From a virus, in the IMG/VR virus record IMGVR_UViG_3300021964_006504, positions 1 to 32,798 of that record: a stretch of 32,798 nt of DNA. One strand, given 5' to 3'. Position numbers and translations under genes: made by a program. Shown here one piece after another: positions 1 through 32,798 of the stretch (positions are counted from its first letter, which is position 1; each line of letters opens with the position of its first letter). Below the pieces are notes generated by a model that had not been told where the DNA came from, did no database searches, and worked only from the letters and a program-made list of their open reading frames with translations.

Positions 1-1
1 A

Positions 2-103
2 AACTTCCGCGCTCGTCATAATTGTGATAATCCTGGACCAAAAACCAAAGCGCGTTATTGGTCATGTAAACAATGGCGTGGTGGAGCAAAGGTCGAAAAC
101 TAG
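2..103 (+). CDS. C-terminal fragment of a phage (probably virion) protein
   Basis: An open frame enters from the left edge and ends at TAG 101-103, giving 33 residues. It reads FRARHNCDNPGPKTKARYWS followed by CKQWRGGAKVEN. I recall a Cys/Arg-rich RARHNC...ARYWSC ending on the C-termini of several large structural or internal proteins of marine T4-like phages. I infer that this is the end of such a protein and that the late region extends to the left of the window. The 5' end is missing, so the function cannot be given. The next gene begins 17 bases after this stop. Confidence 0.6.
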   Translation, partial: NFRARHNCDNPGPKTKARYWSCKQWRGGAKVEN

Positions 104-120
104 ACCTAAATAACTATATT

Positions 121-852
121 ATGATTGACAATTTGAAACACCATCGATGGTGTGTGTTCGGTATGCCGAGGACTGGTAGTCACCTCTTAGAATACCAAAT
201 ACACAAACACCTCAACGAAGTCTATGGCGACTCTGCCAAATTGGGAGAGTTGTTTCATCCATTTTCAATCAGAGATACTGAAGTCTATTTAGAAGGCGAC
301 ACTATAATTTCTAACGATAGAGATTATGATGCTGGTGAGTTTCAGTCGGTAAATTTTTGGGAAGAGGTTTATCGCAAGATAGGTTTACTATCACAAGCTG
401 ACAACTTCCAACCACTATCATGTCGCTTCTTTTATGGCGAGCAATACATTTTCTTGGGGTTAGAAAAAACCATCTCTATCCTACAAGAACACAATTTCAA
501 GTTTATTCGCCTCGACAGAGACTTTGAAAAGAGGCTGATCAGTTACTACTTTGCAAAGACAAATGATAATTGGCGTTACAGTAAAAACGAAAACAAATTA
601 TTTGTTGACATTAGTCGTATGAGGAGATATATTTTCCAGACAGTCCATACTGAACTAGATTACGAAAGTCAATTACCACAATTCGAATATATCAAAATGG
701 ATTATGATGATATTCCTAAAGATGGTGCAGGTAAAAATGTTAAGGTATTGCCCGATGACCCATATGAGCATATCGAGAATGCTGTAGAAGTCAAACAACT
801 GTTTGATGAATATTATCCAAAAGTGAGGGATACACTAAGAGACTTGATTTAA
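121..852 (+). CDS. Sulfotransferase-like P-loop protein (first of two)
   Basis: The 243-residue protein starts with a beta strand and a PAPS-loop-like motif, CVFGMPRTGSH (residues 11-21), where sulfotransferases have their 5'-phosphosulfate loop. A second motif at residues 130-145 (RLDRDFEKRLISYYFA) resembles the 3'-phosphate-binding Arg/Ser region. Known members move sulfate from PAPS to sugars or other hydroxyls; the acceptor here is unknown. An in-frame ATG at 73 would overlap the upstream gene by 31 bases and adds 16 residues ahead of the first strand, so I prefer ATG 121, although neither has a good ribosome site. The stop overlaps the next ATG by one base (TAATG), which ties it to the radical SAM genes. 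Its base composition is AT-rich, like the rest of the 121-4548 cassette. Confidence 0.6.
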   Translation: MIDNLKHHRWCVFGMPRTGSHLLEYQIHKHLNEVYGDSAKLGELFHPFSIRDTEVYLEGDTIISNDRDYDAGEFQSVNFWEEVYRKIGLLSQADNFQPLSCRFFYGEQYIFLGLEKTISILQEHNFKFIRLDRDFEKRLISYYFAKTNDNWRYSKNENKLFVDISRMRRYIFQTVHTELDYESQLPQFEYIKMDYDDIPKDGAGKNVKVLPDDPYEHIENAVEVKQLFDEYYPKVRDTLRDLI

Positions 853-2471
853 TGCACGGAATATTACTAGGTGGATATGAGGAGCTGACTCTACTAGAGC
901 CTGAACGGACTTCAATGAAGAGGGCTGCAGGTGCGTATCGTATTGCATCTTTTTTGCGAGAAGAAGGTTGGGATATCGAGGTTTGTGACTTCATCAATGA
1001 ATGGCAAGACGATGAGTTTGAAGAATTCATAGAATCTAGGGTGACATCTGATACTGTATTCATCGGTGTCAGTTTTATGTTTTCATACACTCCAAAGAAT
1101 GCTGCAAAACTTTCTAAAAAAATACAATGGCTACGAGATAACTATCCTGACATAGCACTATTGGGTGGTTCAAAGAACCTCAGCACCATGATGCCGATTG
1201 ACCTTGATTATTATATTACAGGTTACGGTGAGTATGGTTTGCTAGAATTACTCAAAAAGCTAACGAACAACAATGGTAATCCTGTCATCCAAGAAGTAGA
1301 GACTGACCTTGGAATGAAAAAACTCATACGCTCGGACACACATCATCCAGCGTATCCGTGTAAAGATTTGCAGGTAAGATATCAAGAAAGAGATTTCATA
1401 CAACCAACAGAATGGTTGAACTTAGAATTCGCTCGAGGTTGTAAGTTTAAATGTAAATTCTGTCAATACAATTTGATCGGTATGAAGGGTAATTTTGAGC
1501 GCGACATGCTCAATATACATGATGAACTAAAACGAAATTATGAGCAGTGGGGGACAGTCAGTTATACTATTGCTGATGAGACCGTCAACGACAGTTCCGA
1601 GAAACTACTCGGCATTGCGAATGTAGTTGATAATCTGGGGTATGACTTGAATATGACAGGATACACTCGTGCAGATCTGGTTGTTACAAGGCAGAACGAC
1701 TGGGAGAATATGCAACGTATGGGTCTTTGGGGTCACTTCTATGGTATTGAGTCATTTCATCAAGATGCTGCTAAATCTATCGGTAAAGGATTAAATGTAG
1801 ATCGTCTGAAGCAGGGATTAGTAGATTGCAGAGAATCATTTCTCAAATATAATAACAAGTATCGGTCAACATCTAGCCTCATCGCTGGATTACCTAACGA
1901 GACTGAAGAATCTTTCGATGATGGTATCAATTGGCTACAGAAAAATATGCCTAATGAGTCTATAGCAATCACCCCATTGTTTATTTCTACATCACACGAC
2001 TCGATCTATGCTGAGAATAGTTCCGAGTTTGATAGAACAGCAGTATCTTCGGGATTATATAGAGAAGGTAATGTAGATGATTGGAATATTGATTATAATG
2101 AAATACCTGAATTGATCAGAGAACAAGTCAAAACTCACTTCCAACATGTAGGTCGATTCCCCGAAGAATATAAAAAGAAACATGCTGTCCCGATGGCGTG
2201 GGAAACAGACATCATGAATTTTTGGGAAGCAACTAAGATACAAGCTAAATATTATGCAGATATCACCAGAAATGGATTTGTTCACTCACAAAAATGTTTG
2301 TCTTGGAACTTCCACAGGTGGACGACTTTCGGTGTATATGATTTAGATGATGTCATCAATATGACAGGTTACGAGTTGACGAACGACCCTCGTTATAAGG
2401 AAAATGACGAGAAAAGAAATGCCTTTATTGAACAATACAAACTGAAGAAGCTGTCATGGATCACGGTATGA
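852..2471 (+). CDS. B12-binding-type radical SAM protein, paralogue 1
   Basis: This is a 539-residue protein. Residues about 20-135 look like a cobalamin-binding Rossmann domain (GAYRIASFLREEGWDIEV, IGVSFMF, LLGGS, GYGEYGL), but I see no DxHxxG cobalt-ligand motif, so any cobalamin would bind without that histidine. The radical SAM cluster motif CxxxCxxC is C197, C201, C204 (ARGCKFKCKFC). Downstream are ADETVND, GHFYGIESF and AGLPNETEESF, matching the usual TIM-barrel strands of class B radical SAM enzymes. The substrate is unknown. It is about as long as the paralogues at 2456 and 24382 and shares their blocks, including RYQERDFIQP. It overlaps the next gene by 16 bases and appears co-transcribed with the sulfotransferase-like gene. 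Confidence 0.8.
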   Translation: MHGILLGGYEELTLLEPERTSMKRAAGAYRIASFLREEGWDIEVCDFINEWQDDEFEEFIESRVTSDTVFIGVSFMFSYTPKNAAKLSKKIQWLRDNYPDIALLGGSKNLSTMMPIDLDYYITGYGEYGLLELLKKLTNNNGNPVIQEVETDLGMKKLIRSDTHHPAYPCKDLQVRYQERDFIQPTEWLNLEFARGCKFKCKFCQYNLIGMKGNFERDMLNIHDELKRNYEQWGTVSYTIADETVNDSSEKLLGIANVVDNLGYDLNMTGYTRADLVVTRQNDWENMQRMGLWGHFYGIESFHQDAAKSIGKGLNVDRLKQGLVDCRESFLKYNNKYRSTSSLIAGLPNETEESFDDGINWLQKNMPNESIAITPLFISTSHDSIYAENSSEFDRTAVSSGLYREGNVDDWNIDYNEIPELIREQVKTHFQHVGRFPEEYKKKHAVPMAWETDIMNFWEATKIQAKYYADITRNGFVHSQKCLSWNFHRWTTFGVYDLDDVINMTGYELTNDPRYKENDEKRNAFIEQYKLKKLSWITV

Positions 2472-4027
2472 TTTTTAGTGGTCAGTTGTATGAACATACT
2501 GGCTACACCCCCGAATCGATCCTAGCAGATCCAAAAAGATCTTATGGTGGACATAAGATCGCTACACATTTACGTGCTATTGGGTGGGACGTAGAGGTTA
2601 TAGACTTTGTCCCACACTTTACCGTTGAGGAATTAAAACTACTCTGGACGATGAGGTATAATAAGGGGACAAAATTTCTGGGTGTGAGTTCTTTGTTTCA
2701 AGCATTATGGGCACAACACATGAACCCATTTCTCGAGTGGGTCAAAGAAAAATACCCTGACATCACAATTATCGCAGGTGGTCCAATCGTAACAACTGTC
2801 GAAGAATTTAAGGCAGATTATTATATCCAAGGTTGGGGTGAGTATGCAATCGTTGAACTACTGAATTGGTTACATGGCTCTGGTAAGAAACCAATTATTA
2901 GTAAACATGTCAATTTACATGGTGAGGAATTAAAAGTCATCGATGCTCTTCACTTTTACAAGGCATATCCAAAAGAAGAATTACCTACAAGATATCAAGA
3001 GCGAGACTTCATACAACCTGATGAATTTTTGAATGCAGAATTTTCTAGGGGTTGTGTTTTTAAGTGTAAGTTTTGTGCTGCCCCTGCATTGGGTGTGACA
3101 AAAGATTATACTCGAACTGCTCAATGCTGGGAAGACGAGTTGAGATATAACTATGATAATTTCGGTGTCACCAATTACATATCTGGAGATGAGACTACAA
3201 ACGATTATACTGAGAAGTTGCGTAAGTATGCAGATGTAACTAAGAAGTTGCCATTCAAGCCATTCATAACAGGTTTCGCTCGCGGTGATATCGCTGTTGC
3301 TAAACCTGAACAGTGGGAACATATGATTGCCATGGGGTTTACATCTCACCATTACGGCATTGAATCCTTCAATGAAAAATCCGCTAAGTGGGTTCATAAA
3401 GGTATGGCTAAAAATAGACTACGCGAAGGTCTATTAGAGATGCGAGAATATTTCAACAAAAACGCACCTATATATAAGACAACGATGTCACTCATATCAG
3501 GGCTTCCTTACGACACATGGGAGTCTCTGATTGAGACTAAAGATTGGTTATTCAATCATTGGAGAGGGCAATCGGTTTATATTAATCCATTGCTAATTCA
3601 ACCAAAGGGACATACATCAGATAGCATGTCGAAATTACCGCCGCTATCTTACAATTATGAAGAACTTGGATATATAGAGTCTGACGTGTCGCTAGAAGAA
3701 TGGTTTCCTTCTCACTTACCGAGGACACCTGAAAACATCGAAGCTATTAATAGAATGAAAGATGTCAATTTTAGAGCCAGTCGCCCATTCTTTTGGAAAA
3801 ACGATAGGATCGGTATGAACTTCTTTGATCTATTAGAATGGTCTCAGAGGTTCAATAATGAATTCATACCACATCAGGGTGTATCGAATTGGTATATACC
3901 ATATTGGAAGACCTTTGCTAAAAAATCTTTTGGTGAGATATCTGATATAGTAGGGCAACCGTTACCAGAGTATGAACCAATTAAAGAATTTTTAGATAAT
4001 TATAAAGAGGCGAAGTTATCGCTATGA
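2456..4027 (+). CDS. B12-binding-type radical SAM protein, paralogue 2
   Basis: The 523-residue protein has the same layout as paralogue 1: an N-terminal Rossmann-like domain (HKIATHLRAIGWDVEVIDF, FLGVSSL, IIAGGP, GWGEYAI) without a visible DxHxxG, then the [4Fe-4S]/SAM motif C200, C204, C207 (SRGCVFKCKFC), a GDETTND motif and SGLPYDT. ATG 2456 is chosen because its MDHGMIFSG aligns with MHGILLGG of paralogue 1. ATG 2468, which forms a 4-base ATGA overlap with the upstream stop, is an equally reasonable start. Tandem paralogues suggest duplication or two steps on related substrates. The reaction is unknown. The gene ends in a 4-base overlap with the 2OG oxygenase gene. Confidence 0.8.
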   Translation: MDHGMIFSGQLYEHTGYTPESILADPKRSYGGHKIATHLRAIGWDVEVIDFVPHFTVEELKLLWTMRYNKGTKFLGVSSLFQALWAQHMNPFLEWVKEKYPDITIIAGGPIVTTVEEFKADYYIQGWGEYAIVELLNWLHGSGKKPIISKHVNLHGEELKVIDALHFYKAYPKEELPTRYQERDFIQPDEFLNAEFSRGCVFKCKFCAAPALGVTKDYTRTAQCWEDELRYNYDNFGVTNYISGDETTNDYTEKLRKYADVTKKLPFKPFITGFARGDIAVAKPEQWEHMIAMGFTSHHYGIESFNEKSAKWVHKGMAKNRLREGLLEMREYFNKNAPIYKTTMSLISGLPYDTWESLIETKDWLFNHWRGQSVYINPLLIQPKGHTSDSMSKLPPLSYNYEELGYIESDVSLEEWFPSHLPRTPENIEAINRMKDVNFRASRPFFWKNDRIGMNFFDLLEWSQRFNNEFIPHQGVSNWYIPYWKTFAKKSFGEISDIVGQPLPEYEPIKEFLDNYKEAKLSL

Positions 4028-4548
4028 GTTTTTTAAAAGTGTTAAGTGAATTAGATGTTGACATTGACCAAATGGTCGATGACTATCGAATATGTAAAGA
4101 ACTTTCGGGGTGGTCTCCGCAAGAGTCATACAAACAAATAGGTCTCAGACATCGCCATACTGTCACTGAAAATAAGTGGTGGGATTCAGAGGGTGGATTA
4201 ACTCATCGAGGTTTATTTGATACCGCATTCAATACTTGGAACGACCAAACACCAAGATATACGAAATTTGTGTGTGAAAGAATATGTGAATTGACAGGAT
4301 TTCCTCTTGGTCGAGTCAGATACATGACACAAGCAACTCAAACTGGGTTGAAAATGCATAGCGATGCTAATAAAAGATTACATTTTGTGATTCAAACTAA
4401 CCCCGATAGTTACATATTTCATAAAGAAGAGAAGCTAATACCTTATCATATGAAGGTGATGCCGCATTTTTATCTGGTAAACACCCAAGAACAACATTTT
4501 GTCTATAATGCAGGTGTTACAGATAGGGTTCATTTACTTATAAGTTGA
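4024..4548 (+). CDS. 2OG-Fe(II) oxygenase, aspartyl/asparaginyl beta-hydroxylase-like
   Basis: The 174-residue protein carries the pattern of the Asp/Asn beta-hydroxylase fold. The iron ligands would be H112 and D114 (KMHSDANKRLHFVI) and H158 (QHFVYNAG), and R168 (TDRVHLLIS) would bind 2-oxoglutarate. The R-x-H spacing after each ligand is characteristic of the family. These enzymes hydroxylate side chains or small molecules. In the phage the partner is unknown, but the gene is the last of a four-gene set with the sulfotransferase-like and two radical SAM genes (ATGA overlap with the previous stop). It ends just before a late promoter. It is one of four 2OG oxygenases in the window, each from a different subfamily or branch. 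Confidence 0.7.
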   Translation: MSFLKVLSELDVDIDQMVDDYRICKELSGWSPQESYKQIGLRHRHTVTENKWWDSEGGLTHRGLFDTAFNTWNDQTPRYTKFVCERICELTGFPLGRVRYMTQATQTGLKMHSDANKRLHFVIQTNPDSYIFHKEEKLIPYHMKVMPHFYLVNTQEQHFVYNAGVTDRVHLLIS

Positions 4549-4554
4549 CCCTTT

Positions 4555-4562
4555 TATAAATA
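4555..4562 (+). promoter_or_regulatory. T4-type late promoter box
   Basis: An exact TATAAATA lies 20 bases before ATG 4583. T4-like late promoters use this octamer as the -10 element, read by the phage sigma (gp55-type) with sliding-clamp activation, and need no -35. Transcription would start near 4570, downstream of the in-frame ATG at 4565, which supports ATG 4583 as the true start. Confidence 0.75.
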
Positions 4563-4582
4563 ATATGAACAAGGAGATAAAA

Positions 4583-6445
4583 ATGTCTATCGAAAAAGAA
4601 GTCCGCTCAGTCCTCGGCGAGGCAGCTGTAAACTATAAGAAACTTGATCAGTTAGTCCGTCAAGGCATGATGTCACCAGCTGCTCTTCCTATCCTTCATA
4701 GAGGTTTAGATAAAATGCAAGCTGGGCAAGTTCTCAACCCACAAGAGCGCGAAGCTGTGAATAAAGTAATGCAGTCTATGCTCTATATCGTAACAGGCGA
4801 TGACACGGTTTTTCAAAAAGCTCGTCAGCATACTCAAAGAACTAAGTATCAGACTGAAGAAGTTGATCAGCTCGACGAATATGGTAATTATCAAGTAACT
4901 GTTAAGGGTAGTGGTGGAACTACTGTGAAGGCTCGCTCTGATAAAGAAGCAAGCCAAAAGGCATTTAAAAATATGGGCATTGCCGATCGTCATCGTAAAA
5001 ATGTTCCACATAGCATTACGAAGATGAAAGAAAGTGAAGAGTATGATAACGAAGGCGAGATGGCTAAATCACAGCTGACTACACTCGCCGATGCTGCTCA
5101 AGAACTGATGGGTATGCTCTCTGACGATCAAAATCTGCCTGAGTGGGTTCAATCTAAAATTACAAAAGCTGTTGATTACCTCGACACTGCTCGTGACTAT
5201 ATGAAGTCTGAGGGTGATAATGGTAAAGCACCAGTTGGCGAGGAAGTAATGTCTGAATCATATAAAGAAAAATTTGCTGCTGCTCTGAAAAAATCAGGTA
5301 AGTCATTGGCTCAAATGTCTGACGAAGAAAAGAAAAAGTTCTTCAACGATGTAGACGCCTCTCATAAAGCTAAAGACGAATCAGTTGAAGAAGGCGCGAT
5401 GAGCCGTATTGATTATCAGCAAAAGTCTGGTGAACAGGGCACAGGTCTTAAAACATTCAAGAAGAAGCCAGCTGCCAAAGATACTCTAGTTGCCAGCCCT
5501 AAGACACAGCGTGTAAAAAGAACGACAGCTGCAGCTGCTAAGAAAATGGTTGCTAAAGGTGCTGTATATGCTGAAGAAGTCGAACTGCTCGATGAGGGCG
5601 ATTACGCTGTAGTGTCCACGAATGGTTCAATGATTACTAACAAATCTAAGGTTCATGGCTATGTTAAAACTATGCCAAAAGGTAATAGACTTAATAAACT
5701 GCTCGACAAACACGGTGCTGATAGAGTCATCCATAAAGATAAACTGAAGAGCAGTAATGTTAGCGAAGATACTGTCGATGATTCTGAGGAAATGCGTGCT
5801 AAAACACAACGCAAACTGGCTCGTATGTCGAAGATGAAAGCAAAACAAGAAAAGGAAACTGATCCAGGAGTCAAAGAAGATTTAGTTTCTGAAAATTATG
5901 GTGCTACTCAAAACGCTATGGCGCATGCTAAAAAAGATGGTGCAAACTATAACGACCAATCTGTTGCCCATAAGTATAATGCGCTCCACATGAAAAAAGC
6001 TGGTTATACACATTTCAAAAATACTCGTATGGGTGGTCGCGAATATAACAAAACTGGTGTCGGCACTAAAATTGAACCTCACCATCATCAAGGTCTTAAA
6101 GAGGATACTTTTGATGAAGCTAGTGCTTATGCCGACGCTCGCCGTGCAATGAAAGCAGATTCTAAAGGTATGGCTCCTACTAAAAAAGCTGGTGGCACTA
6201 AGACATACAAAGGCACTAAAGCTGGTGAAGAACGCCACGGTGGTCATATTGTAATGCAGCTTCGTAAAGCTGTATCAATTGGTAAGCCAGTCAAATTTAA
6301 AGATGGTAAAGAGCATAAAGTATCCAAGGCTGATGCGCATAAGTTCTTGTCGAAATATAACTCGTCAAAACCTGCTGATCGCGAAAAGATGCACTCTGGG
6401 CACGACTCACATGATTCGTTCCAAAGCCATATAAATAACAAGTAA
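4583..6445 (+). CDS. Large late protein, probably an internal or scaffold-type virion protein
   Basis: This 620-residue protein is Lys/Glu/Ala-rich and low in hydrophobic stretches. ATG 4583 is chosen because AAGGAG sits at the right distance (AAGGAGATAAAAATG); the in-frame ATG at 4565 falls upstream of that site. Acidic linkers with EEVDQLDEYG, EEVELLDEG, VSEDTVDDSEE and EDLVSEN punctuate it and resemble the strings between modules of T4-like core/internal head proteins. Such acidic sites are often cut by the prohead protease, but no cleavage site can be proven here. The last 80 residues hold a basic module (HIVMQLRKAV, PVKFKDGKEHKV) that I recall from other marine T4-like proteins. A late promoter precedes it. 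The exact role is not known. Confidence 0.6.
   Translation: MSIEKEVRSVLGEAAVNYKKLDQLVRQGMMSPAALPILHRGLDKMQAGQVLNPQEREAVNKVMQSMLYIVTGDDTVFQKARQHTQRTKYQTEEVDQLDEYGNYQVTVKGSGGTTVKARSDKEASQKAFKNMGIADRHRKNVPHSITKMKESEEYDNEGEMAKSQLTTLADAAQELMGMLSDDQNLPEWVQSKITKAVDYLDTARDYMKSEGDNGKAPVGEEVMSESYKEKFAAALKKSGKSLAQMSDEEKKKFFNDVDASHKAKDESVEEGAMSRIDYQQKSGEQGTGLKTFKKKPAAKDTLVASPKTQRVKRTTAAAAKKMVAKGAVYAEEVELLDEGDYAVVSTNGSMITNKSKVHGYVKTMPKGNRLNKLLDKHGADRVIHKDKLKSSNVSEDTVDDSEEMRAKTQRKLARMSKMKAKQEKETDPGVKEDLVSENYGATQNAMAHAKKDGANYNDQSVAHKYNALHMKKAGYTHFKNTRMGGREYNKTGVGTKIEPHHHQGLKEDTFDEASAYADARRAMKADSKGMAPTKKAGGTKTYKGTKAGEERHGGHIVMQLRKAVSIGKPVKFKDGKEHKVSKADAHKFLSKYNSSKPADREKMHSGHDSHDSFQSHINNK
6430..6437 (+). promoter_or_regulatory. 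T4-type late promoter box
   Basis: An exact TATAAATA lies inside the last codons of the large late gene and about 40 bases before ATG 6478. Initiation near 6445-6450 would leave the AAGGAG ribosome site of the next gene in a short leader. The octamer also encodes part of HINNK, so coding alone could explain it, but the position fits a real late promoter. Confidence 0.65.
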
Positions 6446-6477
6446 TTAACAAAAAACCCTTACAAGGAGAGAAAAAT

Positions 6478-7248
6478 ATGTCAGGTTGGGGAAAAGCAGA
6501 TAACAAAACTGCATCGGGCACTATCGCCCTTGGCACTGATGGAGCTGTAACAGGCACATCAACTGCCTTTACTACGGAAGCCGCAGTAGGTGATATCCTC
6601 ACTGCCAACTCCATTGATTTTAGAATCACAGCAATCGATTCAGATACTGCTGCCACTGTAGTAGACGCTGATACAGCTGGTGCAGCTATTGCTGCTCAAT
6701 CAGCTGGTGCGTCTTACACATTGAGCGAAAAGCCAACAATGATGGGCTTTAACTCTGTTGGTGGATATTCATCTGAAACAATATTTGGTGTAGACGAAAA
6801 CGAAATGGCAGCTAACAAAGCTGTCGGTGCAGCCCACGCTGGCTGGGTTCACGTTCGCACTAACGGTTCTCGTAAAATTTCAGAAACACTCGTAGCACTG
6901 TCGAAAAACGGCGTTACTGGTGACGCTGAAGATGCAGAATTCGAAGATTATCTGATCACTATTACTACACAGCCTGCTGATGACGAATCAGCTACAGGTG
7001 AAGCAGTAACATTTAGTGTTGTTGCCGCAATCACAGGCACAGGTGGAACACTTACTTACCAATGGCAAGAGGATAGCGGTTCAGGATTTGGTAACATTAC
7101 CAACGGTGGCGTTTACAGTGACGCAACAACCGATACACTTGCAATTAGCGACAACACAGGTCTTGACACATATCAATACCGTGTAGTTATCTCAGCTACA
7201 GGTGCTGATAGTGTAACTTCAACTGCCGCTACACTTACTGAAGCCTAA
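6478..7248 (+). CDS. Virion surface or decoration protein with C-terminal Ig-like domain
   Basis: The 256-residue protein is rich in Thr, Ala, Gly and Asp and has no Cys. Residues about 1-80 hold short repeats typical of beta-rich phage fibre/decoration proteins (ASGTIALGTDGAVTGTSTAF). A middle domain ends near residue 158. Residues about 160-256 form an Ig-like domain: ITTQPADDESATGEAVTFSV, LTYQWQED and YQYRVVISATG mark strands with the conserved Trp. Ig-like domains on T4-like virions are thought to bind weakly to cell surfaces or polysaccharides. AAGGAGAGAAAAATATG gives a strong start and a late promoter lies upstream. It is followed after 12 bases by another beta-rich structural gene. Confidence 0.6.
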   Translation: MSGWGKADNKTASGTIALGTDGAVTGTSTAFTTEAAVGDILTANSIDFRITAIDSDTAATVVDADTAGAAIAAQSAGASYTLSEKPTMMGFNSVGGYSSETIFGVDENEMAANKAVGAAHAGWVHVRTNGSRKISETLVALSKNGVTGDAEDAEFEDYLITITTQPADDESATGEAVTFSVVAAITGTGGTLTYQWQEDSGSGFGNITNGGVYSDATTDTLAISDNTGLDTYQYRVVISATGADSVTSTAATLTEA

Positions 7249-7259
7249 TAGGGGGCTTC
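7240..7259 (+). promoter_or_regulatory. Hairpin over stop codon and ribosome site of the next gene
   Basis: GAAGCC (7240-7245) pairs perfectly with GGCTTC (7254-7259) around the 8-base loop TAATAGGG. The stop of the upstream gene is in the loop, the G-run that would serve as Shine-Dalgarno is partly in the 3' arm, and ATG 7261 follows at once. The geometry fits translational coupling. There is no U-run, so it is not a terminator. Confidence 0.45.
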
Positions 7260-7260
7260 G

Positions 7261-7707
7261 ATGGCTGATCAAAAGCTAAGTGAACTAACTGCTGCTACAA
7301 GTGCCGCCGCTGCCGACGATCTTTATCTGGTGCAGGGCGGTGCTAGTAAAAGCATCACAGTCGCTAAACTTTTCGCAGATGTTGATACAGATGTGAAGTT
7401 TGGCGACACCATTTCAATCGATGATTCCGAGACGCTCACAGGTGCTGGGGCAGTTTCAGTTGCTAAGACTGTTACAATCCTCAGTAATCCTGGAGCCAAT
7501 GGGACTCTGACGATTGCCGCTGGTTCCACAGGTCAAATCAAAATCATCGTTATGACATCTAACACAGGCGGCAACACTTTGACGCTTGATGATTCAGATC
7601 TCGGTCATGATACTGTGGTCTTCAATGAAAAAGGTGACACTGCGACTCTAATATATATTGGGTCAAAGTGGTGGGTCGTAGGAGGCACTGCCGCAGTCAC
7701 TAACTAA
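7261..7707 (+). CDS. Tail-fibre or virion-associated beta protein
   Basis: The 148-residue protein begins with KLSELTAATSAAAADDLYLV followed by QGGASKSIT. This KLSELT...DxxYLVQGG...K.I motif is common at the N-terminus of phage fibre and structural proteins. The rest is Thr/Gly-rich beta sequence ending in TLIYIGSKWWVVGG, like the last strands of a fibre shaft or tip domain. It has no Cys and no membrane segment. It is probably translated in step with the preceding Ig-domain gene through the hairpin covering its ribosome site, which suggests equal amounts of both proteins. The exact location in the virion is unknown. Confidence 0.6.
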   Translation: MADQKLSELTAATSAAAADDLYLVQGGASKSITVAKLFADVDTDVKFGDTISIDDSETLTGAGAVSVAKTVTILSNPGANGTLTIAAGSTGQIKIIVMTSNTGGNTLTLDDSDLGHDTVVFNEKGDTATLIYIGSKWWVVGGTAAVTN

Positions 7708-7722
7708 AGAAAATAATATATT

Positions 7723-8091
7723 ATGGAATTGAATGACTCTAACTTTTTGATTTATGCCATCAAGAAATATAATAATCCTCAGTGCGAGGGAATGGAAGAT
7801 TTAGAAGAGGATATTAAGAGATTTAAATATCTCAAACGCCTCTTTCGTCGTTATGAAAAGAATGGTATATTGAGTGAACGGTTGATTATTAATCATCTAA
7901 TCATTCTTTATAATGTGTTTGGTAGTAATGCGACAGAACTTTTGTTCTTCAAAACTGAACCAGAACACTTCGCCATTTTAAAGTCGTTTCTAGTTTATCT
8001 CAATCGAGTTCCACTAGAAGCCATTGGGTCAAATGAATATTCAGATATTCCTCTAGATGCCAGCATTTTGGATACACTTAGGAAACTATAA
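7723..8091 (+). CDS. Conserved T4-like phage protein of unknown function
   Basis: The 122-residue protein opens MELNDSNFLIYAIKKYNNPQ and continues with an acidic/basic helix (DLEEDIKRFKYLKRLFRRYE) and LIINHLIILYNVFG. I recognise this YA..YdNPQC...RLILNHIIVLYNVFG pattern from small proteins of marine T4-like phages, but no function is known to me. It looks soluble and mostly helical. Its stop overlaps the next ATG by one base, and the following gene is also conserved in such phages, so the pair probably acts in virion assembly or is at least expressed late. No clear ribosome site precedes ATG 7723. Confidence 0.6.
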   Translation: MELNDSNFLIYAIKKYNNPQCEGMEDLEEDIKRFKYLKRLFRRYEKNGILSERLIINHLIILYNVFGSNATELLFFKTEPEHFAILKSFLVYLNRVPLEAIGSNEYSDIPLDASILDTLRKL

Positions 8092-8624
8092 TGTCGAGAT
8101 TTATAGATACAGTTGTTGCTTATAGAATCTTGCGTATGTTGGCAACCCCAATTGAGCGCACAGATGCGTTCAAACTTGGACTCGTCGATCAAGATGGCAA
8201 AAAAATTAAAGAACCAGTTTCCCAACAAGAACTTAACGCCACCTCTCTCCTTCAGCGTTTTGTTTTCAAGGTTCAACGAGCACTGACACGCTCACCAGAT
8301 CGTAATGCAAAAAGGCTCTTGACTTTTGCAGCTGCGATGGCTATATTAAAAGAATATACAGAAGATGATGAAGATAATGTTGAGGCACTTCTCGAGGTTT
8401 TTATGCAAGATGAAGATGTAATTCGTCAAGCTGAACTTCTTGAAAGTTCTAACCTCTTATCATTTAGAAACTTTATGGACGAAGAAGCACCAGCAAATTC
8501 AGCTGGTGGCGGAAATGTCGCTGGTATCGGTGTTGGTGATCAGGGTGAACCTGGAAGAGATCCGCGCCTCATGCCTATGGTAAGAAGAAAGAAGAAGCGT
8601 GGCAACTCCCAAAATAGAAACTAA
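8091..8624 (+). CDS. Conserved T4-like phage protein with NVAGIG tail
   Basis: The 177-residue protein begins MSRFIDTVVAYRILRMLATP, a pattern I recall from marine T4-like phages (FIDTYI.YRF.KILTTP). A helical middle part (FVFKVQRALTRSPDRNAKR, MAILKEYTEDDEDNVEALLE) is followed by an acidic stretch, then a flexible Gly/Ala-rich linker NSAGGGNVAGIGVGDQGEPG and a very basic end (MVRRKKKRGNSQNRN). The basic end could bind nucleic acid or the phage core, but no function is known. It starts one base into the upstream stop and overlaps the following coiled-coil gene by 26 bases, so the three genes appear to form one unit. Confidence 0.6.
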   Translation: MSRFIDTVVAYRILRMLATPIERTDAFKLGLVDQDGKKIKEPVSQQELNATSLLQRFVFKVQRALTRSPDRNAKRLLTFAAAMAILKEYTEDDEDNVEALLEVFMQDEDVIRQAELLESSNLLSFRNFMDEEAPANSAGGGNVAGIGVGDQGEPGRDPRLMPMVRRKKKRGNSQNRN

Positions 8625-9090
8625 GGTCGCAGTTCTAGAAACTGAAGTCGGTAAGATGTCAGAGCTTTTCAGTAAGCTCGACACTACTATCGACCGTATG
8701 ACTGATATTTCTAGCTCTATCAACCAAATGCTCGCTGTCCACGAACAAAAGATCGCTACCAACGCTGAAGATACTGAAGATCTCTTTCACTTAATAGAGA
8801 AACGTCGTATGGAAAATGATGAAAACTTAAAAGAACTTCATTCAAGAATAACGACAGGGAACAAAGAGATGGCTCAAGAAATGAATGCTAATGTCATAAA
8901 AATCATGCATTCAATTGAAGAGTTAAAAGATATGATGATTTCCCGTGAGAAAGAAGTTCGCCGCGAGCAAGCCGAACTTGAAGAACGAATCAATAATCTA
9001 GAAAAGAAACAATATCTAGTAGCTGGTATGGCTGCAGCATTTGGCTTCGTGGCTGGTGCTTTTGATTGGATTGCCCAATTTTTTTCCTAA
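8599..9090 (+). CDS. Coiled-coil protein with C-terminal membrane helix
   Basis: The 163-residue protein starts at GTG 8599 inside the previous gene. The GTG is preferred over ATG 8656 because the N-terminal KIETKVAVLETEVGKM belongs to the same heptad pattern and resembles related phage proteins. Residues about 10-138 are almost all predicted coiled coil (KLDTTIDRMTDISSSINQML, EELKDMMISREKEVRREQAE). Residues about 141-160 (VAGMAAAFGFVAGAFDWIAQ) form a small-residue hydrophobic helix fit for a membrane. It has no Cys and no enzymatic motif. The topology suggests a long rod anchored at one end, but its function is unknown. The early promoter at 9098 follows immediately, so this is the end of the late block. 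Confidence 0.6.
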   Translation: MATPKIETKVAVLETEVGKMSELFSKLDTTIDRMTDISSSINQMLAVHEQKIATNAEDTEDLFHLIEKRRMENDENLKELHSRITTGNKEMAQEMNANVIKIMHSIEELKDMMISREKEVRREQAELEERINNLEKKQYLVAGMAAAFGFVAGAFDWIAQFFS

Positions 9091-9097
9091 AAACCTC

Positions 9098-9126
9098 TTG
9101 ACATTTTACAACTTATGGGGCATACT
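9098..9126 (+). promoter_or_regulatory. Sigma70-type early promoter
   Basis: TTGACA (9098-9103), a 17-base spacer and CATACT (9121-9126; 4 of 6 to TATAAT). It opens the oxygenase-primase-thyX-nrd block. Transcription would start near 9133, which is exactly the second in-frame ATG of the oxygenase gene. Confidence 0.65.
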
Positions 9127-9132
9127 GGGCAT

Positions 9133-9654
9133 ATGTATATCGCTCAATACCCCAATGTTATCCCTTCAGAATACTGTAAACATTTAATCGATAAGTTCGA
9201 AGCGGAACAACTCAAAGATATCCGTAAGAACGAGATTATGGACTTCACCGAAGTCAATCTGAATGATGCTGGGTGGGACGAGGAGATTCAAACTCTCGGT
9301 TCAGTGTTCACTCAAGCTATTGATGCTTATCGAAAGCATTACGACATCAAAATATTCCCTGAAAATTATGCTTGGGAACAGTTTCGTATGAAAAAATACG
9401 AAGCTGATCAGGGTGAGTTTCGTGAGCATATCGATGCTACCAATCTAGAGTCATCAAAAAGATTCCTCGTTTTCTTCACATACTTAAACGATGGCGAGGG
9501 TGGAGGAACAACTTTTACAAAAAATAACTTGACTGTTGAGAGAGAAACAGGTAAGATGTTAATGTTTCCGCCACTATGGACTCACCCACATAAAGGGGAT
9601 AAGCCCATCGGAAATCCAAAATATATTATTGGGAGTTATCTACATTTCTTATGA
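9133..9654 (+). CDS. 2OG-Fe(II) oxygenase, prolyl-4-hydroxylase-like
   Basis: The 173-residue protein matches the P4H-type 2OG oxygenase core. The iron ligands would be H99 and D101 (FREHIDATN) and H153 (THPHKG; H151 is the alternative). K163 (NPKYIIGSYLHF) stands where 2-oxoglutarate is bound. FFTYLNDGEGGGTTFTKNNL is the usual strand-turn between the ligands. The substrate is unknown. An ATG at 9115 lies between the -35 and -10 of the promoter at 9098, so it could not be on that mRNA. ATG 9133 coincides with the expected start of transcription, which would make the message leaderless. The stop overlaps the primase ATG by 4 bases. Confidence 0.7.
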   Translation: MYIAQYPNVIPSEYCKHLIDKFEAEQLKDIRKNEIMDFTEVNLNDAGWDEEIQTLGSVFTQAIDAYRKHYDIKIFPENYAWEQFRMKKYEADQGEFREHIDATNLESSKRFLVFFTYLNDGEGGGTTFTKNNLTVERETGKMLMFPPLWTHPHKGDKPIGNPKYIIGSYLHFL

Positions 9655-10667
9655 GCCTTTATGTTGATGTAAAATATTTGAATATGGCTTCTCATCGCTT
9701 TGAGTTATTCAAGCGGAAAAGCGATTATTTGTTCAATGTCCGCTGCCCTATCTGTGGTGACTCCCAGAAAAACAAGCGCAAGATGCGTGGGTATCTGTTC
9801 AAGAAGAACAACGATCTAATCTACAAGTGTCATAACTGTCAGTGGTCTGGCTCATTCGGTAAACTACTAAAAGAGATTGACTCTATTCTATATAAGCAGT
9901 ATGTTCTTGAGAGATTTGCAGATGGTGAGACAGGTCGAGGTAAAGGTCATTCTAAGCCTGAAGCTGTTATAGACTTCAAACCGAAGTTTCCTGAGAAATC
10001 TATCATTGATCAGTTGATGGATCGGTTGTCAACTCTCCCATATGACCATGAAGCTGTCGAATATGCTCTTGGTCGTGGACTCCCCAAGTCCTCGCTTAAT
10101 AGACTTTATTATGTAGATAATATCCAGAATATCACAACTCTCAATGACAAATATAAAGAGAGTATCAAAACAGAAGAACCTCGTCTCGCAATACCATTTA
10201 TTGACGGCAATGGTAAGCTAACAGCTGTGTCCCTTCGAGGGATGCGCGGAGAGGCTCTTCGCTATATCCTCGTCAAGGTTGACGAAGATGCTCCTACTGT
10301 CTTCGGTATGGATACAGTCGATAAGAACATGCCAGTTATCGTTGTTGAAGCACCACTTGACAGTCTCTTCATCCCCAACTCTATCGCTTGTGCTGGCACT
10401 TCTTTCAACAAGATTGATGAGTTGGGGTTGAACAAGGAAACTACCACTATCGTTTTTGATAATCAGCCTCGTAATAAAGAGGTTTGTCAATTGGTTGACA
10501 AATATATTAATCTAGATTATAATGTTGTCATCTGGCCAAATAATGTCACAGGTAAAGATATCAACGACATGCAAAATGATGGGATTGATGCGTATAAATT
10601 AATAAGAGATAACACCTATCGCGGTCTTTCCGCGAAAGCAAAATATTCATTATGGAGAAAAATATGA
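9651..10667 (+). CDS. DNA primase, T4 gp61 type
   Basis: This 338-residue protein is about the length of T4 gp61. An N-terminal zinc finger is formed by C32, C35 (RCPICGDSQ) and C60, C63 (YKCHNCQWSG). A TOPRIM core follows: E233 in IVVEAPLDSL, D270 in TTIVFDNQPRN, and GKDINDM (302-306) for metal binding. Such primases make short RNA primers for lagging-strand synthesis with the phage DnaB-type helicase (gp41 in T4), which is not in this window. The ATGA overlap with the preceding oxygenase places it in the early block. A perfect sigma70 promoter lies in its last third and probably serves the genes downstream. Confidence 0.85.
   Translation: MSLYVDVKYLNMASHRFELFKRKSDYLFNVRCPICGDSQKNKRKMRGYLFKKNNDLIYKCHNCQWSGSFGKLLKEIDSILYKQYVLERFADGETGRGKGHSKPEAVIDFKPKFPEKSIIDQLMDRLSTLPYDHEAVEYALGRGLPKSSLNRLYYVDNIQNITTLNDKYKESIKTEEPRLAIPFIDGNGKLTAVSLRGMRGEALRYILVKVDEDAPTVFGMDTVDKNMPVIVVEAPLDSLFIPNSIACAGTSFNKIDELGLNKETTTIVFDNQPRNKEVCQLVDKYINLDYNVVIWPNNVTGKDINDMQNDGIDAYKLIRDNTYRGLSAKAKYSLWRKI
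10495..10523 (+). promoter_or_regulatory. Perfect-consensus sigma70 promoter inside the primase gene
   Basis: TTGACA (10495-10500), 17 bases, TATAAT (10518-10523): both hexamers match the consensus exactly. It lies about 140 bases before the thyX start and would give thyX and the ribonucleotide reductase genes their own strong early transcript. Confidence 0.7.
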
Positions 10668-11317
10668 GCGAAGTAAACCTTATTGCCCTCAGTAAGCCAT
10701 CAGCAATTACAGATTGTGACACAGCTGCAGACTTGATTGCCTATACCGCACGTGTAAGTAATCCTGCCAATCAAAGTAATCTTGAGACTGCTCCACGTTT
10801 ATTGCGTTATCTAATCAAAGAAAATCATTGGTCTCCATTTGAGATGGTGCATATGACACTTGAAATCAAAACAACTCGTGACATTGCTCGTCAGATTTTA
10901 CGACATCGCTCGTTCTCGTTCCAGGAATTTAGTCAGCGTTATGCTGTGGCTCCAGGATTTGAAGGTCGTGAGGCTCGCCTGCAAGATACGAAGAACCGTC
11001 AGAACTCTGTGGAAACTGATGACCGTGACTTGAATGAGTGGTGGTCGATGCAACAAAAGCATGTGCAAAATACTGCTGAACTAGCTTACACTGAGGCACT
11101 TGAAAAGGGTATTGCGAAAGAGCAAGCAAGAGCATTACTTCCTGAAGGTCTGACTCAATCAACTTTATATATGGCTGGTTCTTTGCGTAGTTGGATTCAC
11201 TATTGCGATCTTCGTCGTGGTAATGGCACACAGAAAGAGCATGCTTTGATTGCTGATAAGTGTTGGGAAATAATCGGCGTCCACTTCCCTGATATTGTAA
11301 AGGCATTAGAAGAATAA
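10664..11317 (+). CDS. thyX: Flavin-dependent thymidylate synthase ThyX
   Basis: The 217-residue enzyme makes dTMP from dUMP with methylenetetrahydrofolate and FADH2/NADPH. The ThyX signature RHRxxSxxxxSxR is complete at residues 80-92 (RHRSFSFQEFSQR). LLPEGLTQSTLYM and SWIHYCDLR match the later dUMP/FAD-binding blocks. ATG 10664 is chosen because GGAG lies 5 bases upstream (GGAGAAAAATATG) and forms an ATGA overlap with the primase stop; ATG 10652 lies ahead of that site. Together with the dCMP deaminase at 25926 and NrdAB it forms a route to dTTP. There is no thymidylate-synthase-like dUMP hydroxymethylase in the window, so thymine is presumably made as ordinary dTMP. Confidence 0.9.
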   Translation: MSEVNLIALSKPSAITDCDTAADLIAYTARVSNPANQSNLETAPRLLRYLIKENHWSPFEMVHMTLEIKTTRDIARQILRHRSFSFQEFSQRYAVAPGFEGREARLQDTKNRQNSVETDDRDLNEWWSMQQKHVQNTAELAYTEALEKGIAKEQARALLPEGLTQSTLYMAGSLRSWIHYCDLRRGNGTQKEHALIADKCWEIIGVHFPDIVKALEE

Positions 11318-11913
11318 TGGGTCTTGGTTGGAATGATGGATTTGCTCCTGCCCCATTGGAGCCATTGACTGATATAGATTCCGTATTCTGGGATTCAGAA
11401 GCACTCTTGAACGAGGCAGTTGAATTACAGGAGTATGCTGTCAGTCCGATATTTACGGTTCCTCATACGGGATATGAATATAAGGTTCCTGGATTGACGC
11501 TCACAATGTCACAATTGACACCTAAATTGCAAAGATTTGCTGATGATTTCAGACTCGAGTATGGCGACTTGGGAGAGGTTAAATTCTTATATCTCTACAT
11601 TAGAGCAGGTGAGGAATATCCTTGGCATGTTGATAACATCATCTCGCAAAGCACAGGGCAAACAACGAAAGAAACTAAATGTGCCTTCAATATTTTACTG
11701 AAGGGTGAAGAAAACGAAGTCGAGTTTGATGGGTGGGGTAGCTATAGTTACAAAGCCAGTATTTTTGATACTTCTACTCGACACCGCATCACACCAGCTA
11801 CAGACCGCATCATGTGTAAAGTCACATTCAAAGATTTAGAATACTCTGAGGTAGTTTCGAAAATCAGTGATTCACTAAATAGAAAACCTCCAGGAGAAAC
11901 AGATGACCGATGA
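11317..11913 (+). CDS. 2OG-Fe(II) oxygenase-like protein (third)
   Basis: The 198-residue protein shows a double-stranded-beta-helix oxygenase pattern: H104 and D106 (EYPWHVDNII), H156 (STRHRITP) and R164 (ATDRIMCKVTF), with FLYLYIRAGEE just before the first ligand. The arrangement is closest to Asp/Asn hydroxylase or small phage hydroxylases. The N-terminal 50 residues are Pro-rich (APAPLEPLTD) and not assigned. The substrate is unknown. It sits in the nucleotide block (TAATG overlap with thyX) and its end overlaps the 44-residue gene at 11903 by 11 bases. The overall similarity to the oxygenase at 4024 appears low, so a separate function is likely. Confidence 0.6.
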   Translation: MGLGWNDGFAPAPLEPLTDIDSVFWDSEALLNEAVELQEYAVSPIFTVPHTGYEYKVPGLTLTMSQLTPKLQRFADDFRLEYGDLGEVKFLYLYIRAGEEYPWHVDNIISQSTGQTTKETKCAFNILLKGEENEVEFDGWGSYSYKASIFDTSTRHRITPATDRIMCKVTFKDLEYSEVVSKISDSLNRKPPGETDDR

Positions 11914-12037
11914 TGAGAAGAAAGATCTCAATAACGAGATCGACCCCGATAAACGAGAATGGGAATACTCACCAGAAGGCATCAAAATCTATAAGCCAGA
12001 AGCTGGCAAACCAACCCCCACACAATACGAGAAATAA
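11903..12037 (+). CDS. Small acidic/charged protein
   Basis: This is a 44-residue reading frame starting MTDDEKKDLNNEIDPDKREW and ending YEK. AGGAG sits six bases before the ATG (AGGAGAAACAGATG). It fills the space between the oxygenase gene (11-base overlap) and nrdA (stop directly followed by the nrdA ATG), which supports it being translated. It has no Cys, no hydrophobic segment and no recognised motif. A longer open frame across the same bases (11910-12176) runs into nrdA and lacks a ribosome site. The function is unknown. Confidence 0.6.
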   Translation: MTDDEKKDLNNEIDPDKREWEYSPEGIKIYKPEAGKPTPTQYEK

Positions 12038-13837
12038 ATGGCAAAAAGAGAACATATGGGGATTCAAATTGATGAATCTCGTGACGAACTATTTGATAAA
12101 CTTGGTATCCAGCGTCTGCAAGAAAGTTATATGCGCGAAGAAGAAACGACTCCACAAGAGCGTTTTGCTTATGTGAGCAGTTCGTTTGCATCTAATCCTG
12201 AACACGCTCAACGATTGTATGAATATTCGTCAAAGCATTGGCTCTCATATTCTACGCCGATTTTGTCATACGGTCGCTCAAAGCGTGGTATGCCTATCTC
12301 CTGTTTCCTGAATTATATTGAGGATACAGCTGAAGGTCTGGTTCAAAACTTCAGCGAGACAGCTTGGTTGTCTATGCTAGGCGGCGGTGTTGGTATCGGT
12401 TTCGGTATCCGTGCAGCTGACGATAAATCTACAGGTGTTATGCCTCACCTCAAAACGTATGATGCATCTTCCCTCGCTTATCGTCAAGGTAAAACACGCC
12501 GTGGTTCATATGCTGCATATCTTGATATCTCACACCCAGACATTATGATGTTCCTCGAGATGCGCAAGCCAACAGGCGACCAGAACATGCGCGCTCTGAA
12601 TTTGCATCATGGTATTAATATCAGCGATCGCTTTATGGAAATTATTGAGCGTTGTATGCAGGATCCAGATGCTGATGATGGTTGGAATCTAATTGAGCCT
12701 CATAGTGGCGCGATCCGTGAGACAGTATCAGCGAAGGCACTATGGCAGAAAATCCTAGAACTACGAATGGAAACTGGTGAGCCATACATCCATTATATTG
12801 ACACCAGTAATCGCCTGATGCCAGAGTTTCAAAAAGAACTTGGTCTAAAAATTCACCAATCAAATCTCTGTTCTGAGATTATTCTACCTACAAACGAAGA
12901 ACGAACTGCAGTTTGCTGCCTGTCATCAGTGAACTTAGAACACTATGACGCTTGGTCAAAAGATCCGATGTTCTTGCAAGATATGGCAGAAATGCTGGAT
13001 AATGTTCTTCAATTCTTTATTGATAATGCACCAGACACAGTAAGTCGTGCTAAATACAGTGCGGCACGTGAAAGATCGATCGGCATTGGTGCATTAGGTT
13101 TCCACGCATACCTGCAGAAAAAGGGTATCGCTTGGGAAAGTGCTGTAGCCAAAGGTGCTAACATGCGTATGTTCCGATTGATCAGGAGTAAACTAGATGA
13201 AGCGAATATTCACCTCGGCAAAGAAAGAGGAGAAGCACCCGACGCTAAAGGAACAGGCAAGAGATTTAGTCATGTTATGGCTATCGCTCCTAATGCTTCC
13301 TCCTCTATTATTATGGGAAACACTTCTCCTTCTATTGAACCTTTTAGAGCGAATGCCTATCGACAGGACACTCTATCGGGAGCTTTTCTTAACAAGAACA
13401 AGTATCTTGATATCCTCATTAAAGGAAAATGTGAAGAAAATAAAAAGTTGGATTATGAAGAAATTTGGTCGTCAATCATAGCCAATGATGGGTCTGTCCA
13501 ACACCTAAATTTTCTTTCTGAAATTGAAAAAGGTATATATAAGACCTCAATGGAAATTGATCAGCGTTGGGTTATTGAACACGCAGCAGACAGACAAGCG
13601 TTTGTCGACCAAGCACAATCACTCAATCTGTTTTTCCGTCCAGATGTGAACATTAAATATCTCCATGCTATTCATTATCTTGCTTGGAAACAAGGACTGA
13701 AAACACTTTACTATTGCCGCTCTGAGAAGCTGGGTAAAGCTGATAAGGTGTCCAAACGTATTGAACGCCAAGTGATTAACGAAATTGATATGAGCGCATT
13801 AGTAAATGATGAAGAGTGTATCGCTTGTGAGGGCTAG
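12038..13837 (+). CDS. nrdA: Ribonucleotide reductase class I, large subunit
   Basis: The 599-residue catalytic subunit reduces ribonucleoside diphosphates. The active-site set is visible: C89 (MPISCF) and C293 (TAVCCLS) as the disulfide-forming pair, N276/C278/E280 (SNLCSEI) around the thiyl radical, and Y-Y in KTLYYCRS for radical transfer. The C-terminal shuttle pair is C594/C597 (ECIACEG). It is shorter than the roughly 760-residue cellular enzyme because there is no N-terminal ATP-cone; the sequence reaches catalytic blocks within 70 residues. I infer that it is not shut off by dATP, as suits a phage needing large dNTP pools. The start directly abuts the preceding stop. Confidence 0.9.
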   Translation: MAKREHMGIQIDESRDELFDKLGIQRLQESYMREEETTPQERFAYVSSSFASNPEHAQRLYEYSSKHWLSYSTPILSYGRSKRGMPISCFLNYIEDTAEGLVQNFSETAWLSMLGGGVGIGFGIRAADDKSTGVMPHLKTYDASSLAYRQGKTRRGSYAAYLDISHPDIMMFLEMRKPTGDQNMRALNLHHGINISDRFMEIIERCMQDPDADDGWNLIEPHSGAIRETVSAKALWQKILELRMETGEPYIHYIDTSNRLMPEFQKELGLKIHQSNLCSEIILPTNEERTAVCCLSSVNLEHYDAWSKDPMFLQDMAEMLDNVLQFFIDNAPDTVSRAKYSAARERSIGIGALGFHAYLQKKGIAWESAVAKGANMRMFRLIRSKLDEANIHLGKERGEAPDAKGTGKRFSHVMAIAPNASSSIIMGNTSPSIEPFRANAYRQDTLSGAFLNKNKYLDILIKGKCEENKKLDYEEIWSSIIANDGSVQHLNFLSEIEKGIYKTSMEIDQRWVIEHAADRQAFVDQAQSLNLFFRPDVNIKYLHAIHYLAWKQGLKTLYYCRSEKLGKADKVSKRIERQVINEIDMSALVNDEECIACEG

Positions 13838-14402
13838 TATTCCACACGATAAACGCATCGCTGTATGTGTATCGGGTGGTTGGGATAGTGCTGTTCTTTG
13901 GCATATAGTTTATAATGAGTGTAAGAAGAGAGGACAAAGTTGTCGCCCTTACACAGTCCCAAAAATCGACGGGGCAGTAAATTATGCTAATAAAGTATTG
14001 AAGTGGTCTGGTTACGACCAGAATACAAATGTTGTTGGGAGTATAGATGCTGAGAATCCATCCTCCTATGTAACGAGTGGTGTCGTTGAGATCCTGACTA
14101 AAGGATATGCCGACATCGTTTACGTTGCGGTGACGAAATATTATGATGGCATGGAAGCTGATCACGAAAGGCAGCATGCCAGTAAATATGGAGCAGAGGA
14201 TATTTGTCTTCAGCCTTTTCATAATTTAACGAAAGACCAAACGGTTCAATTGGCTTTCGACTTGGGTATCGCCGAAGATATTATGGACATAACACACAGT
14301 TGCACAGAGCTCGATGAGGGAAGGTGTGGCTATTGCCCTTGGTGTAAAGAACGCGATTGGGCTTTTAATAAAATAGGAAAACAAGACAAGGGGGCTAACT
14401 AA
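13806..14402 (+). CDS. QueC-like PP-loop ATPase
   Basis: The 198-residue protein has the PP-loop SGGWDS (residues 23-28) that binds ATP. At its C-terminus is a four-Cys zinc site, C166, C174, C177, C180 (HSCTELDEGRCGYCPWC), with the spacing of QueC. QueC turns 7-carboxy-7-deazaguanine into preQ0. It is slightly shorter than the usual 220-230 residues. No QueD, QueE, FolE or Dpd/Tgt-like gene is in the window. It overlaps the nrdA end by 32 bases (in-frame ATG at 13809 and GTG at 13827 are other possible starts) and its stop overlaps the glutaredoxin ATG. The substrate cannot be fixed from sequence; a role in deazaguanine supply or another ATP-dependent amidation or nitrile-forming step is possible. 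Confidence 0.6.
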   Translation: MMKSVSLVRASIPHDKRIAVCVSGGWDSAVLWHIVYNECKKRGQSCRPYTVPKIDGAVNYANKVLKWSGYDQNTNVVGSIDAENPSSYVTSGVVEILTKGYADIVYVAVTKYYDGMEADHERQHASKYGAEDICLQPFHNLTKDQTVQLAFDLGIAEDIMDITHSCTELDEGRCGYCPWCKERDWAFNKIGKQDKGAN

Positions 14403-14614
14403 TGGTTGTTAGAATTTTATCAAGAGATGATTGCACTTTTTGCCAACAGGCGAAAGAATTTTTAACTGGGTTTGAGATCGAATATGTAGAAGAACATCAA
14501 CCAACTGGTAGAGTTCCCCAAATTTATGCTGGCGAAAAGCACATCGGCGGTTATATGGAATTATTAGAACTATCACAATCAATGACCGAATGGGAAAAAA
14601 CTTTCAATGGCTAA
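14402..14614 (+). CDS. Glutaredoxin
   Basis: The 70-residue thioredoxin-fold protein has the redox pair C11-T-F-C14 and the cis-Pro segment GRVPQIYAGEKHIGGY (residues 36-51) typical of glutaredoxins. T4-like phages encode such proteins (NrdC) to reduce their ribonucleotide reductase. It lies between the nrdA/QueC-like genes and nrdB, overlapping the latter by 8 bases, so its natural job is electron donation to NrdA through the C594/C597 pair. It is slightly shorter than bacterial glutaredoxins (about 80-85 residues) and loses only part of the last helix. Confidence 0.85.
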   Translation: MVVRILSRDDCTFCQQAKEFLTGFEIEYVEEHQPTGRVPQIYAGEKHIGGYMELLELSQSMTEWEKTFNG

Positions 14615-15593
14615 AAAACAAAATCTACAAGAAAATCGCGATTATTTTAAACCCTTTAATTATCCATGGGCATACGAAGCATGGCTGAAGCATGAGCAAT
14701 CACACTGGTTGCATACTGAAGTGCCAATGGCTGAAGATGTTAAGGATTGGAAAAATAAACTCCAAGACCACGAGAAATCATTTCTCACAAACATCTTCCG
14801 TTTCTTTACGCAGGGCGACATTGATGTTGCTGGTGGTTATGTTACCAACTACCTGCCGCACTTCCCACAGCCTGAAGTTCGTATGATGCTGGCTGGCTTT
14901 GCTGCTCGTGAAGCACTACACGTTGCTGCCTACTCACACCTTATTGAAACGCTGGGTATGCCTGAGTCAACATATAGTGAGTTCCTAGAATACGAAGCCA
15001 TGAAAGACAAGCATGAATATTTCATGGAAATGTCTAACGCTGAACAGGATAAGAAAACTGTAGCAACCAATATCGCTGCCTTCTCTGCTTTCACTGAAGG
15101 TATGCAGTTGTTCTCCTCGTTTATTATGTTGCTGAACTTCCCACGCCACGGTAAGATGAAGGGCATGGGTCAAATTGTTACTTGGTCAATCGTTGACGAA
15201 ACACAACACGCCGAGTCTATGATTAAACTGTTCCGCACATATGTTGAGGAAAACCTTGAGATCTGGAGTGACGATCTCAAAGGAAAGATCTATACTATTG
15301 CTGAGAAAATGGTAGAACTCGAGGATAAGTTTATTGACCTCGCATTCGCTATGGGTGAGATGCAAGACTTAACATCAGATGAAGTTAAGAAGTATATCAG
15401 ATACATTTGTGACCGTCGACTGATCAGTCTGGGTCTTAAAGGTATTTTCAAAGTTAAAAAGAACCCATTGCCGTGGGTGGAGGAAATGATTAATGCTCCT
15501 ACACACACCAACTTCTTTGAGAACCGAGCAACTGACTATGCACGTGGTGCATTAGAAGGTGACTGGGGCGATGTATGGGGTTCAGCCGCATAA
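14607..15593 (+). CDS. nrdB: Ribonucleotide reductase class I, small (radical) subunit
   Basis: The 328-residue ferritin-like protein holds the di-iron centre and tyrosyl radical. Visible ligands are E102 and H105 with radical Y109 (REALHVAAYSHL), E164 (FTEGMQLF), and E198, H201 (VDETQHAES). The first acidic ligand is D71 or D73 (QGDIDVAGG). With the Tyr in place this is a class Ia/Ib-like subunit and not the Tyr-less Ic form. The C-terminal DWGDVWGSAA would dock on NrdA. It is slightly shorter than bacterial NrdB (about 375). It overlaps the glutaredoxin gene by 8 bases. Confidence 0.9.
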   Translation: MAKKQNLQENRDYFKPFNYPWAYEAWLKHEQSHWLHTEVPMAEDVKDWKNKLQDHEKSFLTNIFRFFTQGDIDVAGGYVTNYLPHFPQPEVRMMLAGFAAREALHVAAYSHLIETLGMPESTYSEFLEYEAMKDKHEYFMEMSNAEQDKKTVATNIAAFSAFTEGMQLFSSFIMLLNFPRHGKMKGMGQIVTWSIVDETQHAESMIKLFRTYVEENLEIWSDDLKGKIYTIAEKMVELEDKFIDLAFAMGEMQDLTSDEVKKYIRYICDRRLISLGLKGIFKVKKNPLPWVEEMINAPTHTNFFENRATDYARGALEGDWGDVWGSAA

Positions 15594-15604
15594 AGGAAAC
15601 GATA

Positions 15605-15781
15605 ATGGCTAAACCAAATAACAAACAAAGATGTGAATGTTCATCCTGTGACGCATTGTTCTGGGTTGAACATGATATGGATGAGAACTTTTACCCTGTC
15701 TCTAATTGCCCATTTTGTGGCGACGAGTTAGATATCGAGGAAGAACTCAAACTCGATTATGGGGAGGAATACGATGTATGA
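15605..15781 (+). CDS. Small zinc-ribbon protein
   Basis: This is a 58-residue protein with two Cys pairs, CECSSC near residues 10-15 and CPFC near 36-39, spaced like a zinc ribbon, followed by an acidic tail (DELDIEEELKLDYGEEYD). ATG 15605 is chosen because AAGGAAA precedes it; an upstream in-frame ATG at 15575 lies inside nrdB and has no such site. Zinc-ribbon micro-proteins in phages may bind nucleic acid or host polymerase, but here the partner is unknown. The stop overlaps the start region of the SNase-like gene. Confidence 0.65.
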   Translation: MAKPNNKQRCECSSCDALFWVEHDMDENFYPVSNCPFCGDELDIEEELKLDYGEEYDV

Positions 15782-16142
15782 GTATAACGCAACTGTTACA
15801 TATTGGGTTTCTGGGGATACATGTGATGTTGACATCGATTTAGGATTCGGTATAGTTTTGCGTGATCAGCGTGTAAAATTGCAGGGTTTGATCACACCAG
15901 AAATCAATACAAAAGATGAAACTGAGAAACGTAATGGTCAGATGGCATTGAATTATTGTAAGACAAGAATCAAAGAAGATTCTAAATGCCGCATCAAAAC
16001 ATTCAAAAATGATAAAGTGAAATCTAGCACAATGCAAGCTGAATTGTTTTTCGAATACAAAGCAAACGATAGTGCGAAGGTGAAGGATTGGGTCTCATTG
16101 AATGAAACATTAGTGAAAGAGGGGTTTGCTGTTTCCGAATAA
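15774..16142 (+). CDS. Staphylococcal-nuclease-like (SNase) fold protein
   Basis: The 122-residue protein has the start of the SNase fold: TYWVSGDTCDVDIDLGFGIV then QRVKLQGLITPEI, matching the GDT...DLGF...RLxGIxxPE pattern. E43 of the PE motif is present, but the position of the catalytic Arg (8 residues before that Glu) is K35 here. The later R-K region near residues 73-80 is also weak. It may be a damaged or non-catalytic member. ATG 15774 follows GGGGAGG by six bases, so I prefer it to ATG 15759. It overlaps the zinc-ribbon gene by 8 bases. Confidence 0.6.
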   Translation: MYEYNATVTYWVSGDTCDVDIDLGFGIVLRDQRVKLQGLITPEINTKDETEKRNGQMALNYCKTRIKEDSKCRIKTFKNDKVKSSTMQAELFFEYKANDSAKVKDWVSLNETLVKEGFAVSE

Positions 16143-16149
16143 ATAGTGT

Positions 16150-16491
16150 ATGACTAGAAAACGGAAACCTAAAGAAAAACAGGTTCACCGAGTTTACTGC
16201 ACATACTTCCCCGATGGCTCTTATTATATTGGCTATTCGGGGAAGCCGCAGAAACTATATGAGAAGTATTATGGCTCATCTAAGTATGTGCTGCAATATG
16301 AAGGTGAATTGAAGAAAGAAACTATTGCTGAGTTTGAGAAGAAATCTCATGCTAAGATGCAGGAATTTCTTTTACAGTGGCAGCAACGTAAAGACCCAAA
16401 ATGCATCAACTCTATGTTAAACATACGACTAAACAAAGAACCACTTGCGGACTTTGAGCCGTTAGAATGGAATCCCAATGATGCATGCTGA
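16150..16491 (+). CDS. GIY-YIG-like endonuclease domain protein
   Basis: The 113-residue protein has a basic N-terminus followed by HRVYCTYFPDGSYYIGYSGK (residues 13-32), the two-strand core of GIY-YIG nucleases, and then YYGSSKYV, as seen in Seg-like phage homing enzymes. A later helix has E61/E63 and E72, and there is CINSML, where these enzymes place their Glu and Asn. The usual catalytic Arg after YIG is not obvious, so activity is uncertain. It has no DNA-binding extension. It may be a free-standing mobile nuclease or a domesticated remnant. A near-match to the late box (AATAAATA at 16138) is too close to the ATG to count. Confidence 0.55.
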   Translation: MTRKRKPKEKQVHRVYCTYFPDGSYYIGYSGKPQKLYEKYYGSSKYVLQYEGELKKETIAEFEKKSHAKMQEFLLQWQQRKDPKCINSMLNIRLNKEPLADFEPLEWNPNDAC

Positions 16492-17050
16492 TAAGATGGT
16501 TATAATTAGAACCGATAGATTCAATATTGGAGTAATAGGAAGAAGTGGTTCTACATCTATAATAGAAGATATTTGTGGTCGTATTGTTGATCATGTAAAA
16601 CTAATGTCTGATATAGAAAATTTCAATAATAAAGAAATTTTAAAAACACAAACAAATAATTTAAAAGATTTTGTTCATAATGTATTAGTTTTACGAGACC
16701 CCAAAGAACGAGCAAGATCGGGTATTAGAATGGAATTGCCTGCGAATTTTCATGGTGCACCATTTCTTCATAAAATTGATATCGAGGCTGTAACACACAT
16801 TATTAAATTTGAAGATTTTAGAAGATACTTTACCATACATTTTGGGAAATCAGGATTGCCCACAGGTGAGTGCCAATGGGATTTAAACGATTACTCCGAT
16901 GATGATTGGGCAGAAGAGTATAGACTTTATAACATTCTTTTACAAAAACCTATATTAAAACCATTTGAATATAGAATAATGAAGAGACAAATTAAATACA
17001 TAAACTGTAAAGGCATTCCTGGAAAAAGGTATAAAACATGGGATATGTAG
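16478..17050 (+). CDS. Sulfotransferase-like P-loop protein (second)
   Basis: The 190-residue protein starts with a strand and loop NIGVIGRSGSTSI (residues 16-28), a PAPS-loop-like segment, and has VLVLRDPKERARSGI (residues 69-83) resembling the 3'-phosphate-binding region with Arg and Ser. The rest is weakly conserved. The gene is markedly AT-rich; one full 60-base row (16621-16680) has only about 8 G/C by my count, unlike the nrd genes. This suggests recent acquisition. ATG 16478 overlaps the GIY-YIG gene by 14 bases; ATG 16496 is also possible. A related protein is at 121. The acceptor molecule is unknown. Confidence 0.5.
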   Translation: MMHADKMVIIRTDRFNIGVIGRSGSTSIIEDICGRIVDHVKLMSDIENFNNKEILKTQTNNLKDFVHNVLVLRDPKERARSGIRMELPANFHGAPFLHKIDIEAVTHIIKFEDFRRYFTIHFGKSGLPTGECQWDLNDYSDDDWAEEYRLYNILLQKPILKPFEYRIMKRQIKYINCKGIPGKRYKTWDM

Positions 17051-18012
17051 CACTATTATTTTTGTCTGCTCTTGGAGTATCAGCAGTCGCTGGTTACTTC
17101 TCGATCGTCGGTCTGATGGCGATTTTCCCAGCAGCTGCAATGTCTATCCTCGCTATGGGAATTGTTCTGGAAATTGCTAAACTGGTTACAGCCTCATGGC
17201 TTTACCAAAACTGGAATAGCGCAAATCTGCTGATGAAAGCATACTTTGTTCCAGCAGTGGCTATTCTATCAATCATCACATCTATGGGAATTTTCGGATT
17301 CCTATCTAAAGCACATATTGATCAGGGAGTGGAAAGTGGAGACGCAACAGCAAAGATCGAACGATTGGATAAGAATATCGAGTCCAATCAGCGCGAGGTG
17401 GAGCGAGCCCAAAGAACGCTTGATTCCTTCGACGAGACGCTTGACCGTTACACTTCATTGGGGTTCGTTACTCGTGGGCTTGATGCGCGCAAAGAACAAA
17501 AAGAAGAACGTGAGGCGATGCGTAATATCATCGCAAAAGCAGAAGCGGAAAACGATAAGCTATACGACCAAAGGGCTGAACTATCAGCCGAAGTCCGTGC
17601 GTTCGAGGTCGAAGTTGGTCCAATCAAATACATCGCCGATCTCATCTACGAGGATGGGAGAGAAAACTTGGAGGCGGCGGTCAGAGCCGTTATCATCGCG
17701 CTCGTATTGGTTTTCGACCCATTGGCGATTTTGCTGGTGGTGGCGGCAAACATGCAGCTCAACACCGCTACAGGTAAGCGTATCGAGTTTTTCTCTCTCG
17801 ATGAAACCGCTACAGAGACCGCTTCAGAGTTATATGAAAAATGGGAAGAAGCCAAAGCCGAAGAATCGGCTGAACAGTTGCAAGCAGTCGAAAAAGTGAT
17901 GGAAGAAGATCGAGAGTTGCTCGCCAAACTTGCTGATGGTGAAACTCTCAATCCTTCAGACCGAAAAAAGCTGAAGAACTTAGATTGGTTGATTGATAAA
18001 AAAAGATCTTGA
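17038..18012 (+). CDS. Four-helix membrane protein with long coiled coil
   Basis: The 324-residue protein has hydrophobic segments at about residues 2-22, 26-50, 66-90 and 213-240 (VRAVIIALVLVFDPLAILLV). A charged coiled-coil region (residues about 100-190; EVERAQRTLDSFDETLDR) separates the third and fourth, and an acidic coiled tail follows. I recognise this layout (YFSIVGLMAIF, GIFGFLSKAHIDQG) from marine T4-like phages, where its role is unknown. Membrane location during infection is likely. AAGG eight bases before ATG 17038 supports the start. The stop overlaps the TTGACA of the next promoter, so it ends the long block that began at 9098. Confidence 0.6.
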   Translation: MGYVALLFLSALGVSAVAGYFSIVGLMAIFPAAAMSILAMGIVLEIAKLVTASWLYQNWNSANLLMKAYFVPAVAILSIITSMGIFGFLSKAHIDQGVESGDATAKIERLDKNIESNQREVERAQRTLDSFDETLDRYTSLGFVTRGLDARKEQKEEREAMRNIIAKAEAENDKLYDQRAELSAEVRAFEVEVGPIKYIADLIYEDGRENLEAAVRAVIIALVLVFDPLAILLVVAANMQLNTATGKRIEFFSLDETATETASELYEKWEEAKAEESAEQLQAVEKVMEEDRELLAKLADGETLNPSDRKKLKNLDWLIDKKRS

Positions 18013-18037
18013 CATTTTGTGACAACTAGGATACTAT
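18009..18037 (+). promoter_or_regulatory. Sigma70-type early promoter
   Basis: TTGACA (18009-18014), 17 bases beginning TTTT, TACTAT (18032-18037; 4 of 6). It lies in the 50-base gap before the DUF2693-like gene and shares the TTGACATTTT start with the promoters at 9098, 18294 and 25874. Confidence 0.65.
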
Positions 18038-18064
18038 GAGGTATTGTTAATTATGGAGTTTAAT

Positions 18065-18286
18065 ATGACTGATATTGTAAAAGAATTGCAACAGCGTGTT
18101 GTGACAATCACATTTGATAAATTGGATGGCACTGAGCGTGTCATGAATGCCACCCTGCAGGAAGATGTTGTCCCCGAAACCAAAGGCGGTAAGACAAAAG
18201 CGTCTGAAAAAAATCTGGTTGTTTTTGATGTAGATAAGCAGGGTTGGCGCACAATTGTTGTCGATCGCATTAAAGCGGTTGCATAA
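18065..18286 (+). CDS. SH3-barrel-fold phage protein (DUF2693-like)
   Basis: The 73-residue protein has the pattern QRVVTITFDKLDGTERVMNA followed by TL, then VVFDVDKQGWRTIVVDRI near the end. I recall this from the phage SH3-barrel family DUF2693 (VTVxFxKxDGTxRxMxaTL...WDxxxxxWRxF). Members are small, soluble and common in T4-like phages; the function is not known. GGAG six bases before ATG 18065 fixes the start; ATG 18053 and TTG 18044 lie upstream of that site. It stands alone between two early promoters, so it is probably made early and in quantity. Confidence 0.7.
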   Translation: MTDIVKELQQRVVTITFDKLDGTERVMNATLQEDVVPETKGGKTKASEKNLVVFDVDKQGWRTIVVDRIKAVA

Positions 18287-18293
18287 TTATTGC

Positions 18294-18322
18294 TTGACAT
18301 TTTGGAAACTCTGATATATACT
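18294..18322 (+). promoter_or_regulatory. Sigma70-type early promoter
   Basis: TTGACA (18294-18299), 17 bases, TATACT (18317-18322; 5 of 6). A good ribosome site (AAAGGAG) and ATG 18348 follow, so the leader is about 20 bases. It probably drives the block containing RNase H. Confidence 0.75.
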
Positions 18323-18347
18323 TGGTATATTACTAAAGGAGTCCATT

Positions 18348-18854
18348 ATGGCAAGAGAACCTGAATCGGTCAAGCGTAAGAAGATCCGCAAGAAGCGGAA
18401 ACCAATGACGCCTGAACAAAAAGCTGTAGCAGTCGAGCGGTTAGCAAAAGCGCGAGCCGCTCGTCAAGCTGCAAATCCTTCCCAACCAAAAAATGTATGT
18501 GCTGAAGTGCTCGCTCTTGGTGACGAGCATTATCTCTCACACAACAAGGTTAAAGGGTGGATAAAAGCCAATCAAGAATTATTGAAAGAAGCGCGTGCAT
18601 CTGTTCGTAAAGGTATGAAGGGTGCAGAGGCTGAAGTTAAAAGCTATGAAGCATATATCCGCAATATGAATAAGTATTTGCGAGACGGTGATTGGGTAGA
18701 TGAGTTCTATGGTGAACACATGAATCAAAAAATTAAATGGCGTTGCGCTGTCCCTGCATATGATGATGAAGGTAACATCAAACGAGCACATGGCGTGTAT
18801 TATGATGACCTTGGATATCGTTGGGGTCACGAGCCAGAGGAGGATGAAGTATGA
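18348..18854 (+). CDS. Basic conserved phage protein of unknown function
   Basis: The 168-residue protein has a very basic N-terminus (KRKKIRKKRKPMTPEQKAVA) fit for nucleic-acid binding, a helical region with Ala/Lys/Glu (residues about 20-110) and an acidic end with HGVYYDDLGYRWGHEPEEDE. I have a weak memory of similar proteins near RNase H in marine T4-like phages but can assign no function. AAAGGAG lies seven bases before ATG and the early promoter at 18294 is just upstream. Its stop overlaps the RNase H start by 4 bases (ATGA). It has no membrane helix. Confidence 0.55.
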   Translation: MAREPESVKRKKIRKKRKPMTPEQKAVAVERLAKARAARQAANPSQPKNVCAEVLALGDEHYLSHNKVKGWIKANQELLKEARASVRKGMKGAEAEVKSYEAYIRNMNKYLRDGDWVDEFYGEHMNQKIKWRCAVPAYDDEGNIKRAHGVYYDDLGYRWGHEPEEDEV

Positions 18855-19732
18855 TTGTAATTGATTATAACCAGACCTTCATCTCAAACTTCATGGCTGA
18901 GACTCGTGGTCGTCCAGGAGTAGAAATCAATGTCGATTTACTTCGGCATATGATTCTCAATCAGTTGCGGACATATCGTAATCGGTTTGGCAATGATTAT
19001 GGTGAACTTGTTATCGCTTGTGACAATCGTCATTACTGGCGTCGCGAGGTTTATCCTTACTATAAAGCTGCTCGTAAAAAAGCGCGTGATGCGAGTGGGC
19101 ATGATTGGTCATCTATCTTTGATGCTTTACATCTTATTCGTAACGAACTTGATGAGTTTATGCCATATCCTCTTTTAGATATTGAGGGTGCTGAGGCTGA
19201 TGATGTGATTGGCACACTGGCTGAATACAGCCAAACTTCAAAGGAAGGTGCGCTGTTCGAAGAAGCAGAGCCATTTTTGATTATTTCTGGAGACCACGAC
19301 TTCCAGCAATTACAGAAGTATTCTAATGTGAGCCAATATTCGCCAATGAAAAAGCGTATGGTGAAGTTGAAGGAAACACCACAAGAAGTATTGATGGAGC
19401 ATATCATCACTGGTGATAAAGGTGATGGTGTCCCTAATATTTTAAGTGCTGATGATACATTTGTGACTGAAGGTAAACGCCAGAAACCTATTCGTAAAAA
19501 CCTGTTAGCTGAATGGAAGAAACAGAAGCCTGAAGAGTTTATCACAGGTGAAATGGCTTCTGGATATGTTCGCAACAAACAACTTGTTGATTTGTCTATG
19601 ACTCCTCAGGAGATCAAAGATGCAGTTATAGATAGTTATGAAAAGCAAAAAGGTAAGAGCCGCGCCCACTTGCTTAATTATTTTGTGAAATATCGGCTGA
19701 AAAATATGATGGAAGTCGCGGAGGATTTCTAA
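18851..19732 (+). CDS. rnh: RNase H / 5'-3' nuclease, T4 Rnh type
   Basis: The 293-residue FEN-type nuclease removes RNA primers and 5' flaps from lagging-strand fragments. Acidic metal ligands appear in order: D5 (MIVIDYNQ), D58 (ACDNRHYW), E112, E115, D117, D118 (IEGAEADDVIG), D148 and D150 (ISGDHDF), and D189, D192 (TGDKGDGVPN). The basic RREVYPYYKAARKKARD is the arch region that threads DNA. T4 Rnh is 305 residues, so length agrees. It pairs functionally with the primase at 9651. It is linked by ATGA overlap to the basic protein upstream and by TAATG to the 56-residue gene downstream. Confidence 0.85.
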   Translation: MIVIDYNQTFISNFMAETRGRPGVEINVDLLRHMILNQLRTYRNRFGNDYGELVIACDNRHYWRREVYPYYKAARKKARDASGHDWSSIFDALHLIRNELDEFMPYPLLDIEGAEADDVIGTLAEYSQTSKEGALFEEAEPFLIISGDHDFQQLQKYSNVSQYSPMKKRMVKLKETPQEVLMEHIITGDKGDGVPNILSADDTFVTEGKRQKPIRKNLLAEWKKQKPEEFITGEMASGYVRNKQLVDLSMTPQEIKDAVIDSYEKQKGKSRAHLLNYFVKYRLKNMMEVAEDF

Positions 19733-19902
19733 TGGATAAATTTGAAACTTATGATAAAGAACGGTGTAAGAACCTTTCTAGTGAACAATATGTCGTGTAT
19801 GAGTGGGAGGGTAAAACTTTAAAAAAGAAAACCTACACTCGCAAATACATTCCTGACTCCAAAAATGGGTATGTAGATAATTATAGAAGTGAGGTAGTAT
19901 AA
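19732..19902 (+). CDS. Small basic protein
   Basis: This 56-residue reading frame runs MDKFETYDKERCKNLSSEQY to ...DNYRSEVV, with many Lys and Tyr. Its ATG overlaps the RNase H stop by one base (TAATG) and its stop overlaps the next ATG the same way, so it exactly fills the gap in the operon. GAGG lies seven bases before the ATG. No domain is recognised. A single Cys and no hydrophobic segment suggest a soluble protein. The function is unknown. Confidence 0.65.
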   Translation: MDKFETYDKERCKNLSSEQYVVYEWEGKTLKKKTYTRKYIPDSKNGYVDNYRSEVV

Positions 19903-20393
19903 TGGCCAGAAAATTTAGGCAAGCAAATGAAGGCTTTGACTGGGTCTTTGAAGTAAATGGCAAGGATGAGCAGATCGCTCGTTTGAAACAATGGGCGTCA
20001 ACCAATCAAACAGTTGTTCCTCTTGTTCGTATGGGTGTTGGTGCTGAAAAAGTTGAGTGGGGTCTACCAGAAGGTATGCCAGAAACTACCAAACTTGATA
20101 AAGATATGCCTGACGGTATGGGCGACACAACTATTCAGATGGAGTGGCGTCGTATCAAAACTTTCATGAACCCACAAGGTAATCTTCGCAACCTTCCTGC
20201 ATGGAAGCAAGAAATGAACTGGATGCAGATCTTAGAGGGATTACATCACAAGGAAGCAGCAGTTCTGACTGCTGTTAAAGACGGCACTTTGCTGAAGTTG
20301 TATCCGAAACTCGAGAAACTTTTGAAGGATATCGGTATCACAGAATACAACAAGCCAGTAAAGAAAACACGAAAGAAAAAAGCTGCTGAATAA
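19902..20393 (+). CDS. Conserved phage protein, DUF6433-like
   Basis: The 163-residue protein has a helical C-terminal part, ILEGLHHKEAAVLTAVKDGT then LKLYPKLEKLLKDIGI, that resembles the ...HpkEa.LL.avKD..L...YP.L. pattern of a small family I recall as DUF6433 in T4-like phages, and a basic end (KPVKKTRKKKAAE). The middle (WGLPEGMPETTKLDKDMPDG, TTIQMEWRRIKTFMN) is unassigned. It lies directly after RNase H and a small gene. The function is unknown; the basic end and location suggest a replication link. The stop overlaps the SGNH gene start by one base. Confidence 0.6.
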   Translation: MARKFRQANEGFDWVFEVNGKDEQIARLKQWASTNQTVVPLVRMGVGAEKVEWGLPEGMPETTKLDKDMPDGMGDTTIQMEWRRIKTFMNPQGNLRNLPAWKQEMNWMQILEGLHHKEAAVLTAVKDGTLLKLYPKLEKLLKDIGITEYNKPVKKTRKKKAAE

Positions 20394-21097
20394 TGGATGG
20401 TAATCCACTACAATTCCAACTAGAGTATGCAGGCAAACATACTGACCAATTTGTCTGGGATAATAATACTGAAGTTGAATTGTCATACTGTTTCAACAAA
20501 CAAGGGTTTCGTTCTAATATAGAGTTTATTGATGTCACGCACCCCTGTGTTGTTTATCTTGGAGATAGCACTACATTCGGGATGGGTGTTGAATATGAAC
20601 AAACATGGGCATTTCAACATCACAAGGCTCACCATCCAGAATTAGAATATATTAATCTTGGTGCAGCAGGTGGATCGATTGAGACAACACATCGTCTATT
20701 GACATATTGGTCTGATCACCTAGATATTAAACACGCTTATATATTGCACCCTAATATTAATCGACAAGAATTTATATCATCGAATGAAATAGAATCAATA
20801 GGATTCTGGAATACAAAAATGGCTATGGATATGGGTGGATTTTGGCAAAATACCGAGCAAAATAGATTCAAACAAAAATTATTTTTAGACCTTGTTTCAC
20901 AAGAGAGACATCAATATTGGTTGCAGAAGCGTTGTGAACACGCTCTGGGTTATCTTAAAACCATCATTGATTTAAAATGTTCATTCCCTATTCCAACAGA
21001 TTTCAATAAAGGATCTAGAGATGGTTTTCATGCTGGACCAAATGAACACAGAGAGATTTTAAATTGGTTCGAAGATGAATCTAACATTATGGTGTAG
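20393..21097 (+). CDS. SGNH/GDSL-type hydrolase-like protein (first)
   Basis: The 234-residue protein shows the SGNH blocks: GDST with nucleophile S59 (VVYLGDSTTFGMGV), block II N88-G90 (INLGAAGGS), block III N121 (LHPNINR) and a C-terminal D210-x-x-H213 (RDGFHAG). Such enzymes hydrolyse or transfer acyl groups, often O-acetyl on sugars. The segment NKQGFRSNIEF before the first block is also seen in the second copy at 23573. It begins one base into the DUF6433-like stop. It ends tail-to-tail with the reverse-strand NUMOD3 gene, overlapping it by 11 bases. The substrate is unknown. Confidence 0.7.
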   Translation: MDGNPLQFQLEYAGKHTDQFVWDNNTEVELSYCFNKQGFRSNIEFIDVTHPCVVYLGDSTTFGMGVEYEQTWAFQHHKAHHPELEYINLGAAGGSIETTHRLLTYWSDHLDIKHAYILHPNINRQEFISSNEIESIGFWNTKMAMDMGGFWQNTEQNRFKQKLFLDLVSQERHQYWLQKRCEHALGYLKTIIDLKCSFPIPTDFNKGSRDGFHAGPNEHREILNWFEDESNIMV

Positions 21098-21608
21098 GTT
21101 TGTAGGGGTCGAAAAATCTTCCCCATTGCCATCCTTCTGGTAAATCTACATCTTCATTGATCAGGTGATTCTTACCATTTGGTTCGACACACCATTTACG
21201 TTTGGGTCTTTCATACGCTTTTTGACGGATCTTCGCGATAGTTTCTGGTTTGTGTTTACGACCATACATAGGGTTGAATTCACCCCGACGAGTTCCTGTC
21301 ATGGTCTTACTGATGTTCTTTCTGTGTTCATCAGTAAGACCATCACTATTTGGATTTCCTTTACCAAGTTTAGCTTCTCGGATACGCTCGCGACCTTCTG
21401 GTGTGTGCCAACCTGTTCTATCCCTACATCTATCCACGATAGGCAAGTCAGCCTTGTTTTGTGTGATGACATATTCTCTAACAGACTCTACTGTTGAGAA
21501 CTTAATCAGCATTTCTCTCGGTTTGGGAACTTCCTGGAGAGACTTTTCGTCTACAATCCAGTATTCATTACGAGTTTTAAAGGCGAAAAACCTTGATGCG
21601 CGAGCCAT
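21087..21608 (-). CDS. NUMOD3-type DNA-binding protein, homing-endonuclease relative without a visible nuclease domain
   Basis: This 173-residue protein is the only gene I find on the minus strand. Its middle has the NUMOD3-type repeats of homing endonucleases: GRERIREAKLGKGNPNS and GEFNPMYGRKHKPETIAKIR. It ends with INEDVDLPEGWQWGRF, like the ...DLPEGWxxGR helix of these proteins. Residues 1-75 contain neither a GIY-YIG nor an HNH motif that I can see, so cutting activity is doubtful. ATG 21608 is used; GTG 21617 adds three residues. A T4 late box on the same strand (21635-21642) would express it late. It overlaps the SGNH gene end and faces all neighbours. Confidence 0.65.
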   Translation of the reverse strand: MARASRFFAFKTRNEYWIVDEKSLQEVPKPREMLIKFSTVESVREYVITQNKADLPIVDRCRDRTGWHTPEGRERIREAKLGKGNPNSDGLTDEHRKNISKTMTGTRRGEFNPMYGRKHKPETIAKIRQKAYERPKRKWCVEPNGKNHLINEDVDLPEGWQWGRFFDPYKPTP

Positions 21609-21634
21609 TATTATCACTTTTTACATATTTCTTG

Positions 21635-21642
21635 TATTTATA
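21635..21642 (-). promoter_or_regulatory. T4-type late promoter box, reverse strand
   Basis: TATTTATA on the plus strand reads TATAAATA on the minus strand, 26 bases before ATG 21608. It is back to back with the early promoter at 21657 on the plus strand, leaving 14 bases between the two boxes. Confidence 0.65.
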
Positions 21643-21656
21643 TTGAAAAAAAACGC

Positions 21657-21685
21657 TTGACATTCCTGACAATTTATGCTATTAT
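21657..21685 (+). promoter_or_regulatory. Sigma70-type early promoter
   Basis: TTGACA (21657-21662), 17 bases, TATTAT (21680-21685; 5 of 6). It drives the small genes at 21714 and 21913. A TTG start read in-frame at 21657 is just the -35 and is not a real start. Confidence 0.75.
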
Positions 21686-21713
21686 AAAGTATAACTTGAG
21701 AAAGGAACTTGTT

Positions 21714-21929
21714 ATGAAAATGTTTTATGCTGATATTACTATCGAGTTTAAAAATGGCTCAAAAGGTGCTAAGATTATCCAAGCCCATTCTATGGAGCAA
21801 GTGATGAACGATGCTGCCTATTATGTGCGCCAACGTGTTCTTGAGGGTCGTGAGATCCTAGAAGTTCATGGTAATGATTTGTATATGGTTAAAAGCCACA
21901 AAGTAAAAGGATATGAAGGTCGTGCCTGA
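21714..21929 (+). CDS. Small conserved-looking early protein
   Basis: This 71-residue protein runs from MKMFYADITIEFKNGSKGAK to HKVKGYEGRA. It has a beta-alpha pattern (FYADITIEF, helix MEQVMNDAAYYVRQRVLEG, strand EILEVHGNDLYMV), so it looks like a small folded domain. AAGGAA before ATG 21714 and the early promoter 30 bases upstream support the start. The longer open frame reaches up to the -35 and is not used. The function is unknown. Its end overlaps the next gene by 17 bases. Confidence 0.6.
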   Translation: MKMFYADITIEFKNGSKGAKIIQAHSMEQVMNDAAYYVRQRVLEGREILEVHGNDLYMVKSHKVKGYEGRA

Positions 21930-22119
21930 TTTTTATGAAGATTTAGAAGCTGTCGTCAATGAAGCGGTTTGTGTGAATTACAATACAAAATTTGACGATG
22001 TGGCTAAAGCTGTTATTGAGCGGTTCGGCGACAGTGACATTATTGGTCAGATAATGACAATGGCAGAAGAAATGTTTTATGAGATCCAGAGCGATCTTTA
22101 TGAATTTTGGGATGACTAG
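21913..22119 (+). CDS. Small acidic early protein
   Basis: This 68-residue protein is acidic (pattern EDLEAVVNEAVCVNYNTKFD, then MFYEIQSDLYEFWDD) and predicted helical. ATG 21913 overlaps the end of the previous gene by 17 bases; AAAGGA is only one base before the ATG, so a later start such as GTG 21922 cannot be excluded. It is in the early transcript from 21657. Small acidic phage proteins often bind host enzymes, but there is no specific sign here. The function is unknown. Confidence 0.5.
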   Translation: MKVVPDFYEDLEAVVNEAVCVNYNTKFDDVAKAVIERFGDSDIIGQIMTMAEEMFYEIQSDLYEFWDD

Positions 22120-22122
22120 GGG

Positions 22123-22151
22123 TTGACTTTTCTGTCAAAATGGGGTATGAT
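22123..22151 (+). promoter_or_regulatory. Sigma70-type early promoter
   Basis: TTGACT (22123-22128), 17 bases, TATGAT (22146-22151; 5 of 6). It lies in the gap after the acidic gene and drives the HAD-like phosphatase; GAGAGGAA follows before ATG 22176. Confidence 0.65.
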
Positions 22152-22175
22152 GATAATATGATGAGAGGAAAAAAT

Positions 22176-22775
22176 ATGAAAAACAAAATTATTTTGACAG
22201 ATATTGACGGTGTAGTTCTTGATTGGGAAGAAAGTTTCGCAATCTGGATGGATTACAATGGACATCAACTCGTTGATGATTATCAATACAAATATGATGT
22301 AGCCAAACGGTATGGCATGGATAAAGAAACCAGCAATAAACTGGTTCGCCAGTTCAATGCCTCTGCTGCTATTGGATTTCTTCCGCCGCTTCGGGACGCG
22401 CAGTATTATATCAAGCTGCTACATGAGAAGCACAAATATAAATTTATCGCTGTGACAAGTTTGTCTTTAGACCCTTATGCGCAAAAGTTGCGGGAACGGA
22501 ACTTGGCTAAACTGTTCGGTGATAATACATTCCAAGAAGTTATCTGCCTTGACACTGGTGCTGATAAAGACGATATCCTTATCGACTTGAGTTATGAGTA
22601 TGAAGGTTGTTACTGGATTGAAGACAAAATTGTGAATGCTCAATTGGGTAGTGATATTGGTTATGACTCTATCTTAATGGAGCATGGGCATAGCCTCAAA
22701 GCCAATGGTAATTTTAAAGTAGTTAAAAGCTGGGAGATGATTTATGATGAAATCTTGGGAAGTAGAGTTTGCTGA
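22176..22775 (+). CDS. HAD-like phosphatase, possibly a 5'-nucleotidase
   Basis: The 199-residue protein begins MKNKIILTDIDGVVLDWEES, the HAD nucleophile motif with D9 and D11. A Thr/Ser motif II lies in FIAVTSLSLDPYA and an acidic end motif in YWIEDKIVNA. The DxDGVxxDW start is typical of the 5'(3')-deoxyribonucleotidase group. It could trim nucleotide monophosphates or another phosphoester. ATG 22176 follows GAGAGGAAAAAAT; the open frame from 22140 runs across the -10 and is not used. The following small gene overlaps its end by 32 bases. Confidence 0.65.
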   Translation: MKNKIILTDIDGVVLDWEESFAIWMDYNGHQLVDDYQYKYDVAKRYGMDKETSNKLVRQFNASAAIGFLPPLRDAQYYIKLLHEKHKYKFIAVTSLSLDPYAQKLRERNLAKLFGDNTFQEVICLDTGADKDDILIDLSYEYEGCYWIEDKIVNAQLGSDIGYDSILMEHGHSLKANGNFKVVKSWEMIYDEILGSRVC

Positions 22776-22926
22776 CTTTTGTAAAACTATGTGGTTTCGA
22801 AACTGTGTAGAGCGTAGTGATTGGAAAGAAGATCCTCTAGATTATGATAAATATGTTCAGAACAATCTAGAGTTTCTAAAACAAAAACATGTCGAGTATC
22901 GGCTAGAAAAATTTCGGAGAGAATAA
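22744..22926 (+). CDS. Small phage protein with conserved WFRNCVER motif
   Basis: This 60-residue protein reads FADFCKTMWFRNCVERSDW, then DYDKYVQNNLEFLKQKHVEY. I recall short proteins of marine T4-like phages with a similar Cys...ER...W...Y...N..FL pattern, so it is probably real despite its size and its 32-base overlap with the phosphatase gene. The stop overlaps the next ATG by one base. It has two Cys and no membrane helix. The function is unknown. Confidence 0.55.
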   Translation: MMKSWEVEFADFCKTMWFRNCVERSDWKEDPLDYDKYVQNNLEFLKQKHVEYRLEKFRRE

Positions 22927-23114
22927 TGGATCCAATAACTCATACAATTATCGCTATGGTTTCTTTAATTATTGCATACGCCATAGGTTGGTTTATGGGT
23001 GAAAAGCGTGGTGCTATTATGGGCGTCGCTATTATCATGGATTGGGTTGAAAAGAAGGTTGGTCGAGCACAAGTAAACAGATGGATGCGAGAATATGAAG
23101 AAGAACATAAGTAG
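22926..23114 (+). CDS. Small membrane protein, possible inner-membrane spanin partner
   Basis: This 62-residue protein has a hydrophobic N-terminal segment (residues about 7-24, TIIAMVSLIIAYAIGWFM) followed by a basic amphipathic tail (VEKKVGRAQVNRWMREYEEE). The N-terminal anchor and helical tail are arranged like an inner-membrane spanin, and a lipoprotein gene overlaps its end by 20 bases, as seen for Rz/Rz1 pairs. It is much shorter than known i-spanins (about 100 residues or more), so this is a weak inference. It may be an unrelated small membrane protein. Confidence 0.5.
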   Translation: MDPITHTIIAMVSLIIAYAIGWFMGEKRGAIMGVAIIMDWVEKKVGRAQVNRWMREYEEEHK

Positions 23115-23286
23115 TTTGTTGCTCGTAACCTTTCTGGTTTCGTGCGCTCCAAGTAAGGAAGATGTCCCATCCGTGAAAACTGAACCAACAGAAACTGTGG
23201 AACAAACAGAATTGCCTGAAGTCAACACTGCTCGAGAAAGAGCGAAGAAGCTGTTACGAGTAATATTCGGTGGAGTAAATAAATGA
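23095..23286 (+). CDS. Small lipoprotein, o-spanin (Rz1)-like candidate
   Basis: This 63-residue protein has a type II signal peptide: MKKNISSLLLVTFLVSC with lipobox LVSC and lipidation Cys17. The mature part is Pro/Glu/Thr-rich (APSKEDVPSVKTEPTETVEQ). Length, lipobox, Pro content and overlap with a membrane-protein gene fit an outer-membrane spanin, which fuses the two host membranes at lysis. Against this, other lysis genes are not nearby and an early-region location would be odd. It could instead be a lipoprotein blocking superinfection. ATGA overlaps the next gene. Confidence 0.55.
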   Translation: MKKNISSLLLVTFLVSCAPSKEDVPSVKTEPTETVEQTELPEVNTARERAKKLLRVIFGGVNK

Positions 23287-23456
23287 GTGTGATTCCTTCA
23301 ACTAAATTAGAACGCTATGAGATGTGGGCTGAGATGATTCGCTCTGATCAGATGACACACGATCAAGTTCACCAGTTCTTGAGAAAACATAGTGATTTCG
23401 CAAATTGGTATTTGACTGAAAAAATAGGAGACGAATATGTTAGTGCGATTGATTGA
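23283..23456 (+). CDS. Small helical protein
   Basis: This 57-residue reading frame runs MSVIPSTKLERYEMWAEMIR to ...YVSAID. Its ATG overlaps the lipoprotein stop by 4 bases. It is helical and charged with no Cys and no membrane segment. The end overlaps the next small gene by 20 bases. It has no recognised relatives. The tight stacking with neighbours supports translation. The function is unknown. Confidence 0.55.
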   Translation: MSVIPSTKLERYEMWAEMIRSDQMTHDQVHQFLRKHSDFANWYLTEKIGDEYVSAID

Positions 23457-23571
23457 GCAACCGCCACAGAAACTGTATAAGAGTTTCAATGAGTGGACGC
23501 GAGTGCATAACGACTGGAAAACAAAAGGTTTCTGGGCACGTATGTGGTCACACCTGACTTACAGGAAATAG
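23437..23571 (+). CDS. Small basic Trp-rich protein
   Basis: This 44-residue frame runs MLVRLIEQPPQKLYKSFNEW to ...SHLTYRK, basic with four Trp. AGGAG lies six bases before the ATG (AGGAGACGAATATG), the best translation signal among the small genes here. It fills the space up to the SGNH-like gene. It could bind nucleic acid or membrane but shows no motif. The function is unknown. Confidence 0.55.
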   Translation: MLVRLIEQPPQKLYKSFNEWTRVHNDWKTKGFWARMWSHLTYRK

Positions 23572-23572
23572 A

Positions 23573-24385
23573 ATGAATCCTAAGTGGTTATATATGGATG
23601 GAAAAGAACACACCAGCCGTATTGATAGATTTCATAACACAGATCGAGAAGATATTTTCCAGAAAAATCTGATCAATAATAGGGATTTGTTAGAGGAAAA
23701 TGGTTGGCTTCCGCTTCCCCCAGATGAGAGGTGTGTGGGTGACAGATTTCTCTATAATCCTGAAAATCCAGGATTGAATGATTGGATAGAATTGTCATAT
23801 CAGATAAACTCTCATGGGTTTCGTGGTATTGAGATGCCTACAGAAAAAAAACCTCGTAGTGTGATTGCGATTGGTTGTTCTACTACATTTGGCGTCGGTA
23901 TGCCAGTTGGTCAAATATGGCCAACACTCGTTGGTAATACATTAAGACAGAGATGTTATAATCTTGGTATCTGTGCAGGTTCTCATGACTCTGCCTTTCG
24001 TGTCTTGCTCTCATGGTTGCCAAAAATTAGACCTTCTCATGTATTTTTTTTAGAACCTCCAGGAGTTAGATATGAAACTCAAACTAACAGTATGGGATTT
24101 TGTTTGTCATCTATCCACGCTCCAAATCCAGTTGCTATGAGGTTTGAGACTGAAGGTGAATGGATAATATCGAGAGAAAAAACAATGCGAGCGATTAAGT
24201 CGCTTTGTGATCAGTTTGAAACTCCATTTTACCATACGCATCAAGACAATGATGATGAATTTTTTACAGTATTTGACAACCACGATCTTGCTAGGGATCT
24301 GATGCATGCTGGTCGAAAGCGTCATATTTTTTGGGCTATGAAATTCTTAAAAATGGCTGGGCATGAGTGGGAATTTAAAACTTGA
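23573..24385 (+). CDS. SGNH-like protein (second), GCS in place of GDS
   Basis: The 270-residue protein has the SGNH arrangement IAIGCSTTFGVGM with S103, NLGICAGSHDS (block II), EPPGVR (block III position) and D242-x-x-H245 (RDLMHAG). The usual Asp of GDS is C102, and the block III Asn is replaced by Pro-Pro, so the oxyanion hole is altered and activity is uncertain. It shares YQINSHGFRG with the first copy (NKQGFR). AGGAAATAGA precedes ATG. Its stop overlaps the TTG start of the third radical SAM gene, so an acyl hydrolase/transferase-like and a radical SAM protein are made together. Confidence 0.6.
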   Translation: MNPKWLYMDGKEHTSRIDRFHNTDREDIFQKNLINNRDLLEENGWLPLPPDERCVGDRFLYNPENPGLNDWIELSYQINSHGFRGIEMPTEKKPRSVIAIGCSTTFGVGMPVGQIWPTLVGNTLRQRCYNLGICAGSHDSAFRVLLSWLPKIRPSHVFFLEPPGVRYETQTNSMGFCLSSIHAPNPVAMRFETEGEWIISREKTMRAIKSLCDQFETPFYHTHQDNDDEFFTVFDNHDLARDLMHAGRKRHIFWAMKFLKMAGHEWEFKT

Positions 24386-25929
24386 GTGATGCGCTTTTAT
24401 TTGGCGGCACGTTTGAATTTAATACTGGTGTCCCATCTGTCCGTAGAAGTGCAGGGACACACCGCATTGCCACATTCATGAGAAAATATGGCTATGATGT
24501 AGAAGTCTTTGATTTCTTGATGTCATGGTCATTGGATGAATTGAAATCATTAGTTAAAAGTCGTGTGAACGACGATACCGAAGTGATAGGATTCGGCGGC
24601 ACATTCAATATCAACTTCCCCATAGTATGTGAGTTTGTAGATTGGATCAAAGAGAACTATCCTAATATCAAGACTGTGGCTGGCAGTCAATCATTCCAAA
24701 CAATACATCAATTGAATGTAGATTACCACGTTGTAGGGTTCGCTGAAAAAGCGATGATAGAGATATTACGGGGAAATGTTAAATATGTGGACAGACCGTG
24801 GAATGAAGAGGGTGATTATCGTCGTGTAATTGAAGCACTACATGAATATCCATCCTTTCCAATGGACGAACTTTCGATCGAATATGAGGACAGAGACTTC
24901 CTAGATCCTAATGAATCTCTGACGATGGAGTGTGCGAGGGGTTGCATCTTCAAATGTAAGTTCTGCACATTCCCAATCTTGGGTGTTCGAGACGACCACA
25001 CTAGGTCAGCTGTCGACTTCGAGAAAAACTTAAAAACTAATTTCGATCTCTGGGGAATTACAAAATACTCGATCGCTGATGAGACATTCAATGATTACAC
25101 TGAGAAGGTAATTAAGTATGCCGATGTGGTCGAGAAGTTAGACTTCGAACCGCATTTTCATGGCTATATCAGAGCAGACCTTCTCGCAGCGAGACCAGAC
25201 GACATTGAGCATTTAGCCCGTATGCGTTATAATGGTCACTTCTATGGAATTGAGTCTTTCAACCATGCATCAGCGAAGTCTATCGGTAAAGGAATGGATC
25301 CAGATAAGCTGAAAGAGACTATCCTGTATACAAAAGAGTATATGAAAAAGCATACGGGGTTTTATAAGGGTCTGATCAGTCTCATTATTGGGTTGCCGCA
25401 CGAAACTGAGGAGACGATAGACAGCACATGGGGATGGATTAAAAACAATTGGCAGGGAGAGTCGTTGACGATTAATCCACTGTTGATACCTCGAGAGGGA
25501 ACTACGATTAACACTTCAGTCTTCTCTCGCGACTATAAGAATTATGGATACACAGAAAATACATGGGATAATATCTACATTGATAAAGATGATAGGATTG
25601 AATCTCTGTATAAAGATGATAATATCTCGACGGAGATCAAGAATTATATTAGGATGTTATCAACAGGTGTCGCTAACGATTATTTCTCCATACCATGGGA
25701 GAATGATTCATACAATGCATGGGAGGCAATCGTTAAGGCTTCTCATATGTATGCTGACAATCACTGGCAGTTTGGTCCAAACCCCTATAAATTCTATGAG
25801 TGGTTCGTCGCTGGATATTCACTTAATGATATGATGCAGTCATTTAAAGAGATAGGTTCTTTCTCACCTTCCCTTGACATTTTGGAAAAATTCATATATG
25901 ATTATAAAATAAAGAAACTGGAGTTATGA
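24382..25929 (+). CDS. B12-binding-type radical SAM protein, paralogue 3
   Basis: The 515-residue protein follows paralogues 1 and 2 in order: a Rossmann-like N-terminal domain (THRIATFMRKYGYDVEVFDF, TVAGSQS) without DxHxxG, cluster motif C188, C192, C195 (ARGCIFKCKFC), IADETFND, GHFYGIESF and IGLPHETEET. It starts at TTG 24382, overlapping the SGNH-like stop (TTGA); no in-frame ATG lies close by, and MSDALLFGG aligns with MHGILLGG of paralogue 1. Unlike paralogues 1 and 2, its sampled rows are not AT-rich (about 45-52% G+C). The reaction is unknown. A promoter for the next operon lies in its last 20 codons. Confidence 0.75.
   Translation: MSDALLFGGTFEFNTGVPSVRRSAGTHRIATFMRKYGYDVEVFDFLMSWSLDELKSLVKSRVNDDTEVIGFGGTFNINFPIVCEFVDWIKENYPNIKTVAGSQSFQTIHQLNVDYHVVGFAEKAMIEILRGNVKYVDRPWNEEGDYRRVIEALHEYPSFPMDELSIEYEDRDFLDPNESLTMECARGCIFKCKFCTFPILGVRDDHTRSAVDFEKNLKTNFDLWGITKYSIADETFNDYTEKVIKYADVVEKLDFEPHFHGYIRADLLAARPDDIEHLARMRYNGHFYGIESFNHASAKSIGKGMDPDKLKETILYTKEYMKKHTGFYKGLISLIIGLPHETEETIDSTWGWIKNNWQGESLTINPLLIPREGTTINTSVFSRDYKNYGYTENTWDNIYIDKDDRIESLYKDDNISTEIKNYIRMLSTGVANDYFSIPWENDSYNAWEAIVKASHMYADNHWQFGPNPYKFYEWFVAGYSLNDMMQSFKEIGSFSPSLDILEKFIYDYKIKKLEL
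25874..25902 (+). promoter_or_regulatory. Sigma70-type early promoter for the deaminase/hypermodification block
   Basis: TTGACA (25874-25879), 17 bases beginning TTTTGG, TATGAT (25897-25902; 5 of 6). It is inside the end of the radical SAM gene, 24 bases before ATG 25926, and shares the first spacer bases with the promoter at 18294. It may drive all genes to about 31570. Confidence 0.7.
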
Positions 25930-26348
25930 TGAACAAGTGGGATAAAGCACATATGAAGGCAGCTGAAGTGTATGCTCAGCTATCGTCAGCGAAACGACTA
26001 CAGGTGGGGGCAGTTATTGTAAAAGATAACCGCATCATCTCTATCGGATATAATGGTATGCCATCTGGGTGGACGAATGATTGTGAAATTACAGACGAGT
26101 TTGGTAATATGCCTGTAACTAAACCAGAAGTGTTACATGCTGAAACAAATGCCATCGCAAAGGTGGCTCGGTCTGGTGAAAGTTGTGAAGGTGCTACTCT
26201 CTACACCACACACTCACCTTGCCTTGATTGCGCGAAACTAATCTATCAAGCTGGCATCACTCGCGTGGTTTGGAAAAACCAATATAAAACTGATGTAGGA
26301 AACGTGTTTCTTGTGACTGCTGGTGTTGATGTGGGACATATAGAATGA
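25926..26348 (+). CDS. dCMP deaminase
   Basis: The 140-residue zinc enzyme turns dCMP into dUMP, feeding ThyX. The Zn ligands are H71 (VLHAETNA, with E73 as proton shuttle), C99 and C102 (SPCLDC). RLQVGAVIVKDNRIISIGYN and GMPSGWTNDCE are typical for phage dCMP deaminases such as T4 Cd. GGAG sits next to two ATGs (25926 and 25929); the second has the better spacing. It heads the operon that carries the hypermodification genes, which fits a need for extra dTTP. It ends in a 4-base overlap with the dehydrogenase-like gene. Confidence 0.85.
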   Translation: MMNKWDKAHMKAAEVYAQLSSAKRLQVGAVIVKDNRIISIGYNGMPSGWTNDCEITDEFGNMPVTKPEVLHAETNAIAKVARSGESCEGATLYTTHSPCLDCAKLIYQAGITRVVWKNQYKTDVGNVFLVTAGVDVGHIE

Positions 26349-27085
26349 AGATTACAATATTTGGTTATGGCTTTGTCGGCAAGGCACATGAGATGATGCT
26401 GAAAGAAAAGCATGATGTCACTGTAGTAGATCCAGCATTCAACAATAACACTATCGGCAAACCTAAAGCCGTAATTGTCGCGGTTTCTACGCCACAATCT
26501 ATTGATGGCTCATGTAACATGAATAATGTATTCAGTGTGTTGCGAGAGTGTCCGAAAGATATCCCGATCCTGATCAAAAGCACGATCTCATTAGAGGGTT
26601 GGCGACAGATAAAGGAGAGATTCCCAAAACTTAATATTACATTCAGCCCTGAGTTTCTCCGAGAAGCAACTGCATTTGAGGATTTCGCCAACGCTGAAGC
26701 ATTCTATTTCGGTGGTGGCGATGATGTTTTCTGGGCTTCTATCTTCTGGCAAGAGGGTCGTAAGATGTATAGTCGAGATCCCGAAGAACTAATCACAATG
26801 AAATATGCTGTGAATAGTTTTCTAGCAACAAAAGTTATTTTCTTCAATCAATTGTTTGACTTTTGTGAAGCAACTGGTGTAGAATATAAAAATGTTAAGA
26901 AATTAGTGGCTAGAGATCCACGCATTGGTGACAGCCATATGGTCGTTACAGATGAGCGTGGGTTCGGTGGTCACTGCTTCCCGAAAGATACATCAGCCTT
27001 GCTTGAAACATCTAAAAGATATAATTGTAATTTATCTCTCCTCCAAGAGGCAGTAAACTATAATAAGGTGATTCGTGATGATTGA
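26345..27085 (+). CDS. Shortened UDP-glucose/GDP-mannose dehydrogenase-like protein
   Basis: The 246-residue protein has the NAD-binding GYGFVGKA (residues 7-14), VSTPQS, KSTI, SPEFLREATAFEDF (101-114), central-domain K153 and N157 (TMKYAVNSFLATK) and the thiohemiacetal Cys211 in GFGGHCFPKD. These are the catalytic residues of nucleotide-sugar 6-dehydrogenases. The family is usually 390-450 residues; the C-terminal UDP-binding domain is absent with no sign of frameshift, so the short form seems natural. It may use an atypical substrate or work with a partner. A role in making a sugar acid for phage DNA or host-surface change is only a guess. Confidence 0.75.
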   Translation: MKITIFGYGFVGKAHEMMLKEKHDVTVVDPAFNNNTIGKPKAVIVAVSTPQSIDGSCNMNNVFSVLRECPKDIPILIKSTISLEGWRQIKERFPKLNITFSPEFLREATAFEDFANAEAFYFGGGDDVFWASIFWQEGRKMYSRDPEELITMKYAVNSFLATKVIFFNQLFDFCEATGVEYKNVKKLVARDPRIGDSHMVVTDERGFGGHCFPKDTSALLETSKRYNCNLSLLQEAVNYNKVIRDD

Positions 27086-27278
27086 GTATCGCACTTGGGA
27101 AAAGGTAGTGGCTCGTGCACTCGACTACTATATCGGCAGGACAGACGAGGATGAACCAAAAGTTCCTGTCTTAACTATGCAACAAGCGAAGAAAGGTTTG
27201 TATCTTCGTATGTTGTTACAATTTGTAAACTGGATAACCTGCTTCTTTATTATTGCAGGCGTTATCCGCCATTGGTAA
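27078..27278 (+). CDS. Small membrane protein
   Basis: This 66-residue protein has a soluble charged half (MIEYRTWEKVVARALDYYIG, then DEDEPKVPVLT) and a C-terminal membrane helix (residues about 46-64, FVNWITCFFIIAGVIRHW). ATG 27078 follows AAGGTG; GTG 27075 is another in-frame start. It overlaps the dehydrogenase-like gene by 8 bases and lies just before the dioxygenase gene. The function is unknown. Tail-anchored small phage proteins can act on host membranes. Confidence 0.55.
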   Translation: MIEYRTWEKVVARALDYYIGRTDEDEPKVPVLTMQQAKKGLYLRMLLQFVNWITCFFIIAGVIRHW

Positions 27279-27293
27279 TTGGGATGATTTATT

Positions 27294-28598
27294 ATGGTAA
27301 AAGAACTAACTATTGAAAAGCATGATTGTGAGAAACTCTTGGGGCAGTGGCTTGATGATTCCACTTATGACCAAGTAATCACATCAGACACAGACCTGTA
27401 TGCTCGGCGACTAATTGGTGAGAACAGTGAACATAATGTAATCTTCAAGTTTCGTAAGGGAGTTTTCTCCAAAGAGGAACAAGAGGGTGCATTCGAAGGT
27501 CTGGCTCCAGCTGCTATTGAGACACAAAATCGTGGTCTCGCTGCTGGTCCACGACAGGGTCAGAATGGTAAACGCGACTGGGTTACTCCTTTACAGGAGG
27601 ATATTCTGGACGCTATCTTTACTGCTCCTGACTCGACTCTTGATGAAAATTTCGATGCTATTGAGAACGCCATCGCTCGCCACAAGCCTGATGACGCTGG
27701 GCGTGGTCGTGTCTGGCTTCGAGATCGAATCAAGAAAACTGGTGTAGAATATTCTAAGTTCTTTGACCATTGGTTAGATACTGTGCGTCCGATGTCTGCT
27801 GTCGAGCGTAAAGCTGAAGCCAAAGAAATGGTTAAGACATATATCTCTGACACCTCATATGCAAACACAGTGAACTCTGGTATCGCTGGCTGGTTCGATC
27901 GTTATCCTCGCATCCCATACGGTCGTGCGACAGCTTATACCGAGAAGAATCCTGAATTGTTTGCTAAATCGTATCCGTATCTGCAGACACTGGCTCGTAA
28001 GTTCGAGGAATTGCTCCCTGAACGCTATGCCAAACAGAAAGCATTTACTGATGCGATTGATCCGAAGTATGTTGTTCCTGGAACACCATACACCACACTG
28101 ACTGTCAACCGAACATTCCGCACAGCTGCACATAGAGACGCTGGTGATTACACTGAAGGTTTCTCTAATATCAGCTGCATCTCTCCAGATGGCAAAAAGG
28201 GTTGGGATGGTTGTCTGTTTGTGTTACCTGAGTTCCGTATTGCTGTTGAGTTGCATCCTGGAGATTTGCTCCTCGTGAATAACCATGAAGGCATCCATGG
28301 CAATACGGAAATCATTGGTGACGATCCTATTCGTATTTCGATCGTTGCCTATGCTCGTGAGAAAATGGCTCTGCTTGGGTCATATGATTATGAGTCACAT
28401 CGTAAAGGGTTTGTCGATCATCGGCGACTCAACGAAGAACATCCCGAGTGGCGTCCTCTCTGGAATGGTGTATCACCAAATATGTGGGACACCACAGAAT
28501 GGTATGATTACCTGAGAGAACACGGTGGACAGGAAATGCTTGATACTTATCATCCCAAAGCATCAGCAGGTGTCGCCTCACTCGAGGATCTGTTCTAA
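27294..28598 (+). CDS. TET/JBP-family 2OG-Fe(II) dioxygenase (DNA base oxidation)
   Basis: The 434-residue protein has its catalytic core at residues about 260-360. It opens with TVNRTFRTAAHRDAGDYTEG, giving iron ligands H280 and D282; GGYL-like DGCLFVLPEFRIAVELHPGD follows, then H335 (NHEGIHGNT) and R347 (IRISIVAYARE) for 2-oxoglutarate. The TVNRxxRTAxHxDxGD...HGNT pattern is that of phage TET/JBP proteins, which hydroxylate 5-methylcytosine (TET) or thymine (JBP) in DNA. Residues 1-250 are an uncharacterised N-terminal region. No DNA methyltransferase is in the window, and dCMP deaminase plus ThyX are present, so thymine is my preferred substrate. It heads a string of modification genes with overlapping stops. 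Confidence 0.75.
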   Translation: MVKELTIEKHDCEKLLGQWLDDSTYDQVITSDTDLYARRLIGENSEHNVIFKFRKGVFSKEEQEGAFEGLAPAAIETQNRGLAAGPRQGQNGKRDWVTPLQEDILDAIFTAPDSTLDENFDAIENAIARHKPDDAGRGRVWLRDRIKKTGVEYSKFFDHWLDTVRPMSAVERKAEAKEMVKTYISDTSYANTVNSGIAGWFDRYPRIPYGRATAYTEKNPELFAKSYPYLQTLARKFEELLPERYAKQKAFTDAIDPKYVVPGTPYTTLTVNRTFRTAAHRDAGDYTEGFSNISCISPDGKKGWDGCLFVLPEFRIAVELHPGDLLLVNNHEGIHGNTEIIGDDPIRISIVAYAREKMALLGSYDYESHRKGFVDHRRLNEEHPEWRPLWNGVSPNMWDTTEWYDYLREHGGQEMLDTYHPKASAGVASLEDLF

Positions 28599-29236
28599 TG
28601 TGCGCAGTAATTGGTGCACTACTAAAATCTCCTACATCTGAACAACTCGATTTAGTGAGAAATGTCTTCCTTGAATCTCGTATTCGAGGTATGCATGCGA
28701 CTGGTTTATCGTATGCCAAAAATGGTAAGGTTGTCACTCTCAAAGAACCTGTTCCTGCTCCTGATTTCTCTCCTCTCTCAAATTTGGAGCAGATGGTGAA
28801 TGAGGATGGCAACCTTTACCTAATTGGACACTGTCGTTATTCGACCAGTGACCTGAGATACAATCAACCAATTCAAATAAACGATAAAGTCTCTGTCGTC
28901 CACAATGGTGTTATCTCACAGGAACTTCCCGAAAATTGGGAAAAGCTGTATGGTTATACGACCGAGACACATAATGATACTGAACTGATCAACCACACTC
29001 TTGATGCTGGTCTGAATCCTCTCAATGAATGGACAGACTCCTCAATGGCTGTCATCGAGTTACACTCTGACGGTTTCATGACTTGGTATCGAAATGGCAA
29101 GCGACCTTTATATAAGACAACGCTTGAAAATGGTTATATTATTACATCAACAAAGGACATTGCAAAACGTGCTGGAATCACTACTGAATCTGAGCGAGTC
29201 GAATGTGCAGGACGGGATCTCCAACCTGTCATTTGA
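28598..29236 (+). CDS. Stand-alone class II glutamine amidotransferase
   Basis: The 212-residue Ntn-hydrolase domain has catalytic Cys2 exposed after Met removal (MCAVIGALL), R80 (GHCRYST), N103-G104 (VVHNGVIS) and D127 (HNDTEL). These residues release ammonia from glutamine. In cells the domain is normally fused to a synthase (GlmS, PurF, AsnB); here no synthase follows, so ammonia would be passed to a separate protein of the same operon. This fits an amine-installing step on a DNA base, or the protein could be a glutamine-cleaving partner of the aGPT-Pplase-like protein. The ATG overlaps the dioxygenase stop by one base. Confidence 0.8.
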   Translation: MCAVIGALLKSPTSEQLDLVRNVFLESRIRGMHATGLSYAKNGKVVTLKEPVPAPDFSPLSNLEQMVNEDGNLYLIGHCRYSTSDLRYNQPIQINDKVSVVHNGVISQELPENWEKLYGYTTETHNDTELINHTLDAGLNPLNEWTDSSMAVIELHSDGFMTWYRNGKRPLYKTTLENGYIITSTKDIAKRAGITTESERVECAGRDLQPVI

Positions 29237-29729
29237 CGAATGGTCTGTGTTTTGTGAAGAACATAAAGCCACAGACAAATTCTTCTCTAAAATGAAGCGT
29301 GGAATCATTGACGACAAATGTCATGACTGTATCCGCGCATTTTACGAGGATGGTAAGATCTTGGGTGTTATTGCTACCAAGATGATGAAGAACTATGCTA
29401 ATCTGAAGTGGATCGTCACTATCCCAGACGCGAGGGGCAAAGGTGTGTTTCGCGCTCTGTGTGAGGACGCTGTTCATCGTGCGTATATGGCGAATCTAAA
29501 ACACTTCCGAGTATCAATCAATGCTCCTGCTCTGACTGCTTACCAGAAGGTGGGTTTTAAGACTTGGGGCATTCAAGCATCCGACACCTATCTGTCTATT
29601 GGACGCCTCGCTGGACCAAGTGTAAACGATCTCATCTGGGAATGGGATGATTATACAGAGAAAGAAGTCACTAAGAAAGGTATGGGTGGTTGCGTGAAAG
29701 ACTATTGGAAAGAGCCACGTGGATTATAG
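29205..29729 (+). CDS. GNAT-family acyltransferase
   Basis: The 174-residue protein has the acyl-CoA-binding motif IPDARGKGVFRALCEDAVHR (residues 73-92) and the end of the GNAT fold, N106...AYQKVGFKTWG. GNAT enzymes acylate amines. GTG 29205 is used because the GNAT domain is complete from there and the overlap with the amidotransferase is then 32 bases; an ATG at 29094 would add 37 residues wholly inside that gene. Placed after an amidotransferase and before an amine-transferase-like protein, it could acetylate an amine on the modified base. Its stop overlaps the GTG start of the next gene. Confidence 0.7.
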   Translation: MQDGISNLSFDEWSVFCEEHKATDKFFSKMKRGIIDDKCHDCIRAFYEDGKILGVIATKMMKNYANLKWIVTIPDARGKGVFRALCEDAVHRAYMANLKHFRVSINAPALTAYQKVGFKTWGIQASDTYLSIGRLAGPSVNDLIWEWDDYTEKEVTKKGMGGCVKDYWKEPRGL

Positions 29730-30732
29730 AGAACGCCAGAATCGTCGTGAAGCATTCAAGCGGTGGTATGCATGGTCGCTGAACTACGGTGACTGTGACC
29801 CTGCCATCTGGATGGCTAATTACATCAACGAACGCTATGAGCATAATGATGAGCAACGCCTCTGGTTCTCGTGGCTGTATGGCAATACATACTATCTCCC
29901 GACTTCGTGGGTGCTGATGAATGAGTTTCCTGATTTCGAGTTGGCTACATTCGATCGCATGGATGCTTGGAACACGGAGAACTATAAACGCCTTCGCTAT
30001 CAGACTGACACCAAGTGGAGCAAGGGACATCTGGCAGACATGTATGCCTCGTATGAGAAGTTCGTGGGCAAGGGAACGCAGCGTGAGAAGCTGGAGTCGT
30101 ATTTCGGAGACAACGAGGAACAGAACTTCGATAATCTCTGGGTGGCTCTGAAGGATGGTCTGTATAAGTTTGGTCGCTACTCGACTTGGTTTTATATGCA
30201 ACAGCTGAAGCATACAGCAGATATCCCCATGGAGTCAACCAGTCTGATGCTGAATGATTATTCTGGCTCACGCTCTCATCGCAATGGCTGGCTCTATGCT
30301 CTCGGCGAAGAGGATAAAGTGAATACAAGGCTGACTGCAGACGAGTATCAGAGACTGGAGGACAACGCTCGGTATCTGTTACAAGAGATGCGTATCGAAT
30401 ATCCACACCTCGCTGATCAGTTGGACTATTTCTCTATGGAGACGTGTCTCTGCTCCTTCAAGAAGCTGTTTCGAACGCATCATGGTCGATATCTGGGTTA
30501 CTATCTAGATCGCCAAGCTGAAGAGATTATGAAAGTCGAGCAGGATGGGTGGTCTGGTATCGAATGGGAAGTGTTATGGCAAGCCAGAGCAGAAACTTTA
30601 GACTTGACATTAGCGACAAAAACAGGTATAAACAAGAGTAAGTTTGATTCATTTCTAAAGACGGGACAGTTGGATCGTCTGGAGATGATGTATAGTGATG
30701 AACAAAATGTAGAGGGAGTTTTACCGCTATGA
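29719..30732 (+). CDS. aGPT-Pplase / amino acid:DNA transferase-like protein
   Basis: The 337-residue all-alpha protein matches my memory of the alpha-glutamyl/putrescinyl-thymine pyrophosphorylase superfamily. Its blocks are GNTYYLPTSWVLMNEFPDF (residues 55-73), RLRYQTDTKWSKG (91-103), FGRYSTWFYMQQL (151-163), LMLNDYSGSRSHRNGW (176-191) and ETCLCSFKKLF (241-251) with YLGYYLDRQAEE. The SGSRSHRNG block is the most telling. The family replaces the activated phosphate of a 5-phosphomethyl pyrimidine in DNA by an amino acid or polyamine. The start is GTG 29719, overlapping the GNAT stop. The neighbouring P-loop kinase would supply the activated base. The bound amine cannot be told from sequence. 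Confidence 0.65.
   Translation: MDYRERQNRREAFKRWYAWSLNYGDCDPAIWMANYINERYEHNDEQRLWFSWLYGNTYYLPTSWVLMNEFPDFELATFDRMDAWNTENYKRLRYQTDTKWSKGHLADMYASYEKFVGKGTQREKLESYFGDNEEQNFDNLWVALKDGLYKFGRYSTWFYMQQLKHTADIPMESTSLMLNDYSGSRSHRNGWLYALGEEDKVNTRLTADEYQRLEDNARYLLQEMRIEYPHLADQLDYFSMETCLCSFKKLFRTHHGRYLGYYLDRQAEEIMKVEQDGWSGIEWEVLWQARAETLDLTLATKTGINKSKFDSFLKTGQLDRLEMMYSDEQNVEGVLPL
30604..30632 (+). promoter_or_regulatory. Sigma70-type promoter inside the aGPT-Pplase-like gene
   Basis: TTGACA (30604-30609), 17 bases, TATAAA (30627-30632; 5 of 6). It lies about 100 bases before ATG 30729 and would serve the hypothetical and kinase genes. It overlaps coding sequence and may be chance, but the exact 17-base spacing matches the other promoters. 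Confidence 0.45.
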
Positions 30733-31022
30733 GTAGTAATATGGTTAAATTAATTTTTGGTGAGAAACACTATTGGTGTCGAGTGTGGAAAGATTTTTTA
30801 CCCGAAAACCAGTTCTATACGGAAAGAGGTTGGGCTAATAGCCCAGATTCCCCAAAGAGAAATGTCTGTATTAAGGCTTATAACACCCCAGTCTGGTGTG
30901 AGGAACAAGGCAAGATGATCACAGCATGTGGTGTAGAAAAATTTGATGACCAAGTTCGTCTTCATCATGGGTTGATTACAGAAATGCCTAAAAAACCATC
31001 ATTGGTCGGATTGTTTAAATGA
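30729..31022 (+). CDS. Unrecognised protein inside the hypermodification operon
   Basis: This 97-residue protein is soluble and basic with three Cys and several Trp: YWCRVWKDFLPENQFYTERG and VCIKAYNTPVWCEEQGK. It is joined to both neighbours by 4-base ATGA overlaps, so it is clearly part of the operon between the aGPT-Pplase-like gene and the kinase. I see no known domain; it could be a substrate-binding or accessory subunit of either enzyme. It is not a fragment of a neighbouring reading frame. Confidence 0.55.
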   Translation: MSSNMVKLIFGEKHYWCRVWKDFLPENQFYTERGWANSPDSPKRNVCIKAYNTPVWCEEQGKMITACGVEKFDDQVRLHHGLITEMPKKPSLVGLFK

Positions 31023-31570
31023 GCACAGTGATTGCGATCGTCGGTGTTCCTGGAACTGGGAAGTCGACATTAATGAAACAGTTTCTTGAAAACTGGATGT
31101 GGGAAGAACACAAGCCAGTTGACCTGCTGGATGGGTATCTGGCTCGAGACGAGGGTATTTTTGTCATGGGTAAGTATGAGGAGGGTGAGGTGTTCTCTGG
31201 AACCGATCGCCTCTCGATGGCTGTCCAACCGAAGGCAATCGAGTATCTCGAGGGAGATCCTGCTGACACGGTGGTATTCGAGGGCGATCGCCTGACCACA
31301 GTCTCATTCTTCCAAGCAGTGAAAGCAGCTGGTCATAAGCTGGTGATTGTCGAGTTGACTGTCCCAGACGACCTTCGAGAGCAGCGGTATGTCGATCGTG
31401 GCTCTGATCAGTCTGAACAATTCATCCAGTCTCGCTTTACGAAGCTGAAGAACATTAAGAATGAGTTTGGACCAAATCTGTTTGATGATGGAGAGATTAC
31501 GACATTCGAACATAAAAATGCAGAAGATACAAAAAAGGTGTTGACATTTATCTCCAATGTGCTAGAATAA
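31019..31570 (+). CDS. P-loop kinase, 5-hydroxymethyl-dU DNA kinase-like
   Basis: The 183-residue kinase has Walker A GVPGTGKST (residues 9-17), an acidic site VFSGTDRLSMAVQP (58-71) and VVFEGDRLT (85-93), then the Arg-rich lid-like stretch LREQRYVDRGSDQS. The nucleoside-kinase-like fold with GTDxLS and EGDRL resembles phage kinases that phosphorylate 5-hydroxymethyl pyrimidines in DNA. That reaction activates the base for amine replacement by aGPT-Pplase-type enzymes, and the gene for such a protein is just upstream. A general nucleotide kinase is the alternative. It has an ATGA overlap with the preceding gene, and the next gene has its own promoter. Confidence 0.65.
   Translation: MSTVIAIVGVPGTGKSTLMKQFLENWMWEEHKPVDLLDGYLARDEGIFVMGKYEEGEVFSGTDRLSMAVQPKAIEYLEGDPADTVVFEGDRLTTVSFFQAVKAAGHKLVIVELTVPDDLREQRYVDRGSDQSEQFIQSRFTKLKNIKNEFGPNLFDDGEITTFEHKNAEDTKKVLTFISNVLE
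31541..31568 (+). promoter_or_regulatory. Sigma70-type promoter
   Basis: TTGACA (31541-31546), 16 bases, TAGAAT (31563-31568; 5 of 6). It lies in the last codons of the kinase and would start transcription near 31575, giving ATG 31596 a short leader. Confidence 0.55.
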
Positions 31571-31595
31571 GAGTATGTTAGAGAGAGGTAATGTT

Positions 31596-32096
31596 ATGAC
31601 ACCTGAACAAAAGTTTCGTAAATTGTATGAGGAAATGTTCGACCTGTGTGAGGAACATGGGTGGGGCGATCCTTTTTCGTATGCCCGCAGCAAAGAGATC
31701 CACATGGCTGGTCTGTTAGGACATACAGTATCTGATACGCTTTCTGGAGCAGACGGTTATGACGAGGATGGTGGCTGTGAATACAAGTCGACCATCGGTA
31801 ACTCGATTGCGGCACATTATGGTGCTATCTCCTGCCAACCGACATGGGACGAGCAGGTGCGTTATTTGCGTGAAGATAAGATCGCAAAATATAAGAACCA
31901 CTATTATGCCCGATACGAGGGTGGCAAGGTGGTCGAACTCTGGAAGTTAGATGGTAACGATGTTCTCGAGATTATACTTCCAAAAGTGCGTCGTGCTTTC
32001 CAACGGAAACAGGATGGCAAACAGAATAAAGATCCGCGCTTCAGTGCGTCGGTCTGTAAATCTGAAATCTATGCATATGGAGAGAGGCTGATATAA
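31596..32096 (+). CDS. Putative PD-(D/E)XK nuclease-like protein
   Basis: The 166-residue protein has a helix with E34 (RSKEIHMAGLLGH) followed by GADGYDEDGGCEYKSTIGNS, giving D53, E62 and K64, the D-x(n)-ExK catalytic pattern of restriction-enzyme folds. LWKLDGNDVLEIILPK may be a later core strand. ATG 31596 has AGAGG seven bases upstream and is preferred over ATG 31575, which falls at the expected transcription start. Sitting directly after DNA-modification genes with its own promoter, it might cut unmodified (host or rival phage) DNA. The motif is short and the fold is not proven; a plain conserved hypothetical is possible. Confidence 0.45.
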   Translation: MTPEQKFRKLYEEMFDLCEEHGWGDPFSYARSKEIHMAGLLGHTVSDTLSGADGYDEDGGCEYKSTIGNSIAAHYGAISCQPTWDEQVRYLREDKIAKYKNHYYARYEGGKVVELWKLDGNDVLEIILPKVRRAFQRKQDGKQNKDPRFSASVCKSEIYAYGERLI

Positions 32097-32302
32097 TGCA
32101 ACGTATGGGTAAAACACACCGCGCTTCGGGTGCTGATAGCGGAAGCGATATGAATACAATGTTGTTCTTCAAGGCATGTAAGCAAGTGCTGGAGGACTAT
32201 GGTCACGAGGATGCTGCTTTCTATTTCGAGCAGATCGAGACACACCTCCGAGATGGTGGATCGCTGGATCAAAATAAAGCAGGAAATATCTTAGGTGTTT
32301 GA
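32096..32302 (+). CDS. Small protein of unknown function
   Basis: This 68-residue protein is MQRMGKTHRASGADSGSDMN then helical (LFFKACKQVLEDYGHEDAAF, YFEQIETHLRDGG). Its ATG overlaps the stop of the nuclease-like gene by one base, and its end overlaps the next gene by 8 bases. It is acidic and soluble with one Cys. No domain is recognised; the compact stacking suggests the three genes after the kinase are one early unit. Confidence 0.5.
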   Translation: MQRMGKTHRASGADSGSDMNTMLFFKACKQVLEDYGHEDAAFYFEQIETHLRDGGSLDQNKAGNILGV

Positions 32303-32789
32303 GGGATATCCAGAAAGTTTCGCCAATCAAATGAAATGGCGATTAGAAACTCTCCTGAAAGCCATTCAGGATGAGATCCCACATTATAAAGATATGGGTC
32401 AAATGATGCGCGCATTATCAGATGCAGCTACCGTCGGATATTTTGCAGATAGTGCACGAGTCAAAAAATATAATACATTAATGAGTGAAGCAGCATTAGA
32501 ACTGAAGTCAAGAGTTTCATATGAACAATGGCATAAGCTGACGACGAATGAACACCCCTTCCCAATTAAACAGATATGGTTGAAGTGGGAGGGGGAACGC
32601 GACACTTTGACGATTGAAACAATGTGGAATGACATAAAAGATAATCCAATGGTGACTATTCTGAAATCAGAAGATGCCACTTTGCGGGAACAGAGGGATG
32701 TAGATTTCACTTGTCCTGCTGAAAGATATCGTATTGCAGGTATAAAAAAAGTTGAAACAAACCCAAAAAATACCTTGACATTTGATTAG
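32295..32789 (+). CDS. Soluble protein of unknown function
   Basis: The 164-residue protein begins at GTG 32295 (AGGA ten bases before), overlapping the previous stop by 8 bases; ATG 32331 is an alternative. It is predicted helical at the start (MKWRLETLLKAIQDEIPHYK, MMRALSDAATVGY) and has a more beta-like end (TLTIETMWNDIKDNPMVTIL). No motif is recognised. It closes just before the right edge, where a TTGACA suggests another early promoter. Confidence 0.5.
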   Translation: MFEGYPESFANQMKWRLETLLKAIQDEIPHYKDMGQMMRALSDAATVGYFADSARVKKYNTLMSEAALELKSRVSYEQWHKLTTNEHPFPIKQIWLKWEGERDTLTIETMWNDIKDNPMVTILKSEDATLREQRDVDFTCPAERYRIAGIKKVETNPKNTLTFD

Positions 32790-32798
32790 AATTGCTGC
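32775..32798 (+). promoter_or_regulatory. Partial early promoter at window end (-35 only)
   Basis: TTGACA (32775-32780) followed by TTTGATTAGAATTGCTGC to the edge. With a 17-base spacer the -10 would begin at the last base, so it cannot be judged. The other TTGACATT promoters make it a fair candidate. Confidence 0.35.

Follow-up and report, generated by a model that had tools for sequence, protein, structure and literature searches.

In phages ViI, M6 and PaMx11, thymine is hypermodified after the hydroxymethyl group has been made on dUMP and polymerised into DNA, by way of a 5-hmdU kinase and an amino acid:DNA transferase. To our knowledge, all characterised thymine hypermodifications start from 5-hmdU incorporated as a nucleotide, and we know of no characterised thymine-modification pathway that uses a glutamine-splitting enzyme. 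The idea of a TET oxygenase working with a kinase and an ADDT-type transferase was reportedly already put forward by Iyer et al. in 2013. Rhodococcus phage Tonitrus encodes ParB, TET/JBP, aGPT-PPlase2 and 5-hmU kinase proteins annotated as thymidine hypermodification (PMC11955845). Phages of this type, including mycobacteriophages VioletZ and LilMcDreamy, share TET, ADDT and P-loop kinase genes and the lack of a PF00303 gene with the stretch of viral DNA analysed here (the window, 32,798 nucleotides). However, their TET is short (~300 aa) and of another subfamily, their ADDT is divergent (20-28% identity), and no glutamine amidotransferase (GAT) is annotated in their neighbourhood, whereas the window has a GAT and a GNAT besides. 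No ParB-like protein was found among the cluster ORFs scanned, a subset of the ORFs of this fragmentary record. In the cultured, completely sequenced Caulobacter phage Cr30, the TET, ADDT and kinase are 42%, 25% and 34% identical to those of the window. Cr30 has no GAT match beside its cassette, an inositol-1-phosphate synthase is annotated close to its ADDT, and this ADDT forms its own tree group with those of contigs L081 and L096.

The window is a fragment of a T4-like phage of aquatic type. On its + strand, five enzyme genes lie in one overlapping string, as the first-pass annotation had described: a TET/JBP 2OG-Fe(II) dioxygenase (434 aa, 27294-28598), a stand-alone class II GAT with an N-terminal Cys2 (212 aa, 28598-29236), a GNAT acyltransferase (29169-29729), an ADDT/aGPT-PPlase2-type transferase with a GTG start (337 aa, 29719-30732) and a P-loop kinase (183 aa, 31019-31570). 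With a sixth small ORF (30729-31022, + strand, 97 aa), adjacent genes overlap end to start in one operon. The GNAT frame opens at 29094, which had been taken as its start in error; the likely start is GTG 29169 or a codon downstream of it. Homologues begin no earlier than the codon that corresponds to this GTG, and contig L003 has the homologous start. Profile searches bore out all five family calls, each above the curated Pfam cut-off: Tet_JBP (69.3 bits, cut-off 34.9), GATase_6 (37 bits, cut-off 27), Acetyltransf_1 for the GNAT (33.1 bits, cut-off 20.7), ADDT (PF18724; 62.7 bits, cut-off 26.2) and Ploopntkinase3 (56.1 bits, cut-off 27). Thus, the kinase and the protein starting at 29719 fell in the expected families and not in unrelated ones.

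The window TET has the HxD...H iron triad and the 2OG-binding arginine. The four residues singled out in the first-pass annotation, H280, D282, H335 and R347, were invariant in 18 diverse TETs and then in 135/135 of a wider homologue set. Its AF2 model (pLDDT 82.7) gave CcTet, TET2 and NgTet1 as best Foldseek matches (E 2e-9 to 1e-7). The residue three past D282, considered as a mark of base specificity but not decisive, is an aspartate in the window (D285) and in 131/135 TETs and an asparagine in actinophage TETs. We propose that this protein is a candidate hydroxylase of the thymine 5-methyl group in DNA.

The kinase is predicted to be of the 5-hmdU DNA kinase type. Its Walker A, GTD and EGxR motifs are common to phage kinases, and T62, D63, E88, G89 and R91 were present in 77/77 homologues; a single-sequence search of the PDB with the kinase returned noise only, and generic P-loops were the only matches of a profile search. 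The PHROG label of its family, "terminase small subunit" (phrog_800), was rejected because actinophage proteins of this family, which are named adenylate kinase or terminase small subunit, carry the kinase motifs found in the window.

For the ADDT, a single-sequence PDB search gave no matches, and a profile search retrieved the solved glycinyltransferase 8z2m (E 5e-7) and the AADT 25qc (E 2e-6). The AF2 model (pLDDT 92.8) aligned to 8z2m with a Z score of 16.8 over 260 residues. The window ADDT thus has the fold of PUGT (gp46) of phage PaMx11, a 5-PmdU glycinyltransferase (PDB 8z2m/8z2n), but the two are only about 10% identical and the nucleophile may differ. On the basis of the profile match and the model, we propose the window protein as a candidate amine transferase acting on phosphomethyl-dU.

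The remaining conserved component is GAT. Its C2, R80, N103 and D127, previously read as class II amidotransferase residues, were retained together with G104 in 100/100 homologues, and its best solved relatives by profile were PurF, followed by GlmS. PurF uses ammonia to displace pyrophosphate. Our survey took in the best 80 of 368 GAT matches, ordered by how closely they resemble the window; more distant GATs may therefore behave differently. On those contigs that were long enough, TET was present in 76/78, ADDT in 69/69 and the kinase in 56/56, counts that are inflated by the shared ancestry of the contigs. The ADDTs of GAT loci lay on one side of a single tree branch (support 78/94), and the presence of GAT on the ADDT tree required 1 change versus 9.2 expected in shuffles, none of 500 being as low. 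When the presence of GAT was set against ADDT class (25/0 and 0/7), a Fisher test gave p 3e-7, but it takes related contigs as independent, and the tree test is therefore preferred. Among 85 resolvable GAT loci, 44 carried a GNAT2, 36 an amidoligase and 5 a GNAT of the window type. As the other neighbours of GAT vary, ADDT is its constant candidate acceptor. Judged by gene content, the constant core is TET, GAT, ADDT and kinase, around which acetyltransferases, the amidoligase and glycosyltransferases vary. GAT is a constant partner of one ADDT lineage; we think that this is the new part, which the first-pass annotation missed, whereas its five families stood and its general idea of a route started by TET was not new. 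We infer that ADDT receives ammonia from GAT.

These observations can be accommodated in a pathway acting on DNA after replication. Selected thymines of the phage DNA would be hydroxylated by TET on their 5-methyl group, yielding 5-hydroxymethyl-dU; the P-loop kinase would phosphorylate its hydroxyl in DNA; and ADDT would swap the phosphate for a nitrogen nucleophile. In the GAT lineage, glutamine would be split by GAT and ammonia passed to ADDT, with the work divided much as in PurF, and the product would be 5-aminomethyl-dU, where the solved ADDT relative makes glycinyl-dU. GNAT would then acylate the amine, a decorating step that would fall in relatives to a second kind of GNAT, a glycosyltransferase or an amidoligase. 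An order of oxidation, phosphorylation, amination and acylation had been proposed before, and fits what is known of the relatives' chemistry as well as the ADDT fold match to the 5-PmdU glycinyltransferase. We give a probability of roughly 0.6 to the reading of the cassette as a post-replicative thymine hypermodification pathway in which GAT feeds ammonia and GNAT acylates. The first three steps on thymine, oxidation, phosphorylation and displacement of the phosphate by nitrogen, appear highly probable, while ammonia, and not an amino acid, as the ADDT nucleophile is a tentative assignment at somewhat less than even odds. More speculative still is a two-component glutamine-dependent DNA amidotransferase, GAT with ADDT, creating a 5-aminomethyl-dU handle that would be elaborated by interchangeable amidoligases and acyltransferases in hundreds of aquatic phages. 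The modification would shield phage DNA against host nucleases or bacterial defences, protection from host nucleases being its likely role.

The same TET-kinase-ADDT route might instead end with ADDT adding a free amino acid, as in PaMx11 and ViI, with the ammonia from GAT serving later amidation of a carboxylate, or GAT acting in gamma-glutamyl trimming. Amidation would proceed via the amidoligase where present and via another ligase in the clade of the window. The solved ADDT relative is indeed a glycinyltransferase, and an Amidoligase_2-like gene adjoins GAT in the 36 loci mentioned above and never occurred without GAT in the set. A GAT and amidoligase pair is also found in phage tf, and GATs of the tf and LUZ24 type pair with amidoligases without TET; for these reasons, GAT could serve a tailoring step instead. 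These pairs likewise involve a class II GATase, but no TET, ADDT or kinase partner is annotated for them, whereas the window GAT has all three. The GNAT2-type and window-type loci carry GAT with no amidoligase in the locus, which argues that amidation is not the general purpose of GAT unless another ligase serves, and GAT tracks the ADDT lineage. We regard addition of an amino acid with such a role for GAT as possible but rather unlikely.

It is improbable that TET acts on 5-methylcytosine, which would make C the modified base. The TET relatives with solved structures oxidise 5mC, and Burke et al. in 2021 reportedly found phage TET activity on 5mC, with hypermodified cytosine. However, the C5-methyltransferase family PF00145 was absent from the first 14 records examined, including the window and the complete Cr30, DLP6, C48C1 and S-CBWM1, as well as from 48 related contigs of up to 167 kb (among them 166.8, 166.5, 138.7, 116, 105.7 and 99 kb), and the characterised relatives of the kinase and ADDT work on 5-hmdU or 5-PmdU. 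The published description of phage DLP6, in which we sought restriction data, held no usable digestion result.

Hydroxymethyl-dU could also arise at the nucleotide level from a gene elsewhere in the genome, TET carrying out another, later oxidation. The window being a fragment, the earlier statement that it has no dUMP hydroxymethylase cannot be read from its 32.8 kb, in which no PF00303 protein was found, but PF00303 was also absent from the 48 related contigs. Both the PF00303 and PF00145 absences are provisional because most relatives, like the window, are fragments. Eight cultured phages with ADDT, all complete, split into two sets of four: TET is present and a divergent hydroxymethylase-like protein absent in Cr30, VioletZ, Tonitrus and LilMcDreamy, whereas a divergent PF00303 protein is present and TET absent in SFP10, 1.255.O, phiMAM1 and Montesquieu. 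Cr30 does have a PF00303 gene, but its product is a canonical thymidylate synthase that exceeds two NCBIfam equivalog cut-offs and keeps the PCH catalytic motif, where the hydroxymethylase-like proteins of SFP10, 1.255.O and Montesquieu read CN. The window itself encodes a flavin-dependent thymidylate synthase, ThyX (10652-11317, + strand; TIGR02170, 150.8 bits, cut-off 87.9), by which the phage is predicted to make ordinary dTMP. The complementary distribution and the absence of PF00303 from the 48 contigs argue that TET stands in for the hydroxymethylase, as had been suggested, and make a nucleotide-level origin very improbable.

Least probable of all is a 7-deazaguanine (archaeosine) modification made, apart from TET, by GAT and the QueC-like ORF at 13806-14402 of the window: Gat-QueC fusions do make dG+ in phage 9g (PMC6884629), but QueC occurs within the window's own lineage, including contig L007, whose locus lacks GAT, and is missing from three large GAT contigs (166.8, 166.5 and 99 kb), and the window GAT is not fused to QueC and adjoins TET and ADDT. 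The 9g protein is a class II GATase serving a DNA base, as proposed here for GAT, but the base differs and no TET, ADDT or kinase partner is annotated.

If the post-replicative reading holds, a phage could alter ordinary T after replication, applying to amine chemistry the logic of JBP and base J in trypanosomes, and glutamine-dependent amination of a DNA base would be a possible new enzyme activity. A conserved TET-GAT-ADDT-kinase core with swappable tailoring genes would point to a pool of modified DNA bases that is large and for the most part uncultured. Acetyltransferases are said, by Lee et al. in 2021/22, to be tailoring enzymes of ViI/M6-type thymidine hypermodification. In phages with TET and a TET-associated glycosyltransferase (TAGT), such as L007 and S-CBWM1, TET is of the same family as in the window, but a glycosyltransferase follows it in place of GAT, ADDT and kinase; the L007 TET is 74% identical to that of the window. 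The 97-aa ORF, assigned to no family, varies among relatives, with a weak 30% match in L002 and none in L003-L005. The cassette genes are under purifying selection, with dN/dS against relatives of 0.06-0.25 (0.07 for GNAT), two kinase or ADDT pairs in this comparison being saturated at synonymous sites. Outside the core, a dCMP deaminase gene that may supply dUMP (25926-26348, + strand; Pfam dCMP_cyt_deam_1, 91 bits) lies upstream of TET, as it does in relatives L002 and L004-L008.

Six ORFs with overlapping ends occupy positions 27294-31570 on the + strand of the 32.8-kb virus record, which appears to be a fragment of a T4-like phage. The five families proposed for this cassette in the first-pass annotation were all recovered above curated Pfam cut-offs (Tet_JBP, GATase_6, GNAT, ADDT and Ploopntkinase3); a family match was sought for the ORF at 30729-31022, and none was found. 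The GNAT frame opens at 29094, and the start in relatives is the codon matching GTG 29169 or a later one. A shortened UDP-glucose dehydrogenase-like ORF (246 aa) is present at 26345-27085, and this gene lies upstream of TET in several relatives.

The cassette genes are 69-89% identical to their IMG/VR relatives, with dN/dS values of 0.06-0.25 in the pairs where these were computable. No variation was observed at H280, D282, H335 and R347 of TET (135/135 homologues) or at C2, R80, N103, G104 and D127 of the glutamine amidotransferase, GAT (100/100), and the Walker lysine of the kinase is kept in 76 of 77 homologues. The AlphaFold2 model of TET (pLDDT 82.7) is closest to CcTet, TET2, NgTet1 and CMD1. 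That of the amino acid:DNA transferase, ADDT (pLDDT 92.8), is closest to a PaMx11 phage enzyme of solved structure (8z2m), the 5-phosphomethyl-dU glycinyltransferase, with a Foldseek probability of 1.00 but an E value of only 0.009, and a VIA Z of 16.8 (rmsd 3.8, 260 residues); the VIA runners-up are DNA glycosylases, with Z near 9. An ADDT profile search also recovered the PaMx11 enzyme and a second AADT from sequence.

Separate profile scans yielded at least 565 confirmed relatives of TET and 368 of GAT, ranked by similarity to the window; related contigs among them do not count as independent. Among the best 80 of 368 GAT relatives, where the contig was long enough, GAT was accompanied by TET in 76/78, ADDT in 69/69 and the kinase in 56/56. 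In the unique contigs of this set and of the best 80 of at least 565 TET relatives, the module gene next after TET was GAT in 92, a TET-associated glycosyltransferase (TAGT) in 21, ADDT in 6 and the kinase in 3, and module genes lay on one shared strand in 499/499 cases. In one related contig, L007, a TET 74% identical to that of the window occurs with TAGT instead of the entire cassette.

Systems starting from TET/JBP-made hydroxymethylpyrimidines were reportedly predicted by Iyer et al. in 2013, a study cited in PMC6449724. We compared eight cultured phages with ADDT and complete or near-complete genomes, ADDT being detected by BLAST in Montesquieu and by profile in the other seven. Four carry TET, the other four a divergent, hydroxymethylase-like PF00303 protein, and none both. 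The PF00303 protein of the TET phage Cr30 scores above the thymidylate-synthase equivalog cut-offs and keeps the PCH motif; the divergent proteins of SFP10, 1.255.O and Montesquieu have CN at that position. A search of 48 related contigs, of which six span 99-167 kb, recovered no PF00303 or PF00145 gene. As the window encodes both ThyX and dCMP deaminase, its phage makes ordinary dTMP. This comparative evidence favours T as the putative starting base, its oxidation taking place within DNA. We infer the substrate base, the product and a protective role alike, and the window and most of its relatives are fragments.

Characterised relatives (5hmdU kinase, alkylamine transferases, 8z2m) suggest a route in which TET would form 5-hmdU within DNA, the kinase would phosphorylate it, ADDT would displace the phosphate, and acylation by GNAT would follow. 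The role of GAT may be to provide ammonia to ADDT, a tentative reading to which we give a probability of roughly 0.4. Two observations suggest it: of the constant partners, ADDT alone could use ammonia, and the nearest solved relatives of GAT by profile are PurF enzymes, in which ammonia displaces pyrophosphate. The main rival is that GAT acts in a later amidation. A common 5hmdU intermediate, a kinase and alkylamine transferases are described for such pathways (PMC6449724), and SP8 DNA is a substrate of 5hmdU kinase (PMC7653180). Rhodococcus phage Tonitrus likewise has a TET, ADDT and kinase set, annotated as thymidine hypermodification (PMC11955845), and phages also employ class II GATases for DNA bases, in Gat-QueC (PMC6884629). 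A description of GAT together with TET and ADDT was not found in the literature searched, where subscription papers were mostly absent.

The tailoring genes around this core vary. Among 85 resolvable GAT contigs of the similarity-ranked sets, 44 have a second GNAT type and 36 an Amidoligase_2-like gene, 24 of the latter also with GNAT; GNAT alone occurs in five, the window's own clade, and the window has no amidoligase. One amidoligase subgroup (that of contig L046) scores above the PF12224 cut-off (33.2 bits versus 22); the other (that of L041) falls below it (16.4), yet aligns to the first with 99.9% probability. In the ADDT tree, whose deep placements are uncertain owing to several long branches, the ADDTs from GAT loci all fall to one side of a single branch (support 78/94, bootstrap 78%), requiring one change versus a shuffled mean of 9.2 (0/500 as low). 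Those of Cr30, L081 and L096, each with an inositol-1-phosphate synthase gene nearby, form a separate group (support 100/99).

Near ADDTs of a group of their own, without GAT, lies an inositol-1-phosphate synthase gene (L011:14269-15450, L081:4958-6085, L096:7892-9031), perhaps another nucleophile supply. In one sub-type, a gene resembling low-molecular-weight phosphatases separates those for amidoligase and ADDT (L046:5987-6409, L123:2732-3169, L180:6985-7404), the label in L123 and L180 resting on sequence resemblance. Large variable ORFs of 430-490 aa separate GNAT from ADDT elsewhere (L041:13483-14784, L075:9154-10635, L104:13449-14771); scans of those in L041 and L075 found no clear family, and judged by eye they are possibly ParB/GIY-YIG- or HNH-like mobile genes.

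Elsewhere in the window, a QueC-like PP-loop protein is encoded at 13806-14402 (PF06508, 39.4 bits), with no other deazaguanine genes noted; the gene is a lineage marker, present also in the L007 contig. SFP10 and SP-15 are phages with hypermodified thymine. A singleton QueC is mentioned for both (PMC6884629), and a link between the two traits is possible. Three similar large ORFs carry a CxxxCxxC motif (852-2471, 2456-4027 and 24382-25929), the last confirmed as a B12-binding/radical SAM protein. Oxygenase-like ORFs additional to TET lie at 9115-9654 (2OG-FeII_Oxy_3) and 4024-4548 (a weak Asp_Arg_Hydrox match); that at 11317-11913 has no family match and resembles an oxygenase by eye. Public labels are misleading (KU682439, KF301602, MG450654, NC_011044): some TET proteins are named 'SNF2 DNA repair protein', others 'queuine tRNA-ribosyltransferase', and, among the same records, the kinase is called 'terminase small subunit'.
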